Source of the DNA: Acidimicrobiales bacterium
Lineage (GTDB): Bacteria > Actinomycetota > Acidimicrobiia > Acidimicrobiales > Aldehydirespiratoraceae
Assembly (NCBI GenBank): GCA_033344915.1
Contig: JAWPML010000001.1
Coordinates: forward strand, 4,172,263-4,236,262
DNA length: 64,000 nt
Direction: 5' to 3'
Shown one piece after another: positions 1 through 64,000 of the stretch (its first letter is position 1; each line of letters begins with the position of its first letter). Under the pieces are notes generated by a model. The model was not told the origin of the DNA. It made no database searches and saw nothing but the letters and a program-made list of their open reading frames with translations. A program made the translations under genes and the position numbers.

Positions 1-1773
1 TCGTCGATCGGTACCAAGCAGCGGACTCGCCTCGGCGTGCAGGTGGGGGCTCGGCTCGCCGCTCGCGCCGACCTAACGCCGCTGATTGTGGCCGGGCCTG
101 AGGTCGGCCGCTTCGTGTTCGGGTGCCTCGACCAGCGCACGCTGCTCGCAACCGAGAACGGCCAGCCGAGCAAGCGGCGCCGACCCAACAAGCGCGTCGG
201 CCGCCGCACTGCGGTAGCCATGATCGGCCCATCTCAGTCCGGGAAGACCAGCGCAGTGGTGGCCGGCATCCTCGACTGGAATGGACCGGCGCTGCTGTCA
301 TCGGTCAAGAACGATCTATTCGACGAGACCATCGCCCGCCGCCGGCAGCTCGGTGATGTCTACGTGTTCGACCCGATGCGGACCATCCCTCGCCTCCCCG
401 ATGGCGTGAAGCGGGTTGGATGGTCGCCCCTGCACGCCGCCCGCACGGTGTCCGGCGCGATCGAGATCTCGACAGCGCTTCTCGACGCCGCGCCCAAGGA
501 CGGTGTCACCAACGGCAGCTACTGGACCTCGAAGGGCCAAGCGCTGCTGTGGCCAATGCTGTTCGCAGCCGCGCACGACCCCGACCTCACCATGGCCGAC
601 GTCGTACGGTGGCTCTCATCTCAGGACGGCAACCCCCAGCCACCAACGGGTGGTCCCGGCGGGAACGGCGCCCCGCAGGTTGACCCTGACCAGTTTGGTG
701 AGATCCGAACGATCCTGCGCCACTACGCGGCTACGGGCGAGGAGCGGGTCGCGATCCAGGCCAAGCACACCCTCGATCAGTTCGACGGATTCTTCCGCCT
801 CGACCACCGCACCCGTTCCGACATCTACTCGACGTCCCAGACCCTCGTGCAGCCCTGGGAGGATCCGAACATCTCCTACGCCTCCTCGCCCGCCGTTGGT
901 CCAGTTGCCGACCTCCGCCAGGTGCTCGAGGGCGCCAACACCCTCTACGTATGCACACCGCTCAAGGACGCGTCGAGGTACTCGGTCGTGTTCGGCGGTC
1001 TCCTCGGAGCGCTGTTGCGGGACCAGGCCTACGACGTCGCCAACCGATACGGCAAGCGGCTCCCTGGGCTGCTGTGCATCATCGACGAGGCCGGCAACAC
1101 ACCACTTCGGTGGTTGCCTGAGGTCGCTTCGACGTGTTCGGGGATCGGGGTGCAACTCGTCACGGTGTGGCAGTCGAAGGCACAGATCGACGCCACCTAC
1201 CAGAACCAGGCCGACCCGATGCTCACCAACCACGCCACCAAGATCTTCTTCGCCGGCGCGTCGGACACCTCGACGCTGCGGTATGTCACCTACCTCGGTG
1301 GAGAAGAGGAGGTCACCCAGCGGACGGCGAACGCCGACGCCCACTTCGGCGGGTACAGGCGCGGTGTCGGCGACAGCACTGTGCATCGACCGCTGCTGCC
1401 AGCCGAGGTGCTCCGGCAGGCCGAACCCGGCCACGCGATCCTCTTCCATGCCACCCACCCGCCCGCACACATCCAAGGCAGATGGATCGGCGACGACGCT
1501 CGGCTGGCTCGTATTGCTGCAGGCGCGGAACCGAAGCCGGAGATCGTCTTGGACGACGAGCTGAAAGCGGCGCTCGAGCACGACGCGACACCGCCGATAG
1601 AGGTGCTCCGGCATCTCGTCTCGTCAAGGGCTGCGTCCCATGGAGGCAGTTCGCCGGAGCCCACTCGGGGCTTGCACCCCTGGCCGTCCAACGTCACAGC
1701 CACTGATTCCAGATCGGACCCGCCGCCGACCGCGTTGGCACGTAAGAGCCCCGAAGGCCGTCACGGTCGGTAG
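1..1773 (+). CDS. Type IV secretion coupling protein, VirD4/TraG/TraD family (5' end outside window)
   Basis: ATPase that couples the relaxase-DNA complex to the conjugation channel at the inner membrane. The reading frame is open from the first base, and a GTG at 37 is the first possible internal start; the usual N-terminal membrane helices are missing, so the gene very probably begins upstream of the window. Counting from that GTG, a Walker A motif GPSQSGKT lies at residues 64-71, followed by the typical SSVKNDLF segment, and a Walker B motif LLCIIDEAG at about 345-353. The C-terminal part (LRQAEPGHAILFHATHPP) also fits TraG/TraD proteins. It precedes the relaxase region, consistent with one transfer module. 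The family is secure; the start is not known. Confidence 0.9.
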   Translation, partial: SSIGTKQRTRLGVQVGARLAARADLTPLIVAGPEVGRFVFGCLDQRTLLATENGQPSKRRRPNKRVGRRTAVAMIGPSQSGKTSAVVAGILDWNGPALLSSVKNDLFDETIARRRQLGDVYVFDPMRTIPRLPDGVKRVGWSPLHAARTVSGAIEISTALLDAAPKDGVTNGSYWTSKGQALLWPMLFAAAHDPDLTMADVVRWLSSQDGNPQPPTGGPGGNGAPQVDPDQFGEIRTILRHYAATGEERVAIQAKHTLDQFDGFFRLDHRTRSDIYSTSQTLVQPWEDPNISYASSPAVGPVADLRQVLEGANTLYVCTPLKDASRYSVVFGGLLGALLRDQAYDVANRYGKRLPGLLCIIDEAGNTPLRWLPEVASTCSGIGVQLVTVWQSKAQIDATYQNQADPMLTNHATKIFFAGASDTSTLRYVTYLGGEEEVTQRTANADAHFGGYRRGVGDSTVHRPLLPAEVLRQAEPGHAILFHATHPPAHIQGRWIGDDARLARIAAGAEPKPEIVLDDELKAALEHDATPPIEVLRHLVSSRAASHGGSSPEPTRGLHPWPSNVTATDSRSDPPPTALARKSPEGRHGR

Positions 1774-1834
1774 AGGAAGGGGACCGTCGCCCGACGCGCT
1801 ACGTCGGCATCGCGGGGCTAGGTGCTGTGCGAAC

Positions 1835-2524
1835 ATGGTCGGCATGGATGACCAGCGGGCCCTTGATCAACTCGACGCCCTCATCGCCAAGGGCGAGGCC
1901 GTCCCCTTGCGCCCCGCGGGTGAGCAGTGGACGAGCGGAGAGCGGCGCGTGGAACCCCGGCCGTATGCCGAGTGGCGCTCGCAGAGCCTTGCCTTCGCTC
2001 GATCAATCCTCCGCGACGGTCACACCTACCTACTCGAACTTGAACGAGTTACCGAGCCCACGATCACGAATGACAATCAGGACCCGCAGGCGGACCAGCG
2101 CGAGAGCGGCGTCGGCGTCCTCCAGGCGATCCGGGAGGACGTGGCCAACGGTTACCTCTCCGACTTCCGGAGCCTTATCGCCGCTGAGGTCTTCACCGAC
2201 TTCCTAGACATGGCCGACCATCTCCTTGGCGCCGGCTACCACCACGCTGCGGCGTCGCTGGCCGGCGCTGTGTTGGAGGACAGCCTTCGCCGAGAGCTGA
2301 CCGCGCGGGGAGTCAAGGCCACGGGCAACCTCGAATCGATGAACCAGATCGCCCTCGACCAAAGGGTCTACGGACCGCTTGTCTTCAAGCAGGTCAAAGT
2401 TTGGATCGACATCCGCAATGACGCCGACCACGGCAACTGGGACAAGGTCGAGGCCGAGCGGGTCGAGTCGATGGTGCGGGATTTGCCCGGGTTCCTGACT
2501 CGCGACCTTGGCACGGCTGGCTGA
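1835..2524 (+). CDS. HEPN-like domain protein (DUF4145-type), possible RNase
   Basis: About 229 residues from ATG 1835 (a second ATG at 1844 is equally plausible; no clear ribosome binding site separates them). The N-terminal half is not recognised. The C-terminal half is helical: a segment around AGYHHAAASLAGAVLEDSL followed by RNDADHG, which is an Rx4H motif with a polar residue right after the Arg, as in HEPN ribonucleases. HEPN proteins act in abortive infection and toxin systems; DUF4145-type members are common on mobile DNA. No nucleotidyltransferase or antitoxin partner is adjacent. It lies 61 bp after the coupling protein gene on the same strand. The fold is inferred from the motif and helical pattern only. 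Confidence 0.7.
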   Translation: MVGMDDQRALDQLDALIAKGEAVPLRPAGEQWTSGERRVEPRPYAEWRSQSLAFARSILRDGHTYLLELERVTEPTITNDNQDPQADQRESGVGVLQAIREDVANGYLSDFRSLIAAEVFTDFLDMADHLLGAGYHHAAASLAGAVLEDSLRRELTARGVKATGNLESMNQIALDQRVYGPLVFKQVKVWIDIRNDADHGNWDKVEAERVESMVRDLPGFLTRDLGTAG

Positions 2525-2598
2525 TCTATTTCGACTGTTCTTGAACCTCTACCGATCCCGGGGGAATACAGGGTGGCCCGAAGTGAAGCGACGGGGTA

Positions 2599-5500
2599 CT
2601 AGCGATCTTGGGCGAGGTGTGTGCTCAGCGTGGGTTGGAGCGCTTGAGCTGCTTCGAGCCATGCGGCGCGAAGCGGTGCCTGGCCGGGTTCGGGTCCCAG
2701 TGCTGGGTTGAGCTGGCTGAGTGGCCCGTCGGCTGGTGTCTTGCCGAGCGCGGCATGGCGGAAGGTCTCGATGATCGTTGCCCGGTGGTCCCACAACGGG
2801 TTGCTGCCGGGGTGCTCGTCGAGGGCCTCGATGAGGTAGGGAGCGGGGTTCTCGACGGCGGCTCGGATGCGGGGCTCGAGGGCCGTGTCGGTGACAGCGA
2901 TCTGGTGGCGGATGGTCGCGAGTGCTTCGGGAGTTCGGGCACTGGAGCTGGCGAGGTGTTCGAGGGAGGCGAGTCGCTCTCGGCTCGTGGCGTGTTGTCG
3001 TTCGGCGTCTGTGAGGCGTCGGCGGGCGAGCTCGAATCGGTCGGGGTCGTGTCGTCGCGACCGGGGTGTGCTGGCCGCCTGAACTTCTGCGCGGGCGGTT
3101 GCGAGGTCGATCTCGCTACGGCGGTGCGTGTAAACCGCAAGTTTGTAGTCGTGGCGGAGGAGTCGGGCGTCGGGTGCGGGTTTTTGGTGGGCTTGGGCGA
3201 CGAGTTCGTTGCGTCGTCCTGCCAGCTCACTGGTGCGGATGTCGGCGAGGTGCGCTGCTTGAGCGTCGAGGAGCGCGCGACGGGTGTCGTCGTGGTCGGC
3301 TCGCTGCGAGGCTGGCGCCCCTGCTGTGGGCGGGTGGGACAGGAGTGTGCTGGCGTAGTCGGGATCCCAGCGCGCCCGGTAGAGGGCGTGGCGGGTGGCG
3401 GCGTCATCCCACAGGGCCGGGTCGGGGTGGTCGTGTCGCGGGCCGAGGGCTGCCTCCAGTGTTGGCGACGGGTCAACGGTGGCCAGCCGGGTGATGCGTG
3501 CGGTGACGATGGTGGCTGCTTGGCGAGAGATGGCGTCAGTAGTGGCTTCTAGCTGAGCGAGTGGGCGGTTGGTGGCCTCGAGGATGGCGGCGATGTCGGG
3601 TGCTCGGGTGGTGGCGACTTCGGAGGGTCGAGTCTTGTCGAGTTGATGAGTGAGGGCTTCGATTGGGTCGTCGTGTCTGGGGTCGATTCGGGGGAGCCGG
3701 GGGTCGGTGTCGGTAGTCGAGGGTTCTCGGGTGATGGTGTAGAGGCGGGCGTCGTGGGTGCCTCGGGTGAGTCCGACGTAGACGGCGTCGGGTTGGCTGG
3801 TCTCGGTGGCGAGCATGCGGCCGGCGGCGTAGGTGTCGCCCTGGGCGGCGTGACTGGTGAGGGCGTACGCAGGGGCGATGCCGCCGGTGACGCCGGGGCG
3901 GATCTCGGTGGTGAGCCAGTCGCTGGGCACGTTGATCGAGCCGCGGTGATCGAAGTCGACGGTGAGGTGGGTGTCGTCAATGGCGGTGATGGTGCCGGTA
4001 GTGCCGTTGCGGATGTAGTTCTTCGGGTCGCCTTCGGGGTGGAGGTGGCGGTTGGCGGCGCGGGCGATGACGTGGTCGCCGACGTGGAAGGTGGCTTCGC
4101 CGATGGTGACGCCGGGTCCGGTGAGCGTGCCGTCGGATCGGAGCAGGGCTTGGGCTCGCGCGTTGAGAGCGCGGCGTTCGGTGTGGTGTTCGGCGATCAT
4201 GCGGCTGGGCCGGTCGGAGTGGATCTGTTGGTCGAGGTACCAGTCGGCGGCGAGGGCGTCGAGGAGCTCGCCGGTGTTGGGGGCGGTGACGATGCGTTGG
4301 TTGGCGTCGAGGCGGGCGATGGCATCGGCGACGCGGCCGTTGCGGTAGTCGGCGTTGGCGAGACGGACGTCGGTCATCTCAGGGGCGGATTGGCGGCGGT
4401 TCTCGACCAGGGTGGGGGTGCGGTTGGGGTGCCGGGCGACGAGCTCGGCCCACATCCCACCAGCGTCGACCGAGGAGTGTTGGTGGGGGTCGCCGATGGT
4501 GCGCATGGCGGCGCTGGCGGTGTCGACGTGGTGGGCGAGGCGGGCGTGGTGGCGGTTGCCGAGAGTGGAGGCTTCGTCGACGATCACAACGCTGCGCTCG
4601 CTGAGAATGGGGTCGGGGGCGGTGTCGAGTCGGGTGACGAGCCCGGCGACGGTGCGTGACGGGATGCCGGTGGCGCGTTGGAGCACCTCGGCGGCGGTGC
4701 CGTTCACGGCGGCGCCGATGACCTTGTAGCCGGCGGCTTCCCAGGCTCGGGCGGCGACTTCGAGAGCGGCGGTCTTGCCCGATCCCGCGGGGCCGACGAC
4801 GGCTTGGTGGCGGTCGCCGGATCCGCAGATGGCATGGATCATGGCCTTCTGGTCGTCGCCGAGGGGGTGGCCGCTGGCGGTCTCCCACCTCGCGATCTCG
4901 GTGTCGATGGTGCGGGCTGGGACGACTGCGGTGTGGGTGTCGTGGCCGGACTGGTAGCTGTTGGCGATGGCTTTTTCGAGGCGGATCATGGTGGGGGTCG
5001 TGTAGAGCTGTCCGCCGACGCCGACCGGTTTGTGGTCGCCTGCTTCGAGGGGGATCGCTTCGACGGAGTGCAGCCAGGCGTCGGCGTGGTGTTCGACCTC
5101 GTCAGCTGAGAGGCGCCCACCGGCGTGGTCGACGGTGGTCTGGATGACGTCTCGGCGGTCGAAGATCGCCTTCTGTTCGGTGACGCCTTCAGGTCCGGCG
5201 AGGTGTCGGCGGAGCCGGTCGGTGTCGGCGGGGGTCCAGAGTCGTGTGGGCGGGGCGGTGGTGGCGGCGTGGAGTTCGGCGGGTCCGAAGCCGTGGGTGG
5301 CGAGGCGTTCGGCCCAGGCTTGGCGGAGGGCGGTGGGGTCGGTGCCGGTGGTCTTGCCGGCGCGGGTCATCAGGGCGGCTTGTTGGCGGGCGCGGGTGGA
5401 GTGGCTGCCGAGTTCGTTGGTGAGATTGAGGATCTGTTGGCGGCGGGTGGACATGGCCCGGATCGCTTCGTCGCTCACGCCTTCGACGTTGGCGATCCCT

Positions 5501-6531
5501 CGGTGGGTGGCGGTCCATGCGATTCCCTGCCGGTTGCAGGCGTGCTGCATCTCGGCCTCGGCGAGGTAGCCGGCGGTGGTGGCGTGCACGAATAGGCCGC
5601 GGCCGTCGAGGGCCTGGACGCGGCCGTCGGGGCCTGTGCCCATGTTGGCGATCACGACGTGTTCGTGGAGCTGGGGTTCGAGTTCTCGGTTGGTCGAGTG
5701 CCGGTAGGAGGCGGCGATCATCTCGCCAGCGGGTTCGGAGCCTCGGCCTCGGCGAATCCACACGGCGTTGGCCTCGAGGTATGCGAGCCCTCGGGCGACG
5801 CCGGCCTCGAAGGCCTCCTCGACGAGGGCCTGAACCTCGGGGCTGCCGGTGGCCCACAAGATCGACAGCGACTTCGGCGCCGAGAACGTGACGTCGTAGG
5901 CCATCACGACCTGGGGGACCTGCCGGTCGGCGATGAAACGCTCCACCTCGGCGCGAGTCGCCATCCACTGCCCATCGAGCTTCTCCGCCGACAAGTAGGT
6001 GCCCGACCGGGCACCAGTAGATGATCCTGAGCGGCCAGTAGATGGCGCCTCGGGCGCAGTAGATGGATCGTGTTCGGCCTGTTCAGCTGCGGTGCGACGA
6101 GCAACGCGCCGGAGGTAGGCGTCGGCGACGCCGACGAGCTTGGCGGCCTCGGTCATCGTCAAAAGCTCGGCCGGATCACCGTCGCGGTCGGCCCTCGGGT
6201 GATGCTTGGCTCGCCCGGCGGACCCGGTCGCCGCTACCAGCTGGTCGCCGGTGAACGGGTCCTGGCCGAGAAGGACGCGGCTGAACTGTTGCGGATCGAC
6301 TGTGTCACCGAGGGCTTCGGCTCCGACGCCACGCCAGCGACCGGCCTGTTCGGGTGCATCCGAGTAGTAGCCGCCTTGGCCGGTGGCCGATCCGCTCAGT
6401 GCGGGTGCAGGGTCGCCTTTCGTGCCGGGGCGTGCGCGGTCGCCGTCGATCCCGCCTTCGAGGTAACTGACGATGTCTCTGGCGGCGCCCTTGGTGCGGT
6501 CGGCTCGAGCGCCGAGCGCCGTGACGCTCAC
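2599..6531 (-). CDS. MobF-family conjugative relaxase-helicase (TrwC/TraI-like)
   Basis: Nicks oriT, stays bound to the 5' end and unwinds the strand for transfer. About 1310 residues from GTG 6531, chosen because the conserved N-terminus (VSVTALGARADRTKGAARD, then SYLEGG with a candidate catalytic Tyr) starts there; the frame is open 27 codons further up. A helix-turn-helix resembling excisionase HTHs (LTMTEAAKLVGV ... MATRAEVERFIADR) is inserted at about 124-203. The three-histidine metal site is YRHSTNRELEPQLHEHV near 276-291. The helicase has Walker A GPAGSGKT at about 580-587, VDEAS, GDPHQ, ENRRQ and a final VGLTRG motif. Downstream of an XRE gene and ssb on the same strand. High confidence in family, moderate in start. 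Confidence 0.93.
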   Translation of the reverse strand: MSVTALGARADRTKGAARDIVSYLEGGIDGDRARPGTKGDPAPALSGSATGQGGYYSDAPEQAGRWRGVGAEALGDTVDPQQFSRVLLGQDPFTGDQLVAATGSAGRAKHHPRADRDGDPAELLTMTEAAKLVGVADAYLRRVARRTAAEQAEHDPSTAPEAPSTGRSGSSTGARSGTYLSAEKLDGQWMATRAEVERFIADRQVPQVVMAYDVTFSAPKSLSILWATGSPEVQALVEEAFEAGVARGLAYLEANAVWIRRGRGSEPAGEMIAASYRHSTNRELEPQLHEHVVIANMGTGPDGRVQALDGRGLFVHATTAGYLAEAEMQHACNRQGIAWTATHRGIANVEGVSDEAIRAMSTRRQQILNLTNELGSHSTRARQQAALMTRAGKTTGTDPTALRQAWAERLATHGFGPAELHAATTAPPTRLWTPADTDRLRRHLAGPEGVTEQKAIFDRRDVIQTTVDHAGGRLSADEVEHHADAWLHSVEAIPLEAGDHKPVGVGGQLYTTPTMIRLEKAIANSYQSGHDTHTAVVPARTIDTEIARWETASGHPLGDDQKAMIHAICGSGDRHQAVVGPAGSGKTAALEVAARAWEAAGYKVIGAAVNGTAAEVLQRATGIPSRTVAGLVTRLDTAPDPILSERSVVIVDEASTLGNRHHARLAHHVDTASAAMRTIGDPHQHSSVDAGGMWAELVARHPNRTPTLVENRRQSAPEMTDVRLANADYRNGRVADAIARLDANQRIVTAPNTGELLDALAADWYLDQQIHSDRPSRMIAEHHTERRALNARAQALLRSDGTLTGPGVTIGEATFHVGDHVIARAANRHLHPEGDPKNYIRNGTTGTITAIDDTHLTVDFDHRGSINVPSDWLTTEIRPGVTGGIAPAYALTSHAAQGDTYAAGRMLATETSQPDAVYVGLTRGTHDARLYTITREPSTTDTDPRLPRIDPRHDDPIEALTHQLDKTRPSEVATTRAPDIAAILEATNRPLAQLEATTDAISRQAATIVTARITRLATVDPSPTLEAALGPRHDHPDPALWDDAATRHALYRARWDPDYASTLLSHPPTAGAPASQRADHDDTRRALLDAQAAHLADIRTSELAGRRNELVAQAHQKPAPDARLLRHDYKLAVYTHRRSEIDLATARAEVQAASTPRSRRHDPDRFELARRRLTDAERQHATSRERLASLEHLASSSARTPEALATIRHQIAVTDTALEPRIRAAVENPAPYLIEALDEHPGSNPLWDHRATIIETFRHAALGKTPADGPLSQLNPALGPEPGQAPLRAAWLEAAQALQPTLSTHLAQDR
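6016..6065. repeat. Three 21-bp-spaced AGTAGATG repeats inside the relaxase gene
   Basis: The octamer AGTAGATG occurs at 6016, 6037 and 6058, exactly 21 bp apart. Read on the minus strand these units encode a seven-residue Ser-Thr/Pro-Gly-rich repeat (STAPEAP-STGRSGS-STGARS) in the linker next to the inserted HTH. The exact period suggests repeat expansion of a flexible linker. A fourth AGTAGATG lies at 6698-6705 outside the gene. Confidence 0.7.
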
Positions 6532-6649
6532 CAGCACGGCGGCCGCCGACGAGCTGAGGTTTGCATGCCCTATCCAGGGACACCTCGACGGCATGAACGC
6601 GACAGCGAGCATCGCCGACTTCGAGCGTGGGAGTCACCTACTGGTACCC

Positions 6650-6668
6650 GGAGGTTCTCGGAACCTCC
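6650..6668. other. Short perfect hairpin between XRE gene and relaxase (candidate oriT or terminator)
   Basis: GGAGGTTC (6650-6657) and GAACCTCC (6661-6668) form an 8-bp inverted repeat with a 3-nt loop in the roughly 205-bp gap upstream of the relaxase. MobF oriT regions usually lie near the relaxase gene and carry an inverted repeat beside nic, so this is a candidate; a transcription terminator for the upstream XRE gene is the alternative, although no T-run follows on the minus strand. Confidence 0.4.
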
Positions 6669-6736
6669 AGATGTGTCTCGGCGCTTTCTTGGAGGGCAGT
6701 AGATGCTGGGCCGGCGGCGGATGTGGGGGTCGGGCG

Positions 6737-7303
6737 CTACTCGCGCCCGTCGAGCGCGGTGACTCGCTCGGGTGGGTACTGGGGGGCGTCGGCGTCGGTG
6801 CGGATGAGGCGCACGATGTCCTTGCCGATCCGTCGGTCATACATCGGGGCTTGGCGAACGCCATGGCGTCGAGCGAACTCTTCTGCTTCCGCGACGCGGT
6901 GCGGCTGCTTCTCGAGTCGGTTGGGTTGACGGCGGAGGCACTCGGCGAGCGGTCCCCGGCGGAACGATGCGGCGACGTCGGCCTTCTCCAGGAGGTAGTG
7001 AACGGCGTCGTTGTCCCACGGATCGTCGCCCCGCGGGTTCGGGTAGGTCGTCGGCGCTTCGGGCATGGGTGTCTCCGTGGATCGGTTTGGTTGATGACGG
7101 GGGAGTTGGTTGCGTTCGACTACTGCCAGGGTTCGACCGCAGACCCACAGCAGTTCGTTGAAGAGGTCGACGGAGGGGGAGGACGAGCCGGATTCGATGC
7201 GGGCGATGGTTGAAACCGGCTTGTGGACGAGCGCGGCGAGTCGCCGCATCGAGAGGTTCGCCTGCTTTCGTGCTTTGGCAAGCTCATTCGCGGATCGGAA
7301 CAC
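6737..7303 (-). CDS. XRE-family HTH regulator of the conjugation region
   Basis: About 188 residues. The N-terminus is a helix-turn-helix of the XRE/Cro type (ELAKARKQANLSMRRLAALV, then VSTIARIESG). The C-terminal half (RGDDPWDNDAVHYLLEK ... MYDRRIGKDIVRLI) is not recognised. The GTG at 7303 is chosen because the HTH begins just after it and a promoter-like element ends about 6 nt upstream, suggesting a leaderless message. An internal ATG at 7066, preceded by GGAGACACCC, could start the C-terminal part separately. It lies between ssb and the relaxase, all on the minus strand, and probably controls transfer functions and itself. Function of the second half is unknown. Confidence 0.75.
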   Translation of the reverse strand: MFRSANELAKARKQANLSMRRLAALVHKPVSTIARIESGSSSPSVDLFNELLWVCGRTLAVVERNQLPRHQPNRSTETPMPEAPTTYPNPRGDDPWDNDAVHYLLEKADVAASFRRGPLAECLRRQPNRLEKQPHRVAEAEEFARRHGVRQAPMYDRRIGKDIVRLIRTDADAPQYPPERVTALDGRE

Positions 7304-7338
7304 TGTTGCATATTCGCCTACAGTTTCCGTACTGTCAA
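7302..7338 (-). promoter_or_regulatory. Promoter with ACAGT/ACTGT operator half-sites for the XRE gene
   Basis: Read on the minus strand, TTGACA (7338-7333) is followed after 17 nt by GAATAT, whose end is 6 nt from the GTG start. The plus strand carries ACTGT (7302-7306), ACAGT (7320-7324) and ACTGT (7331-7335). The last two form an inverted repeat with a 6-nt spacer inside the promoter. This arrangement is typical of an autorepressor site. Confidence 0.5.
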
Positions 7339-7382
7339 TCGCGGATGAGAGCGGGCCCGAGCTGGCCCACCCCCGATCTTGG

Positions 7383-7724
7383 TCAGAAGGCTTCTTCGCC
7401 GGGCTTGGGGTCGTCGCTGGTGCGGCGGGGCCCGTCGAGGTAGGTGACCTGGTTGGCGATGACTTCGTAGCGTTCCCGGTTGTTGCCGTCGTTGTCGGTC
7501 CAGGTGTTGTGGTGGAGCCGGCCGGCGATGGCGACGTGTCGGCCCTTGGTGAGCCACTTGGCGTCGTTCTCGCCTCGGGTGCCGAAGCTGACGATGGTGA
7601 TGAAGTCGGCGCCATCGGTGTTGATGCGGTCGACGGCGATCCGGAACCGGCAGATCGGGTTGCCCTTGGGGGCGGTGAGCTCGGGGTCGGCGGTGAGTCG
7701 GCCTATGAGGGTGATGTGGTTCAT
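7383..7724 (-). CDS. ssb: Single-stranded DNA-binding protein, copy 1
   Basis: 113 residues, an OB-fold SSB (MNHITLIGRLTADPELTAPK, FRIAVDR, WLTKGRHVAIAGRL, ERYEVIANQVTYLD). It ends in a short acidic tail with a terminal Phe (KPGEEAF), like the SSB tip that recruits partner proteins. The ribosome binding site GGAGAG lies 11 nt upstream of ATG 7724. It is shorter than chromosomal SSBs, as expected of plasmid/ICE copies that protect transferred single-stranded DNA. A second copy at 10238-10597 shares the layout. Confidence 0.93.
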   Translation of the reverse strand: MNHITLIGRLTADPELTAPKGNPICRFRIAVDRINTDGADFITIVSFGTRGENDAKWLTKGRHVAIAGRLHHNTWTDNDGNNRERYEVIANQVTYLDGPRRTSDDPKPGEEAF

Positions 7725-8262
7725 GGTGGGGTGTCTCTCCTTCGTTGGGTGGTGCCCTTGGTGGGCTTGTTGAGCCGGCCAAGGCCTCGGGGTGTTGAGC
7801 GGGCGGTCCAGGACGCCCGGAGGGCGAGCGAGGAGATTCCGGTGGACCTCGGAGCCGAGCGGAGACGTGTCGGAGCGTCCCCTTCAGGGGCGGTGAGAAT
7901 GCTGGAGGCGGAATACCGCAGCGGTCCTTGACCGGCCGCGACCCCCGGGCAGCGTGTCGGATCACCCAAAGCCCACCTGAGGGCGTCCACCTCGAAGCGC
8001 ACCAGACCTTCGGCGTGAAGCTCCATCCTGTTCGGTCGATGCTGCGCTGCTGAACGTTCGCGTTCGTTCTTGGGCGACCGCATGCTGGGGCTGGGCTATC
8101 GAACGCACGCGGTGAGGGCGTCGTCGCCCGGTGGCATCGTCGGGGGCCGTGCAGGAGCGCGGCTACGGGCTTGCGGGCACGGTCGTGGCATCGACGGCTG
8201 CCGACTCGCAGAAGCTGGGCCCGGCGCCATTCGGTGCGGGCGGTCGTTGACTGGCTTGTCGC
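7725..8262. other. 538-bp non-coding leader upstream of ssb copy 1
   Basis: No convincing gene on either strand. The stretch next to the ssb start resembles the matching position upstream of ssb copy 2 (a CCAAGGGGCACC-like segment, then the ribosome binding site), and the lengths are nearly equal (538 against 545 bp). It lies between the HTH gene and ssb of the same cassette, so it is probably a transcribed leader or intercistronic region that was duplicated with the cassette. Confidence 0.45.
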
Positions 8263-8493
8263 CTACTGGTGGTCGGGCTGGTACCAGTGGTCCCAGATGT
8301 TGGCGGGGTGGAGGCCGAGGGCGACGGCGGCGCGGTCGGCTTGGGTGTCGGTGAGTCCTCGGAGCTGCCAGCGCCACACGGTGCGAGTGGCGACACCGAC
8401 CTGGCGGGCGAGCTGGGCGACGGGCGGGTTGCCGGCGGAGGCGAGGAGCGGCGCGAGCGGCCACCGGACGAGGGTGAGGGTTTCGGCGGTCAT
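8263..8493 (-). CDS. Small HTH protein, cassette copy 1
   Basis: 76 residues. A helix-turn-helix is visible at about residues 24-55 (PVAQLARQVGVATRTVWRW ... LTDTQADRAAVALGLHP), with a WDHWYQPD tail. Its start overlaps the end of the truncated ardC copy by 4 bp. The paralogue at 11143-11364 has the same layout (SLAQQIGVSRRTVHRW, ADQADRAAIAIGTHP, DHWY), so the pair belongs to a duplicated ardC-HTH-ssb cassette. Probably a DNA-binding regulator of transfer or anti-restriction genes; the target is unknown. Confidence 0.72.
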   Translation of the reverse strand: MTAETLTLVRWPLAPLLASAGNPPVAQLARQVGVATRTVWRWQLRGLTDTQADRAAVALGLHPANIWDHWYQPDHQ

Positions 8494-9107
8494 GCGCTGA
8501 CCTCTTCGAGCACGTCGCTGTCGACGGTGTCGGGCTGGGAGGCGTCGAGGTGGTCAACGGCGGCCAGGGCTCGGGCGGCGACGATGAACAGGGTCTCGGG
8601 ATCGGCATCGAGGATGCGGAGCCAGTGGGCGAGGTAGGAGGCGTGGTCCTCCCGGGCGGTGGGGGTGATGCCGAGGTGTGCACATGCGATGGCTGCGCCG
8701 AGCTCGGCGACAAGTTCCTCTGCGGCACAGGCGTCGTCACCGAAGCGGCCGGTGAGGTCTCGGGCGAGTCGGGTCGGGTGTCCGGTCCAGTGGCACAGCC
8801 CGTGGGTGGAGGTGCTGTAGAAGCCGGCGGTGTCGACGAACTGGTGCCGGTCGGGGAGCTCGATCCGGTCAGGCTGGGGGAGGTAGGCAGCGTGGTTGTG
8901 GCCGTAGGTGATGGCGGCACCTGTCCCGGCGATCCAGGCGTCGGCTCGGGTGTCGCGGTCTGCGCTGGTGGTCAGCTGGTGGTGGGGTGGGGTCCAGCCG
9001 TCGACCTGGGCGCCGTTGAACACCGGGTACACCATGGGGACGAGCCGGCGGCCGGACTCGTCGACCTGGTCGGCGTCGACCTGGTTGCGGCGGGCGGGGA
9101 CCCACTG
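8490..9107 (-). pseudogene. ArdC-like antirestriction protein, copy 1, 5'-truncated and active-site altered
   Basis: Similarity to the intact copy (11361-12248) begins near the Trp codon at 9104 and runs to the stop, so the N-terminal ssDNA-binding domain is gone. The first in-frame ATG is at 9035 and would give 181 residues (MVYPVFNGAQVDG). The metalloprotease motif reads STHGLCHWTGH where the intact copy has SLHEHIHWTGH: the catalytic Glu of HExxH is Gly here. The break lies about 85 bp from the start of the divergent DUF1883-TIR gene. A truncated protein may still be made, but peptidase activity is not expected. Confidence 0.75.
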
Positions 9108-9190
9108 ACACAGCGGGCTCAGACGAGAAGTTGTTCGTGTGTGGAGCGAACGTCAGTTCGACTGTCGGTGGACGCCGGTACGATGGTCGG

Positions 9191-9991
9191 ATGGGGAAGT
9201 TCATCTATCAGGATCTTGGTCAGCGGTCGCGTGGGGACGTCGTTGAGGTGACGCTGACGAAGGGTGCGAATGTTCGGCTGATGGATCCGGCTAACTATCG
9301 CAGCTTCCAACGTGGGGAGAAGCACCGATTTGTCGGTGGGCTTGCGAAGAAGTCGCCAGTTCGGCTCGAGATCCCGTCGAGCGGCCACTGGTATGTGACC
9401 GTAGATACGCAGGGCCTGCGCAACGGCACGCAGGCGAGTTTCAGGATCATCAAGGCCTCCGCGCTGAGACCGTTGTCCCCGATTCGGGATCGCCGCCAGC
9501 AACTTGCGGAGCTGGTCGACAACGCTGCCGATGTCGGGCCGGGTGGCGGCGGGCGAGAGTTCGACGTGTTCGTGTCGCATGCTGCTGAGGACAAGGAAAC
9601 GGTCGTCCGGCCACTCGCTCACGCGCTCCAGGAACGTGGACTGTCCGTCTGGTACGACGAGTTCGAGTTGCGAATTGGAGACAGCCTGCGCCGGAAGATC
9701 GACAGCGGTATCGCTAGGAGTCGCTTCGGACTTGTTGTGCTGTCGAAGTCGTTCTTCGCCAAGGGCTGGCCGCAGTATGAGCTCGACGGCCTTGTCACGA
9801 TGGCGGTCGGAGGGAAGCAGGTGCTCCTCCCGATCTGGCACGAGATCTCGAAGGACGAGGTCATTGATCGAAGCCCATCGTTGGCTGACAAGGTTGCTCT
9901 TCGCACCGCCGACTATGGAGTCGATGAGATCGCTGATGAAGTGGCTGCCGTGATCCTGAATAGCGCGATTGGCTCGGGAGACCCTGCGTGA
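9191..9991 (+). CDS. DUF1883-TIR domain protein, predicted NAD-cleaving defence effector
   Basis: 266 residues from ATG 9191 (the frame is open to 9131, but the DUF1883 domain starts with MGKFIYQDLG). Residues 1-90 match DUF1883 (RGDVVEVTL, ANVRLMDPANY, KSPVRLEIPSSGHWYVTVD). Residues about 122-262 form a TIR domain of the bacterial TIR_2 type: FDVFVSHAAEDKE, LSVWYDEFELRIGDSLRRKI, FGLVVLSKSFF and WPQYELDGL, whose Glu is at the expected catalytic position. Bacterial TIR proteins degrade NAD in antiphage defence; DUF1883 may be the sensor. It is transcribed against its neighbours and sits exactly between the two copies of the ardC-HTH-ssb cassette, so it looks inserted. Defence role is inferred. 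Confidence 0.85.
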   Translation: MGKFIYQDLGQRSRGDVVEVTLTKGANVRLMDPANYRSFQRGEKHRFVGGLAKKSPVRLEIPSSGHWYVTVDTQGLRNGTQASFRIIKASALRPLSPIRDRRQQLAELVDNAADVGPGGGGREFDVFVSHAAEDKETVVRPLAHALQERGLSVWYDEFELRIGDSLRRKIDSGIARSRFGLVVLSKSFFAKGWPQYELDGLVTMAVGGKQVLLPIWHEISKDEVIDRSPSLADKVALRTADYGVDEIADEVAAVILNSAIGSGDPA

Positions 9992-10059
9992 TCACTCAGT
10001 CCTCCGCCGGCCGGTTGGCCGTCGGGCAGATGCGGCGTAACTGACGGCGACCTGATCGA

Positions 10060-10170
10060 TCACTGCCGTCTCAGCTGGGCGAGCACGGCGGATGGTGCGA
10101 TGCGGGCGATCAGCGCAAGGAGCGTGGCGGAGTCGTAGGCGAGGTGTGTTTGAAGCGTTCGGTCGTTCAT
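10060..10170 (-). CDS. Possible small protein downstream of ssb copy 2
   Basis: 36 residues from ATG 10170 (MNDRTLQTHLAYDSATLLAL, then an Ala/Leu-rich helix ending LAQLRRQ). A weak ACGAG sequence precedes the start. It is 67 bp downstream of ssb copy 2 on the same strand. No family is recognised and it could be a chance frame. Confidence 0.3.
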   Translation of the reverse strand: MNDRTLQTHLAYDSATLLALIARIAPSAVLAQLRRQ

Positions 10171-10237
10171 GGCATCTCGTTTCTGTGCGCGAGAGGGCCG
10201 GGCCCGAGGTGGTACTCGAGCCCGGCGCTGGCGCTGG

Positions 10238-10597
10238 CTAGAAAGGCTCCTGTCCTGGCTCGTACTCGGCCGGTTCGGCCGGCTCGGTGGAGGCTTTCGG
10301 GGCGTCCAAGTAGCCCACCAGCGCCGCCACGACTTCGTAACGCTCTCGGGGCTTGCCGGTGTCCTTGTCGGTCCACTGGGAGTGGGAGAGGCGTCCGGTG
10401 ATCGAGACGAGTCGGCCCTTGGCGAGGTAGGTGTGGTGCTGTTCGGCTGGGGCGCCGAAGCACTTGATGGGGATGAAGTCGGCGCCTTCGGTGCGGCCTC
10501 GGTCGACGGCGAGTCGGAAGGTGCAGATGGGGTTGCCGTTGGTGGGTTCGAGTCGGGGGTCGGTGGCGAGTCGGCCGACGAGGGTGATGGTGTTCAT
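10238..10597 (-). CDS. ssb: Single-stranded DNA-binding protein, copy 2
   Basis: 119 residues from ATG 10597, preceded by GAAAGG at a good distance; the frame is open upstream but the OB-fold begins at MNTITLVGRLATDPRL. Conserved blocks: NGNPICTFRLAVDRG, LAKGRLVSITGRLSHSQW, RERYEVVAALVGYLD. The C-terminus is acidic and ends GQEPF, an SSB tip. It is a clear paralogue of the copy at 7383-7724 and belongs to the upstream cassette with HTH copy 2 and intact ardC. Confidence 0.93.
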   Translation of the reverse strand: MNTITLVGRLATDPRLEPTNGNPICTFRLAVDRGRTEGADFIPIKCFGAPAEQHHTYLAKGRLVSITGRLSHSQWTDKDTGKPRERYEVVAALVGYLDAPKASTEPAEPAEYEPGQEPF

Positions 10598-11142
10598 GGT
10601 GTGTGCCTTTCGGGTTGGTGCCCCTTGGTCGGGGTGTTCGGGGTGGCACAACCGCCGGGTGTGAGCGGAGACGCAGCCCGAAGGGCCGGAGACCTTCTTC
10701 GTCGGGGCCTAGCGAGGCCGAGCGCAGTGAGGGGACCCGTCAGGGCCGAGTGGTTTCGGCGAAGGGGGTTGCGGTGCAGCGGTCCCGGCGGAGCATGACG
10801 CATCGATTTCTCCGGTCCGAGGAGGTTCCGGCCAGTGCGCGCACCGTTGGGCACGGTCTCGATCGGGTGTCTCGTTGGCTCCCGACTCGGTTCCATCAGC
10901 GGTGGGTGTCAGGCTGTTCGAGCGAAGGGCGGTTCGGCGCGCTGGTGGCGGCGGCGGTCCCTGGTCGGGTGCTTCGGTTCGGCGAACAGCATCACGGCTC
11001 GCATTTGGGTTTGGTGTTGATCGGCGGTGCCGTGGCCGCGCTGTGGGCAGACGGTGCCGGTGACCCCGAGGCGTGCGAGATCATGGCGGTCGTGGGTTGT
11101 ACTGGGTGCCCGACCGGTGGGTGCCGGCCAGGTCCGACCAAT
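10598..11142. other. 545-bp non-coding leader upstream of ssb copy 2
   Basis: No convincing gene. It occupies the same place as 7725-8262 in the other cassette copy and shares similar sequence close to the ssb start (ACCAAGGGGCACCAACCCG on the minus strand). Several short GC-rich inverted segments are present but no single strong terminator or known riboswitch could be recognised. Confidence 0.45.
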
Positions 11143-11364
11143 TCAGGCGAGCGTGTACCAGTGGTCTGGCCAGAGGCATGCGGGGTGTGTGCCTATGGCG
11201 ATGGCGGCCCGGTCTGCTTGGTCTGCGGGGATGCCGTGGATGATCCAGCGGTGCACGGTGCGGCGGCTGACGCCGATCTGTTGAGCGAGGCTCTCGATTG
11301 TGGAGGCTTGGGCCTCGATGGCGAGCGGTCGGAAGGGGAGGCGGGGGCTGGCGGGGCGGCTCAT
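11143..11364 (-). CDS. Small HTH protein, cassette copy 2
   Basis: 73 residues with a helix-turn-helix (SLAQQIGVSRRTVHRWIIHG, then ADQADRAAIAIGTHPACLW) and a DHWYTLA tail. ATG 11364 overlaps the end of ardC by 4 bp, so it is translationally coupled to it. Paralogue of the protein at 8263-8493. Probably a regulator carried with ardC; no direct evidence for the target. Confidence 0.75.
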   Translation of the reverse strand: MSRPASPRLPFRPLAIEAQASTIESLAQQIGVSRRTVHRWIIHGIPADQADRAAIAIGTHPACLWPDHWYTLA

Positions 11365-12248
11365 GCTGCCGCCTCGTCGGTGTCGGTCTTGGCGGGCTGG
11401 GCGGCGGTGTCGAGGTAGTCGACGGCTCGTTGTGCAGCGGCGGCGGTGCGGAACAGGATCCTGGGGTTCTCTCCGAGCAGGTCGATCCAGTGGGCGAGGT
11501 AGGCAGCGTGGTCTTGTCGGGGCTGGGTGCTGATCCCGAGGCGGGCAGCAGCGATGGCGGCGCCGAGCTCGGCGACGAGTTCCTCGGTCGCATACGCGGG
11601 GATTCCGAAGGCCGAACGGAGGTCGAGCCGGTCGAGGCGGGAGCGGTGGCCCGTCCAGTGAATGTGCTCATGCAATGACGTCGCCAGGAATGCCTCGGCG
11701 TCGTCGAACTGGTCGGGGTGGGGGAGGTAGATGCGGTCGGGTGTCGGGGCGTAGTAGGCGCGGTCGCCTCCGTAGACGACGTCGGCACCGATGGCCGCGA
11801 GCCAGGCATCGGCGGGGGTGGAGGTGGTGGGTTCGGGTTGGGGTTCGTGGCCGTCGACTTGGTGGGCGTTGAAGACGGCGTAGACCTTGGGGACGAGCCG
11901 CCGCTCGATGGTGTCGCCTTCGCCAGTGTCGGACTCGCTGCGCTTCTTGGGGGTGACCCATTTGATGACGTAGGCGGCACGTTCGCCTTTACGGACCTGG
12001 GCGCCTGTCTTGCGGTACTGGTTGAAGGTGGCGTAGTCGGCGGTCGGGAATCCTCGTTCGACGGCGTCGAGGAACAGGGCGATGGTGTTCGATCCCTTGT
12101 AGGGGGCGCCGGTGGTGGCGTTGCGGGCGTTGAGGAGTCCGGCGATGCCGTGGGTGTGCCAGGGCATGGACCATTGGCCGTGTGATCCGGTTTGGATCAT
12201 GTCGACCAGTCGGGCCGTGACGGCGGTGGTGTGGTCGGTGTAGTTCAT
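11361..12248 (-). CDS. ardC: ArdC-like antirestriction protein, intact copy
   Basis: 295 residues. The N-terminal DUF1738/ArdC-N domain, which binds single-stranded DNA, is present (WSMPWHTHGIAGLLNARN, PYKGSNTIALFL, TFNQYRKTGAQVRKGE). The C-terminal zinc-metalloprotease-like domain has SLHEHIHWTGHRSRLDR with an intact HExxH, followed by ATEELVAELGAAI supplying the third ligand region. ArdC proteins protect incoming plasmid DNA from host restriction during conjugation. First gene of the cassette ardC-HTH-ssb; the downstream HTH gene overlaps it by 4 bp. Confidence 0.9.
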   Translation of the reverse strand: MNYTDHTTAVTARLVDMIQTGSHGQWSMPWHTHGIAGLLNARNATTGAPYKGSNTIALFLDAVERGFPTADYATFNQYRKTGAQVRKGERAAYVIKWVTPKKRSESDTGEGDTIERRLVPKVYAVFNAHQVDGHEPQPEPTTSTPADAWLAAIGADVVYGGDRAYYAPTPDRIYLPHPDQFDDAEAFLATSLHEHIHWTGHRSRLDRLDLRSAFGIPAYATEELVAELGAAIAAARLGISTQPRQDHAAYLAHWIDLLGENPRILFRTAAAAQRAVDYLDTAAQPAKTDTDEAAA

Positions 12249-12517
12249 TGGTGATCGTCTCCGTTTGGTTCGTGATGCGGACGCAGCGCTGCGCTGCGTT
12301 CGCTGGAAGCGATCCCGCCGGGAGGGCCCGCGGTGTCAAGCCCTGGCCTTCGGCCGCCGGGCCGGAAGCTGGTGGCTTCGGTCCGTAGGGCCGGGTGATG
12401 GCGAATGGGCTTGATGCCAGAAGCGGGCCGTCACGGCAGCCGGCTACGGCGACCTGACACGGCTGTGACGCGTGGAAGCCGACGACCGATCCTCCGGTCG
12501 CCGACTCCGGCTGGTGG

Positions 12518-12949
12518 TTACGCCGCTGCCCGGTGGAGGGCTGCGAGGTCGACGGCGTGGGCTTGTTGCATCGACATCGGCCACTGACGGGTGATGCGCT
12601 CGGGTACCAGTCCGACGCTTGACCACAGGCTGATGCAGGGGTCGGAGTCGGGGTGGCTGGGCTCGATGTCGAAGGTTCCGAATCCGAATCGGTCGAGCCG
12701 GCTGAAAGTCCGGATCAGTGGTGACTGGATGCCGGTGCCCTTGCCGAGACCGATGGTGGTGCCGAGCTCGAGCGTGTTGTGGACCATCCATGCGTCGCTG
12801 GGCTCGGCAGCGAGGTGGTCGAGGAGGACGGTGGCGGTTGGTCCGACGGGGAGCCACCAGAGGCGCCGGTATGGGTGACCGATATGGACGTCGCCTGGTC
12901 GGGGGTCGGTGCGGTCGATGAATCGGGTGGCGATGTGCGGGATGTGCAT
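12518..12949 (-). CDS. Hypothetical protein of the conjugation region
   Basis: 143 residues from ATG 12949, which has GGAG 7 nt upstream. The sequence (MHIPHIATRFIDRTDPRPGD, PYRRLWWLPVGPTATVLLDH, LELGTTIGLGKGT, then an acidic/aromatic C-terminus ending ALHRAAA) has no signal peptide or membrane segment and matches no family I recognise. It is upstream of ardC on the same strand and behind a strongly structured leader (12984-13048). Between this gene and ardC lie 269 bp without a visible gene. Confidence 0.6.
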   Translation of the reverse strand: MHIPHIATRFIDRTDPRPGDVHIGHPYRRLWWLPVGPTATVLLDHLAAEPSDAWMVHNTLELGTTIGLGKGTGIQSPLIRTFSRLDRFGFGTFDIEPSHPDSDPCISLWSSVGLVPERITRQWPMSMQQAHAVDLAALHRAAA

Positions 12950-12983
12950 TGGGTGGCTCCTTGCCGCTGTGGCCTCCGAGTGG

Positions 12984-13048
12984 AGAGGGCGAGCCCCGAC
13001 TTCCCCGACGAGGCTCGCCCTCTGATCGGTCCCCGGTTCGATCCGGGG
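12984..13048 (-). other. Two strong hairpins in the leader of the 12518-12949 gene
   Basis: AGAGGGCGAGCC (12984-12995) pairs perfectly with GGCTCGCCCTCT (13012-13023) across 16 nt; next to it CCCCGG (13031-13036) pairs with CCGGGG (13043-13048) around TTCGAT. Both lie in the 427-bp non-coding stretch 12950-13376, 35-100 nt upstream of the start codon. They could form a structured 5' UTR, a protein-binding site or part of a transfer/replication origin. The remainder of the stretch shows no gene. Confidence 0.5.
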
Positions 13049-13376
13049 TTCGGCTGTGGAGCCGTCAAGCCGTGCGGAGTTGGCGGGCGGAGCAAGGTGG
13101 AGCCCCTGCAGCGCAGCGAAGCGGAACGACCTTCGCAGTCCGGGGGCCCGCATGGCAGGGTCCACCAACAGCCGAACCCAGCTGTTCGACCGGATGCCGT
13201 GGAGCACGTGCTCGCCGGGACGGCAACAGCCACCGAGCAGGCGTGCGCGTGTAGGAGTGTCCCTCGCGTCGTCGACCACGACGGCCGCCATGCAGCGACA
13301 CCACTCCCGGCGGACCGGTCTGTCGGGTTGACCGCCGGCTCGAACCTGTCTGCTGCCTGGCGGCGACTGCGTACGG

Positions 13377-14140
13377 TCAGTCGGAGCCGTAGATCTCGAT
13401 CTCGGTGGCGCCGGTGTTGCCGCCGGTGGTTTGCTCGGCGTCGAAGCGCAGGATTTGACCGGTTGTGGGTTCGTCGAGAACGACAGGATAGGGGCCCGCA
13501 GGGAAGGGTCCGAGGGTGGTGCCGTCGATCGTGACGGTGAAGGTCTCGGTGATGGCTGAGCCGTCGGTCATTTGGCGGGTGCGGTAGGCGACGGCAGTGA
13601 TCGGTTCATCTTGACCGAGGTCCAGCTCGATCGAGGCGTTGTCGCCATCGCCCGCAGTGGACCATTCGGTGGCGGGGTTGCCGTCGATGGCGTTCGCAGC
13701 TGCGAACGTGTCGGAGAACTCCGAGCTGACGTCAGTGATGGTGGCTGACGTGGCGATGTTGGCGCCAAGACCGGAGTCGATAGCTGGCGGAGTTGTGAAT
13801 GTCACAACGTCGCTTCGGTAGATCGCACCCGCAGCGTCGGAGCCTTGCAGGACGTAGCGGTACTCGGTTTCGGGGGCGAGGCCGGTGAGCAGCGGTCCGT
13901 GATCGTTGTGTGCTCCGCCCTGCATATCGTTGTCGACCGCGATGGAGCCGAAGGATTCGTCGACGCCGAAAATGACCGAGCAGGCAACGGGACGGTCGTG
14001 TCGACTGTGAGGGTCGCGGTTGTCGCTGATGGGTCGAAGTCGATTGCGATTTCGCTGGCGAGAATCGGTTCGATGGGTCGGACCGTGGCGGATGAGTCGT
14101 CGCTTCCGCAGCCGGCCTGCCTGTGGCGCAGCAGGGCGGT
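13377..14140 (-). pseudogene. Decayed lipoprotein with fibronectin-III-like and F5/8 type C (discoidin) domains
   Basis: The intact C-terminal frame (13377-13925) holds an FN3-like end (LLTGLAPETEYRYVLQGSD) and a discoidin-like domain (NAIDGNPATEWSTAGDGDN, IELDLGQDEPITAVAYRTR). Upstream coding sense continues but changes frame near 13978-13992: PIEPILASEIAIDFDPSA ... TLTVDTTVPLP in one frame, then CSVIFGVDESFGSIAVDND in the other. Further up a lipobox-like QAGC (Cys codon 14108-14110) is present, but no start codon or hydrophobic signal peptide precedes it in frame. Probably an extracellular carbohydrate-binding lipoprotein that is no longer made. Confidence 0.6.
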
Positions 14141-14188
14141 TCGGGGTCGTGATTCTTCGTCGGTGACGCCCGTTTCGCCGTCATGTCA

Positions 14189-14198
14189 TACAGACTGT
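14189..14198. promoter_or_regulatory. Predicted BlaI-type operator A
   Basis: TACAGACTGT, an ACA-N3-TGT dyad, lies 6 bp upstream of the short ORF that leads into the dsbA-like gene. Similar dyads occur at 15671-15687, 19511-19527, 20358-20374 and 23152-23165. BlaI/MecI-family repressors bind TACA/TGTA dyads, and a BlaI gene lies at 16904. Confidence 0.5.
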
Positions 14199-14203
14199 GC
14201 GAC

Positions 14204-14278
14204 ATGAATCGAATCCGACCCTTTGTATCGCTGGCGCACCGTGTTCGTTGTGAGTTCGACGGGGAGCTGGGTCGATGA
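14204..14278 (+). CDS. Short leader ORF overlapping dsbA
   Basis: 24 codons starting MNRIRPFVSLAHR directly after operator A. Its TGA overlaps the ATG of the dsbA-like gene (ATGA), so its translation would feed ribosomes into that gene. The same arrangement is seen after operator C. No function for the peptide itself is proposed. Confidence 0.4.
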   Translation: MNRIRPFVSLAHRVRCEFDGELGR

Positions 14279-14928
14279 AGAAGAACTTGGTGCTCCCTCT
14301 GTTGATGGTGGTTCTCGCTGTCGCTGCGTTGGTGGTGGCGGCGAACGCTGGAGGAGACGGCCCGTCCACTCAGGCGGGCGACGTGGTGATTGCTGGGGGC
14401 GACGCCCAGCTGGTCCGCGCCGACAGTCATCGAATCTCGGAGGCCCCGGTGGACTCGGTGGAGTTCGTGGAGTTCCTCGACTTCGAGTGCGAGGCGTGCC
14501 GCGCTGCTCACCCGGCGGTTACGGAGCTGCGTTCGCTGTATGGCGGTGAGGTCTCCTTCGTTGTGCGGAACTTTCCGTTGCACAACAACTCTGAGGCTGC
14601 GGCTCGTGCTGCGGAGGCTGCAGCTGCGCAGGACATGTTCGTCGAGATGATGGACTTGTTGTTCGAGACGCAGCCGGAGTGGGGGGAGAGCAGCAGCTCA
14701 CAGGAGGAGGTGTTCGTCGGCTTTGCCGAACAGCTTGGTCTCGACATGACGCAGTTCCGCGAGGTATACGACGATCCTGCGACGCTCGAGAAGGTCCGAC
14801 GCGACAAGGCTGACGGTCAGGCGCTGGGAGTGGAGGGAACCCCGACGTTCTTTCTGGATGGCGAGAAGCTCGAGCCGTCGAGCTTCGAGGATCTGGTAAC
14901 GGCGGTTGAGCAGGCGATCGGCGCGTGA
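14275..14928 (+). CDS. DsbA-type thiol-disulfide oxidoreductase
   Basis: 217 residues. N-terminal signal anchor (KKNLVLPLLMVVLAVAALVV), then a thioredoxin/DsbA fold facing outside. The active site is FECEACRAAHP, a CxxC with CEAC at residues about 71-74; VRNFPLHNNS and the cis-Pro loop GVEGTPTFFLDG are in place. It oxidises cysteines of secreted proteins. The next gene, a VKOR homologue that would re-oxidise it, overlaps by 4 bp (GTGA), so the two form a complete disulfide-forming pathway as in mycobacteria. Control by operator A is inferred. Confidence 0.9.
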   Translation: MKKNLVLPLLMVVLAVAALVVAANAGGDGPSTQAGDVVIAGGDAQLVRADSHRISEAPVDSVEFVEFLDFECEACRAAHPAVTELRSLYGGEVSFVVRNFPLHNNSEAAARAAEAAAAQDMFVEMMDLLFETQPEWGESSSSQEEVFVGFAEQLGLDMTQFREVYDDPATLEKVRRDKADGQALGVEGTPTFFLDGEKLEPSSFEDLVTAVEQAIGA

Positions 14929-15599
14929 CGGAAGCGGTCGTGGCCGACCGACCTTCCTCGGGTCCGGCGGCACGAGCCGTCGAGCCGGGACCAGCGCAGG
15001 TGGCGACGGCACACGAGAACGTTGGCCTGGCCTGGTTGTTGTCCGCCGGTGGGCTCGTTGGGTTGGTCGCGTCAGCGACGCTGTTGATCGAGAAGATCGA
15101 GCTCCTGGCGAACCCGGACTATGTGCCGAGCTGCAGTATCAACCCGATTCTCAGCTGTGGCTCGATCATGCGCACATCCCAGGCGGAGGTCTTCGGGTTC
15201 CCGAACCCGATCCTGGGCGTCGTCGGGTTCGCCGTCGTGGTGACGGTCGGAGTTTCGCTGCTCGCCGGCGTTGCGTACCCCAAGCGGTTCTGGCTCGGGC
15301 TGCAGGCCGGAGCAACCCTCGGGTTCGTGTTTGTGCACTGGTTGATTTACCAGAGCCTGTATCGGATCGGCGCGCTCTGCCCGTACTGCATGGTCGTGTG
15401 GTGTGTGACCGCTGCCATCTTCTGGTACGTCACCCTCCACAATCTTCGTACCGGTGATGCCACCCGACGCAGGTTCACCGGCCGGGTGGTCCGGGTCGGC
15501 GCCGAGTTCCATGCCGTGGTGCTGACAGGTTGGGTGCTGGTGGTGGCAGGCCTCATAACCGTCAGGTTCTGGGACTACTGGTCGACGTTGTTGCGCTGA
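14925..15599 (+). CDS. VKOR-family membrane protein (re-oxidises DsbA)
   Basis: 224 residues with four to five hydrophobic segments. The loop cysteines PSCSINPILSCGSIM and the quinone-side CxxC in RIGALCPYCMVVWC are both present, as required for vitamin K epoxide reductase homologues that pass electrons from DsbA to quinone. The N-terminal 30 residues are Ala/Pro-rich and cytoplasmic. GTG 14925 overlaps the dsbA-like stop by 4 bp, so the two are translationally coupled. Confidence 0.92.
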   Translation: MTEAVVADRPSSGPAARAVEPGPAQVATAHENVGLAWLLSAGGLVGLVASATLLIEKIELLANPDYVPSCSINPILSCGSIMRTSQAEVFGFPNPILGVVGFAVVVTVGVSLLAGVAYPKRFWLGLQAGATLGFVFVHWLIYQSLYRIGALCPYCMVVWCVTAAIFWYVTLHNLRTGDATRRRFTGRVVRVGAEFHAVVLTGWVLVVAGLITVRFWDYWSTLLR

Positions 15600-15670
15600 C
15601 TCGCGGCGAGGTCACCGCCCGATTCGGGTCGAGTGGGCATAGCGAATGACCCGGCGACATACTTGCAAAG

Positions 15671-15687
15671 TGCGACAGACTGTACGA
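15671..15687. promoter_or_regulatory. Predicted BlaI-type operator B
   Basis: TGCGACAGACTGTACGA is the exact reverse complement of operator C at 19511-19527. It lies just before the small membrane protein gene that heads the ctaG-blaI-M56 operon, so BlaI would repress its own operon here. A TACGAG hexamer at its 3' edge could serve as the -10 element. Confidence 0.6.
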
Positions 15688-15690
15688 GAA

Positions 15691-16011
15691 GTGCTGCGGG
15701 GTGTAACCGGGGTTCAGGCAGTGATAGCGCTTCTTGCGATCGCTGTCGTGTTCGTCGTCGCGGGCGTGGTCCTCAGCGCGTCGCGAGACGACGACCCGCC
15801 CGCGAGTCCCTCGGCGGCTGTACCGGTCGCGGAATTGCCGGCGGTGGAGCCCGAAGTGGGTGAAGGCGTTGCGGGTGACGGCTCAGGGAGCAGTGTGACC
15901 GCCATGGTCGCCGGGTTCGGCTTGATCGGGCTGTGGGTCGTTGGTGGAGGTGTGGCCTTGACCAGGGCTCGGCACCGTCGGGTCGGTGAGTCGGAACGGA
16001 TGGCGAGATGA
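15691..16011 (+). CDS. Small two-helix membrane protein
   Basis: 106 residues from GTG 15691. An ATG at 15646 is in frame but lies upstream of operator B, so it is unlikely to be used; GTG 15721 is another option. Two membrane helices (VIALLAIAVVFVVAGVV near the N-terminus; AMVAGFGLIGLWVVGGGVAL) flank an acidic Pro/Ala-rich outer loop. Unknown family. The stop overlaps the next start (ATGA), so it belongs with the CtaG-like gene. Confidence 0.65.
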   Translation: MLRGVTGVQAVIALLAIAVVFVVAGVVLSASRDDDPPASPSAAVPVAELPAVEPEVGEGVAGDGSGSSVTAMVAGFGLIGLWVVGGGVALTRARHRRVGESERMAR

Positions 16012-16874
16012 CACCGGTGGTGGCAGTTGCGGACTCGCCGTGGGTTTGGGAAGCCCGTCCCGACGTGTGGCTGTTGGTCGCGGCGGCGGCCCTCGGCTAT
16101 TGGTGGTCGCTGAGTCGGCTCCGCCCGCAGCTGCCGGGCCCGCCTGATTTGCCGGGCCGGGGGGTGCGGGCGAGGTTTGCCGCCGGGGTCGTGGTGTTGT
16201 GGGTCGCCGTCGACTGGCCCATGGATCGACTCGGTGATGACTATCTGTTCAGCGCTCACATGGTCCAGTTCGTCATGGTGACGCTGGTCGCGGCACCACT
16301 CTTGGTCTCCGGCGTCCCGACCTGGCTTCAGGTCGAGCTGGTGCGGCCCGTGGCCCGTGTGGTTCGTTTTCTGGGGAGAGGCCCGGTTGCTCTTGGATTG
16401 TTTCAAGTGGTGTTGGTCGCGACGCATCTGCCCAGCGTGGTGGAGCTCTACACCTCGAACTCGTTGGTGCATTTCTCGCTTCACGCGCTGTGGTTGCTGA
16501 GCGGATGCCTGTTCTGGCTACCGATCCTGGGTTCTGAACCGGTTGTCGAGCCGCTACGACCGCCACTCAAGATCGTGTATCTCATCGGGGCGACCATCGT
16601 CCCGACTGTCCCCGCTGGCTTCTTGACTTGGACCGAGACTGCGTTCTACGACTCGTACGCGACGGCACCACGGGTGTGGGGCATCTCTGCGGTGACCGAC
16701 CTTCAGCTCGCGGGCGTCGTCATGAAGATCGGCGGTGGCACGATTCTTTGGCTGTTCATCCTCTGGCTGTTCGCATCTTGGGCGTCTGAGGAACGCAGCT
16801 CATCAACGTCGCGCACCTCCGCACCGGTGACCGACCAGGCGCCCACCCATCGACCCGACGCAAGCTGCGCCTAA
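16008..16874 (+). CDS. CtaG (Caa3-type) cytochrome c oxidase assembly-like membrane protein
   Basis: 288 residues with about seven membrane helices and the conserved His-rich segments of the caa3_CtaG family: FSAHMVQFVMVTLVAAPLLV, VVLVATHLPSVVELY and VHFSLHALWLLSGCLFW. Family members are linked to cytochrome oxidase assembly and copper handling. The C-terminal 30 residues are polar and disordered. The start overlaps the preceding gene by 4 bp; blaI follows 29 bp later. A copper role here is family knowledge, not shown by this sequence. Confidence 0.85.
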   Translation: MTPVVAVADSPWVWEARPDVWLLVAAAALGYWWSLSRLRPQLPGPPDLPGRGVRARFAAGVVVLWVAVDWPMDRLGDDYLFSAHMVQFVMVTLVAAPLLVSGVPTWLQVELVRPVARVVRFLGRGPVALGLFQVVLVATHLPSVVELYTSNSLVHFSLHALWLLSGCLFWLPILGSEPVVEPLRPPLKIVYLIGATIVPTVPAGFLTWTETAFYDSYATAPRVWGISAVTDLQLAGVVMKIGGGTILWLFILWLFASWASEERSSSTSRTSAPVTDQAPTHRPDASCA

Positions 16875-16903
16875 ACTCGCCACCTGATGGAACGAGGTGG
16901 ACG

Positions 16904-17263
16904 ATGAGCCGACGGCCCATGGGTAGTCTGGAGGCAGCGGTGCTCGACGTTCTCTGGAGCATCGACGACCCGCTCAAGCCGGGCGATGTCCTGGACCGAC
17001 TCGACATCGATCCGCCGGTGGCGTACTCGACGGTGCTGACGATCTTGCGGCGCTTGTGGAAGAAGCGCCTGGTCACCCGGACCAAGGTCGGCAAAGCCTA
17101 CCTATATCGGCCGACACGGTCTCGTGAGGAACAGGTCGCCGATGCAATGGCTGAGGCATTCGCCGCAGCGACCGATCCCTCCGTCGCCCTCGGCCATTTC
17201 GTCGAGCATCTGTCGCCCGATCAGACCACTGCGCTGAAGCGGCTCCTTGGTCGCCGCCGATGA
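16904..17263 (+). CDS. BlaI/MecI/CopY-family transcriptional repressor
   Basis: 119 residues, usual length for the family. Winged helix: GSLEAAVLDVLWSIDDPLKP, VAYSTVLTILRRLWKKRLV and KVGKAYLYRPTRSREE; the C-terminal part dimerises. These repressors bind TACA/TGTA dyads and are inactivated by proteolysis triggered by a partner M56 protease, which is the next gene and overlaps by 4 bp. GGACG precedes ATG 16904. It probably represses its own operon and the other genes with matching dyads (A-E). Confidence 0.92.
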   Translation: MSRRPMGSLEAAVLDVLWSIDDPLKPGDVLDRLDIDPPVAYSTVLTILRRLWKKRLVTRTKVGKAYLYRPTRSREEQVADAMAEAFAAATDPSVALGHFVEHLSPDQTTALKRLLGRRR

Positions 17264-18147
17264 GTTTGCTGGTTATCGGCATCGGTGTGGCCTTGTTGAC
17301 GGTGCCCGCGCTCAGTGCGAGAAGTGCGCTCGGCCCCACGGCACGGGTGCGGACGGCATGTGTGTCTGCGACAATCGGCATCTCGCTACTCGGCGTCGGC
17401 ACCCTGCTCACGGCCAGCCCTTTGCTGCTGTCGTGGCACGACCAGGGCGAGGTGTCCGCAGTCGGTCTCGGACATCTGTCGCCCGGTGGACCGTGGGCCT
17501 GGTCGGCCGCCGGTGTGCTCGGCGGCGTCGGAGCGAGCGGGCTCTTGTCGTTTCTTCGCCAGAGCGGACGCGCCCGACGTCGTGCGAAACTGCCGCCGTG
17601 GGCTGCGACCGCGCTGCTGCACGATGAGCTCGCTGGCGTCGAGGTGCGGGTCGCGCCGACGCTCGAGCCGGTCGCCTTCGCGGTTCCCGGCCGCGATCGC
17701 CATGTCGTGGTGTCCGAATCGGTTACCCGGCTGGCCGCACCCGAGCGCCGAGCAGTCCTGGCCCACGAAGGTTCCCACCTCCGGCTGCGCCACCATCGCC
17801 ACCTGCTCGTGCTGGGGACCTACCAGCGGATCTGGGGCTGGGTGCCCGGCGTGCGAGCAGTGGTTGCCGCTCACCGGCATTCGATCGAGCAATGGGCCGA
17901 CTTGGACGCCAGTCGCCATCCTCACGTCGACTCGCAGGCGATGTCGCGGGCCCGTGCCCAGCTGGGCGCCTGCGACGGCGTCGGGGGAGTCGACCACCAA
18001 ACCGGGAGCGATGAGCTTTCACCCGAATCGTCGCGTCATGCCCTTGTTGGCGTCACGGGCTTCATCGCCGCCTTGGTCGCCGCCGGCGCATACAGCCTCA
18101 CCCACACCGTCGGCGATATCACGGCAGTCATGGCCGCACTTCACTGA
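17260..18147 (+). CDS. M56-family membrane metalloprotease (BlaR-like, no sensor domain)
   Basis: 295 residues. Membrane helices at the N-terminus (SLLVIGIGVALLTVPAL, then two more) and one near the C-terminus surround a cytoplasmic peptidase with AVLAHEGSHLRLRHH, a HExxH zinc motif, followed by QWADLDA as third-ligand region. BlaR1/MecR1 have a penicillin-binding sensor domain; this protein lacks it, so the signal is unknown. It is coupled to the BlaI gene (ATGA) and is its likely inactivator. Confidence 0.88.
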   Translation: MSLLVIGIGVALLTVPALSARSALGPTARVRTACVSATIGISLLGVGTLLTASPLLLSWHDQGEVSAVGLGHLSPGGPWAWSAAGVLGGVGASGLLSFLRQSGRARRRAKLPPWAATALLHDELAGVEVRVAPTLEPVAFAVPGRDRHVVVSESVTRLAAPERRAVLAHEGSHLRLRHHRHLLVLGTYQRIWGWVPGVRAVVAAHRHSIEQWADLDASRHPHVDSQAMSRARAQLGACDGVGGVDHQTGSDELSPESSRHALVGVTGFIAALVAAGAYSLTHTVGDITAVMAALH

Positions 18148-18162
18148 CGACTACCTGGCCGG

Positions 18163-19134
18163 CTACCCGACGATCTCATCGAGCGCGGCCGTCAGCTCCT
18201 GCACCGAGGCGACGTTGTCCCACCGCGACGTGATCGTGCCGGTCGAGTCGACCAAGAACACCCACGGCTCAGCAGCACGTTCGGTGCCTTGGGGAGCGAC
18301 CCAGTCCGCGGCCGCCTGATTGAGCACACCGCCTTCGAAGTCCTTCCAGACCTCGAGGTGCACGAACTCCACTCGGTCGCCATACTCGGTCTCCAACCGG
18401 GCGAGCTCGTCGGTGATCGGGCCGCAGAACCGGCTGACACAGAACACCGGCGTCGTCACGGTCACCATCACGGGGCGGCCCGCATCGAGGGCATCAGCGA
18501 TGGTCGTCTTGTGCAGACCCGGGTCCGGGAGCTCCTCGTCGAAGCCGAGGCGAGAGTCGATCGACTCCGGAGCCACCGACGGGTCGCCCGGGAGGGGCTG
18601 CACGGTACGAGGCGCCGCATCTCCGGCCCCGGGCACCACGGAGTTGGCATACACCTCGAACAGCGTCGACGTCGTGAACACTTGACCGTCAACACTCGCG
18701 TCGACGGTCACCTCCCACACACCGGGAGCCGGGAACCGGATCGGCGTCGTGGCGTAGACACCGCGTACGCCGGCGGGAGGGGCGAAGGTCGGTTCGTCGC
18801 CGGTCACCTGCTCTGTGCCTGGAATCGGGAGGAACCGTGCAGAGGTGGGGGCGGGTGCTACGACAGGATCTGATCCGCTCGACGGCTCCGATTCGCCGGT
18901 CGGTCCGTCCCGGTGTGCGAAGCTCAGCTCGATGTCACCCAGAGCGACGTCGCCTCGATCACGGGCGAACAGCCCCACGATGAAGCGTTCGGTGCGCTCG
19001 GGGCTCACATCGAAGCTGGCCACAGCGGCGATCAGCTCCTGCGACGGACCGGGGCCGGATTCGGCACCGGTGCCGCACGCGACGCTGACCGCACAACACC
19101 CGACAAGCAGGGCGAGACGCTTCACGAGCCACAC
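18163..19134 (-). CDS. Secreted lipoprotein with thioredoxin-like domain
   Basis: 323 residues. Lipoprotein signal: KRLALLVGCCAVSVACGTGA with lipobox VSVAC. Residues about 30-170 form a beta-rich domain (VWEVTVDASVDGQVFTTSTL); residues about 200-320 are thioredoxin-like with TPVFCVSRFCGPITDELARL, a C-x4-C pair, and WVFLVDSTGTITSRWDN. Related actinobacterial lipoproteins have the same CxSRxCGP signature; SCO/TlpA-like redox or copper delivery is possible but unproven. The start overlaps the upstream membrane protein gene by 13 bp. It converges on the M56 gene 15 bp away. Confidence 0.82.
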   Translation of the reverse strand: MWLVKRLALLVGCCAVSVACGTGAESGPGPSQELIAAVASFDVSPERTERFIVGLFARDRGDVALGDIELSFAHRDGPTGESEPSSGSDPVVAPAPTSARFLPIPGTEQVTGDEPTFAPPAGVRGVYATTPIRFPAPGVWEVTVDASVDGQVFTTSTLFEVYANSVVPGAGDAAPRTVQPLPGDPSVAPESIDSRLGFDEELPDPGLHKTTIADALDAGRPVMVTVTTPVFCVSRFCGPITDELARLETEYGDRVEFVHLEVWKDFEGGVLNQAAADWVAPQGTERAAEPWVFLVDSTGTITSRWDNVASVQELTAALDEIVG

Positions 19135-19463
19135 GATTCGTTGTGGGAAGTCGCCTTCTCTATCGCCACTAGCTCGCTTCGGGCCGCGCTCCGCTCAGAA
19201 GGACAGCCGGCGCGAGTGGCGATGTCGTGAAAGAAGTGGGCCCGATCGAGGGACAGCCGATCTACGGAGCCCTCGTCGGCACGTCGGGTCAGACGCACGA
19301 TGATCGAGTCGCACTGCTGGTGCAGATCCCGCTCCTGCGCGGACTCACCCTCGGCAGCGACACGATCAGCACGGTTATCGGGGACCTGCCGCCATGCCCG
19401 CACTCCCAAGGCAGCCCCGACCGTGCTACCAACCGCTACCGCGAGCACGTCGAGACCCGTCAC
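19122..19463 (-). CDS. Small single-pass membrane protein upstream of the lipoprotein
   Basis: 113 residues from GTG 19463. A hydrophobic N-terminus (VTGLDVLAVAVGSTVGAALG) is followed by a charged cytoplasmic part with Arg/Glu-rich helices (QERDLHQQCDSIIVRLTRRA). The start overlaps a 13-residue leader ORF by 4 bp (GTGA) and the stop overlaps the lipoprotein gene by 13 bp, so the three are coupled. Family not recognised. Confidence 0.6.
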   Translation of the reverse strand: MTGLDVLAVAVGSTVGAALGVRAWRQVPDNRADRVAAEGESAQERDLHQQCDSIIVRLTRRADEGSVDRLSLDRAHFFHDIATRAGCPSERSAARSELVAIEKATSHNESCGS

Positions 19464-19501
19464 CGGAACCAGCCGGGAAGCGTGAACTGATGAGTGAACA
19501 T
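19460..19501 (-). CDS. 13-residue leader ORF after operator C
   Basis: ATG 19501 to TGA 19460 encodes MFTHQFTLPGWFR. It begins 9 bp past operator C and its stop overlaps the next GTG start (GTGA). This repeats the arrangement found between operator A and the dsbA-like gene, which argues for translational coupling rather than chance. Confidence 0.42.
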   Translation of the reverse strand: MFTHQFTLPGWFR

Positions 19502-19510
19502 GGAACCAAA

Positions 19511-19527
19511 TCGTACAGTCTGTCGCA
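19511..19527. promoter_or_regulatory. Predicted BlaI-type operator C
   Basis: TCGTACAGTCTGTCGCA, the exact reverse complement of operator B. On the minus strand it includes TACGAT, a good -10 candidate 8 nt before the leader ATG. It would control the leader / membrane protein / thioredoxin-like lipoprotein operon. Confidence 0.6.
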
Positions 19528-19572
19528 GTTTGGTACTCGGGGCTGTGGCGCTTGTGGCGCGATCGCCGTGAC

Positions 19573-20358
19573 TCACCAGAGGAAAGCAACAGTGGTGGCG
19601 TTGAAGGCGGCGTGGGCCCAGATCGGTGCCGCCAAGCCGCCGGTGCGCCGAGCCAGCCACGCCAACGCCAACCCGATGGCCAACAGGCCCGGGAACTGCA
19701 CCATCTGGAAGTGGCTCGCGGCAAACACGACCGCGCTCACCCACACTGCGCCCCGATCGCCGATGCTCTGGATCAGCCCACCCAGAAGGACACCGCGAAA
19801 CAGCAGCTCCTCTGCTACCGGCGCAACGGCGATCACCCCTGCCGCAATGGCGAACTTCTCGAGACCCGAGACGTCTCGGAAGAGCGTCTCTGCGGGCCCG
19901 GAGATGTCCAGCTCCACACCCGCTGCAATCAGCGGGAGATAGATCCCGGGAACGACGAGAACCTGCACGGCCACACCGATCAGCATCGACTTCGCGATGT
20001 CGGCGAACGTGATAGCGAACCCGAAGTCGGCTCGGACGTCGCCCGAGCCGAAACGACGACTGGCCACGACCGCGGTTGCCACGAAACCGGTCCACAGTCC
20101 GACTTGGCTCAACAGCAGTGAGACGCTGCCGTCCGCAGTCGAACCAGCGACGATCGCGACCGTCGAGCCGAACGCGGCGAGCGACACGGCCGACACCCAG
20201 CCCACAAATGCCAGCCACGCCGGCCACATCCTCGCCCCTGTCGCGTGGTTGGGGTCCGAGACCGGCAAGAGGTGTCGCAGCGAGCGACTCACCACCGGCG
20301 GTCGCCGGCTGGAGCTCCGGCGTTCGATCGGAGGTCGAGAGCACACATCGCGCAACAT
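19573..20358 (-). CDS. CPBP-family intramembrane metalloprotease
   Basis: 261 residues from ATG 20358, which directly abuts a TACAGTC-type dyad. About eight hydrophobic segments. The CPBP (Abi/CAAX) motifs are clear: VAPVAEELLFRGVLLGG (EExxxR), VVFAASHFQMVQFPGLL (FxxxH) and IWAHAAFNATT (HxxxN). Such proteases cleave membrane-bound substrates in stress and immunity functions; the substrate here is unknown. The gene is divergent from uppP. It is a single gene on this strand; operator C lies beyond its stop. Confidence 0.88.
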   Translation of the reverse strand: MLRDVCSRPPIERRSSSRRPPVVSRSLRHLLPVSDPNHATGARMWPAWLAFVGWVSAVSLAAFGSTVAIVAGSTADGSVSLLLSQVGLWTGFVATAVVASRRFGSGDVRADFGFAITFADIAKSMLIGVAVQVLVVPGIYLPLIAAGVELDISGPAETLFRDVSGLEKFAIAAGVIAVAPVAEELLFRGVLLGGLIQSIGDRGAVWVSAVVFAASHFQMVQFPGLLAIGLALAWLARRTGGLAAPIWAHAAFNATTVAFLW

Positions 20359-20374
20359 GCTACAGTCAGTAGCA
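20358..20374. promoter_or_regulatory. Predicted BlaI-type operator D
   Basis: TGCTACAGTCAGTAGCA has 6-bp inverted arms TGCTAC/GTAGCA with a 5-bp centre and resembles operator C (TACAGTCTGT). It touches the start codon of the CPBP gene and lies upstream of uppP, so it may act on both. Confidence 0.45.
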
Positions 20375-20494
20375 CAACACCCCCTGCGTGGTAGACGGTC
20401 GGATCCTTTGGTACAGCAGCGAAACTCGATCGCGAGCAGAGCGCTGGCGCGACGTGAAGGCCCCGCCGGCCATCGAACGGTCCGGCGATGGTGC

Positions 20495-21388
20495 GTGGGA
20501 GCGTTGGTCATCGGTGTACTCGTGGCTGTAGCGGCGAGCGCGGCCGCCGAGGCCGGGGACGCGGAGCTCTCCACGAGCGAGGCGCTGGTGCTCGGGATGA
20601 TCGAGGGGGTGACCGAGTACCTCCCTGTCAGCTCCACGGCTCACCTTGCGATCACCGAAGTTCTCCTTGGTCTCACCAGCACGCCGGAGGGCAAAACCGC
20701 CGCTGACTCGTATGCGATCGTCATCCAGGTCGGCGCGATTGCCGCCGTGCTCGGCTTGTATCGTCGCCGCGTCGTCACGCTCGCTCGAGGCGTGCTCGGA
20801 TTCGACCGGGCAGGGCGGCGACTGGCGCTCGCGATCCTCACCGCGTTCGTGCCGGCCGCGGTGGTGGGGTTGGTGGCGGGTGATGCCATCAAGAACAATC
20901 TCTTCAGTACCTGGCCCATCTTGGCCGCGTGGGTTGTCGGCGGCTTGGCGCTCTTGTGGCCACGACTCACCACCACATCGGCCACCCGTCCGCTCGAGGA
21001 GCTGTCCATCGGGGCCGCGGCGATCATCGGTGCGGCCCAGGTCCTGGCGCTGTGGCCGGGAACGAGCCGCAGCCTGATCACGATCATCGCGGCGCTGGCG
21101 GTTGGCATGGGTCTTCCTGCCGCAGTGGAGTTCAGCTTCTTGTTGGGATTGGTCACACTCTCGGCCGCCACCGGCTATGAGTTGCTCAGCGGTGGCGACG
21201 CAATCACAGCCACCTTCGGGTGGCGTAGCAGTATTGTCGGGGTCGCTGCTGCGGCGGTCACCGCGTGGTTGGCGGTGACGTGGATGGTCGCCTACCTCCA
21301 ACGTCGACCGCTGTCGATCTTCGGCTGGTACCGGATCTCGATCGCCTGTGTGGTCGCTGTCGTCGCGTTGGCCACGACACAGCTATGA
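20495..21388 (+). CDS. uppP: Undecaprenyl-diphosphatase UppP (BacA family)
   Basis: About 297 residues from GTG 20495; a TTG at 20408 would add 29 residues. The family signatures are intact: ALVLGMIEGVTEYLPVSSTA near the N-terminus and VLALWPGTSRSLITIIAAL with the phosphatase Arg/Ser residues, plus eight membrane helices. It dephosphorylates the lipid carrier for wall synthesis and can give bacitracin tolerance; UppP homologues also occur in lead-resistance operons (PbrB). Overlaps the next gene by 4 bp. In this metal-rich island it is probably a second copy. Confidence 0.92.
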   Translation: MGALVIGVLVAVAASAAAEAGDAELSTSEALVLGMIEGVTEYLPVSSTAHLAITEVLLGLTSTPEGKTAADSYAIVIQVGAIAAVLGLYRRRVVTLARGVLGFDRAGRRLALAILTAFVPAAVVGLVAGDAIKNNLFSTWPILAAWVVGGLALLWPRLTTTSATRPLEELSIGAAAIIGAAQVLALWPGTSRSLITIIAALAVGMGLPAAVEFSFLLGLVTLSAATGYELLSGGDAITATFGWRSSIVGVAAAAVTAWLAVTWMVAYLQRRPLSIFGWYRISIACVVAVVALATTQL

Positions 21389-21909
21389 CCGTCGCGCTTC
21401 GCCGGTGCCTTGGCGCACTGGCCCTGGTCATCGGGGTCGGGCTCGGTGGTGCGTTGCCGGCCGCGGCCCACGGCGATCCGGAGTTCTCCGGCGACGTCGG
21501 GCCCTTTGCCGTGGAGGCGTTCGACGAGGAGATCGCGGGGACCGACCTGCTGTACACAGTCGTTGTCAACGATCCGTCCACTGGACTCCCGGTACGGGGG
21601 GCCAGGGTCGAGGTGAATGCCGTTAGCGAAACGAGACAAGTCGGACCGCTGGTCGGCAACGAACTCGGCGGTGCCTACCAGGTCCTCCTGCCCGAGCTGG
21701 GTGAGGAGGCGTGGTTGATCACGGTTCGCATCGTGGTCGCCGGCGACGCAGTCACCTTCGAACACGAGCTCAACTCTGGGGCCCAGAGCGAGCCCCGGTG
21801 GCGCACGGCCGTCGTCGCTGCGGGCATGGTGATCGCCGGCGTCGCCGTGCTGACCTTCGCCCGAGTGGTTCGTCGCAAGTCTGGCATCGTCGGGCCCCGC
21901 AGCTCGTGA
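21385..21909 (+). CDS. Secreted/anchored YtkA-like protein
   Basis: 174 residues from ATG 21385, overlapping the uppP stop (ATGA). Signal peptide (LGALALVIGVGLGGALPAAA, mature start near HGDPEF), a beta-sandwich with LLYTVVVNDPSTGLPVRGAR, and a C-terminal membrane helix (TAVVAAGMVIAGVAVLTFA) with a positive tail. The fold and length resemble YtkA/CopC-like exported proteins of copper clusters; assignment to that family is tentative. Confidence 0.65.
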   Translation: MTVALRRCLGALALVIGVGLGGALPAAAHGDPEFSGDVGPFAVEAFDEEIAGTDLLYTVVVNDPSTGLPVRGARVEVNAVSETRQVGPLVGNELGGAYQVLLPELGEEAWLITVRIVVAGDAVTFEHELNSGAQSEPRWRTAVVAAGMVIAGVAVLTFARVVRRKSGIVGPRSS

Positions 21910-21930
21910 CGTCAGGCAGTGGGCGACAGC

Positions 21931-22719
21931 TCAGCCGCCGTCGTCGTTGTCCATGTCCGACTGCGATGGGTCCATGTCCATCTCACCCATGTCTGCTGCG
22001 TCGGGTCCGAAGTCGGCAACGAATCCGGCCGGTGACGAGGGCAGTCCGGCTGCTTCGCGGGCGAATTCCATCTCGGCGATCTCCGAGGCTTGGATGCGCG
22101 CCATCCGTTCTGCGGTGTCGACGACCCAGGCGTCTTCGGCACGGCTCGCAGCGTCCTGGGCCATGGCCACGCCGCCGGCATGGTGATCGCTCATCAAGGC
22201 CAAGAACAGCGCATCGGTCTCGGGGCCCTGGGCGTCGCGGAAGGTCTCGAGTTCTGCGGCATCGGCCATGCCGGGCATCGCGTCGGTGCTGGGAACCGAC
22301 ATCCCCATCCATGCCATTGGCTCTTGCTCGCGCGACGCGGGATCGAATCCCCACATGCCGAGTCGCATCTGCATAAGGCCGATCTCGTAGGACTGTGATC
22401 GGATGATCTCGCGGGCGAACGCATGGACCGACGGCTCGGACCCGTTGGCCAGCTGGATCATCGAGAGCTGCACCGCCTGTTCATGATGCGCCGACATGTC
22501 ATAGAGGAACCCGACATCGGCGGAGTCGCCCGGCGGGGAGTCGCCCTCGCGTACTCCGATGAAGTAGCCGATACTGCCGGCGAGAAACATGAGCGCGATG
22601 ACCCCGACCATGCGCTGACCGGGCGTCGTCGGCAGCAGCCGGCGCAGACCCGAGACGCGAGCTTCGTGATCGAGCGCCGGCGGCGATGCATCGGAGCGGT
22701 CAACGTCGGTTGTCGTCAA
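21931..22719 (-). CDS. DUF305 (ferritin-like, CopM-type) exported protein
   Basis: 262 residues with one N-terminal membrane helix (MVGVIALMFLAGSIGYFIGV). Two DUF305 repeats with the paired-His motif: FLYDMSAHHEQAVQLSMIQL and LALMSDHHAGGVAMAQDA. The region is rich in Met (LMQMRLGMWGF, EPMAWMGM) and the tail in Asp/Met, as in periplasmic copper-binding members. It probably binds metal outside the membrane. Its 5' end overlaps a 34-residue ORF, and a wHTH-like gene lies upstream. Confidence 0.88.
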   Translation of the reverse strand: MTTTDVDRSDASPPALDHEARVSGLRRLLPTTPGQRMVGVIALMFLAGSIGYFIGVREGDSPPGDSADVGFLYDMSAHHEQAVQLSMIQLANGSEPSVHAFAREIIRSQSYEIGLMQMRLGMWGFDPASREQEPMAWMGMSVPSTDAMPGMADAAELETFRDAQGPETDALFLALMSDHHAGGVAMAQDAASRAEDAWVVDTAERMARIQASEIAEMEFAREAAGLPSSPAGFVADFGPDAADMGEMDMDPSQSDMDNDDGG

Positions 22720-22804
22720 TGTTTCTCCAGAGGGTCATGGCGGACCGGCCGAGGTCGACACCGGCGCGGCCACTACGAACACGACGAAGGATGCTCTCAC
22801 GCAT
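22700..22804 (-). CDS. Possible 34-residue basic protein
   Basis: ATG 22804, preceded by AAGGAACG, encodes MRESILRRVRSGRAG ... RSAMTLWRNIDD. It overlaps the DUF305 start by 20 bp and follows the 22846-23109 gene, making a compact three-gene row. Basic and possibly amphipathic; no family recognised. Confidence 0.4.
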   Translation of the reverse strand: MRESILRRVRSGRAGVDLGRSAMTLWRNIDDNRR

Positions 22805-22845
22805 GGTGCTGCGTTCCTTCGTGACTTCGGCGATGCGGCCGGTCG

Positions 22846-23109
22846 TCACCGTGCATCGTCGAGGATCGCCAGCGCGGCCGCCAACCCGCAGTTTGTCAAG
22901 CGGACACGACCTGGCGCACCGTTGGAACCGACCCGTTCGACCGCCAACCCGGCGTCGATCAACTCCTGAACCCCGGCACCGAAGCCCGGATCGGCGACGA
23001 GGTGGTCCGGGCGTTCGGGCGACAGCAGCGAATCGAGAAGCCGGCGCTGGGTGCGAGCGACCCGCAACTGACCTTCCGAGGGGTGCTCCCGGTTCAGTGA
23101 TGAACTCAT
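22846..23109 (-). CDS. Small hypothetical protein, possible winged helix
   Basis: 87 residues from ATG 23109 with GGAG 9 nt upstream. The pattern RVARTQRRLLDSLLSPERPD, then FGAGVQELIDAGLAVERVG and GRVRLTNCGLAAALAIL resembles a short winged helix (helix, helix, beta wing), but no family is certain. It stands at the head of the row leading to the DUF305 gene and is divergent from the ArsR gene; operator E and an ArsR-type palindrome lie between them. Confidence 0.55.
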   Translation of the reverse strand: MSSSLNREHPSEGQLRVARTQRRLLDSLLSPERPDHLVADPGFGAGVQELIDAGLAVERVGSNGAPGRVRLTNCGLAAALAILDDAR

Positions 23110-23151
23110 CGCCGTCGCTCCATCCTTCCTTCGATGCTTCTCGACTACTAT

Positions 23152-23165
23152 TACACAGTGTCGCA
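23152..23165. promoter_or_regulatory. Predicted BlaI-type operator E
   Basis: TACACAGTGTCGCA has the ACA-N3-TGT core and shares the TGTCGCA edge with operator C. It lies in the divergent region between the 22846-23109 gene and the ArsR gene. Confidence 0.4.
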
Positions 23166-23209
23166 ACAAGCTTCCCTCAGCCATCATTGACTTTCACCGG
23201 AAGACAACA

Positions 23210-23231
23210 TACCTTCACAGATATGAAGGTA
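23210..23231. promoter_or_regulatory. ArsR-type operator overlapping the arsR start
   Basis: TACCTTCA (23210-23217) and TGAAGGTA (23224-23231) form an 8-bp perfect inverted repeat with a 6-nt spacer. The right arm contains the ATG of the ArsR gene. SmtB/ArsR repressors bind such AT-rich dyads at their own promoters, so this is probably the metal-responsive autorepression site. Confidence 0.65.
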
Positions 23232-23606
23232 AATACGGACGTCGAGAGGTGTGCCGAGCGCCGTGTGGACGCCAGCCGGGTTGCGGCGGTGGCGGAATCG
23301 CTGGTGGACGTCGACGAAGCTGCCGCGTTGGCCGAGATGTTCCGACTGTTGGGCGATCCGACGCGGGTGCGGATCTTGTACGCCTTGTTGGAGGCCGGCG
23401 AATTGTGCGTGTGTGACATTGCCGCAGTGGTGGACACCTCCGAGACGAAGGTGTCTCAGGCGATGCGCTTGCTGCGGTCAGCAGCAGTGGTGCGGAATCG
23501 CCGAGATGGGCGCAACATCATTTACCGCCTCGACGACGCCCACGTCCGTCTGCTGTTGGATCTATCGCGCGAACACGTCGCCCATGGCGAGGACGGCGAA
23601 CGGTGA
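23223..23606 (+). CDS. ArsR/SmtB-family metal-responsive repressor
   Basis: 127 residues. Winged helix: AEMFRLLGDPTRVRILYALL, then LCVCDIAAVVDTSETKVSQAMRLLRSAAVV and GRNIIYRLDDAHVRLLLD. The recognition helix region has ELCVCDIA, the paired Cys of the ELCVCDL metal box of alpha3N sensors (CadC/ArsR); the N-terminal Cys (ERCAERR) could complete a site. The C-terminal EHVAHGE adds His. It heads a five-gene operon ending in a P1B-4 ATPase and overlaps the next gene by 4 bp. Metal is likely Cd/Zn/Co class, not proven. Confidence 0.9.
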   Translation: MKVNTDVERCAERRVDASRVAAVAESLVDVDEAAALAEMFRLLGDPTRVRILYALLEAGELCVCDIAAVVDTSETKVSQAMRLLRSAAVVRNRRDGRNIIYRLDDAHVRLLLDLSREHVAHGEDGER

Positions 23607-24643
23607 GGTGGCGAGCACCGCAACCGATCGATCAACGTATCGACGAGCTCACCGCAGACGCACGCCATCGCGTGCGTGCGGGAGAGGTCGAGGCCGCGTG
23701 GGAGAGGCTCGGTGACGCGCACGTGCTGTCCCAGCCCTGGGCGCGGTCTCATCTGCGTGTGCACGGCTCGATGCTCGGTGTGGGCTGGCGGACCCGAGAT
23801 GCCGGTGAGATCGCGGGGCAGCTCTTCCGGCTGCTGGTCGCCGTCCCGGGGTCACTGACGGGCCGCTATCCAGCCGGGAACTCGGGCCGATCCGATGTGT
23901 CGGCCTTTGCTCCGGTACCCGTTCGCGAGGATCTGGCCGACGTGCTCGCCAACGCCGATGCTGAACCGGCGGCGGAGGTACTGGAGCCGTCAGAGGTGCG
24001 CAGTCTCTATGACCGGCTGGCCCCGGTCTATGACTTGCTGTCGAGTCCCTACGGCTGGTTCGGGTCGAAAGGACTCGCCGAGCAGGCCATCGAGGAGCTT
24101 CGCCTCCAACCCGGCGACACGGTCGTGGACTTGGGTACCGGCACCGGCCGCAACCTGCCGAAGCTTGCCGCTGCGGTTGGCCAAGCCGGGACCGTGGTGG
24201 GGGTGGACCTGTCGCCCGGGATGCTCGAACGGGCCCGGCGGCGAGTCTCCGCCGTGGGCTCGAACAACGTGGAGCTGATCGAGGCCGACATGGCGGCCTT
24301 CGACCTGCCCTCTGGCACTGATGCGGTGGTGTCGTCGTATGCGATGGAGATGCTGCCCGACTACGACGAGGTGATCGCACGGCTTGCCGAGCAGCTGCCC
24401 CCCGGAGGCCGTATCGCCGTCAACGGCTTGCGCGATCCCGAGCGCTGGCCGGAGTGGGTGGTGCGGGTGGGATCGGCGCTGAGTCGCCCGTTCGGAGTCT
24501 CCGAGGCCTACCGGTCACTCCGGCCGTGGGAAGCCATCGATGCCCACGCCATCGACGTCGTGTACGAGGAAGCATGGGCGGGAGCCGTCTATCTGGCGGC
24601 CGGCTCCGCACCGGGCCAACGGAGCGGGGAGGACGTCGAGTGA
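23603..24643 (+). CDS. DUF3703-methyltransferase fusion protein
   Basis: 346 residues with two parts. Residues about 10-120 match DUF3703 (AWERLGDAHVLSQPWARSH, VGWRTRDAGEIAGQLFRL, GRYPAGNSGRSDVSAFAPVP), a domain found as a separate small protein in metal-resistance clusters. Residues about 135-330 are a class I SAM methyltransferase: motif I VVDLGTGTGRNLPKL, then GVDLSPGMLERARRR, IEADMAAFDLP and LPPGGRIAVNGL. The substrate is unknown. It lies between ArsR and the metal ATPase with 4-bp overlaps on both sides. The fusion makes a joint role in metal handling likely. Confidence 0.85.
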   Translation: MRWRAPQPIDQRIDELTADARHRVRAGEVEAAWERLGDAHVLSQPWARSHLRVHGSMLGVGWRTRDAGEIAGQLFRLLVAVPGSLTGRYPAGNSGRSDVSAFAPVPVREDLADVLANADAEPAAEVLEPSEVRSLYDRLAPVYDLLSSPYGWFGSKGLAEQAIEELRLQPGDTVVDLGTGTGRNLPKLAAAVGQAGTVVGVDLSPGMLERARRRVSAVGSNNVELIEADMAAFDLPSGTDAVVSSYAMEMLPDYDEVIARLAEQLPPGGRIAVNGLRDPERWPEWVVRVGSALSRPFGVSEAYRSLRPWEAIDAHAIDVVYEEAWAGAVYLAAGSAPGQRSGEDVE

Positions 24644-27111
24644 GCGAGAACCTTCAGCTCGATCTCGATGTAGTGCTTCCGCACGCGCACGACGCGCAGG
24701 ACCGCTGTGTGGCCGACCTGGTCAACTCGTTGCAGCGCCTCGACGGTGTCGACTCGGTGCACGTCATTGTCGACGACACCGCCGCTGATGGTTCCGCGCC
24801 CGTTGGCTCGGCGACGCTGTGTCTTCATCTCGCTTCGGGGGCGGTCTCGATCCAGCGCCTCACGGACCGAGTCCGCGCTACGGGCGCCAGCATCGACGGC
24901 CGATATGGGCATGTCGTCGGACGGGTGGATGGAGTGGGCAACACGAGCCGGGCGGCGGCGCTGACTGCGCAGCTCCGGTCGGCCGTCGGTGTGGTCGATG
25001 CCGCGGTGACAGTCGAAGGCTTGGCGCGCGTCGAGTACGACAAGGCAGCAACCGACGAAGCTGCCATCCACGTCGCGCTCCGACACTTGGCTCCACGCTC
25101 CCGGTCGGCTCCGCAGGGGCCCGATCCGGATCACGACGATGAAGATGACCATGACTCCGATGACGGGCATGACCATGGCCATGGCGCGAGTCGGGTCGAG
25201 TTGGGTGCTGCCCTGGTGTCGTTGGTGGTCTACCTGGTGGCGCGGGGCCTGGATTGGTTCAGCGACCTCGACGCCTCGGTCACGGTCCTCTATGTCGTAG
25301 CTGCGGTGGTGACCGGTCTCTTCGTTGCCCGCGATGCCTGGTTGTCGGTGCGATCTCGCGTGTTCGACATCGACCAGTTGATGCTGATCGCCGCGGTGGG
25401 GGCCGCGTTTATCGGGCACTGGTCGGACTCGGCGCTCCTGCTGGTGTTGTTTTCCTTGGGACATGCCCTCGAGGGCTACGCCATGAACCGGGCCCGCAGT
25501 GCCATCGAAGCGCTCGGCGACCTGGCCCCCGCAACGGCGCGCCGACGAGAGAACCCCGAAGCCGAAATCCCGGTCACTGATCTCGTCGTTGGGGATGTAG
25601 TGGTCGTGCGGCCCAACGAGCGGATCCCCGCCGATGGGGTGATCGTCGCCGGCGAGACGGCCATCGACGAGTCCCCGGTCACCGGCGAATCGGTCCCTGT
25701 CGACAAGACCGCCATCGCTGACCCCACCGACGCGCTCGCCGGGGTCGACACCATCGAAGCGCGGCATCGAACCTTTGCCGGGACCCTGAACGGGCCAGGC
25801 GCGATCGAAGTCATGGTGCTGCGTGTCGCCGCCGACTCGACGCTCGCCCGCGTGGTCCAACTCGTCGCAGAGGCCGAAACGCAGATCTCGCCCACCCAGC
25901 GGTTTACCAAACGCATCGTCCGAGTCTTCGTCCCCTCGGTTCTGGCCCTGGTCGCCGTGCTGTTGGTTGTGCCGCCGCTGGCCGGGGAGGCGTTCACTGA
26001 TTCCTTCGCCCGGGCCATGGCCGTCCTGGTGGCCGCCAGCCCGTGCGCGCTCGCCATCGCCACCCCCAGCGCCGTGTTGGCCGCAATCGCCCGAGCCGCA
26101 CGCGCCGGCATCCTGGTCAAGGGCGGCGGACCGCTCGAGGCGCTCGGCACCGTCGACGCCATCGCTTTCGACAAGACCGGCACCCTCACCGAAGGACGCC
26201 CACGCCTCACCGACATCAAACCCTCCGACCCCGAAGCCGAAGGCGATCTGCTGAGTATCGCGCTCGCGGTCGAGCGACTCAGCGATCACCCCATCGCTCG
26301 GGCCATCACCAACGGCATCGAACCCCGACTCGACGACGAGCGCATCCCAACCGCCACTGACGTCACCGCAGTCAACGGCAAGGGCATCACCGCCACCGTC
26401 GACGGCGAAACCGTCAAGATCGGCAACCTCGCGCTCTTCGAAGGCACGGATGTCCCCGACGGCATCCGCACCACCCAAGACGTGCTTGAATCACGCGGCC
26501 GCACCACCATGATCGTGGCCCACGGGCCCCGCTTCCTGGGGGTGTTGGGTGTTATGGACACGCCTCGCGACGACGCCGGGCGTGCGATCGAAGCGCTGCG
26601 AGCGCTTGGTATCGACCGGATCGTGATGCTGTCGGGCGACAACCAACGCGTCGCGACCGCCGTCGCGTCCCATGTCGGCATCACCGAAGCCAACGGGGGG
26701 CTCCTGCCTGCCGACAAAGTCGACGCCGTCAACGGACTCGCCGCCGCCGACGGGGTCGCCATGGTCGGCGACGGCGTAAACGACGCCCCCGCACTCGCGG
26801 CCGCCAACGTCGGCATCGCCATGGGCGCCGCCGGCAGCGACGTCGCCCTTGAAACCGCCGACATCGCTCTGCTCGCCGACCGCCTCGCCGGACTGCCCAC
26901 CGCCGTCGGCCTCGCCCGCCGAGCCAGCCGCACCATCAAACAGAACCTCTACTTCAGCCTCGGCGTCGTCGCCGTCCTTATCCCGCTCACCATCGCCGGC
27001 GTCGGCATCAGCATCGCTGTCATCGCACACGAAGGCAGCACGCTCGTCGTCGTCGCCAACGCGCTACGCCTGCTGAACTACCGCGACCCTCAACAGGACC
27101 CGACGGCATGA
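24640..27111 (+). CDS. P1B-4-type heavy-metal efflux ATPase (Co/Zn/Cd class)
   Basis: 823 residues from GTG 24640, overlapping the previous stop. A long N-terminal region of about 170 residues carries an acidic His-rich stretch (HDDEDDHDSDDGHDHGHG) for metal binding. P-type core: TGES (VTGESVPVDK), phosphorylation motif DKTGTLTEG, HP motif SDHPIA and GDGVND. The transmembrane metal motif is SPC (AASPCALAIATPSAV) and the last helices have AHEGSTLVVVANALRLL; SPC with HEGxT marks the P1B-4 group (CoaT/CtpD-like). Exports divalent metal to the outside. Same operon as ArsR. Confidence 0.93.
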   Translation: MSENLQLDLDVVLPHAHDAQDRCVADLVNSLQRLDGVDSVHVIVDDTAADGSAPVGSATLCLHLASGAVSIQRLTDRVRATGASIDGRYGHVVGRVDGVGNTSRAAALTAQLRSAVGVVDAAVTVEGLARVEYDKAATDEAAIHVALRHLAPRSRSAPQGPDPDHDDEDDHDSDDGHDHGHGASRVELGAALVSLVVYLVARGLDWFSDLDASVTVLYVVAAVVTGLFVARDAWLSVRSRVFDIDQLMLIAAVGAAFIGHWSDSALLLVLFSLGHALEGYAMNRARSAIEALGDLAPATARRRENPEAEIPVTDLVVGDVVVVRPNERIPADGVIVAGETAIDESPVTGESVPVDKTAIADPTDALAGVDTIEARHRTFAGTLNGPGAIEVMVLRVAADSTLARVVQLVAEAETQISPTQRFTKRIVRVFVPSVLALVAVLLVVPPLAGEAFTDSFARAMAVLVAASPCALAIATPSAVLAAIARAARAGILVKGGGPLEALGTVDAIAFDKTGTLTEGRPRLTDIKPSDPEAEGDLLSIALAVERLSDHPIARAITNGIEPRLDDERIPTATDVTAVNGKGITATVDGETVKIGNLALFEGTDVPDGIRTTQDVLESRGRTTMIVAHGPRFLGVLGVMDTPRDDAGRAIEALRALGIDRIVMLSGDNQRVATAVASHVGITEANGGLLPADKVDAVNGLAAADGVAMVGDGVNDAPALAAANVGIAMGAAGSDVALETADIALLADRLAGLPTAVGLARRASRTIKQNLYFSLGVVAVLIPLTIAGVGISIAVIAHEGSTLVVVANALRLLNYRDPQQDPTA

Positions 27112-27725
27112 ACACCATTGCGCTTGCGCTCCTCGCCGTCTGGTTTGTGGTCGTATTCATCGTTCGCTCGGTCGTGCAGAAACGCGCGACGGGGGACTCG
27201 GGCATCCGACCCGGAGCGTTCGCCGAAGACGCATCCGGGATCGAGCGGGCCGCCTACCTGCTGCTGGTGGTTGCCTTTGCCGGAGCCATCGCCGCCCCAG
27301 TCGCGGCCATGGTCGGTATCGACCCGCTCACTGACAACGACCTCGTCCCGGTCGTGGGCCTCGTAGTCTCAATAGCCGGGATCGGGGCGACGTACCTGGC
27401 GCAGCTGGGCATGGGCAGTGAATGGCGGATCGGTATCGATCGGACCGAGGTCACCGGACTGGTAACAGGAGGCGTGTTCTCACTGGTCCGCAACCCGATC
27501 TTCACCGCCATGATCTTCACCGCTGCGGGCTTCACCGCCATGGTCCCCAACGTCATCGGGGTCTTGGCTGTGGTCTGCCTGGTGGTCGCGATCGAGCTCC
27601 AGGTCCGCTTCGTCGAGGAACCACACCTGCACCGACTTCATGGCGACGTCTACGGGGGCTACGCGTCTCGGGTCGGCCGCTTCGTCCCGGCGCTCGGCCG
27701 GACCCCCGGGCGGGAGCAGCGATGA
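27108..27725 (+). CDS. ICMT-like membrane methyltransferase family protein
   Basis: 205 residues, five to six membrane helices. The C-terminal signature of the isoprenylcysteine carboxyl methyltransferase/PEMT-like family is present: VRNPIFTAMIFTAAGF, QVRFVEEPHLHRLHGDVY and YASRVGRFVPALG. Members near metal ATPases are common in actinobacteria but the substrate is unknown. ATG 27108 overlaps the ATPase stop by 4 bp. Confidence 0.87.
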   Translation: MNTIALALLAVWFVVVFIVRSVVQKRATGDSGIRPGAFAEDASGIERAAYLLLVVAFAGAIAAPVAAMVGIDPLTDNDLVPVVGLVVSIAGIGATYLAQLGMGSEWRIGIDRTEVTGLVTGGVFSLVRNPIFTAMIFTAAGFTAMVPNVIGVLAVVCLVVAIELQVRFVEEPHLHRLHGDVYGGYASRVGRFVPALGRTPGREQR

Positions 27726-27949
27726 CGGTCAGCAGGTTCCGCGTCGAGGGCATGGACTGCGCCGCCGAAGAACAACTCATCCGGATGCGTCTGGCCCAAC
27801 TCGACGGCATCGATCACGACTTCCTTGGCGTCTCTCGCGCCCTGTGCTCCCTGCGAACCCGGTGGGGATTTCGACCAGGGCCGAGACAGCCATCTTTGGC
27901 TCCCTGGGTCGATACGAGTTCGCATCGGAAGGGCGCACGCGTTGACTGA
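27722..27949 (+). pseudogene. Frameshifted heavy-metal-associated (HMA) domain protein
   Basis: Starts MTVSRFRVEGMDCAAEEQLI, with the GMDCAAE metal-binding loop of HMA domains, and overlaps the preceding stop (ATGA). After LDGIDH the frame loses HMA character (RALCSLRTRWGFRPG), while the +1 frame reads VGISTRAETAIFGSLGRYEF as expected of the second half. A single indel near 27820-27870 is the likely cause. An intact copy would be a small metallochaperone for the upstream ATPase. Confidence 0.55.
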
Positions 27950-28002
27950 TTGACCACGGCCGCGCTGAGCGTCGAGGGCCACGATCACATGAGACAGTCG
28001 TG

Positions 28003-28092
28003 ATGGCGGTGTCGGCGTTTGGGGTGTTGTTCGCCGTTACGTTCGCGGTTGGATTCGGTGCCAGAACGTTGCTGCAGGAGCGGCGCGGGTGA
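28003..28092 (+). CDS. Possible 29-residue membrane peptide
   Basis: MAVSAFGVLFAVTFAVGFG followed by ARTLLQERRG: a single membrane helix with a basic end. It follows the HMA pseudogene and converges on lspA. No clear ribosome binding site. Could be a chance frame. Confidence 0.3.
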   Translation: MAVSAFGVLFAVTFAVGFGARTLLQERRG

Positions 28093-28184
28093 CAGCGGAA
28101 TCCGGGCCGGGTCAGTGCGCTCGGCACTCGGATCGAATGGTTCGCCGGGTGGAAGCTCGTGGTAGCGCTGGTCGCAGCTGTCTG

Positions 28185-28673
28185 TCATGGGGTGTCCGCT
28201 GCTTCGTGTGGTGCGGCGCGCCAGTCGGTGATGGCGAGCGCGAGGGCTCCGCAGACGATTGCGATGTCGGCGACGTTGAAGGTGGGCCACCAGCCGGTGT
28301 GGAGCATGTCGACGACGGTGCCGGCTTCGGAGCGGTCGGCCACGTTGGCGAGCGCTCCGCCGATCACAACACCGGCGGCGATGGTGCTGGGGAAATGGCC
28401 GCGCCAGGCCGCGATGCCGATGGCGATGGCGAAGACTCCGGTGAGGGTGAGGATCAGCCATGCCGGCGCGGTGTTGCCCAACCCGAATGCGACGCCGGAG
28501 TTGTGAGAGAGACGGAGGTCGAGAGGGCCTGGCAGATCGATGTCACTGTCGGCGAGAACGATGCTGGCCGCAACCTTGGTGCCGATGTCGAGACCGAACA
28601 CCACTGTGGCGGTGAGGATCAGAGCTGTGCGCTTATGGCGCCGTGCGGTGGGATCGAGAGTTGGGTGGGTCAT
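28185..28673 (-). CDS. lspA: Lipoprotein signal peptidase (signal peptidase II)
   Basis: 162 residues, four membrane helices. Conserved blocks: LSHNSGVAFGLG, GGALANVADR and PTFNVADIAIVCG; the two catalytic Asp residues are in NVADR and NVADI. It cleaves lipoprotein signal peptides. The start overlaps the P-type ATPase stop by 4 bp. lspA-like genes as the last gene of Cd/Pb ATPase operons are known (PbrC), so this is probably an accessory copy working with metal resistance. Confidence 0.93.
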   Translation of the reverse strand: MTHPTLDPTARRHKRTALILTATVVFGLDIGTKVAASIVLADSDIDLPGPLDLRLSHNSGVAFGLGNTAPAWLILTLTGVFAIAIGIAAWRGHFPSTIAAGVVIGGALANVADRSEAGTVVDMLHTGWWPTFNVADIAIVCGALALAITDWRAAPHEAADTP

Positions 28674-30604
28674 TTTCGGGTGAGGCGGAGGCCGTTGGCG
28701 ATCACGGCGAGCTCGGAGAGTTCGTGGGCGAGCACAGCGATTGGCAGCGTGAACACGCCGGCGAGGGCTCCGGGGACGAGGATGGCGAGGATGACGAGGC
28801 TGAGCGCGATGTTTTGGGCGACGACGCGGCGGGTGCGCCGTCCGATCCGGAGGGCTTCGGTGAGTTTGGACAGGTCGTCGGCCATGAGCGCGACGTCGGC
28901 GGTCTCGAGGGCGACGTCGCTGCCGGCGGTGCCCATCGCGATGCCGACTGACGCGGCGGCGAGCGCGGGGGCGTCGTTCACGCCGTCACCGACCATGCCG
29001 ACGTGCCCATGACGGGCGAGTTCGGCGACGATGCGCGACTTGTCGTCTGGTTTCAGATGGGCTTGCACTTCGTCGATGCCGACCTGGTTGGCCACTGCGG
29101 CAGCGGTGCGGGCGTTGTCGCCGGTGAGCATCACGATGCGTTCCACGCCTTCGCTGTGGAGATCTCGCAAGGCGTCGCGGGCTTGGGGTCGGACCACATC
29201 GGCGATCCCGATCACACCTACCACCCGGTCGTCTACGGCGACGACGATGGCGGTCTGGCCGGCGGTCTCGAGCTCCTGAACCCGTTCTTGTAGCCCGTTG
29301 AGCGCGAGGCCTCGGTCCTGCATCAGGGTCGGTGAACCCACAAGGTAGCGGCGCCCGTCAGCGGAGGCTTGGGCGCCGGCACCGATCAGCGCTTCGAAGC
29401 TGTCGCCAGCCGACGGGGTGGCGAGGCCGAGCTCACGCGCTCGGATCATCACGGCCATGGCAAGGGGATGCTCGGACCGTTGCTCCACCACCGCGGCGGC
29501 GGCGAGCACCGACTCGTCGGTCTCGCCTGCGGCGGCCACGATCTCCACGACGCGGGGTTGGCCTTGGGTGAGGGTCCCGGTCTTGTCCAAGGCCAACACG
29601 GTGAGCCGGGCCAGTTCTTCGAGGTAGATGCCTCCCTTGATGAGGATGCCTTTGCGGCTGGCGTTGCCGATGGCGGCGACGTAGGTGACCGGGATCGAGA
29701 TGACCAGCGCGCACGGTGCGGCGGCGACGATCACCGTCGCGGCCCGAGCGACCCACTCGGACCAGTCCGCGGTGAACGCCCCTCCGCCGACCGCCACCAG
29801 GACTCCGACGAGAAGCACCGAGGGGGAGTAGATCCGGGCGAAGCGGGTCATGAACTGCTCGCCGCGGCCCTTGGCTTCCTGCGCTTCGCTGACCAGGTCC
29901 ACGATCTTGGCCAGGGTGTTGTCCGCCGATGTGGCGGTGGCGTCCACGACGAGCGCGCCGGTGGTGTTCAGCGTTCCGGCGAATACCTTGTCGCCGGTCT
30001 GTTTGTCGACTGGGACCGATTCGCCAGTGATGGCGGCTTCGTTGAGTGCGGAGCGGCCCTCGATGATGGTGCCGTCGGTGCCGATCCCTTCGCCGGGGCG
30101 GACCAGGAACCGGTCGCCCACGATGAGGTCGGCGACGTCGATCTGTTCCTCTGTGCCGTCGCGCAGCCGGGTGACCTGTTTGGGGGCGAGGTCCATCAGC
30201 GCCTTGATGGCGTTGCGGGTGCGGTCCTCGGTGAACTCTTCGAGCGCTTCGGAAATCGAGTATAGGAACGCCAACGTGGCGGCCTCGCCCCACTCGCCGA
30301 GCCCACCCGCGGCGAGGGTGCCGACGGTCATCAACAACTCGATGCCAATCGAGCGTTCGCGGATCAGGTCCTCGAGTGCCTCGAGCGCGAAGAACCGCAA
30401 CCCAGCCACCGTCGCCGCGACATACAGCCCGGTGACTACCGCGGTCGACGCGTCGAAGCGGCCTGCGACGAAGCCGATGAGGAGCAGCAGCCCGGCCAGT
30501 GCCGACCAGCGCACCTCTCGGCTCTCCCACAAACGCTCGGCGCCGTCGTCATCGTCGTGGTCGTCGTCGACATCGACGACTGGCCCGGCGTCGGTGCCGT
30601 TCAT
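28670..30604 (-). CDS. P1B-type metal ATPase with non-canonical APC motif (Cd/Pb-class operon)
   Basis: 644 residues from ATG 30604, overlapping the ArsR stop. There is no HMA domain; the N-terminus has a short acidic/His run (DVDDDHDDDDG). Core: TGESVPVDKQTG, LALDKTGTLTQG, SEHPLA and GDGVNDAPAL. The membrane metal motif is APC (AAAPCALVISIPVTY) instead of CPC or SPC, and the last helix has AHELSELAVIANGLRL instead of HEGxT. This departs from the common P1B groups. The partner regulator has the CmtR Cys pair and lspA follows, suggesting Cd/Pb export; the metal is inferred. Confidence 0.9.
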   Translation of the reverse strand: MNGTDAGPVVDVDDDHDDDDGAERLWESREVRWSALAGLLLLIGFVAGRFDASTAVVTGLYVAATVAGLRFFALEALEDLIRERSIGIELLMTVGTLAAGGLGEWGEAATLAFLYSISEALEEFTEDRTRNAIKALMDLAPKQVTRLRDGTEEQIDVADLIVGDRFLVRPGEGIGTDGTIIEGRSALNEAAITGESVPVDKQTGDKVFAGTLNTTGALVVDATATSADNTLAKIVDLVSEAQEAKGRGEQFMTRFARIYSPSVLLVGVLVAVGGGAFTADWSEWVARAATVIVAAAPCALVISIPVTYVAAIGNASRKGILIKGGIYLEELARLTVLALDKTGTLTQGQPRVVEIVAAAGETDESVLAAAAVVEQRSEHPLAMAVMIRARELGLATPSAGDSFEALIGAGAQASADGRRYLVGSPTLMQDRGLALNGLQERVQELETAGQTAIVVAVDDRVVGVIGIADVVRPQARDALRDLHSEGVERIVMLTGDNARTAAAVANQVGIDEVQAHLKPDDKSRIVAELARHGHVGMVGDGVNDAPALAAASVGIAMGTAGSDVALETADVALMADDLSKLTEALRIGRRTRRVVAQNIALSLVILAILVPGALAGVFTLPIAVLAHELSELAVIANGLRLTRK

Positions 30605-30987
30605 CGTCGGTTCCGGTAGTTCGGGCACAACGAGATCTGCACACCCGAGCACGCCAACAGCTCTGAGCCGGCGCGCAACACGGCGACGACCTCGGGTCGG
30701 GCGATGCGGTAGAAGACCTGACGGCCCTCGGGCCGATCGGCTACCAACCCGCATCCTTTCAGACACTGCAAGTGCCCCGAAATATTGCCTTGGGATCCGT
30801 CCAACCGCTGGACCAGGTCGGTAACGCGCAGTTCGCCGTCGTCGAGCTGGTTCAGGATCGCCAGCCGCATCGGATCGGCGAATCCCCGAAACAGCTTGGC
30901 GGCCAGGTGTGCGTCAGCGGGGCTTTCGAGATCGGCGTCAGCCAATGGTGGCGTCGCGGTTTCGCCGTCTGAGTTAAGTATCGGCAT
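30601..30987 (-). CDS. ArsR-family CmtR-like Cd/Pb sensor
   Basis: 128 residues from ATG 30987. Winged helix: KLFRGFADPMRLAILNQLDD, LRVTDLVQRLDGSQGNISGH, then LQCLKGCGLVADRPEGRQVFYRI. The Cys-x3-Cys in the recognition helix matches the CmtR pair that, with a C-terminal Cys, binds Cd or Pb; LLACSGVQISLCPNY supplies candidates for the third ligand. First gene of the ArsR-ATPase-lspA operon, with 4-bp coupling. Divergent from an AraC-type gene. Confidence 0.9.
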   Translation of the reverse strand: MPILNSDGETATPPLADADLESPADAHLAAKLFRGFADPMRLAILNQLDDGELRVTDLVQRLDGSQGNISGHLQCLKGCGLVADRPEGRQVFYRIARPEVVAVLRAGSELLACSGVQISLCPNYRNRR

Positions 30988-30998
30988 AGAGCGATGAT

Positions 30999-31014
30999 AA
31001 CGGCTGCTACCGTT
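30999..31014. promoter_or_regulatory. Predicted operator of the CmtR-like repressor
   Basis: AACGG (30999-31003) and CCGTT (31010-31014) form an inverted repeat with a 6-nt spacer, 12 bp upstream of the repressor start, next to AT-rich GAATATAT. Position and AT-richness fit an ArsR-family site. Confidence 0.45.
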
Positions 31015-31060
31015 GAATATATGCGGCGCAGCGTAACGTCGATCACGCGCACGGTGCGCA

Positions 31061-31801
31061 ATGTCTGAGGAGGGCGCCGGGTGGGGCGGTGTCGTCTCCA
31101 TGGGGTCGTGGTGGCTGCTGTATCGCGGCGTGTACGGGCCGACTCGACGCCACGCCCATCACGCAGTGCAGATCATCTCTTCGAACGCCTCGGTAACTGT
31201 CCGCCACGGCGCCGGAGATGAGATCGCCGCCTCGACCGTCGTCGTTCCGTCCGATCTCGCCCACGAGATCAGCTCATCGGGCTTCGCAACGATGGTGTTC
31301 GTCGATGCCGACAGCACGGCGGGCCGCCAGCTCGGCGCCCGTTGTGAAGGCTCACCCATCAGCCTCGATCTGCCGGTGCCGTCTGGGTCCAAGCGCAGTG
31401 AAGCGATCGTCTCTGGTGTCCTCGCCCTCGTCGATGACGCGCCGAACCCCGCCCCAGGCGGCGCCGCCGTTGTGAGTAGCGGTGTCGCAGCCGCGCTCGC
31501 GGAGCTGGCCGACGCCCCGGGCGCGGGTTCGGTCGTCGAGTTCGCCGCCCGCAGCGGACTGTCGCCCAGCCGGTTCTCGCAGCGGTTCGCACGCGAGGTC
31601 GGCATCCCGATGCGCAGGTACCGGCGATGGGTGCGGATGCTGCATGCCATCGAGGCTCTCAGCACCGGCGCGTCACTGACCACCGCCGCGCACGAAGCGG
31701 GCTTCACCGACAGTGCTCACCTCACGCACACCTTCCGCGACCACTTCGGAATGGCCCCGTCTGACCTGCTGGCCTCGTCGCGCTTTGAGCCGCCCTCGTA
31801 G
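31061..31801 (+). CDS. AraC-family transcriptional regulator
   Basis: 246 residues. N-terminal cupin-like sensing part (RHAHHAVQIISSNASVTV), C-terminal double HTH: VVEFAARSGLSPSRFSQRFAREVGIPMRRYRRWVR (in two helices) and ALSTGASLTTAAHEAGFTDS with HLTHTFRDHFGMAPSDL. Divergent from the CmtR-like operon and 53 bp before the desaturase-family gene on the same strand, which it may control. The inducer is unknown. Confidence 0.88.
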   Translation: MSEEGAGWGGVVSMGSWWLLYRGVYGPTRRHAHHAVQIISSNASVTVRHGAGDEIAASTVVVPSDLAHEISSSGFATMVFVDADSTAGRQLGARCEGSPISLDLPVPSGSKRSEAIVSGVLALVDDAPNPAPGGAAVVSSGVAAALAELADAPGAGSVVEFAARSGLSPSRFSQRFAREVGIPMRRYRRWVRMLHAIEALSTGASLTTAAHEAGFTDSAHLTHTFRDHFGMAPSDLLASSRFEPPS

Positions 31802-31854
31802 GCCGCGGCATCTGCGTACAAGACAATCTGGCAGCCGCGACTCATGCTCATTTC

Positions 31855-32739
31855 ATGCATGCAACTCCGGCCACCGGCCATCCGCCGCTCGTCACCCTCG
31901 TTCGCCACGCTCATCTGCCGTTGCTTCTCGTCGGCGCGAACGGCGCAGTGCTGTGGGGCGCCGCCGGACGCGACCTGGTGGTCGTGGCTGTCGTCGCCGT
32001 CGCGCTCAGCTGGACGTTCGTCGCCGAACGCATCGCACCCTACGATCGAGCCTGGAACATCGACCGAGGCGACACCGGTCGTGATCTCGCATACGCCGCG
32101 CTCAACGAGACGCTCAACGCCGTGAGCGTCATTGCGCTGCCGCTCTTGGCCACTCGGGTGACCATCGTCGACTTGTGGCCCCGCGAGTTGCCCTTCGTGA
32201 TCCAGGTCATCGCCGCCGTGCTCGTTCTCGACGCGGGCATCACCTTCGCCCACGCCGTCAGCCACCGGATCGGATGGCTCTGGCGGTTCCACGCTGTGCA
32301 CCACAGCGTCAGCCGGTTCTACGGGTTGAACGGCCTCATGAAACATCCTCTTCACCAAGCGATCGAGATGACCGCCGGCATCGCACCGTTGCTGCTCGTC
32401 GGCATCCCCCAACCCGTCGCGGTGGCGCTCGCTGGCTGCGTCGCCATTCAACTCCTCGTCCAGCACGCCAACATCGACTACGCAACAGGGACCCTCGGGG
32501 AATGGCTCGCCGTCAACGCCGGACATCGTCTCCACCACCTTCGCTACCCCGGCGAGGGCGACGTCAACTTCGGACTCTTCACCCTCTTGTGGGACCGCGT
32601 CATGGGCACCTACCGGCCAGCCAGCTCGACGGGTGAGCTCACCTCCGACGATCTCGGCGTCGCCGGTCAACCCCACTACCCGAACGGCTTCAGAGACCAA
32701 CTCGCCGAACCGTTCCGACGCACCGCGCCCACTTCGTGA
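31855..32739 (+). CDS. Sterol desaturase/fatty acid hydroxylase family membrane protein
   Basis: 294 residues, several membrane helices. The eight-His di-iron pattern is visible: FAHAVSHRIGWLWRFHAVHH, then LMKHPLHQAIE, and NAGHRLHHLRYPGEGDVNFG near the end. Such enzymes hydroxylate or desaturate lipids with O2. Lipid substrate unknown. Preceded by an AraC regulator; the next gene starts about 114 bp later. Confidence 0.9.
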   Translation: MHATPATGHPPLVTLVRHAHLPLLLVGANGAVLWGAAGRDLVVVAVVAVALSWTFVAERIAPYDRAWNIDRGDTGRDLAYAALNETLNAVSVIALPLLATRVTIVDLWPRELPFVIQVIAAVLVLDAGITFAHAVSHRIGWLWRFHAVHHSVSRFYGLNGLMKHPLHQAIEMTAGIAPLLLVGIPQPVAVALAGCVAIQLLVQHANIDYATGTLGEWLAVNAGHRLHHLRYPGEGDVNFGLFTLLWDRVMGTYRPASSTGELTSDDLGVAGQPHYPNGFRDQLAEPFRRTAPTS

Positions 32740-32852
32740 TCAATTGGGGTTCCTCCGATCACGCCCGCGGTACAACACTTCTGACAGACCCACCCGAGCT
32801 GACGGGCCGGCGAGGGCCACAGAGGCAGGATGCGAGGTGCGAGAATGCGGTC

Positions 32853-33875
32853 GTGAATCGGATCGGTGTGACTCGCTGCCTGCTCGCCGCAGCGTTGTTC
32901 GGAGCATCGGCACCAGCAGCATCGAAGTTGTCGGGAGACGTCCCGACCTTGGTGCTGGCCGGGCTGTTGTACCTCGGTGCTGGTTTGGCGGTCCTTCCGG
33001 CGGTTGTTCGCCGACCCCCGACCTGGCAGGCGGTGCAGCGTGATTGGCGGCCGGCGTCTGTAGCAGTGATCGCTGGCGGCGCAGTGGGGCCCGCACTTCT
33101 GATCGCAGGGCTGGCACGCACATCGGCAGCCACGGCGTCGATCCTGTTGAACCTGGAGCTGGCCGCCACGGTGTTGTTGGCGGCCACGATCTTTCGAGAG
33201 CATCTCGGGCGGCGTGTCGCTACCGGCGCAGCTCTCGTGACGGGGGCCGGGATGATTCTGGTTTGGGAACCCGGCGCTGAAGTGAGCGTCGGGGCCCTGC
33301 TCATTGCTGCGGCGTGCGTCGCCTGGGGTCTTGACAATGGCGTCACCGCCAAGATCGATCAGCTCGGCCCCGAACACGTCGTGCTGCTGAAAGGAGCGAT
33401 CGCAGGCGCTGCCAACCTGATGCTCGGTCTTGCCTTCGCCGATGACACAGCCGGAATCAGCGCCGGTGCGGTGGTCGCGGCCCTGGCCGTGGGCGCGGCC
33501 GGCTACGGCGCATCGATCGTCTTGTGGGTGAAAGGCGCCCGCGACCTGGGCGCAGCCCGCGGGCAGGTCATCTTCGCCACCGCACCGTTCATCGGTGTGT
33601 TCATTGCGTGGGTTGCTCTCGGCGAGGCGGTGGCCTGGGTGCAACTGGTCGCGGTCGCGCTGGCCGCTTCAGGAGTTGCGATGTCCATTCAGTCATCGCA
33701 TGAACACGGGCATTCCCATGAGAAGGTCGAGCACGAACATGAACACAGCCACGACGACGACCACCACGACCACTGTCATGACGACCCAGCCCAGGTACGC
33801 CACACCCATCAGCCGCGGATGCACACCCATCCGCACGTCCCAGATCTTCACCACCGCCACTCACACCACGAGTGA
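32853..33875 (+). CDS. EamA/DMT-superfamily exporter with His-rich C-terminal tail
   Basis: About 340 residues from GTG 32853 (VNRIGVTRCLLAAALFGASA); the frame is open upstream to 32736 without a hydrophobic start. Ten membrane helices in two EamA repeats (PALLIAGLARTSAATASILL; GYGASIVLWVKGARDLGAAR). After the last helix there is a tail of roughly 65 residues packed with His, Asp and Glu (SSHEHGHSHEKVEHEHEHSH and beyond, ending HHRHSHHE). Such tails bind Ni, Co or Zn, so this is a probable metal exporter rather than a metabolite carrier. A broken MerR gene follows directly. Confidence 0.85.
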   Translation: MNRIGVTRCLLAAALFGASAPAASKLSGDVPTLVLAGLLYLGAGLAVLPAVVRRPPTWQAVQRDWRPASVAVIAGGAVGPALLIAGLARTSAATASILLNLELAATVLLAATIFREHLGRRVATGAALVTGAGMILVWEPGAEVSVGALLIAAACVAWGLDNGVTAKIDQLGPEHVVLLKGAIAGAANLMLGLAFADDTAGISAGAVVAALAVGAAGYGASIVLWVKGARDLGAARGQVIFATAPFIGVFIAWVALGEAVAWVQLVAVALAASGVAMSIQSSHEHGHSHEKVEHEHEHSHDDDHHDHCHDDPAQVRHTHQPRMHTHPHVPDLHHRHSHHE

Positions 33876-34132
33876 GTCGGTCGAGCGACTGGGGTTCATC
33901 AGGTCGGCCAAGTCGCTGGGTCTGACCTTCGCCGACATTCGTCGGGTGTTGCAGTTGTCTGACACCGGCGAGAGACCGTGCAGGCGGGTCGAGTCCATGG
34001 TGGCCGCCAAGGTCATGGAAATCGACCAGCGGATCGAGGAGCTGCAAGTACTGCGAGACCGACTGTGCTCGCTCGATACTGCGCCGGGGCGTCGAGGCGT
34101 CCGTGTGCCCGATCATCGAGCACGCCGCTTGA
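33876..34132 (+). pseudogene. MerR-family regulator, 5'-truncated and frameshifted
   Basis: Begins abruptly inside the family: [60 protein letters not shown]. The N-terminal DNA-binding helices are absent; the sequence is joined to the end of the exporter gene. A frame change near 34080-34095 is needed to read the expected metal-sensor end [14 protein letters not shown]. Probably once the regulator of the exporter. Confidence 0.7.
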
Positions 34133-34175
34133 CTCTCAGGGCGAGTTTGGACGCGACGGTCCGAGGAACGCGCCG

Positions 34176-34505
34176 GTGACGGTTGGACGATCGTTGGCGC
34201 TCTTCGCGCTCGCGGCGTTGGCCGAGATTGGGGGTGCCTGGTTGGTGTGGCAAGGTGTGCGCGAGGATCGCGGCCTCGTCTGGATTGGTGCAGGGATCGC
34301 TGCGTTGGGTGCGTATGGCTTCGTGGCCACTTTCCAATCCGAGAACAACTTTGGACGGATCCTGGCGGCCTACGGCGGGATCTTCGTCGCGGGTTCGCTG
34401 GCGTGGGGTATGGCTGTCGATGGTTTTCGCCCCGACCGCTTCGACCTGATCGGCGCTTTCGCATGCCTGCTGGGAGTCGCGGTCATCATGTACGCGCCAC
34501 GATGA
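34176..34505 (+). CDS. UPF0060 (YnfA-type) small membrane protein
   Basis: 109 residues from GTG 34176, the usual family length. Four membrane helices; signatures [20 protein letters not shown] and [38 protein letters not shown]. YnfA relatives belong to the drug/metabolite exporter class; substrate unknown. Sits between the exporter remnant region and the convergent flavoprotein gene. Confidence 0.92.
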
Positions 34506-34528
34506 ACTCGGTGGCAGAAATGGTTCTG

Positions 34529-35881
34529 TCAGAGCATTGAGCCGAGGTCGGCGGTGACGGTGGGGTAGGCGGCGGTCATGGATTTGAGTTGGCGGGTGGT
34601 CAGGTCGAGTTTCATGGCGAGGGCGCAGAAGTTGATGAGTTCGCCGTATTCGGGTCCGAACATGTGGGCGCCGACGATGGTGTTGGTGGTCTTGTTCACG
34701 AGGATCTTGACCGCGGCGATGGTTTCGCCGATGCGGTAGTTCGAGTACCAGCCGCTGGTATCGGAGTAGCGGACGTCGAGGTCGATGCCTTGGGCTCGGG
34801 CATCTTCTTCGAGGAGGCCGACGCGGGCGAGTTCGGGGATGGTGAATACCGCGGTGGGGACGCCGTCGTAGTCGGGCACGGTGGTCGTGCCCTTGAGCAT
34901 GTTTGACGCGGCGACCTTGCCTTCGAACACAGCGACCGGCGTGAGCGCCATGCCGGGAGTGTCGGCCGCATCGCCGGCTGCGTACACGGCGGAGTTGGTA
35001 GTGCTCTGGAGATGGCCGGCCACGTCCACACCGTTTCCTCCGTAGGCGACGCCGGCCGCGTCAAGGGCCAGGCGAGACAGCTGAGGGACCCGTCCGGCGC
35101 CGTGGACAACGAGGTCGGTCTCGATGGTGGTCTCGGCTCCGGCTCGTTCGACGGTGACTCGCTACCCTGACGGCTGAGGCTCGATCACGGTGACGACGCT
35201 CTCACGTTGGACATCGATGCCGACCTTGGCGCCACGGGTGATGAGGAGTTCGACAAGGTCGGGGTCGAATCCCTTGAGGGGTCGCTCACCGCGATCGACG
35301 ATGATGGGGCGGCTGCCGGCGCGGGCGGCGATGTGGGCGAACTCGAATGAGATGAAGCCGCCGCCGATGAAGAGGATGCGGGCGGGGAGTTCCTCGAGGT
35401 TCAAGAAGTCGGTGCTGTCGATGAGTTGGTCGGCGCCGGGGAATCCCAGTGGTTTGGGTCGGGCGCCGGTGGCGATCATGAAGTGTGACGAGTTATGCAC
35501 AGCGCCGTCGATGTCGACGGTGTTGGTGCCGGTGAAGGTGGCGGTGCCATAGAGGGTCTCCACGCCGTTGCCGGTGAGGCCACGTTCCATGTTCTGGGGG
35601 ACGGGGTCGGTGAAGCCGCGTTTGTGTTTCATGAGGTCGGCCCAGTTGATCGCCAGGCCGCTGTTGTCGATGCCCTTGCCTTGCATAAGTCGGGCGCTGT
35701 CGATGATCTCGGCGCCGCGTCGCAGGATCTTCTTGGGGTCACAGCCCCGGAGGGCGCAGGTGCCGCCGTAGGGGAGTTCGTCGACGATTGCGGTCCGCCA
35801 GCCGGCAGCCGCGCACTTGTTGGCCGCCTCGACGCCGGCCATGCCCGCCCCGATCACGATGAGGTCATAGGGAGTGGTCAT
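34529..35881 (-). pseudogene. FAD-dependent disulfide oxidoreductase (MerA/glutathione reductase family), in-frame stop
   Basis: Would encode about 450 residues: FAD-binding LIVIGAGMAGVEAANKCAAA, redox pair GGTCALRGCDPKKIL (C-x4-C), NAD-binding ILFIGGGFISFEFAH, ATGD-like AVYAAGDAADTPGM and dimerisation domain FTIPELARVGL. A TAG at 35164-35162 interrupts it after EPQPSG; coding sense continues in the same frame (RVTVERAGAETTIETDLVVH). So only a point change separates it from an intact gene. It ends the MerR-controlled operon after a thioredoxin-like gene. Readthrough or a sequencing error cannot be excluded. Confidence 0.8.
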
Positions 35882-35927
35882 GACAGGGTCCTTCGGTGAG
35901 AAGGATTGGATTCTTGGCCGTCAGCGC

Positions 35928-36053
35928 TCACACGAGGCACCGCGCGGCTGCGCTGGTGCGAGCGGCCGAGCCCGACAGCGGTGTCCCGCAGCAGACACCG
36001 AGCCCGGCCGCGCCAAGAGCAACAAGGCTCGCAGAGCTTTCTCTCTCAGCCAC
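35928..36053 (-). CDS. Short CCG-motif protein in the MerR operon, possibly truncated
   Basis: 41 residues from GTG 36053, overlapping the stop of the thioredoxin-like gene by 8 bp. VALGAAGLGVCCGTPLSGSA resembles the first helix of small MerC/MerT-like membrane proteins, but the sequence then turns Ala/Arg-rich and stops early, so it may be a truncated remnant. Low certainty. Confidence 0.4.
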   Translation of the reverse strand: MAERESSASLVALGAAGLGVCCGTPLSGSAARTSAAARCLV

Positions 36054-36345
36054 GAGACAACACTTCGCGCAGTTGTTCGATCGTCGGCGAGCCGGCCGGG
36101 CCGTCGGGCGTTTGGTACACGCGGCACGACAGCCCGACTGGTGCGTCAGCGTCGGCGAAGATGTCGTGGCCGTCGACGAGGATGCTGGGTGATCCGCGGA
36201 ACCGGGTCTCCTTCGCTGCCTCGGGGGTGTCGACGATCCGGCGTGTGATGTGGAGATCGGGCCGTTCGGCCGCCAGGGTGCGTAGGTGGGCATCGGCCTT
36301 GAGCCAGTTCGGGCAGTCCTCGAAGTAGACCAGTGTCACGTCCAT
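36046..36345 (-). CDS. Small thioredoxin-like protein of a MerR-controlled operon
   Basis: 99 residues from ATG 36345. MDVTLVYFEDCPNWLKADAH, then ITRRIVDTPEAAKETRFRGS with PSILVDGHDIF: a thioredoxin-like fold with a single N-terminal Cys and the cis-Pro segment. Proteins of this type are frequent in mercury and arsenic gene clusters. It is the first gene behind the long-spacer MerR promoter (36352-36383), divergent from the MerR gene. Role inferred from context. Confidence 0.8.
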   Translation of the reverse strand: MDVTLVYFEDCPNWLKADAHLRTLAAERPDLHITRRIVDTPEAAKETRFRGSPSILVDGHDIFADADAPVGLSCRVYQTPDGPAGSPTIEQLREVLSRG

Positions 36346-36351
36346 GTCTCG

Positions 36352-36383
36352 ACGATAAACCTTGAACCACGGATCAAGGTCAA
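36352..36383 (-). promoter_or_regulatory. MerR-type promoter with 20-bp spacer and dyad
   Basis: On the minus strand TTGACC (36383-36378) and TATCGT (36357-36352) are separated by 20 bp. Inside lies ACCTTGA (36359-36365) / TCAAGGT (36374-36380), a 7-bp inverted repeat. An overlong spacer holding a dyad is the hallmark of MerR-activated promoters; this one drives the thioredoxin-like operon. Confidence 0.75.
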
Positions 36384-36393
36384 GGAGTATCGT

Positions 36394-36834
36394 GTGAGGA
36401 TGTTGATCGGCGAGTTCGCGGAAGCACTCGGGGTCCCCACCCAGACAGTCAGGTTCTACGAACGGCGCGGCCTGCTGCCGCGGCCGGAGCGGGCGCCCAA
36501 CGGTTACCGGCTCTACGACGAAGTCGCTCTCCAGCGCGGCAGTTTCATCAGATCGGCCCAAGCGGCAGGGCTGACCCTGGCTGAGATCGGCAGCATCATC
36601 GACATCCGCAACGAGGGGGCTGCGCCGTGCACCCACGTGGGTGCGCTGCTCGAAGCGAAACTGGCCGACGTGCGGGAACGGCAACGCCAACTCGCAGCCC
36701 TCGAAGGCGAGCTCAAGCACTTGTTGAACCGCAGCGAACTCCTCGACCCCGCCGACTGCGGCGACGACGACGTCTGCCACATCCTCAGTGCGAGAACCGG
36801 TCTCTCGTCACCAGATGTTGCATCGAGGCTATGA
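36394..36834 (+). CDS. MerR-family metal-responsive activator
   Basis: 146 residues from GTG 36394 (ATG 36400 is also possible). HTH and wing: LIGEFAEALGVPTQTVRFYE, RRGLLPRPERAPNGYRLYDE; then the linker helix SFIRSAQAAGLTLAEIGSII and a dimer helix. Metal-ligand candidates: APCTHV in the MerR Cys82 region and DCGDDDVCHIL near the C-terminus (C-x5-C). This fits mercury/lead/zinc sensors; the exact metal is open. Divergent from the operon it probably activates. Confidence 0.9.
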   Translation: MRMLIGEFAEALGVPTQTVRFYERRGLLPRPERAPNGYRLYDEVALQRGSFIRSAQAAGLTLAEIGSIIDIRNEGAAPCTHVGALLEAKLADVRERQRQLAALEGELKHLLNRSELLDPADCGDDDVCHILSARTGLSSPDVASRL

Positions 36835-36881
36835 ATCGCCATCTGTCGATGAATGAGTTGGCAGCGAATCGCTATCCAGCG

Positions 36882-37136
36882 TCACATCATTCGCCTCGGA
36901 GCTAACCGCCGTACATAGCGTCGCTCTTGGCGCCACTGGCTCCTGTTGTTCGTCGCCGCCGGGCACGTGGCAGGAGGTCGGGCGGCATCGATCCGGTCCC
37001 GGATCGCTACGGCTTCAGTGCGGGATGTGCCAGCCGGGTGCCAGCGGCGGCGTTCGGTGCCGCTGAGGGGGTCATAGCCGGCGTAGTCGACGATGTAGAA
37101 GCGGTGGTTGCGTTGCGCGAAGTAGGACATCGCCAC
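36882..37136 (-). pseudogene. Truncated tyrosine integrase (N-terminal fragment)
   Basis: Residues MSYFAQRNHRFYIVDYAGYD, ERRRWHPAGTSRTEAVAIRD and RIDAARPPATCP closely match the first 55 residues of the integrase at 40342-41460; the similarity includes the upstream flank near 37137-37165 (CGCCACCCATCGGCTC). The core-binding and catalytic domains are gone. It marks a former integrase end inside element 1. The rest of 36835-37318 shows no gene. Confidence 0.75.
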
Positions 37137-37318
37137 CCATCGGCTCTTCGGGTCGCCAACCCGAAGATCACGACAGTGCTGCGGGCGGGATTATCGGGTG
37201 CCGGAGAGTTCTCACCCTCCACCCTTCGACCGATCGGTCTGCCGGATTCCGGATGGGTCTGGGGCGCTCGGCCCTGAGCAATACCGGGACGACTCGGCGC
37301 GTACCACGCTCGGTGCGG

Positions 37319-37945
37319 TCAGTCCGCGGCTGGCCCGAGGTAGGTGTGACACATACGAATGAGTTCGTCGGTGGCGTGCTCGTCGGCGATGAGTCGGCCG
37401 TCGTGCACGCACGCCTCGACGCTCGAGACGAGGATGCGGACCCTCGTGCCGACCTGGGGTGAGGTGTCGCCGAGTCGCTGTAGGTGCCACACCATCTCGT
37501 CGACCATGATCTTCCGGAGCTCGTCGAGGCGGGCATCGAGGGCAGCCGTGCGGGGCGCCCGCCACAGCAGCTCGTCGAGCTGCGGGTCGTCGTTCATCTC
37601 GGCAACGGCGGTGACCAGGATCCGACAGAGGTCGGCGAGATCCGGCTCCTCGGCCCGCAGCAGCGGAACGAGCTCGGCCAACTCGGCCATGGCCTCGTCG
37701 AGGTGCCGTTCGGCGACGGCGACGACCAGGGCGTCCTTGTTCGGGAAGTACTGGTACAACGATCCGACCGAGACTCCCGCGGCTTCGGCGACGTGATTCG
37801 TGGTGGTCGCGTGGTAGCCGCGCTCGGAGAAAAGGCGAGTGGCCTCGTCGAGGAGGCTGGCGACGAGGCGACGTGACCGCTCCTGGCGTGGGCGTTTTCG
37901 TGGTTCGGCGTTGCGCCACGAATGCGAGTTGTCACATACGAGCAT
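37319..37945 (-). CDS. TetR-family repressor
   Basis: 208 residues. N-terminal HTH: ERSRRLVASLLDEATRLFSE, RGYHATTTNHVAEAAGVSVG, SLYQYFPNKDAL. The C-terminal ligand domain is helical with CRILVTAVAEMNDDPQLDEL. ATG 37945 is only 18 bp from the start of the divergent SRPBCC gene, so one operator controls both. The ligand is unknown. Confidence 0.92.
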   Translation of the reverse strand: MLVCDNSHSWRNAEPRKRPRQERSRRLVASLLDEATRLFSERGYHATTTNHVAEAAGVSVGSLYQYFPNKDALVVAVAERHLDEAMAELAELVPLLRAEEPDLADLCRILVTAVAEMNDDPQLDELLWRAPRTAALDARLDELRKIMVDEMVWHLQRLGDTSPQVGTRVRILVSSVEACVHDGRLIADEHATDELIRMCHTYLGPAAD

Positions 37946-37963
37946 TACTCACATAGTGTACTC

Positions 37964-38467
37964 ATGCGAACCATCGTCGTCACCTCCGAGTTCAACGCCC
38001 CGGCCGAGGTCGTCTGGTCTGGCATCCAGACTCCCCACGCGTTCGTCCACATCGCCAACGGCATGCTCCGCTTTCCTGCGGCATCGCGCCTCGACGGCCC
38101 GTGGAAGGTTGGCCAGACCATCGTTGGCTGGACGTTTCTGTTCAACGTCATGCCGTTCTCCAAGCATCATCTCTCGGTCGCCTCGATCGACAACGAAACC
38201 CGGACGCTCGTATCTGACGAACACGGCGGCCTGCTCCGGCGCTGGCACCACTCGCTGCACGTCGAGTTCCTGGCCGATCAGCGGTGCCGCTACACCGACA
38301 CCATCGAGATCGACGCCGGCCCGCTCACCCCCGTCGTCGCCGGCTACGCCCACGTCTTCTACCGCTACCGACATTGGCGTTGGAAGCGGCTGGCCCGCCT
38401 ACTCGCAGCAGCCAATGCAGCGGCGACAAGGGCGTGTGGCTCGGAATCCGCAAACGCCACTGCTTGA
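37964..38467 (+). CDS. SRPBCC (START-like) superfamily protein
   Basis: 167 residues from ATG 37964. MRTIVVTSEFNAPAEVVWSG and a helix-grip pattern (HHSLHVEFLADQRCRYTDTI, EIDAGPLTPVVAGYAHVFYR). These domains bind hydrophobic ligands. A TTGTCA hexamer at 37929 with CATAGT 17 bp later and the ATG 6 nt after that suggests a leaderless message controlled by the divergent TetR. Function beyond ligand binding is not inferable. Confidence 0.85.
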   Translation: MRTIVVTSEFNAPAEVVWSGIQTPHAFVHIANGMLRFPAASRLDGPWKVGQTIVGWTFLFNVMPFSKHHLSVASIDNETRTLVSDEHGGLLRRWHHSLHVEFLADQRCRYTDTIEIDAGPLTPVVAGYAHVFYRYRHWRWKRLARLLAAANAAATRACGSESANATA

Positions 38468-38791
38468 CGCTCGAGCGCCGATGACGGTGCCCGACGCCGG
38501 CATCGACGTCAAAGACTCGGCACATTGGCCGGCGCCGGGCAAACAGGCCGCATCGAACCATCGCCACCGACCGCCATGACCGGTCGCATCGCGCGTGGCA
38601 CGCATATCGCTCACGCCACCGGCACCGGCCGACCCGTCCGGGTTCGGCACTTCTGCCGCTGCTGGGGTCGGGCGGTTGATTGGCGCCCATACCGTCCGGG
38701 CGGTGTTCGGGGGCGGCGGAGTTGCGGGCGCGGGTCGTGTTCGAGGCCGAAGGGCGGCACAGCGCCGGGCGGAACCCCACCTCCCGATCCC
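38468..38791. other. Stretch without a visible gene
   Basis: About 320 bp between the SRPBCC gene and the toxin-antitoxin promoter. Several frames are open because of high GC content, but none has a start, ribosome binding site or recognisable product. No strong repeat or terminator was seen. Confidence 0.5.
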
Positions 38792-38830
38792 AACATAACC
38801 TTGACAGCATAATGTAGTCGACGTTATGTT
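38792..38830 (+). promoter_or_regulatory. Toxin-antitoxin promoter with AACATAA/TTATGTT operator
   Basis: TTGACA (38801-38806) and TTATGT/TATGTT (38824-38830) make a good promoter with 17-18 bp spacing. AACATAA (38792-38798) and TTATGTT (38824-38830) are inverted, with another CATAA at 38808. The GTG start follows 6-7 nt after the -10, so the message is probably leaderless. Antitoxin autorepression is the likely role. Confidence 0.65.
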
Positions 38831-38836
38831 TGTAGA

Positions 38837-39307
38837 GTGTCGCCTGTCCGGGTCGAGTTCCACCCAATGTTCGCGAGTCAATACGAACAGCTGGCTGGGC
38901 TCGCTTCGGATTCCGATACGCATCTCGAGTTGTTCGGCGACGTGACAGCGTTGCTTAACGCGCTCGAAGAGTTCGGTCACGACGTTGAGGAGGACAATCA
39001 TCACCCCGACGCAATCAGCCATCCCATTGTCACTTCTCGCTATCGCACCTTCGCCTTGCGGCGAACTCCGCCGACGACGGCCACGCCGTATGCCGACTCG
39101 CCGCCGGTCCTGCGGATCCCGTACGTCTGGTTCATCGACCAGGCCACGGGCGACGAGGTTGCGGTCGTGATGCTGGTGGGTGACAAGACGACTTCGGGCA
39201 ACGACTGGTATCCCGCAGTTGTCAACAAGATCGACAACGCAAGCATGGTCACCGACTGGGAACGGACCCACCCCGACCACAAGGCGACAATCAGGAGGAC
39301 ACGATGA
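38837..39307 (+). CDS. Putative toxin of an XRE-type toxin-antitoxin pair
   Basis: 156 residues from GTG 38837. VRVEFHPMFASQYEQLAGLA, DVTALLNALEEFGHDVEED, SRYRTFALRRTPP, PYVWFIDQATGDEVAVVML and GNDWYPAVVNKI. The middle strands resemble RelE/HigB-type ribonucleases but the protein is longer and the family is not certain. It overlaps the XRE antitoxin gene by 4 bp (ATGA), toxin first, as in HigBA modules. Located near the right end of element 1, as a stabilising module. Confidence 0.65.
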   Translation: MSPVRVEFHPMFASQYEQLAGLASDSDTHLELFGDVTALLNALEEFGHDVEEDNHHPDAISHPIVTSRYRTFALRRTPPTTATPYADSPPVLRIPYVWFIDQATGDEVAVVMLVGDKTTSGNDWYPAVVNKIDNASMVTDWERTHPDHKATIRRTR

Positions 39308-39705
39308 CTGCTACGAAACCACCGATGGTTCCCGACGCCGACGAAGACTTCACCGACGAAGACTTCGCAACCGCAACCGACCGAGTCAAGGCCACTCGAG
39401 ACGCTGCTCTGGCCGACCCCAATGTCGCTGGCATGGTTGAGGCCAAGACGGCGGCTCTCGCACGCAGGGTTGACACCCTGGCGGCGCTCCGTAAGGCGCG
39501 TGGGCTCACCCAGGCACAGCTGACCGAGGAGCTGGGCATGACTCAAGGCGAGGTGTCGCGTCTGGAACGGCGAGAGAATCTGCACCTTGCGACGTTGGCC
39601 CGGTTCATCGAAGCGACCGGCGGCAAACTGAAGATCACCGCGGTCTACAACGACGACGAAGTCGAGGTCGGAATCGGCGACACAGTCGAGCCCGAACCGG
39701 CATGA
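39304..39705 (+). CDS. XRE-family antitoxin
   Basis: 133 residues. N-terminal acidic arm (DADEDFTDEDFATATDRVKA), HTH VDTLAALRKARGLTQAQLTE, ELGMTQGEVSRLERRENLHL, and a short C-terminal dimer part ALARFIEATGGKLKITAVYN in the style of HigA antitoxins. Overlaps the toxin gene by 4 bp. Probably binds the upstream AACATAA dyads. Confidence 0.82.
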   Translation: MTATKPPMVPDADEDFTDEDFATATDRVKATRDAALADPNVAGMVEAKTAALARRVDTLAALRKARGLTQAQLTEELGMTQGEVSRLERRENLHLATLARFIEATGGKLKITAVYNDDEVEVGIGDTVEPEPA

Positions 39706-40006
39706 CCATGGCCGTACTGCCCGGACACACTTCGTGGAGCGAACTGCGGCATGGCCGAAGCGAACAGCCAACAGCGTCACCGGCTGCTCGATTCGATCTC
39801 GACCTCGGACAGCTCATCTACGACCTGCGGACCGAGGCAGGGTTGAGTCAGCGGGAGCTGGCTGAGCGGATGGGAACAACGCATCGATGATCTCGCGTCT
39901 GGAGGAGGGCGGTGACGCGAAGAACCGGATCGATACCCTCGCCCGAGTGGCCACAGCGTTGGATCGGCATCTCGTGCTGTCGACTGACGCTGTTCAGTTG
40001 GCGTGA
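39702..40006 (+). pseudogene. Frameshifted XRE antitoxin, homologue of 53576-53896
   Basis: FDLDLGQLIYDLRTEAGLSQ, RELAERMGTT is followed by a one-base loss near 39882-39886; the other frame continues MISRLEEGGDAKNRIDTLAR, VATALDRHLVLSTDAVQLA and stops at 40004-40006. The same gene is intact at the right end of element 2, followed by the same 22-bp repeat, so these two ends are homologous. No toxin partner remains for this copy. Confidence 0.75.
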
Positions 40007-40007
40007 G

Positions 40008-40029
40008 AAAAGCTCACAGAAAACTCACG
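40008..40029. repeat. 22-bp repeat at right end of element 1
   Basis: Identical to 53907-53928. It contains two CTCAC units 11 bp apart (GCTCACAGAAAACTCACG) and, with the preceding GTGAG, an inverted pair. Its fixed position about 130-150 bp before the tRNA fragment in both elements suggests an integrase or excisionase arm site. Confidence 0.6.
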
Positions 40030-40157
40030 GGACAGACGTAAACAGGAGGGAACGGCGGGTTGCAGCGGGGAACACCGACACCGCTCGAAACGGCCGCGGA
40101 GCTGGGCAAACGCCCGTTCTTGCAGGTCAGGCGCCCGATACGAGAATCTGTCTCAAC

Positions 40158-40203
40158 GCTCATAACCCGAAGGTCGCAGGTTCAAATCCTGCCCCCGCCA
40201 CCA
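40158..40203 (+). other. Attachment site: 3' half of a CAT-anticodon tRNA (fMet-like), copy 1
   Basis: 46 bp from the anticodon loop (CTCATAACCCG) through the T arm (GCAGGTTCAAATCCTGC) to the end CCCCCGCCACCA. It is identical at all 46 positions to 54059-54104. The 5' half of a tRNA is missing, so it is not functional by itself. It is the junction between element 1 and element 2, the product of site-specific integration at a tRNA gene. Confidence 0.85.
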
Positions 40204-40210
40204 CTCAGAA

Positions 40211-40237
40211 GGCCCGGAAACCAGCGGTTTCCGGGCC
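40211..40237 (+). terminator. Rho-independent terminator after att copy 1
   Basis: GGCCCGGAAACC and GGTTTCCGGGCC pair perfectly (12 bp, 3-nt loop AGC) followed by TTTGTCGTTGT. It begins 7 bp after the tRNA fragment, where a tRNA terminator would lie. Confidence 0.85.
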
Positions 40238-40264
40238 TTTGTCGTTGTCTGGTCGAGGTGGGCG

Positions 40265-40347
40265 TCTACCGTGTCATCTACCGACGCTCGACCGCGTAGG
40301 CCTGTGACCTGCGTGTTTGCGAGGCTGGGGACGGTAGATGTCTACCG
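40265..40347. repeat. TCTACCG repeats beside integrase 1
   Basis: TCTACCG occurs at 40265, 40277 and 40341, and its complement CGGTAGA at 40332; the last two form a 7-bp inverted repeat at the integrase stop. The same heptamer flanks integrase 2 (54060-54166 region and 55409-55514). Likely integrase arm-type binding sites; the inverted pair may also end integrase transcription. Confidence 0.5.
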
Positions 40348-41460
40348 GCTGGTGGTGATGAGGTCAGCGAACGCGGCGGCGGCCGCGGCGCCCATGCCGG
40401 GTAGCAGGTGTTGGTAGGTGTGCATCGTGAACCCGGGGTGGGCGTGGCCGAGTCGTTCGGAGACGACCTTGATCGGGACACCGGCGGCGACGAGCAGCGA
40501 CGCGTGGGTGTGGCGCAGGTCGTGGAACCGGATCCGTGGAAGGTCGGTCTTGGCGACGGTGCGGTTGAACAGCTGGCTGATCGATTCGGGTGACACCGCG
40601 ATGTGGCGCTGGTTGAGGAACATCGCTGTCGCCGGGTGGATCTGTGCGCCCTCTTCGACAAGGCGTTGTCGCCAGTGTTTGAGCACGTCGAGCGTGCCGG
40701 TGTCGAGGTCGACGCGGCGCCGGCTCGTTCTCGTCTTCACGGGGGCTTCGATGGTGCGGCCGCCGGTCACTTGGCGGGTGCGAGCGATTGACACGGTGGC
40801 GGCGTGGGTGTCGAGGTCGCCCCAGTTGAGGCCGGCGAGCTCACCGCGGCGGAGTCCGGTGTGGGCGACGAGGTGCAGCGCCGGGAACAGTCGATGGCGC
40901 CTGACGATGTCGAGGTAGCTGGCGAGCTGGGATGCAGTCCAGATGGCGGGGATGGTGGAGCGGGTGTCGGGCCTCGGTGGCCGTGCCCGGTGGGCGGGGT
41001 TGGTGTCGAGGAGTTCTCGGTCGATGGCGAGGTCGAGCGCGTTGGCGAGTACCCGGTGGACTTCGAGCACGGTCTTGCGTGACAGGGCCTGCCCGTTCTT
41101 GCCGCCACGAACGGAGAGGTCGGTGTAGGTGGCGTCGAGGTCGGCGGGTCGGAGCCGGTCGAGTCGCTGCTGGCCGATGCGGGGGTTGATGTAGCGGTCG
41201 ATCATCCACCGGTACCGGTTCCGGGTCGGATGGGTCAGGTCGCCTTTCGAGGGGAGCCACACGTCGGTGAGGAACCCGGCCACCGTCGAGGGACACGCGG
41301 CGGCTGGTCGGGCGGCGTCGATGCGGCTACGGATCGCTTCGGCATCGGATCGTGATGTGCCGGCGGGGTGCCAGCGTCGGCGTTCGCTGCCGCTGATGGG
41401 GTCGTGGCCGGTGTAGGCGACGACGTAGAAGCGGTGGTTGCGGTGCACGATGTAGGACAT
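40342..41460 (-). CDS. Tyrosine recombinase/integrase of element 2
   Basis: 373 residues from ATG 41460 (GTG 41466 possible). N-terminal arm-binding part HRNHRFYVVAYTGHDPISGS, a core-binding SAM-like domain, and the catalytic domain with Arg in VAHTGLRRGELAGLN, HDLRHTHAS (HxxR), LGHAHPGF and the Tyr in HTYQHLLPG. It is transcribed toward the tRNA-derived att site 139 bp away, the standard arrangement. The fragment at 36882-37136 is a close relative; the integrase at 54193 is more distant. Confidence 0.95.
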   Translation of the reverse strand: MSYIVHRNHRFYVVAYTGHDPISGSERRRWHPAGTSRSDAEAIRSRIDAARPAAACPSTVAGFLTDVWLPSKGDLTHPTRNRYRWMIDRYINPRIGQQRLDRLRPADLDATYTDLSVRGGKNGQALSRKTVLEVHRVLANALDLAIDRELLDTNPAHRARPPRPDTRSTIPAIWTASQLASYLDIVRRHRLFPALHLVAHTGLRRGELAGLNWGDLDTHAATVSIARTRQVTGGRTIEAPVKTRTSRRRVDLDTGTLDVLKHWRQRLVEEGAQIHPATAMFLNQRHIAVSPESISQLFNRTVAKTDLPRIRFHDLRHTHASLLVAAGVPIKVVSERLGHAHPGFTMHTYQHLLPGMGAAAAAAFADLITTSR

Positions 41461-41499
41461 CGCCACCCATCGGCTCGTCGGGTCGCCAACCCGAAGAGG

Positions 41500-42920
41500 A
41501 TGCTCGCCGGGCTTGGCTGGCAGACTGGGTTGGTGTCGGAGCCTGTGCGCAATCGCTGCCGTCCTGCGGAGTTGACCGAGGGTGATGTCGCTGCGGCCAT
41601 CGAGCGTATTCGAGCGAGTGATGGCGACGTTGCGGCTGAGGCGGAGCATGTCGTTGATTCGTTGACGTGGGGCGAGGGTCCGGGCGTGATCCGTCAGTCG
41701 GGGCTGCAGGAGTGGCTCTGGTACGTGGTGCCGACGAAGTATCTGACTGATGAGGTCGGCTACATGGGTCGGTTCGCCGAAACGGCAGCCGTGCTCTTCG
41801 ATGAGCTCGGACTCGACGGGTATGCGGCGATCTGTCGGTCGGAGGAGACCGCCAAGGTCCATGAGGCGTTCGACCGATCGGATGCGGCCGGCCGGTCGGC
41901 GCTGAGGAAGGCGATCGAGCGATCCGGTATCGACCCGCCTGATCTCGACGACTTCGCGTGGTCGTCGGTGATGCGGTCCGAAGATGCTCAGGCCCGGTCA
42001 GCGGTCGAGACCGCGTTGGAGGACGCGATAAACACCGGGGAGATGACGGTCGGGGCCAAGGGTTGGCGTGGCGTTCAGGCGCGGGTGTGCGCCGCCGTCC
42101 TCGAGGGCGACCACCCGGTGATCCCCGGTCAGTCGTGGCGCACGGCGATCGTGACCGAGCGCATCGAAGCGTGGGTGTCTGCTGCCGAGCGCCGCAGCCC
42201 CAAGCTCTTCGAGGCTCGAGCACAGATCGCGTACCGGCTTCTGCATCCCGTTGAGCAACCCCCTGAGGCGGACGCAGCGGTTCGCCCGTTGGTGTGGCTG
42301 TTGGAGCGGTGGGGTGATGAGCAGCCGTTGACCCAGGCCGGCTACTGAAGCCTGCCTTCGTCCAGTCGCTCCAGGCCGACCGCCCGTGGCAGGACCCGTT
42401 GCCGCTCGATCGGCCGGTCAAGAACGAACTCGATGACCGGGTGCTACTCGACCTTCGAGAGTGGCTGCAACGAATCGGCGCGGTCCGCAAACACAAGGCG
42501 AGCCTGCGCAGAACACCGTTCGGCCGGGAGATCGCCACCGATCCTGCGGGAGCCTGGCGGGCGTTGACCAGGAAGCTCGTGGGCGGCGACGAGTGGGAGA
42601 GATTCGTCGCCGAGACCGGCCTGCTCTTCTTCCTCGCCCAGACCGAACCGATCTCGGACAACGCGGCACCGGTCTTCATCCGCAACTGCGCAATCGAGAT
42701 GGGCTGGCAGATCACCCGCGACGGAATCAGCGGACCCCCGCCGCTGCGCGACGTGTCCTGGACCTTCATCGACGCCCGACATGTCTGGGACGCCTGGGCA
42801 CTCACCGTGACGTCCGGCGACTGGGGCAACCGCCGGATCTCGCTCACCGATGCCGGTCAGGCAGCAGCACTCGGCTACCTGCGTCATGTTGCTGCCGGTC
42901 CGAATGACACGCCATGGTGA
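41500..42920 (+). pseudogene. Frameshifted protein resembling plasmid pRiA4b ORF-3-like C-termini
   Basis: Two adjacent frames read as one protein: the first (to 42348) ends WGDEQPLTQAGY, where TGA interrupts; with one added base the sequence continues LKPAFVQSLQ and joins DRPVKNELDDRVLLDLREWL ... GRRISLTDAGQAAALGYL-like text ending at 42920. The LTQAGYLKPA plus ERIGAVRKHK pattern is typical of this plasmid-borne family, whose function is not known. Start uncertain (ATG 41500 or GTG 41533). Confidence 0.65.
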
Positions 42921-43344
42921 GCAAGAACCGTGGCAGCCGGCTCGATTCGGTGCCGAGGTTTGGAAGGAACGGTTCAGGCGGGAGTGGTCGTTGTGGGATC
43001 TCTGGTATTGCATCGTGATCGAACTCGACCACGACGACGATCCCGACGGTCTCCGGGAGGTCTTCATCGATACGACCCGATCACCCGGGTACGGGTCGGG
43101 ACGTGACGGCGAGGCGAAGCTCAACCATCTCGACGATCTCATACAGCGTCTGGCCGAGGTCAACCGTCGAGACCTTCCCGGCCCCGACGACTTCGCCGAC
43201 ACACGTGTCGTCAAGCGCGCTCGGGACCAGGTCGCCGGCCGGGTGCCGATCGGAATGGCGCGTCGAGACCGAACCGATGCCCAACACGCCCCGAATCCGG
43301 TTCGCAGCAGGGGCCCGTTTCGGTTGGGACGCCTTCCCGTGTGA
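42904..43344 (+). CDS. Hypothetical acidic/aromatic protein
   Basis: 146 residues from ATG 42904, overlapping the previous frame by 17 bp. WKERFRREWSLWDLWYCIVI, ELDHDDDPDGLREVFIDTT, EAKLNHLDDLIQRLAEVNRR. The last 40 residues overlap the start of the truncated gene at 43277 and lose protein character, so the 3' end may be altered. No family recognised. Confidence 0.5.
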   Translation: MTRHGEQEPWQPARFGAEVWKERFRREWSLWDLWYCIVIELDHDDDPDGLREVFIDTTRSPGYGSGRDGEAKLNHLDDLIQRLAEVNRRDLPGPDDFADTRVVKRARDQVAGRVPIGMARRDRTDAQHAPNPVRSRGPFRLGRLPV

Positions 43345-43416
43345 CCCGGCCCGCTTCTACGAACGCCTGCGACCGGTTGCCGATGGCAAGAGCCATGTGA
43401 ACAAGTACACGAGTGA
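43277..43416 (+). pseudogene. 5' fragment of the hypothetical gene repeated at 52429
   Basis: PNTPRIRF, ARFGWDAFPCDPARFYERLR, VADGKSHVNKY matches the N-terminus of the gene at 52429 almost residue for residue, then ends abruptly where the P450 operon begins. With about 15 bp upstream it forms a roughly 150-bp direct repeat (43262-43416 and 52414-52567) around the operon. Confidence 0.75.
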
Positions 43417-43448
43417 GCGGAGAGAGCTGTTGGTGGTCGGACGGACGC

Positions 43449-44660
43449 TCAGCCGACGGCGACGTTGAGTTGGTCGAGGCCGCGCAGCGTGAGTCGGTCT
43501 CGCCAGGCGGGTTCGGTGTCGAGGAGTTCGATCGTGTTGAAGCGGTTCAGGAGCTTGTTGAGAACGGCTTGGCCTTCCATGCGGGCGAGGTTCGCGCCGA
43601 GGCAGTAGTGGATGCCGGTGGCAAAGCTCATGAGCGGTATCTGGCTGCGGGTGATGTCGAATTCGTTCGGATGGTCGATCTTCGACGGGTCGCGGTTCGC
43701 GGCGGCGAGAAGAGTGATGACTGCGTCGCCCTCCCTGATCGTGTGGGAATGGAGCTGGACGTCTTCGAAGGCAACCCTGAGGTCGAGTTGCACCGGTGAC
43801 TCGAATCTCAGGACCTCATCGATGGCCGACGGGATGAGTTCGGGGTCTTGCCGGAGTTTGGCGAGCTGGTCGGGTCGACGAAGCAGGGTGTTGACGGTGT
43901 TGCCGATGAGATTGGTCGTGGTCTCGAACCCTGCGGCGAAGATGAGGATCGCGGTCGCGATGAGCTCCGATTGAGACAGCCGGTCGCCGCCATCGCGGAG
44001 TTCGATGAGGGCGCTGAGGAGATCGTCGCCGGGGTCCTCCTGACGGCGAGCGATGAGGTCGGTGAAGTAGTCGGCTTGTTGCTGTCCTGCTGCGTTGGCG
44101 GTAACCATCTCTTCTTCGGTGACGTCGGGCTCGATCGACTTCGCCGCGGCGAGGGTGAGCGGGCGAAAGGCGTCGCGTTCGTCCTCGGGCACGCCGAGAA
44201 GTTCGCCTATCACGCGTACCGGCAGCGGGAACGCAAGGGTGTCCATGAGATCGACTTCGCCGGCTTCGGCGATGGCATCGAGGATGTCGTCGCACATTGT
44301 CTCGACGTTGTCGCGTAGGCGTTCGACGCGGCGAGGAGTGAACTCGCGAGCGACGAGCCCTCGCAGTCTCGTATGGTCCGGCGGGTTGAGCAGCAGCATG
44401 CTGTCGCGTGCGAACTTCAGGCGACTGCGGGGAGCACCGCCCGGGAGCAACGTCATGGGCTTGTCGGGGTCGCTCTTGCCGAAGCGTGGGTCTCGGAGCA
44501 CGTTGTGGCAGTCGTCGTACCGGGCGAGAAACCAGATGTCGGCGAGTTCACTCCGGGCGATGGGCGCTTGTTCTTGGAGTTGGGCGTACAGCGGGTAGGG
44601 GTTTCTACGCCCCTCCGGCGTGGTCATGATCTCGAGGATGAGTTCGTCGGGCGTGCTCAC
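43449..44660 (-). CDS. Cytochrome P450, copy 1
   Basis: 403 residues from GTG 44660, soluble bacterial CYP length. I-helix AAGFETTTNLIGN, ExxR in EVLRFESPVQ, and heme loop [19 protein letters not shown] with the thiolate Cys. It would hydroxylate a hydrophobic substrate; ferredoxin partners are not in this operon. Last gene of the operon, overlapping the hotdog gene by 4 bp. Confidence 0.95.
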   Translation of the reverse strand: MSTPDELILEIMTTPEGRRNPYPLYAQLQEQAPIARSELADIWFLARYDDCHNVLRDPRFGKSDPDKPMTLLPGGAPRSRLKFARDSMLLLNPPDHTRLRGLVAREFTPRRVERLRDNVETMCDDILDAIAEAGEVDLMDTLAFPLPVRVIGELLGVPEDERDAFRPLTLAAAKSIEPDVTEEEMVTANAAGQQQADYFTDLIARRQEDPGDDLLSALIELRDGGDRLSQSELIATAILIFAAGFETTTNLIGNTVNTLLRRPDQLAKLRQDPELIPSAIDEVLRFESPVQLDLRVAFEDVQLHSHTIREGDAVITLLAAANRDPSKIDHPNEFDITRSQIPLMSFATGIHYCLGANLARMEGQAVLNKLLNRFNTIELLDTEPAWRDRLTLRGLDQLNVAVG

Positions 44661-45376
44661 GGTCGGGTGTCCTTTTCGATAGGGGGTTGGTCGATGAGGG
44701 CTGCGAGTTGGTCGAGTTGGACGGCGATGAACAGCGCGGTGGATTCGACGAAGAGACCTTCGGGGCTTGTGCCGGTGCACTCGATGTAGAGCTTTCGGCC
44801 GTCCCGTCGGTTCAGGCGAGCTCTGAATTCGAGCGGTGTGGCGAGTGGGCACGGCGCCCGGTATCTCAGGGTGAGCTCGCCGGTGAATGCCATGGTGCCG
44901 ATGATCGGCAGAAGCCCACCGATGGTCTCGTCGACGCAGGCCGCGACGATGCCGCCGTGCCCACGCCCGGGGGCGCCTTCCCATCCGGGGCCAAGAACGA
45001 TCGTGCCCACTGCCTCGTCACCGTCACGGCTGATCCGGAGACCCATGCCGAGCGGGTTCGCCGATCCCGACACCGGCGAGTCGTGGAACAGATCGACGAA
45101 CGCGCCGTCCTCGACGGCCTGTCCCAGTGAGCCGCTGTCCAGCGCGGCCGCGAAGCGCGGACTGGCCATCATCTCGTCGAGACGACCTCTCGCGGGCTGC
45201 GCCTCGATCTGGGAAGAGAGTTCGTCGGCGGCTGCAGCGATCCGGTGCAGGTCCGAGATGTCCACGCGGTGCGACACGATGGCATGAGAGAGACGCCGCA
45301 TGGCGGCTGCGGCTCCGATGCGGGCGGGGAGATCGGGATGATCGTCGGCGGAGGCATCCAGAGAAGAGGCGGTCAT
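44657..45376 (-). CDS. Hotdog-fold thioesterase-like protein (PaaI type)
   Basis: 239 residues from ATG 45376. The C-terminal 130 residues are hotdog-like: GTIVLGPGWEGAPGRGHGG, IVAACVDETIGGLLPIIG, TGELTLRYRAPCPLATPLEF. GHGGIVAACVDE is the usual active helix region. The N-terminal 100 residues are helical and unassigned. Suggests acyl-CoA or acyl-ester substrates. Coupled by 4-bp overlaps on both sides. Confidence 0.85.
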   Translation of the reverse strand: MTASSLDASADDHPDLPARIGAAAAMRRLSHAIVSHRVDISDLHRIAAAADELSSQIEAQPARGRLDEMMASPRFAAALDSGSLGQAVEDGAFVDLFHDSPVSGSANPLGMGLRISRDGDEAVGTIVLGPGWEGAPGRGHGGIVAACVDETIGGLLPIIGTMAFTGELTLRYRAPCPLATPLEFRARLNRRDGRKLYIECTGTSPEGLFVESTALFIAVQLDQLAALIDQPPIEKDTRP

Positions 45377-46263
45377 GGGCGCTCGGCTTTCGTGTCGGGG
45401 CTGAGGCCGGAAAGGAATTCGAGGACTGCATCGACGAAGTGGTCGTTCTGGTCGCCGGCGACCATGTGACCGGCGTCCGCGACGTCGACGAACCGCGAGC
45501 CCGGAACGATGTCGACGAACTCGCGTACGGCTTCGGGCGAAACCATGTCGCTTTGTGCGCCCCGCACGACCAGGGTCGGGACCCGCACCCGGGCAGCGGC
45601 GTCGAGCAGCATCGCTCGGATCGCGTCGCTCCGTTCGGTCCCTTCCTGTGAGCTGAGGATCTCGTCGGCTCGACCTTCGAGGAATCTGATGTCCCAATGC
45701 CAACGCCAGCGATCGTCCGGTCCATGGCGCAGGACCTGGCGCAGCCCGTCGGGGGAGTCTGGTTTGGGACGACCGGTGTAGTCGGCGATGACCTGCGAGG
45801 CGTCATCAAGGGTGTCGAAGCCTTCGGGATGCGCGGCCATGAACCCGACGATGCGTTTCACGCCGTCGAGTTCCATGCGCGGCGTCACGTCGACGAGTAC
45901 CAACGCGCGGTAGAGCTGGGTGACTGAGCGTCCCTGAGCGATCAGGGCTGACATTCCGCCGAGCGATGCACCCACTACCACGGGAGGGCGGGAGAACCGG
46001 TCGATCAGTGCTTCGACGTCGTCGCCGAAGTGGTCCCAGTCATAGGAAGACTCAACGGGCCAGTCACTGTCACCGTGACCGCGGTGATCCACAGTCACGG
46101 CGTGCCAGCCGGCGCGGACGACCGCGCGGGCGGCCTCGTCCCAGGCCCGGCGGCTCTGACCGGCCCCGTGCAGAAACACCACCGGAGGGTCGTCAGGGTC
46201 GCCCCACAAATCAGCGGCCAGTTCGAGGCCGCCGCCGCTCAGCCGGATGGGTTCAGGGGTCAT
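45373..46263 (-). CDS. Alpha/beta hydrolase
   Basis: 296 residues. Oxyanion region PPVVFLHGAGQSRRAWDEAA, nucleophile elbow VVGASLGGMSALIAQG (GxSxG), acid region VVRGAQSDMVSPEA and His in VADAGHMVAGDQ. Resembles esterases/haloperoxidase-like hydrolases of xenobiotic pathways. Overlaps both neighbours by 4 bp. The substrate is unknown. Confidence 0.93.
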   Translation of the reverse strand: MTPEPIRLSGGGLELAADLWGDPDDPPVVFLHGAGQSRRAWDEAARAVVRAGWHAVTVDHRGHGDSDWPVESSYDWDHFGDDVEALIDRFSRPPVVVGASLGGMSALIAQGRSVTQLYRALVLVDVTPRMELDGVKRIVGFMAAHPEGFDTLDDASQVIADYTGRPKPDSPDGLRQVLRHGPDDRWRWHWDIRFLEGRADEILSSQEGTERSDAIRAMLLDAAARVRVPTLVVRGAQSDMVSPEAVREFVDIVPGSRFVDVADAGHMVAGDQNDHFVDAVLEFLSGLSPDTKAERP

Positions 46264-48436
46264 GACACCAGCTCCGGTTCAGGTGGGTCGACAGAGCTGA
46301 GCTCGGGATCCTGGTGGACAGCGCCTTCGATGTTGATCTGGGGGGTGAGCCGATCGAGCCACGACGGGTACCACCAGTTGGCTTTGCCCATCAGTTCCAT
46401 CGTGGCGGGCACGAGAAGGGATCTGACCAGGGTGGCGTCGAAGAAGATGGCGGTCGCCAGGCCGATGCCGAACAGCTTCGTGGTGCGATCCTCAGCGAGG
46501 GCTGCCGATCCGAAGACGGCGACCATGATCGCGGCTGCGGCAGTGATGACCCGTGCGGTGGCGGCGAGGCCGTCGGCAACGGCGGTGGCGTTGTCGCCGC
46601 TGCGAACATACTCCTCACGGATCCGCGACAGGAGGAAGACTTCGTAGTCCATCGAGAGCCCGAACAGCACCGCGAACAACAGCATCGGGATGAACGACTG
46701 GATCGGGCCGGTGGCGTCGAGACCGATCAGATCCTTGCCCCACCCCCACTGGAAGATCGCGACCATCACTCCATAGGCGGCGCCGATCGACAGCAGGTTC
46801 ATGACTGCGGCTTTGATGGGGATGACGATCGATCGAAACACCACCATCAACAACAGGAACGACAGGCCGATCACGGCGGCGATGAACACCGGCAGCCGGT
46901 CGGCGAGTGTCGTGCCGAGGTCCTCGAAGACGGCGGTCACCCCACCTACGTGGACCACCAAGCCGCTGCTGTCGATGCTGGGGATGACCCCAGAGCGCAA
47001 CCGGTCGAGCAGTTCGCGGGTGGCTTCGTCCTGGGGCGATGTCGTCGGGAACACCGACGCGATCGCGGTGTCGCCGGCCGCGTTCACGGTGATCGGCGAC
47101 ACGGCAGCGACGCCACGCTCAGCCGCGATGGCATCCATCGTCGTTTCGAGCGGTGTCAGATCTCCGCCGGCGGGAAGTTCCGCAGCAACGAGGAACGGCC
47201 CGTTGAATCCGGGACCGAACCCCTCGGCAAGCAGGTCATAGGCCCGCCGCGAGGTTTGGGAGATCGGGTCGCTGCCCGCGTCGGCGCTGCCGAGCCGCAT
47301 CGAGAAGACCGGAATCGTCAACGCGACAAGCAGCAGCGTGCCCACGATGGCGAATGGCCAGGGGCGGTGCTGAACCATCCGGCTCCATCGGAACCATCCC
47401 GAGTTTCGATGCGCGGACTCGTCCCGATGCAGCCCCGGGACGCGCCACGAGTCGATTCGGTGCGCGACCAGCCCCAGCGTGGCCGGAACCAGGGTGAGCG
47501 TTGCGGCGAGTACCACGACAACGGCGACGCCGACTCCGACCGCGAGGGCTTGCACGATCGGAACTCGCATCAACAACATTCCCGAGAGTGAGATCACGAC
47601 GGTCAGCCCGGCGAACACGACGGCACGCCCGGACGTGTCCATGGCTCGACCGACTGCGTCGCCCACGGCGAGGCCTTCATGCAGAGCGGCGCGGAAGCGG
47701 GAGACGATGAAGAGGGCGTAGTCGATCCCGACGCCGAGACCGACCAGAGTCGCGAGCCGAGGACCGAAGTCGGAGAGCTCCATGGCGTTGGCCAACACGT
47801 CGAGGATCGACAGCGCGACACCGAGTGAGAACAGCGCTGTGATCAGCGGCAGGCCCATGGCGACGACCGACCCGAACGACACCAACAACACGATGACCGC
47901 GACCGCAAGACCGATTCGTTCCGAGCGACCGCCCGGCCCCTCGATCTCACTGAACTGGATCGCCCGTCCCCCCGCCTCGACCTGCAGCCCGTCGCGGTTT
48001 GCGTCGGCGACCAGAGCCTTGAGGTCGTCGATCACCTCGTCGGGAAGTTCGGTGCCGCGTTGATCGAACTGAACCGTCGCGAAGCCCACGGTGGCCTGCT
48101 GAGAGATCGTCCTGCTGTCGGTGGCGTAGGGGTCGCTGACCGAGTCGACATGATCCAGCAGTGCGAGAGCGGCGATCAGCGCGCCTACCTGCTGGGTGAC
48201 GTCGGGCGCGCGAACATCCGCAGCGGCAAACACGATGTCGGTTGTGTCGCCGGAACGCTGGGGAAATCGATCCTCCAACAGATCGAACGCTTGCTGGGAC
48301 TCGGCGCCGGGTACTTCGAACACCAAGCTCGTCTCGCCGCCCACGCTTCGCCCCAGAACGACCGCGACGATCAACACTGCGACCCACGTTCCGATCACGA
48401 GCCAGCGATGACGCGCGCACCACCGTCCAAGCCGGT

Positions 48437-48440
<4 letters not shown>
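46260..48440 (-). CDS. MMPL-family RND transporter
   Basis: 726 residues with two repeats of one plus five membrane helices. First helix RWLVIGTWVAVLIVAVVLG, then large outer loops, and MMPL segments LVGLGVGIDYALFIVSRFR and LLFAVLFGLSMDYEVFLLSR, the conserved GxDY-like positions. Exports hydrophobic molecules or lipids using proton motive force. Shorter than mycobacterial MmpL (about 950), similar to YdfJ-type pumps. Overlaps the TetR gene by 4 bp. Confidence 0.94.
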
Positions 48441-51880
<3,440 letters not shown>

Positions 51881-51910
51881 TTTCCTCGTGTGGAGTGGTG
51901 AATCCGGCGG

Positions 51911-52327
51911 TCAGTCGGTGCTGTCGGGGCGTCCGCTGACAGGTTCCGCAATCGTTTCCACGATCGCCGTCGTGCGGTTCTGCAGCCGATGAGAGAGGTC
52001 CCGGTGGAACCACTGGGCGATGCGCGAGGGCGATGCCGACACCAAGATGCGATGCGCACCGAAGTGTGACAGCGCCGAGTCCACGGCTGCGGTCACATCG
52101 GAGCCGCCGACCTCCCCGCTGACCCCCACCCCCAACAACTCGAGCCGAGTCGTGGTCTCGGTTAGGCGAGCGTCCGCTTGATCTCCGCAAGCGACGATGA
52201 AGACCTCGACGGGCGGATCGCTGTGTACGTAGGCATTGACTCGCTGCGCCAACCCCTCCTGAACGAGTTGATCCGTCGACACGACAAGAAGCTTGATCAC
52301 CTTCGCCAGCCCTTCTGGATCCGTCAT
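51911..52327 (-). CDS. Universal-stress-like hypothetical protein heading the operon
   Basis: 138 residues. VIKLLVVSTDQLVQEGLAQR, VEVFIVACGDQ, SHFGAHRILVSASPSRIAQW: alternating strands and helices with a Rossmann-like look similar to USP-type domains, without a clear G-2x-G-9x-G nucleotide motif. 30 bp upstream of the P450 gene, so it is the first gene of the eight-gene operon. An AT-rich promoter region (52328-52390) lies before it. Confidence 0.6.
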   Translation of the reverse strand: MTDPEGLAKVIKLLVVSTDQLVQEGLAQRVNAYVHSDPPVEVFIVACGDQADARLTETTTRLELLGVGVSGEVGGSDVTAAVDSALSHFGAHRILVSASPSRIAQWFHRDLSHRLQNRTTAIVETIAEPVSGRPDSTD

Positions 52328-52428
52328 CGAGAACTCGGTATTGGAAACATATTACAAGTTACAGTTCCGAGTCCTCGCGAGCAAGCGCTGCTTCTCGGAT
52401 CCTGAGCAACCGCGCCAAGACCGTCCCG

Positions 52429-53194
52429 ATGCTCAACACGCCCCGCATACGGTTCGAAACGCTGGCCCAGTTCGGTTGGGACGTCTTCCCGTCGGATCCG
52501 GCCCGCTTCTACGAGCGTCTGCGACCGATCGCCGATGGCAAGAGCCATGTGAACAAGTACAAGAGCTTCGACGTTGTCGACCGGCTCGTGACGCGGCTCG
52601 CTGATCTCGACGGTCCGCGCCGCAAGCTCGTCGACCGGGTCAGCCTCTACCGTGCGTTTCACACCGCCGTGCTCGTGCTCGCCGACCGCACTGACGACAG
52701 CCACGGAAACGTCGGCGAGGCCCGGACCACCGCATGGGAAACGTACCTCGCGCTCGACTGGCGCGGTGCCGGCGTCGAGCCGGCCGCATACTGGCGCGAC
52801 ATCTGCGCCCTGCTGATCTGGGACCCTACGCCCTCGACTACAAGGCCGAGACGACTGGTTCACCCAGGTCCACGGTGACGAGATCGGACTCATCGCTCAG
52901 ATTCTCCAGGAGCTCGAAGGCGAGCTGCGCGCGGCGATCCTCGACTGGGAGGCTGACCGTGCCTTCGAAGCCGTGGCGCACCTCTAGCTCGCAACCGGAC
53001 ACTCCGACGGCTTCGTCTATGCAGCGAGAGGGCTCGGTTCGCGATCGTGGCAGCCGATCGTCGTCATGGCCGAACACGCAATCGGATCAGGTGACCGGGA
53101 GACGGCGGGAGCGGTCTTCGATGCGGCTGACCAGCCGGGTTTCCACCAGAGCCTACTCGTCGACCACCGCGCCAGCCTCGGACTCAACGTATGA
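52429..53194 (+). pseudogene. Hypothetical gene with frameshift and internal stop
   Basis: From ATG 52429: FGWDVFPSDPARFYERLRPI, ADGKSHVNKYKSFDVVDRLV, VSLYRAFHTAVLVLADRTDD, WRDICALLIWD. Protein sense then moves to another frame (RDDWFTQVHGDEIGLIAQIL, ILDWEADRAFEAVAHL), is cut by TAG at 52985-52987, and continues in that frame LATGHSDGFVYAARGLGSRS to TGA 53192-53194. Family unknown. A 5' copy lies at 43277. Confidence 0.65.
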
Positions 53195-53207
53195 CCGCTC
53201 TTGCGTT

Positions 53208-53229
53208 ATCATCGCTTTGATGCGATGAT
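53208..53229. promoter_or_regulatory. Operator overlapping the toxin start
   Basis: ATCATCGC (53208-53215) and GCGATGAT (53222-53229) form an 8-bp perfect inverted repeat with a 6-nt spacer. The right arm includes the toxin ATG at 53225. Likely binding site of the XRE antitoxin. Confidence 0.6.
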
Positions 53230-53560
53230 GGCGGTGGCCGGGGTCGAGGCACACGACGAGATTGTCGCGTGGCTCGACTCGCTCACCGAAGCTGATTGGC
53301 AACGCGTGTCGGTGATCATCGATCGACTCGCTGAGTTGGGATCGCGGGCTCGGATGCCGTTGTCGAGGAGTCTCGGTGACGGACCGTTCGAGCTGCGGTT
53401 CACCCTCGGTTCGGCAGCACGGCGAATCACCTACCGGTTCACCAAGGACGGCCGGATCATCTTGCTGGCCGCGTTTCGCAAGCAACGCAACAACGAACCG
53501 ACCGGGGTAGCTCGAGCCCGCACGGTCGCCGAGGAATGCGCGAAGCGCTTCCCCTACTAG
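53225..53560 (+). CDS. RelE/HigB-like (Gp49-type) toxin
   Basis: 111 residues from ATG 53225 (53228 or TTG 53201 are alternatives). AHDEIVAWLDSLTEADWQRV, RLAELGSRARMPLSRSLGDG, PFELRFTLGSAARRITYRFT, RIILLAAFRKQRNNEP: the layout and basic residues of phage-derived Gp49-like HigB ribonucleases that cut mRNA on the ribosome. The XRE antitoxin follows 15 bp later. Confidence 0.88.
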   Translation: MMAVAGVEAHDEIVAWLDSLTEADWQRVSVIIDRLAELGSRARMPLSRSLGDGPFELRFTLGSAARRITYRFTKDGRIILLAAFRKQRNNEPTGVARARTVAEECAKRFPY

Positions 53561-53575
53561 AAGAGGAGAACGACG

Positions 53576-53896
53576 ATGGCCAACTACTCCCGATGGGAAG
53601 ACATCAAGAACCGCAAGGGCACCCCGTCGGCCGAGACACGCGCTGGGGCCGAGCAGGACCTCGACCTTGGTCAGCTGATCTACGACCTGCGCACCGAAGC
53701 CGGCCTTTCCCAGCGGGAGCTCGCCGAGCGGATGGGGACGACCCAGTCGGTGATCTCCCGACTCGAGGAAGGCGGCGGGGCACGCAACCGGGTCGATACC
53801 CTCGCCCGCGTGGCCAAGGCGCTTGATCGGCACCTGGTGCTCTCGTTTCCGGCCGAGGTCCCCGACACGCTCACCGATGCCGTCCAGGTCTCCTGA
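53576..53896 (+). CDS. XRE-family (HigA-like) antitoxin
   Basis: 106 residues with GAGGAGAACGACG before ATG 53576. HTH DLDLGQLIYDLRTEAGLSQR, ELAERMGTTQSVISRLEEGG, then VDTLARVAKALDRHLVLSFP. Neutralises the preceding toxin and probably represses the operon. A frameshifted homologue ends element 1 at 39702-40006. Confidence 0.9.
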   Translation: MANYSRWEDIKNRKGTPSAETRAGAEQDLDLGQLIYDLRTEAGLSQRELAERMGTTQSVISRLEEGGGARNRVDTLARVAKALDRHLVLSFPAEVPDTLTDAVQVS

Positions 53897-53906
53897 GACG
53901 GCGTCG

Positions 53907-53928
53907 AAAAGCTCACAGAAAACTCACG
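53907..53928. repeat. 22-bp repeat at right end of element 2, followed by short iterons
   Basis: Identical to 40008-40029. Just after it, 53936-53970 contains AACAGCGGGG-type units repeated at 10-bp steps (GGGAAACAGCGGGGAACAGC and onward). A looser version lies at 40035-40075. Probably recombination accessory sites. Confidence 0.55.
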
Positions 53929-54058
53929 AACCAGTGGGAAACAGCGGGGAACAGCGGGGAACACCGGGCACGACCGCCGGGGCTCGAGACCGCTCCTGAG
54001 CTGGGCAAACGCCCGAGTCGGCTGGTCAGGCGGTAGTTGCCCGAAGTAGTCCCAGCGT

Positions 54059-54104
54059 GCTCATAACCCGAAGGTCGCAGGTTCAAATCCTGCCCCCGCC
54101 ACCA
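54059..54104 (+). other. Attachment site: 3' half of a CAT-anticodon tRNA (fMet-like), copy 2
   Basis: Same 46 bp as 40158-40203 without a mismatch, from CTCATAACCCG to the CCA end. Upstream both copies also share GAGCTGGGCAAACGCCCG about 45-60 bp before. It is the junction of element 2 with element 3. Confidence 0.85.
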
Positions 54105-54117
54105 ACTTGTGAGTGAA

Positions 54118-54140
54118 GGCCCAGGTCAGAGACCTGGGCC
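54118..54140 (+). terminator. Rho-independent terminator after att copy 2
   Basis: GGCCCAGGTC and GACCTGGGCC pair perfectly (10 bp, loop AGA), followed by TTGCTCGTTG. Same position and design as the hairpin at 40211-40237 but a different sequence, so each element brings its own. Confidence 0.8.
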
Positions 54141-54192
54141 TTGCTCGTTGCTTGCGCCTTCTACCGGGTTCCGGGGGTGTTCTCCCGGGCGT

Positions 54193-55365
54193 TCAACCGG
54201 CTTTCACGATCTTGGGGTTTTCGCTGGCCCCGCCAGGGCTGAGGAGCGCTTCGAAGGTACGGGCCGCGTCAGCGCCCATGCTGGGGAAGGTGTGCTGGTA
54301 GGTCTCGACGGTGAACACGAACTGGGCATGACCCAGCCGTTCGGACACGACCTTCGGGTTGATGCCAGCGGCGAGGAGCAGGCTGCCGTGGGTGTGGCGT
54401 AGGTCGTGGAGCCGGATGACCGGTACGGGGGCACGGCGCACGATGCGGTCGAAGGTCTGGCTCAGCGAGTGCGGGTGGACGCGTCCACCGCTCGCGGTTG
54501 TGAACATCCAGTCGGGATCCTTGACGCCGGTGGCGGTGTACTCGGCGGCCTGGAGTGCCCGCCATCCGGCGAGGACCGTGAGGGTGGTGGGGTCGAGGTC
54601 GATGCAGCGGCGGGAGTTGGCGGTCTTGCCGCGCGTTTCGTGGAGCTCGTAGCCGACGGCGACGAGCCCGCGGTTGATCGACAGGCGGGCGTGCTTGAGG
54701 TCGAGGTCGCTCCAGCACAGGCCGAGCAGTTCGCTGCGCCGCAGACCGGTGTTGGCCGACAGCCACAGGGCGGGGAACAACCGGTGTCCGGCCGCAGCCC
54801 GCAGGAACGCTTGGAGCTCGTCGGAGGTCCAGGCGTGCTGTTCGATGCTGGGTATGGCCCGCAGCCTGGGCGCTGAGGCGGCGAGGGCGACGTTGCGGTT
54901 CACCAGTCCCCGTCGAACGGCGTGGTCGAGCGCTCCGCGGATGATCAGGTGCACCTCATAGACGGTCTTCGGTGAAAGGGGCCGGGTGCCGTCGCTGGGG
55001 TGCAGCATCGAGTCGTAGAGCCGTTCGAGGTCCTGGGGGCGGAGTCGGCGGAGCCGCTTGCGCCCGAGCGCCGGCAGGATGTGTCGCCGGGTCTTGTGGA
55101 CGTAGCTGCGGTGGGTGCTCACCTTCAGCTCGAGACGCTTGACCGGGAGCCAGTGGCTGGTGAGATAGGCGCCGAAGGTGAGCGAGCGGACCTCATCGTT
55201 GCGGCCGTCGCGGTCTGCTGCGAGCCGGGCGACGAGCGCTTCGGCCTCGGTGCGATCGGTGCCGGCGGGATGCCAGCTGCGCCGTTCCTTGCCTGTGACA
55301 GGGTCGAGTCCTTCGTAGATGACCGCGTAGTAGCGGTCGCGCTTGCGGGCGATGTGTCCTTGCAT
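54193..55365 (-). CDS. Tyrosine recombinase/integrase of element 3
   Basis: 390 residues from ATG 55365 (the N-terminal motif GHIARKRDRYYAVIYEGLDP starts there; the frame is open 30 codons further up). Catalytic residues: Arg in SANTGLRRSELLGLC, LHDLRHTHGS, LGHAQFVF and Tyr in VETYQHTFPS. Reads toward att copy 2, as integrase 1 reads toward copy 1. The two share the ERRRWHPAG-like N-terminus but are only moderately similar overall, so element 3 is not a recent duplicate of element 2. Confidence 0.95.
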   Translation of the reverse strand: MQGHIARKRDRYYAVIYEGLDPVTGKERRSWHPAGTDRTEAEALVARLAADRDGRNDEVRSLTFGAYLTSHWLPVKRLELKVSTHRSYVHKTRRHILPALGRKRLRRLRPQDLERLYDSMLHPSDGTRPLSPKTVYEVHLIIRGALDHAVRRGLVNRNVALAASAPRLRAIPSIEQHAWTSDELQAFLRAAAGHRLFPALWLSANTGLRRSELLGLCWSDLDLKHARLSINRGLVAVGYELHETRGKTANSRRCIDLDPTTLTVLAGWRALQAAEYTATGVKDPDWMFTTASGGRVHPHSLSQTFDRIVRRAPVPVIRLHDLRHTHGSLLLAAGINPKVVSERLGHAQFVFTVETYQHTFPSMGADAARTFEALLSPGGASENPKIVKAG

Positions 55366-55408
55366 GGCGGGGCCTCCTCGTTCTGCCGGATCCGGGCGGT
55401 CCGGACCC

Positions 55409-55514
55409 CGGTAGAACGATCGGTAGAACCATCGCGACCCCATGTCGAGAGGCAACGAAGGTTCACGTCAACCGGCGGGTGGGGCGTGCGAGTGCGTGGT
55501 TGCGCAGCGGTAGA
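55409..55514. repeat. CGGTAGAAC repeats upstream of integrase 2
   Basis: CGGTAGAAC occurs at 55409, 55421 and 55508 on the plus strand; its complement TTCTACCG is at 54159 on the other side of the gene. The same heptamer core flanks integrase 1. Likely integrase arm sites and/or operator. Confidence 0.5.
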
Positions 55515-55551
55515 ACGCGCTTGCCGCACGACGCAGATGGAGGCGGTCCCG

Positions 55552-56247
55552 TTAGAGCGGCGCGGCGTCCCGGTCTGTGGCTGGGTGGAGCGCTCCGTCG
55601 GCCAGGCGCAGGGCATGGTCTGGGTCGTGGAGCTGGTGGGGAGCGTGGGTGACCACGACGGTCGCGGTTTGTCGGGTGGTGGTGAGCTCGGCGAGGAGAG
55701 CCATGATCTCCCGCCCGCGGGCATCGTCGAGCGCTGCGGTGGGTTCGTCGGCGAGCACGACTGAGGGGTTGCCCATGAGTGCTCGGGCGATCGCGACGCG
55801 TTGGCGTTCGCCGCCGGAGAGCTGTCCGGGTCGGTGGTGGAGCCGGTCGCTGAGCCCGACGGTGGCGAGCAGGTGGTGGGCCTGGTCGCGGTCGTCGGTG
55901 GTGATCTTGCCGTCGAGGTGGGCGACGAGCTCGAGCTGTTGGATGGCGGTGAGGGATGGGAACAGGTTGGCGCTCTGGAAGATGAGGCCGATGTGGTCGC
56001 GTCGGACGGTCGCTCGGCGCCGGTCGGGTGCTTCAGAGAGGTCCTCGCCGTCGATGAGCACCTGCCCCTGGTCGGGTAGGCGCAGGAGGCCGGCGACGGC
56101 GACGAGGGTGGACTTGCCGGACCCGGACACCCCGGTGACCGCGATGAGCTCGCCTGGCCCGACGGTGAGTTCGGTGTCGTTGAGGATCGTGAGCTGGTCG
56201 GGGCCGTCGGCGACGGTGACGTGGATGTCGTGCAGTTGGAGTGTCAT
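55552..56247 (-). CDS. ABC transporter ATP-binding protein (MacB/LolD type)
   Basis: 231 residues. Walker A GVSGSGKSTLVAVAG, Q-loop IGLIFQSANLFPSL, signature GQLSGGERQRVAIARALMG, Walker B VVLADEPTAALDDARG, His-switch VVVTHAPHQLHD. Pairs with the permease 6 bp upstream to form a mechanotransmission-type exporter or lipid/peptide pump. Confidence 0.95.
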   Translation of the reverse strand: MTLQLHDIHVTVADGPDQLTILNDTELTVGPGELIAVTGVSGSGKSTLVAVAGLLRLPDQGQVLIDGEDLSEAPDRRRATVRRDHIGLIFQSANLFPSLTAIQQLELVAHLDGKITTDDRDQAHHLLATVGLSDRLHHRPGQLSGGERQRVAIARALMGNPSVVLADEPTAALDDARGREIMALLAELTTTRQTATVVVTHAPHQLHDPDHALRLADGALHPATDRDAAPL

Positions 56248-56253
56248 GGGTCC

Positions 56254-57336
56254 TCAGGGCTGGGAGGTGAGGGCGATGGCGGGATCGACGCGGGTGATGC
56301 GTCGGAGCGCGACGAGGCTTCCGAGCATCCCGGCGACGATGAGCAGGACGGCGGAGGAGATCAGTGATCCGGCTTCGAGTCGGAACGGCACCTCGCCGCC
56401 GATGAGTGAACCGGCTGCGACCGCGACGGCCATCCCGAGCGCGGTGGCGGTGGTGATGATGATTGCGAGCTGGCCGAGCGCGTCTCGCACGACATAGCTC
56501 GTCGAGGCGCCGAGTGCCTTCAACAGGCCGATCTGGTGGGTGCGTTGCACGGTCCAGACGGTGAAGAACGCGCCGACCACCAGCGCGGAGATGAGGACGA
56601 GGAACGTCCGGATCAACGACATGGTGGCACTCTCGGCCGCGAAGCCTGGTGAGCCGTCGTAGGCACCGGCCTTGGTGTAGAGGTCCATGCCGCTCTCGTC
56701 GGCGATGGCTTGGAGATCGACGTCTCCCGGGTCGCGCAGCGCGACGGCGTTGAACCGGTCGCGGTGGTTCTCCCCGTAGACGAGGTTCTGCCAGGTGTCG
56801 AGCGAGGTGAACGCGAGCGACACGTGGCCGTAGGAGCCGCCATAGGTGAAGCCGAGCACCGGGAGCGTGATGTCGGGCCCGACCACGGTCAGCTCGTCTC
56901 CGATCTCGATGCCCTCGTCGGCGAACGCGTCGCTGAGCACCAGACCCCCTGCTTCGAGTGCGTCGTCGCCTCGTTCGTCGGCAGCGAGGAAGCTTCCCGG
57001 TGGGGTGCCGAGCAGTGCCAGGTCCACCGTTGCGCCGTCGGGGGTGCGGGCGTTAAAGAACGACAGGCCGACCGGCGCCGCATCGTCTCCGAGGCGGTCC
57101 TGCCAGGGTGCGAGCTGGTCGGGGCCGAGGCTGGACCGACTGAACTCCGAGCCTGAGCCCTCTTGGAACGCCACGTGGGTCAGAGGGAGTCGTCGCAGGC
57201 CCGAGATGCCGTCGTCGACGAGGCCGGTTGCCAGGCCGGACAGCAGGCCGGCCAGCAGCGACACCAGGGCGATGACCGCACCGACGAGCGCGAAGCGGCC
57301 ACGGGCGACGAGCAGATCTCGCAGGGCGAGGTACAC
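56254..57336 (-). CDS. ABC transporter permease (FtsX/MacB family)
   Basis: 360 residues with four helices: one at the N-terminus (GRFALVGAVIALVSLLAGLL), a roughly 210-residue outer domain, then three helices (IRTFLVLISALVVGAFFTVW and following) with QRTHQIGLLKALGASTSYVV, the FtsX signature. Typical of MacB-like systems that act on periplasmic or membrane substrates. Divergent from the two-component genes at 57489, which probably control it. Confidence 0.93.
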   Translation of the reverse strand: MYLALRDLLVARGRFALVGAVIALVSLLAGLLSGLATGLVDDGISGLRRLPLTHVAFQEGSGSEFSRSSLGPDQLAPWQDRLGDDAAPVGLSFFNARTPDGATVDLALLGTPPGSFLAADERGDDALEAGGLVLSDAFADEGIEIGDELTVVGPDITLPVLGFTYGGSYGHVSLAFTSLDTWQNLVYGENHRDRFNAVALRDPGDVDLQAIADESGMDLYTKAGAYDGSPGFAAESATMSLIRTFLVLISALVVGAFFTVWTVQRTHQIGLLKALGASTSYVVRDALGQLAIIITTATALGMAVAVAAGSLIGGEVPFRLEAGSLISSAVLLIVAGMLGSLVALRRITRVDPAIALTSQP

Positions 57337-57488
57337 GGGCGAACCTTTCAGCGATAGGACGGAACGTGCTACGCATCGTGGCGGCGACCGCGGCAGATCG
57401 ACATCAACCCGGGTGTTGGTCGCGAACCATCCGAAAGGATGACCCTGCGCAAGGCGTGGGGGGCTGGGCCGTTCGTAGGCTGGATCGA

Positions 57489-58691
57489 GTGGTTGACGAC
57501 GAAGCTGGGGTCGCTGGGCAGAACAGGTCGCTGCGCATGCTGCGAGTGGTCCAGCACGTGCTGTTCACGGCCATGGTCGCGCTCGGATTGCTCCGGTCCG
57601 CGTTCGATACTGGGGTCACGGCGGGCGAAGCGACCATGGGTGCCGCCCTCCTCGGCTGGTACTGGGCGGGCTGGGCGGCGGCCCGGCGGTGGCGGCGACC
57701 CTCGCCACGGACGTGGCTCGCCACGGTGAGCGGCTTGTGCCTTGCTGCGGTGTGGGTCTCGCCTGACTTCGCCTGGGTGTCCTTCGCCGTGTTCGTCGCG
57801 TTCGCCACCACGCTCGCACCGGGCCCGGCGGTTGCCGCCATCGTGGCCATGGCAGCGGGGACCGGTGCGATCTTGGTCGGCCGCTGGCCCGATGATGGGC
57901 ACTGGGCGGCGCAGATCGTCGGTCCGCTGGTCGGTGCTGCGGCTGCCGGCGCGCTCGTCGCCGTCGGCCGCGTCGCCGCCTCTGAGACTGCCGAGCGCCA
58001 ACAGCTTCTCGATGAGCTCCTCGCCACCCGTGACGACCTGGCCCGAGCGAACCTCGCAGCTGGGGCCAGGGAGGAACGAGAGCGTCTCACGGGCGAGATC
58101 CACGACACCCTGGCCCAGGGATTCACCTCCGTGGTGATGGCCGCTCGGCGGGCACGCCGAGCGTTGGAGGACGACAAGGCCGCTGCCGCGGTCGCCGAGG
58201 TCGACCACATCGAGGAGTTGGGCCATGCCGGCATCGAGGCGGCTCGGCGTCTCATGGGCGCCATGGCACCCGTCGAGCTCGATGATCGCACTCTCCGTTC
58301 GGCCCTGGCGCTGCTGACAGTCCCCGACCCGCGAAGCGGTTCACCGGTCATCGACATCCGTTTCGACGGGGATGATGAGCCCCTGCCGGTCGAGATCGAA
58401 GGAGCGCTCCTGCGGATAGCCCAAGAAGCGCTGACCAACGCACGTCGTCACGCGCAGGCCCACCGGGTGGTCGTCACCCTCACCTGTCAACCCTCGACGG
58501 TGAGCCTCGACATCGTCGATGACGGCGCGGGGTTCGACGCGGATGCCGTCGCTGGCCGAGGGTTCGGGCTCTCCAGTATGCGCGCCCGGGCCCAACAGCT
58601 GGGCGGAACGCTGCACGTGGATGCTGAGCCGGGCCGCGGCTCGACCATCAACGCGACGATCCCGCTCCCACACGGGTCAGGAACACGATGA
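57489..58691 (+). CDS. NarL-family sensor histidine kinase
   Basis: About 400 residues from GTG 57489; ATG 57537 is also reasonable. Five to six membrane helices without an outer sensor domain, then HisKA_3 (EERERLTGEIHDTLAQGFTS with the phospho-His) and HATPase (EALTNARRHAQAHRV, DDGAGFDADAVAGRGFGLSS). Intramembrane sensing is likely, as for regulators of neighbouring ABC exporters. Overlaps the response regulator gene by 4 bp. Confidence 0.93.
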   Translation: MVDDEAGVAGQNRSLRMLRVVQHVLFTAMVALGLLRSAFDTGVTAGEATMGAALLGWYWAGWAAARRWRRPSPRTWLATVSGLCLAAVWVSPDFAWVSFAVFVAFATTLAPGPAVAAIVAMAAGTGAILVGRWPDDGHWAAQIVGPLVGAAAAGALVAVGRVAASETAERQQLLDELLATRDDLARANLAAGAREERERLTGEIHDTLAQGFTSVVMAARRARRALEDDKAAAAVAEVDHIEELGHAGIEAARRLMGAMAPVELDDRTLRSALALLTVPDPRSGSPVIDIRFDGDDEPLPVEIEGALLRIAQEALTNARRHAQAHRVVVTLTCQPSTVSLDIVDDGAGFDADAVAGRGFGLSSMRARAQQLGGTLHVDAEPGRGSTINATIPLPHGSGTR

Positions 58692-59308
58692 TCCGCATCG
58701 TGGTTGTCGACGACCACCCTGTCGTGCGTGCCGGGCTGCGCACGGTCCTCGACGCAGCGGACGACATCGACGTCGTGGGCGAGGCGCACGACCACGACAC
58801 TGCGGTCTCCACGATCACAGAGCTCGAACCCGACGTCGTGGTGCTCGACGTGCACCTTGGAGCCGGTCCGAGTGGACTCGACGTGCTGCGAGAGGTCCAA
58901 CGATCCCAGGCCCGCCCGCGCGTGCTGGTCGTCACCGTCTTCGACAACGACATCGACATCGATGCGGCGATCGAGGGCGGTGCCGCCGGGTACGTCCTCA
59001 AAGATGCGCCCGAAGTCGACCTGATCAGCGCCGTTCGGGCCGTCGCCGCCGGCCACCAGCCCCTCGATCCCCGAGTAGCCGCCAGAGTCGTGACCAGGTC
59101 GGTGCGCAACCCCGACGTCCCCTCGCCACGAGAACTGGAAGTTCTCGCTGCGGTTGCCGACGGTCTTGACAACGCCACCATCGCCCGCGACCTCTACATC
59201 AGCCAGGCCACGGTCAAGACCCACCTGGCCAGCGTGTTCGCCAAGCTCGGTGTCGTCTCCCGCACCGGTGCGGTCGCCGAGGCACGCCGCCGGGGTCATT
59301 TGCGGTGA
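58688..59308 (+). CDS. NarL/LuxR-family response regulator
   Basis: 206 residues. Receiver with IRIVVVDDHPVVRAGLRTVL, phospho-Asp in VVLDVHLG, Thr/Lys positions VVTVFDN and YVLKDAPE. LuxR HTH: PSPRELEVLAAVADGLDNAT, IARDLYISQATVKTHLASVF. Partner of the upstream kinase. 59309-59555 shows no gene. Confidence 0.95.
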   Translation: MIRIVVVDDHPVVRAGLRTVLDAADDIDVVGEAHDHDTAVSTITELEPDVVVLDVHLGAGPSGLDVLREVQRSQARPRVLVVTVFDNDIDIDAAIEGGAAGYVLKDAPEVDLISAVRAVAAGHQPLDPRVAARVVTRSVRNPDVPSPRELEVLAAVADGLDNATIARDLYISQATVKTHLASVFAKLGVVSRTGAVAEARRRGHLR

Positions 59309-59555
59309 ACCGCGCGCATCGACGCGGTGGGCACCGCCCGCGACCTGCACTTCGCCACCAACCCGAGAAAGTGCCGGCCATGCTGGGACTCAGTGGCAGA
59401 TCCCGTTCGACAGTCTGACGTGAACCGCCTGGGTCTGATGGAGGCTCGGACGTGTGCGCATTGGGAGGGCCCTCTGGGGACGGCCGTCGGTGGGGCCGGG
59501 GAACGCCCGACCGGCCGAATGGGTCGCAAGCCGCTCCAGTCCGTCCGTCGCAATT

Positions 59556-59579
59556 TCCGAATGATGATTCGGATAAGAT
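59556..59579 (+). promoter_or_regulatory. TetR operator and leaderless promoter
   Basis: TCCGAAT (59556-59562) and ATTCGGA (59567-59573) form a 7-bp inverted repeat with a 4-nt centre. TAAGAT (59574-59579) directly follows as -10, ending 7 nt before the ATG of the TetR gene, so the message is probably leaderless and autorepressed. Confidence 0.65.
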
Positions 59580-59586
59580 TGGCCTC

Positions 59587-60252
59587 ATGAATGCGACGCA
59601 TCCGATTGCAGCGCCGGCGCGACGGGGCCGGCCCCCGAAGGTGGGGCGCGATCAGATCGTGGATGCCGCAGCCCGAGCTGGCTTGGACTCGTTCACGATG
59701 CAGGGCCTGGCCGAGGACCTCGGAGTCTCGCCTGCCACCCTGTACTCCCACGTCGCTGGCCGCGACGAGGTCATCGGGTTGGTCGAGTCGAGGCTCGACC
59801 ACGCGATCCGGGGGTTCGCGACCGAGGCTACGGAGTGGCGCGGCTGGCTTACCGACTTTGCAGGCCTGGTGCGCCGCGAGTTTGGTTCGTCAGCTTCGAC
59901 GCTGCTGACCGCCAACCGTGACGAGGCGTCGATGCGCATCGACGTCGGCGAACCGGGCCTGCGGCTGTTGATGGCGGCCGGGTTCAGCTCGGTCGAAGCC
60001 GCCTACGCGGTGTGGCTCGTCGTTCGAGTCGCGGTCACCTCGTCGAGCGGTGCTGAGGCGAGCTTCTCCCGGTTCCTGGAGCCCACCGCCGAGCTGGTCG
60101 ATGCCGCGGCAGACGCGGACACGTTCGCGGCGTTGCGTCAGGTGCACGACGACCTCACCACCTCCGACGTGCAGGACACCTTCGCGTTCGACCTGGAAGT
60201 CGTGTTGGACGGCATCGCCGCCCGCCTCGAACGAGCAGCAACAGGAGACTGA
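59587..60252 (+). CDS. TetR-family regulator of the OYE/SDR/glycosidase operon
   Basis: 221 residues from ATG 59587. HTH: RRGRPPKVGRDQIVDAAARA, GLDSFTMQGLAEDLGVSPAT, LYSHVAGRDEVI. Helical C-terminal domain, TetR_C type. The oxidoreductase gene follows after 1 bp, so it is the first gene of the operon and likely its repressor; the operator at 59556-59573 fits. Confidence 0.92.
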   Translation: MNATHPIAAPARRGRPPKVGRDQIVDAAARAGLDSFTMQGLAEDLGVSPATLYSHVAGRDEVIGLVESRLDHAIRGFATEATEWRGWLTDFAGLVRREFGSSASTLLTANRDEASMRIDVGEPGLRLLMAAGFSSVEAAYAVWLVVRVAVTSSSGAEASFSRFLEPTAELVDAAADADTFAALRQVHDDLTTSDVQDTFAFDLEVVLDGIAARLERAATGD

Positions 60253-60253
60253 C

Positions 60254-61465
60254 ATGGACACCTCTACTCGCGCGCCCGCCGCCGACGCGTTCGCGCCGGC
60301 CCGGCTCGGCCCGCTGACGCTCCGCAACCGGATCATCAAGGCCGCGACCTTCGAGGGTGTGATGCCACGGGGCGCCGTCACCGACGAGCTGATCGATTTC
60401 CACACCGCCGTGGCCCGGGGCGGCGCCGCGCTCAGCACCGTGGCCTACTGCGCGGTGTCGATGGGGGGTCGGGTGAGCAGCGACACGATGGTGATGACCG
60501 AGTCGCTCATCGGTGACCTGCAGCGCCTCACCTCCGCGGTACACGCCGAGGGTGCGCTGGTGTCGGCACAACTCGGTCACGCCGGGCTCGTCGCCCAGTC
60601 CCAGTCGAGGCGCCACCCGAGCCTGGCCCCCTCTGGCCGGTTCAGCGCACCGGCGATGGGGTGGGTCAAGGGCGCGACCCGCCGGGACCTCGACGAGGTC
60701 GTGGCCGATTTCGAGCGCGCGGCCCGCGTCGCGATCGACGCCGGGTTCGACGCGCTCGAACTCCACCTCGCCCACAACTACCTGCTGAGCTCGTTCTTCA
60801 GCCCCAACCTGAACCGGCGCCGCGACGAGCTCGGCGGCAGCATCGAGAACCGCGCCACGTTTCCTCGACGGGTCGTCGACGCGGTACGAAGGGTTGCCGA
60901 TGGCAAGGTGGCGGTGTTGGCGAAGTTCAACATGGCCGACGGCGTCGAGCGTGGCCTGTGGCTCGACGAGAGCCTGCAGTTCGCGCAGCTGCTCGAGCAG
61001 GACGGCGCGCTCGACGCGCTGGAGCTGACCGGCGGCAGCTCCCTGCTCAACGGCATGTACTACTTCCGCGGCGACGTTCCCCTCCGGGACTTCGCCGCCG
61101 CGCAGGGCCCCATCGTCGGGCTCGGCGTGCGCGCCTTCGGTCGCCGCATCCTCCCGGAGCTCCCGTTCGAGGAGGCGTTCTTCCTGCCGTTGGCGCGGCA
61201 GTTCCGTCGGGAGCTCGACATGCCGCTGATCCTGCTCGGTGGCATCAACGAACGGGCCACGATCGACGGTGCTCTCGCCGAGGGCTTCGAGTTCGTCGCC
61301 ATGGCGCGGGCGCTCCTCCGGGAACCGGACCTGGTCAATCGGATGGCGACGTCGGCGAACGCGGTGGGGCTGTGCGTGCACTGCAACAAGTGCATGCCCA
61401 CCATCTACGCCGGGACCCGCTGCGTCCTCGCGACCGATGCCAACCGGGAGGAATCGGCCCGATGA
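60254..61465 (+). CDS. Old yellow enzyme-family NADH:flavin oxidoreductase
   Basis: 403 residues from ATG 60254 with AGGAGACTGAC upstream. FMN barrel: FAPARLGPLTLRNRIIKAAT, SAQLGHAGLVAQSQS, ELHLAHNYLLSSFFSPNLNR (catalytic HN-like pair), LLGGINERATIDGALAEGFE. A Cys cluster VHCNKCMPTIYAGTRC near the C-terminus resembles the Fe-S ligands of larger family members, but the flavodoxin-like domain is absent. Reduces C=C bonds in unsaturated carbonyl or acyl substrates. Overlaps the SDR gene. Confidence 0.9.
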   Translation: MDTSTRAPAADAFAPARLGPLTLRNRIIKAATFEGVMPRGAVTDELIDFHTAVARGGAALSTVAYCAVSMGGRVSSDTMVMTESLIGDLQRLTSAVHAEGALVSAQLGHAGLVAQSQSRRHPSLAPSGRFSAPAMGWVKGATRRDLDEVVADFERAARVAIDAGFDALELHLAHNYLLSSFFSPNLNRRRDELGGSIENRATFPRRVVDAVRRVADGKVAVLAKFNMADGVERGLWLDESLQFAQLLEQDGALDALELTGGSSLLNGMYYFRGDVPLRDFAAAQGPIVGLGVRAFGRRILPELPFEEAFFLPLARQFRRELDMPLILLGGINERATIDGALAEGFEFVAMARALLREPDLVNRMATSANAVGLCVHCNKCMPTIYAGTRCVLATDANREESAR

Positions 61466-62274
61466 GGCGCCTCAGTGGACGCGTCGCAGTCGTCACCGGA
61501 GCGGGCAGCGGCATCGGCCGAGCCACCGCCATCGCGCTCGCCGAGCGAGGGTGCGCGATCGCGGCGATCGACGTGCGCCCCGACGGCGCCGAGGAAACCG
61601 CGGAGCAGGTCCGCTCGCTCGGCGCCCGGGCGAGCGTGCACCTCGCCGACGTGCGCGATCCGAAGCGCATGGACGAGCTCCCGACCGAGGTCGAGGGCTC
61701 GCTCGGTCCGTGCCAGATCCTGGTCAACAACGCCGGGGTGACCGCCGCCGGCGCGTTCACCGACGAGACCCTTGACGATCTGCGCTGGATCGTCGACATC
61801 AACGTGTGGGGCGTGGTGCACGGATGCCGTCCGTTCCTACCGATGCTGCAGCAGGCCAACGAGGCACACATCGTCAACATGTCGAGCATGGTCGGGCTCC
61901 TCGGTCTACCCCACAACGTGTCGTACTCGCTCACCAAGGGCGCGGTGCGTGCGTTCAGCGAGGCGCTGCGCGGGGAGCTGGTCACCACGCAGGTGGGGGT
62001 CACCGTGGTCTTCCCCGGCGCGATCCACACCAACATCACCGCCGGCGCGCGGGGCGGCCAGGCCGCTCGGCTCGCAGAGATGGGCCAGTCCCGTCTGGCG
62101 CCCTACGTCTTGCGGCCGCCGTCTGCGGTCGCTCGCAGGATCGTGTCGGCGATCGAACGTGACCGTGCACGTGTGGTGGTCGGGCCCGATGCCCACGTCG
62201 TGAGCGCACTCGCCCGGGTGCTGCCCGGCCGATCCGGCCTCGTCGGCCGTCTCACGAACCGTCTCGACCGATGA
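61462..62274 (+). CDS. Short-chain dehydrogenase/reductase
   Basis: 270 residues from ATG 61462. Cofactor motif VVTGAGSGIGRATAIALAER, NNAG in ILVNNAGVTAAG, catalytic Ser in VNMSSMVGLLG and YSLTK (YxxxK). AIDVR after the second strand suggests NAD(H). Alcohol/ketone oxidoreductase acting with the OYE-type enzyme. Coupled by ATGA on both sides. Confidence 0.93.
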   Translation: MRRLSGRVAVVTGAGSGIGRATAIALAERGCAIAAIDVRPDGAEETAEQVRSLGARASVHLADVRDPKRMDELPTEVEGSLGPCQILVNNAGVTAAGAFTDETLDDLRWIVDINVWGVVHGCRPFLPMLQQANEAHIVNMSSMVGLLGLPHNVSYSLTKGAVRAFSEALRGELVTTQVGVTVVFPGAIHTNITAGARGGQAARLAEMGQSRLAPYVLRPPSAVARRIVSAIERDRARVVVGPDAHVVSALARVLPGRSGLVGRLTNRLDR

Positions 62275-63488
62275 TGTCGGACATGGACTTCCCCGCGTTC
62301 GCTGTCGCCTGCGGCGAGGAAGGCTCCGACCCGCTCGTCCTGCACGAGGGACAGGTCGTCCGCGTCGACCAGTACCGCGCCAGCGGACATCTCGAGCACC
62401 TGGATTCGGACCTCGCCGATGTCGCAGGACTCGGGGTTGAGGTGTGGCGCTACGGCATGCCGTGGCGCGAGACGGAGACCGCGCCTGGGGTCTTCGACTG
62501 GACGCTGTGGGACCGTGCGCTCGAGGGGTGTCGGCGCCACGGGCTCGACCCGGTGATCGACCTGTGCCACTTCGGGCTGCCCGACCACTACGGCGGGTTC
62601 TGCGACGACCGGTGGGTCGACGGCTTCGCCCGTTACGTCGAGGCGTTTCTGGCCCGCTATGCCGAGCCGCGCTGGTTCACGCCCGTAAACGAGCCGGGCA
62701 TCACCGCCATGTTCTCCGCGCTGCTCGGCATGTGGAACGACCGCCGCGTCACCGCCGACGACTACTTCGTCGCGCTGGGCAACGTCGTGCTCGCGAACCT
62801 CGAGGCCCTGGCCCGCATCCGAGCCGACCGCGACGGCTGGTGGATCGGGTCCGAAGGGTTCGGCTGCGAGCTGTCCGACCCCGACGACGAGGCCGGCGTT
62901 CGCGCCGCTACCGGTGCCCGTGACCTGCAGCAGGCCGTCTGGGATCTGCACCTCGGCGTCGCACCGGGCGGTATCGCGGCGCGCCTGACCGATGTCGTGG
63001 CCGACTCGGTCCAGTCGCGCATCGAGGCCCTCGTCGGCGTCGTGCCGCCCGACCGGATCATCGCCGGCCACGACATCTACCCCGTCAGCGTCACCGCGCA
63101 CGGAACACGTGCCGAGCGGCCGCTGTCGATCGCCGATCGCGTCGGCGCGTACGACGCCGAGGCCTCCGCTTGGTACGAGCGCTACCGGGTGCCGTTCTGG
63201 GTGTCGGAGACCTCCAACCTCGGCCTCCCGGTCGACCAGGCCAGCGAGTGGCTCGCCGCGCTCACCGCATCGCTCGACACCCTCGCAGCGCGCGGCCTGC
63301 CGGTGCGGGGGGTCTGCTGGTACAGCCGAGGCGACCAGTACGACTGGAACACGGCGCTGACCGTACCGATCGGAAGCGTGACCGAGGTCGGACTGTTCGA
63401 CGCCCAACGGAACCCACGCCGAGTGGCGCAGCACTACGCCACGCTGGCCGGCCGACACCCCCGAAACGAACGGGCGAAGCAGCACTGA
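62271..63488 (+). CDS. Clan GH-A (GH1-like) glycoside hydrolase
   Basis: 405 residues. Barrel features: WRYGMPWRETETAPGVFDWT, DPVIDLCHFGLPDHYGG, acid/base Glu in WFTPVNEPGITAMF, nucleophile Glu in PFWVSETSNLGLP and Trp in GVCWYSRGDQYDW. No signal peptide, so it acts in the cytoplasm, perhaps on a glycosylated small molecule. The linkage is not inferable. Overlaps the SDR gene by 4 bp. Confidence 0.88.
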   Translation: MMSDMDFPAFAVACGEEGSDPLVLHEGQVVRVDQYRASGHLEHLDSDLADVAGLGVEVWRYGMPWRETETAPGVFDWTLWDRALEGCRRHGLDPVIDLCHFGLPDHYGGFCDDRWVDGFARYVEAFLARYAEPRWFTPVNEPGITAMFSALLGMWNDRRVTADDYFVALGNVVLANLEALARIRADRDGWWIGSEGFGCELSDPDDEAGVRAATGARDLQQAVWDLHLGVAPGGIAARLTDVVADSVQSRIEALVGVVPPDRIIAGHDIYPVSVTAHGTRAERPLSIADRVGAYDAEASAWYERYRVPFWVSETSNLGLPVDQASEWLAALTASLDTLAARGLPVRGVCWYSRGDQYDWNTALTVPIGSVTEVGLFDAQRNPRRVAQHYATLAGRHPRNERAKQH

Positions 63489-63509
63489 GCCCTTGAAAGG
63501 AATGGCGAC

Positions 63510-64000
63510 GTGACCCACGAGAACGAGCTCACCACCGAGATCGACCTGTGCACGCCTGACGGCAGTCGGCTGAACCGTGCCGCGCTGGGTTGGTCTCGCC
63601 GACCGTTGCACCGGGCGAACCTGGACGGCTGCTTCGGCATCAACAAGCGCTGGGACTACTGGGCGATCCTGGCCGGTGAGCTCGTGGTGTCGTCGGTCTA
63701 CGCGGACATCGACCACTTCGGCCTGGGCGACGTCTGGTGGGCCGACCTGGCCGCGGACGAGACGGGAGGAAACGGCATCATCACGACCGATCCCGGTGCG
63801 CTCGTCCTGCCCGACCGCCCCGGAACTGCTCCGCTACGCATCGAGCGGGACGGCTTCGCACTGGAGATCGTCGACGAACCCGGAGCGACACGCTTGCGCG
63901 GGTCGTGGACCGAACACGACGGGACGCCAGGCACGCTCGACGTGTCGATCGAACTACCCGAGCACCACGAGTCGCTCAACGTCGTGATCCCCTGGAACGA
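63510..64000 (+). CDS. DUF2804-family protein (3' end outside window)
   Basis: First 163 residues from GTG 63510, with AAAGGA 9-10 nt upstream. LNRAALGWSRRPLHRANLDG, NKRWDYWAILAGELVVSSVY, DIDHFGLGDVWW match the start of DUF2804 proteins, a beta-rich family of unknown function. Follows the glycosidase gene after 21 bp and is part of the same operon. Confidence 0.82.
   Translation, partial: MTHENELTTEIDLCTPDGSRLNRAALGWSRRPLHRANLDGCFGINKRWDYWAILAGELVVSSVYADIDHFGLGDVWWADLAADETGGNGIITTDPGALVLPDRPGTAPLRIERDGFALEIVDEPGATRLRGSWTEHDGTPGTLDVSIELPEHHESLNVVIPWN

What the first reader, a model, noticed from the sequence alone, without database searches (positions are those of the whole stretch)
14189..23165. 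BlaI/M56-controlled regulon for disulfide formation, oxidase assembly and envelope genes
Five ACA-N3-TGT dyads (14189, 15671, 19511, 20358, 23152), two of them identical over 17 bp in opposite orientation, stand directly before genes on both strands: DsbA-VKOR, a CtaG-like/BlaI/M56 operon, a thioredoxin-like lipoprotein, a CPBP protease and a divergent DUF305 row. BlaI with an M56 protease that lacks a beta-lactam sensor would make a switch for envelope redox or copper stress. I know no described system of this composition.
Basis: partly seen in the sequence, partly recalled or inferred. Interest (0 to 1): 0.8.

Follow-up and report, generated by a model that had tools for sequence, protein, structure and literature searches.

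The report
BlaI-protease switch with five operators
Five matching DNA control sites sit in front of a block of envelope and copper-type genes beside a repressor and a membrane protease, such sites recur before most of the same genes in related bacteria, and the best reading is a protease-released switch that probably senses copper or thiol stress rather than penicillin.

Summary
Those nine dyads stand before small-TM-(CtaG)-BlaI-M56, small gene-DUF305, CPBP, UppP, a lipoprotein row and one extra gene. Upstream of 49 other BlaI genes of the class, exact TACA-N3-TGTA occurs at 8 of 49, every other spacer from 0 to 7 at 0 of 49: the dyad is this lineage's BlaI operator. The DsbA-VKOR site is weakest and not testable by conservation; CPBP of one island lacks a dyad. 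The protease is BlaR1-like without the penicillin domain; orthologs keep four histidines in its predicted outer loop and tail. BlaI regions of the class hold copper-type genes in 22 of 47 against 0 of 20 controls. A published precedent exists, PetRP of cyanobacteria (PMC7896320). Binding, cleavage and copper as signal are inferred. The island sits in a conjugative-looking element. New variant of a known kind.

The parts
14186..14202 (+). operator 1 (weakest), before DsbA-VKOR
   Evidence: 15.9 bits with the ortholog-trained matrix; not recovered at E<=5 by model R2; VKOR not found in G061, G062, G013, neither VKOR nor DsbA in the four ortholog loci searched
14275..14928 (+). DsbA-like thioredoxin-fold protein
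   Evidence: Pfam PF13462 / PF01323
14925..15599 (+). VKOR family protein
   Evidence: Pfam PF07884
15671..15687 (+). operator 2 (autoregulatory), TGCGACAGACTGTACGA
   Evidence: dyads at L031:455 and L078:2355 before the same operon
15691..16011 (+). small two-helix membrane protein, first gene of the BlaI operon (start uncertain; frame open from 15646)
   Evidence: tblastn matches at the same place in L078 (42%, E 3e-8) and L031 (28%, E 3e-5); no Pfam family over its cut-off
16008..16874 (+). Caa3_CtaG family protein
   Evidence: Pfam PF09678; kept in L031, only a 24-residue remnant match in L078
16904..17263 (+). BlaI family repressor, no cysteine
   Evidence: Pfam PF03965 79.2 bits, cut-off 22.6; nearest solved structure 2g9w, M. 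tuberculosis BlaI by recall
17260..18147 (+). BlaR1-like membrane metalloprotease without penicillin sensor, HEGSH, histidines H60, H72, H282, H295
   Evidence: Pfam M48 27.7 bits (cut-off 20.3), M56 11.8 bits below cut-off 31; alignment of 4 orthologs; hydropathy
18163..19134 (-). lipoprotein with CxxxxC, called thioredoxin-like by reading only
   Evidence: no Pfam or NCBIfam match; 83% identical ortholog in L079
19122..19439 (-). small membrane protein gene overlapping the lipoprotein gene (start uncertain)
   Evidence: ortholog in L079, 55% over 93 aa; no Pfam match
19511..19527 (-). operator 3
   Evidence: identical 17-mer at the same place in L079:2815-2831
19573..20358 (-). CPBP (Rce1-like) membrane protease (start uncertain, may be further downstream)
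   Evidence: Pfam PF02517; orthologs in L079 72%, L078 58%, L031 51%
20358..20374 (.). operator 4, between CPBP and UppP
   Evidence: two dyads at the same place in L079 (3715, 3817) and one at the CPBP start region in L078 (5992); CPBP of L031 has none within one mismatch
20495..21388 (+). UppP/BacA undecaprenyl-diphosphatase (start uncertain)
   Evidence: Pfam PF02673; NCBIfam UppP models match, each below its cut-off
21385..21909 (+). secreted/membrane protein of unknown family
   Evidence: no Pfam match over cut-off; ortholog in L079
21931..22719 (-). DUF305 protein, resembles CopM metallochaperones
   Evidence: Pfam PF03713; NCBIfam CopM 69.2 bits, below cut-off 90
22846..23109 (-). small gene of unknown family ahead of DUF305
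   Evidence: no Pfam match; orthologs in L078 64% and L031 60%
23149..23165 (-). operator 5
   Evidence: dyads at L031:5535 and L078:5238 before the same small gene

Best explanation
The BlaI protein of 16904-17263 binds the five dyads (consensus TGCGACAG-W-CTGTAnnA, a derived TACA-N3-TGTA) as a dimer and represses its own operon and the neighbouring transcription units. The membrane metalloprotease next to it, shaped like the protease half of BlaR1, is switched on by an extracytoplasmic signal, cleaves BlaI near His98-Phe99 and so releases the whole block: disulfide formation (DsbA-VKOR), oxidase assembly (CtaG), a lipoprotein with a CxxxxC motif, a DUF305/CopM-like protein, a CPBP protease and undecaprenyl-phosphate recycling (UppP). 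The signal is most likely excess extracytoplasmic copper, or the thiol/envelope damage it causes, read by histidines in the outer loop and the short C-terminal tail that stands where the penicillin sensor would be. Shown: sites, gene content, conservation, operator type, absence of the sensor domain, copper neighbourhood of the family. Inferred: binding, repression, cleavage, topology, signal.
For: Matrix from nine dyads of three other genomes ranks the five sites first in the window. Dyads before the same genes in L079, L078, L031, BlaI identities 90, 79, 70%. Model R2 from those nine finds 3 of the 5 and nothing else at E<=5 in 4.48 Mb, and in G061 and G062 only its training sites (150 of 164 candidates scored in G061). 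TACA-N3-TGTA exact upstream of 8 of 49 other BlaI genes, 0 of 49 for spacers 0,1,2,4,5,6,7. BlaR1 (8exp, 8exr, 8exs) are the top three fold matches, E 0.013-0.042, next 0.46, from a poor model. S. aureus BlaI is cut at Asn101-Phe102; the window BlaI has His98-Phe99, matched to it by eye. Copper-type genes in 22 of 47 BlaI regions against 0 of 20 controls, CopCD or multicopper oxidase alone 12 of 47 against 0 of 20. In this genome a paralogous BlaI-M56 pair has a dyad 44 bp before the first possible start of CopCD (L046:3482), and another module one between TlpA-like and CcdA-like genes (L045:11102). Copper-dependent precedent PetRP.
Against: No binding, expression or cleavage data. Sites 14189 and 20361 are not recovered by R2 at E<=5. 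The symmetrised matrix is not specific to this island: in 40 kb of this genome around the two paralogous BlaI genes it scores 22.3 (L045:14355), 18.4 (L045:11104) and 15.6 (L046:2045), and in 208 kb of control DNA one position reaches 16.3, above the 14189 site. CPBP of L031 has no dyad within one mismatch (best 13.2 bits at 3906), and in L078 the CPBP alignment starts a few codons upstream of the dyad, so gene starts are uncertain. 25 of 47 BlaI regions have no copper hit; the copper references come from one BlaI-bearing cluster (L173) and the ATPases among them also hit other metal ATPases. The window's own two ATPases match the cadmium-family model over its cut-off and the copper-family model below it. 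The third membrane helix (77-108) does not reach the hydropathy cut-off used, and the poor model runs one helix to residue 294, so 'outer tail' is tentative. The window protease lacks the WC/HH pattern of many copper-neighbour proteases; HH tail and copper neighbours associate only weakly, 11 of 16 against 8 of 26, P 0.026 uncorrected. Pfam M56 is below cut-off for the window protein.
Confidence: 0.7

Rival explanations
1. The switch answers cell-wall or lipid-carrier stress (or a wall-active compound), not copper; UppP and CPBP are the main output.
For: A dyad faces UppP in the window and in L079; BlaI of mycobacteria is tied to beta-lactamase, cell division and ATP synthase (passages); 25 of 47 BlaI regions of the class show no copper-type gene.
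Against: No penicillin-binding sensor domain; UppP is not found in L031, L078 or the further 20 kb of that contig (L173) while DUF305 and the autoregulated operon stay in L031 and L078; CtaG, DUF305/CopM-like and thiol genes have no wall role known to me.
Confidence: 0.2
2. The dyads are bound by another BlaI paralog of this genome (three BlaI genes over the cut-off) or shared by several, so the local BlaI is not the sole regulator.
For: Paralog operators ACGACA-N3-TGTCGT and CTACA-N3-TGTAG share the core, and the ortholog-trained matrix scores up to 22.3 bits beside the paralogs.
Against: The flank TGCGACAG/CTGTAnnA goes with this BlaI in four genomes, model R2 gives no hit beside the paralogs of G000 (it does give one 5.5 kb from a paralog in G013), and the paralogs are 38 and 46% identical to it.
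Confidence: 0.12
3. The similarity of sites is a chance or repeat effect without regulatory meaning.
For: The bare ACA-N3-TGT is not enriched in the window.
Against: 0 of 300 shuffles; dyads at orthologous promoters while the alignable DNA of L031 is 65-82% identical.
Confidence: 0.02

Closest known systems
PetRP of cyanobacteria (BlaI-like PetR, BlaR1-like protease PetP)
   Same: BlaI-family regulator next to a BlaR1-like membrane protease that is reported to degrade it when copper is present; regulon of few genes
   Different: targets there are plastocyanin and cytochrome c6 and two unknown proteins, PetR also activates; here disulfide, oxidase-assembly, DUF305, CPBP and UppP genes on a mobile-looking element; copper response not shown
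BlaI-BlaR1 / MecI-MecR1 of staphylococci and bacilli
   Same: repressor plus zinc metalloprotease, dyad operators of TACA/TGTA type
   Different: no penicillin sensor domain, spacer of 3 instead of the 2 of TACANNTGTA, no beta-lactamase or penicillin-binding protein among the island genes scanned
BlaI (Rv1846c) of M. tuberculosis
   Same: best sequence match among solved structures (2g9w); regulon reported to reach ATP synthase genes
   Different: other targets; here the sites found lie in one island
CopY of Gram-positive bacteria
   Same: same protein family, copper genes in the wider neighbourhood of the family
   Different: CopY binds copper by C-terminal Cys-X-Cys; this BlaI has no cysteine

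Membership tests
BlaI/MecI (PF03965) repressor | family profile over its cut-off | tested here: met
   79.2 bits, cut-off 22.6
BlaI/MecI (PF03965) repressor | dyad operator before its own operon | tested here: met
   window 15674, L031:455, L078:2355
BlaI/MecI (PF03965) repressor | binds the dyad as a dimer | not testable with these tools
   needs a gel shift
BlaR1 beta-lactam sensor | HExxH zinc protease between membrane helices | tested here: met
   HEGSH at 169-173, hydrophobic stretches 1-24, 32-59, 259-281, predicted helix 77-108 below the hydropathy cut-off; BlaR1 top fold match from a poor model, mean pLDDT 47
BlaR1 beta-lactam sensor | Pfam M56 profile over cut-off | tested here: inconclusive
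   window protein 11.8 bits below 31; paralogs of the same genome 31.5 and 31.3
BlaR1 beta-lactam sensor | C-terminal penicillin-binding domain | tested here: not met
   protein ends at residue 295, no such Pfam match
PetRP copper switch | BlaI regulator adjacent to a BlaR1-like protease | tested here: met
   frames 16904-17263 and 17260-18147 overlap by 4 bases
PetRP copper switch | targets petE and petJ | tested here: not met
   none of the island proteins scanned matched a plastocyanin or cytochrome c family
PetRP copper switch | copper-dependent degradation of the repressor | not testable with these tools
   needs an experiment
CopY copper repressor | C-terminal Cys-X-Cys metal sites | tested here: not met
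   no cysteine in the 119 residues; NCBIfam CopY 31.6 bits, cut-off 121.95

The most novel reading that the evidence does not exclude
In this class (Acidimicrobiia, name inferred from the records) a whole family of BlaI-protease pairs has replaced the penicillin sensor of BlaR1 by a minimal metal site built from the first outer loop and a short C-terminal tail, and each pair runs its own copper/thiol envelope regulon with its own variant of one TACA-N3-TGTA operator; the window's pair is a mobile member that added disulfide formation and lipid-carrier recycling. Loop WC and tail HH co-occur (10 of 10 WC proteins have HH, 6 of the other 32; P 5e-6, not corrected for relatedness), and the window's group has four invariant histidines in loop and tail.
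Probability: 0.35. Interest if true: 0.75.

Novelty: new variant of a known kind. Interest (0 to 1): 0.6.

Why it matters
It gives a compact, testable case of how BlaI-protease signalling may work without a beta-lactam sensor, with defined operators, defined targets and named candidate sensor residues. What sensor-less M56 proteases perceive is largely open; PetP in cyanobacteria is the one worked case I found, and a marine survey notes homologs of unknown role (PMC10141476, passage). I found no paper on a regulon that joins disulfide formation, oxidase assembly and undecaprenyl recycling under one BlaI repressor (ten searches, listings only).

Tried and rejected
Bare ACA-N3-TGT as evidence: not enriched, dropped in favour of the fuller dyad. 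Plasmid search with the protease: no match. DsbA-VKOR conservation: VKOR not found in the three other genomes (DsbA was not searched genome-wide), neither found in the ortholog loci, so operator 1 stays untested. Structure prediction of the protease: mean pLDDT 47, too poor to place the histidines; its fold search is weak support only. Searches of the protease against PDB sequences: nothing relevant. Direct copper sensing by BlaI: rejected, no cysteine. Three frames with HExxH near BlaI were dropped before the counts because they did not resemble M56 (listed there), and the window, L031, L078, L079 and L173 were left out of its 42. CtaG as a class-wide partner: rejected, 0 of 47 regions at the cut-off, one (L165) at the looser cut-off. 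Slips of mine: searches used a wrong-frame CPBP query, one search also wrong frames for the small gene at 22846, the small TM protein and ArsR, and searches scanned that small gene in a wrong frame; redone in the right frames. The redo added CPBP in L031 (without a dyad). Literature: ten searches of the held open library, read as listings; PetRP was found, no paper on this gene set; the primary PetRP paper is not held and was not read, nor was Sala 2009, seen only as cited.
Full report
WHAT WAS CHECKED. The window is part of a 4.48 Mb single-contig genome (G000, positions 4172263-4236262). The four loci found for its BlaI in GTDB contigs are titled Acidimicrobiales bacteria. One of them, at 20361, has one mismatch to ACA-N3-TGT. 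The bare pattern is no more common than chance in the window, but TACA-N3-TGTA with at most one mismatch occurs 5 times in 14000-23400 against a shuffle mean of 0.33, 0 of 300 shuffles reaching 5. The exact core ACAGACTGT occurs 5 times in the genome, 3 of them here, the other two inside an enoyl-CoA hydratase gene and a transpeptidase-domain gene. With a pattern taken from the two identical sites and up to two mismatches the genome has 41 hits (156 for the reversed control); 5 of the 41, at 4 places, lie in this 9 kb, two of the places being those the pattern was made from.

ORTHOLOGOUS ISLANDS. Besides the identical one (DHS20C19), the GTDB scan gave L079 (BlaI 90% over 110 residues), L078 (79%) and L080 = L031 (70%). 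L079, L078 and L031 hold 3, 4 and 2 dyads of the TACA-N3-TGTA type with at most one mismatch; none was dropped. They stand before the small membrane protein-(CtaG)-BlaI-M56 operon (L031, L078), the small gene-DUF305 pair (L031, L078), CPBP (L078, L079), UppP (L079) and the small membrane gene-lipoprotein pair (L079); the ninth, L078:13208, precedes a DUF6851 gene with weak vanadium-haloperoxidase resemblance. Misses: CPBP of L031 (51% identical) has no such dyad, and in L078 the CPBP alignment begins a few codons upstream of the dyad, so the start of that gene is open. A symmetrised 17-column matrix made from these nine alone ranks the five window sites first: 23.4, 23.3, 23.3, 21.0, 15.9; the sixth position scores 7.6. 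The training dyads were picked with the same core pattern, so the core is not blind; the flanks and ranks are. In 208 kb of control DNA three positions reach 10 and one (16.3) exceeds the weakest window site; in 40 kb of this genome around its two other BlaI genes three reach 15.6-22.3, fitting related operators of the paralogs. A sequence model of the nine sites (R2) finds three of the five in the whole genome at E<=5 and nothing else there; in G061 and G062 only its own training sites (one in both orientations), in G013 one further site 5.5 kb from a paralogous BlaI (in G061 150 of 164 candidates were scored). A model that includes the window sites finds exactly the five at E<=10 (they match by construction, and 150 of 230 candidates were scored, so the absence of others is not complete).

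OPERATOR OF THE FAMILY. BlaI over E 1e-10 is uncommon in the class: 30 of 198 genomes. At 49 BlaI places other than this island and its orthologs, exact TACA-N3-TGTA lies within 1.4 kb upstream in 8, and no exact dyad with spacer 0, 1, 2, 4, 5, 6 or 7 in any; with one mismatch spacer 3 is at 21 of 49 against 6.4 expected (spacer 6, a by-product of the longer symmetric form in my reading, at 15 against 4.9). Some of the 49 are cut by contig ends. Paralog operators look like ACGACA-N3-TGTCGT, while this BlaI goes with TGCGACAGWCTGTAnnA, which could keep paralogs of one genome apart. CopY and BlaI/MecI operators are described as TACANNTGTA (PMC7253601, passages), so spacer 3 is a difference. Two BlaI proteins of Clostridium thermocellum were found by DAP-seq to run small autoregulated regulons (PMC8457756, passages).

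THE PROTEASE. The 295-residue protein has HEGSH and hydrophobic stretches at 1-24, 32-59 and 259-281; a helix at 77-108 is predicted but does not reach the hydropathy cut-off. It ends 14 residues past the last stretch, so there is no penicillin domain. Pfam gives M48 over cut-off and M56 below; paralogs in the same genome pass M56 narrowly. The fold search, from a poor model, puts three BlaR1 structures on top. In BlaR1 the outer loop EL1 between helices 2 and 3 contacts the C-terminal sensor (PMC9834060, passages). Here the corresponding loop and the tail hold H60, H72, H282 and the last residue H295, invariant in four orthologs. In the class at large, WC in the loop and HH in the tail go together (10 of 10 against 6 of 32). 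That this forms a metal site is inference.

WHAT SIGNAL. Within about 5 kb of BlaI genes of the class (less where contigs end), 22 of 47 regions hold a copper-type gene by tblastn, none of 20 control regions from four of those genomes; CopCD or multicopper oxidase alone 12 of 47 against 0 of 20. The reference proteins come from L173, a copper cluster with its own BlaI-M56 pair that is not among the 47. In G000 itself a dyad stands 44 bp before the first possible start of CopCD beside one paralogous BlaI-M56 pair, and another between TlpA-like and CcdA-like genes beside the other. In G013 (L033) dyads stand before CopCD, CcdA and a P-type ATPase. The DUF305 protein resembles CopM metallochaperones, below cut-off. 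Against copper: the island's two ATPases pass the cadmium-family and not the copper-family cut-off, and 25 of 47 BlaI regions show no copper-type gene.

PRECEDENT. PetRP: a BlaI-family regulator and a BlaR1-family protease control the plastocyanin/cytochrome c6 switch; the protease is proposed to be copper-dependent (PMC7896320, first of two parts read; PMC13421787 and PMC10141476, passages). PMC10141476 notes homologs of unknown role in heterotrophic marine bacteria. In mycobacteria BlaI reaches ATP synthase and cell-division genes (PMC12565901, PMC8265638, passages). So the mechanism is of a known kind; the composition, operator spacing and mobile setting are new as far as these searches go.

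SETTING. The window also holds a TrwC relaxase (2599-6612), SSB, ArdC and a phage-type integrase (40342-41862), and the stretch 11667-40667 is 99.98% identical to a contig of another species of the genus whose DNA at a chromosomal test stretch of 2.4 kb is 82% identical. Recent transfer or a stray contig in that assembly would both explain this; ArdC beside the island in L078 too favours a conjugative element.

Noticed in passing
window 2599-6612, 10238-10651, 11361-12248, 40342-41862: TrwC relaxase, SSB, ArdC and phage-type integrase frame the metal/redox block: it looks like an integrative conjugative element of about 40 kb.
   Followed up: partly
window 11667-40667 against G005:C1 (L029, L030): 99.98% identity over 29 kb with a different species of the genus, while a 2.4 kb chromosomal stretch is 82% identical: recent transfer or a misbinned contig.
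   Followed up: partly
L046:2043 and L046:3482 (own genome near 4.284-4.286 Mb): A paralogous BlaI-M56 pair with perfect ACGACA-N3-TGTCGT dyads before itself and before CopCD.
   Followed up: partly
L045:8244, L045:11102, L045:14353 (own genome near 4.270-4.277 Mb): Another M56-BlaI pair with a perfect dyad upstream, a dyad between divergent TlpA-like and CcdA-like genes, and a further strong dyad with no target assigned (names by reading and tblastn).
   Followed up: partly
L033 (G013:C26:172001-192000): Six positions over 11 bits with the matrix, some before CopCD, CcdA and a P-type ATPase: a larger BlaI-type copper regulon candidate.
   Followed up: partly
window 23223-23606 and 23152: A divergent ArsR-family gene starts 61 bp from operator 5 and heads the row with the first metal ATPase; it could share the site.
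   Followed up: no
L078:11410-13203: A DUF6851 gene with weak vanadium-haloperoxidase similarity has a dyad just at its start, an extra target in that genome.
   Followed up: no
window 23603-24643: Fusion of DUF3703 with a methyltransferase domain in a metal-resistance row.
   Followed up: no
window 5600-5697: ARAGORN calls a 98-base tRNA-Thr inside the relaxase frame on the other strand; probably false.
   Followed up: no
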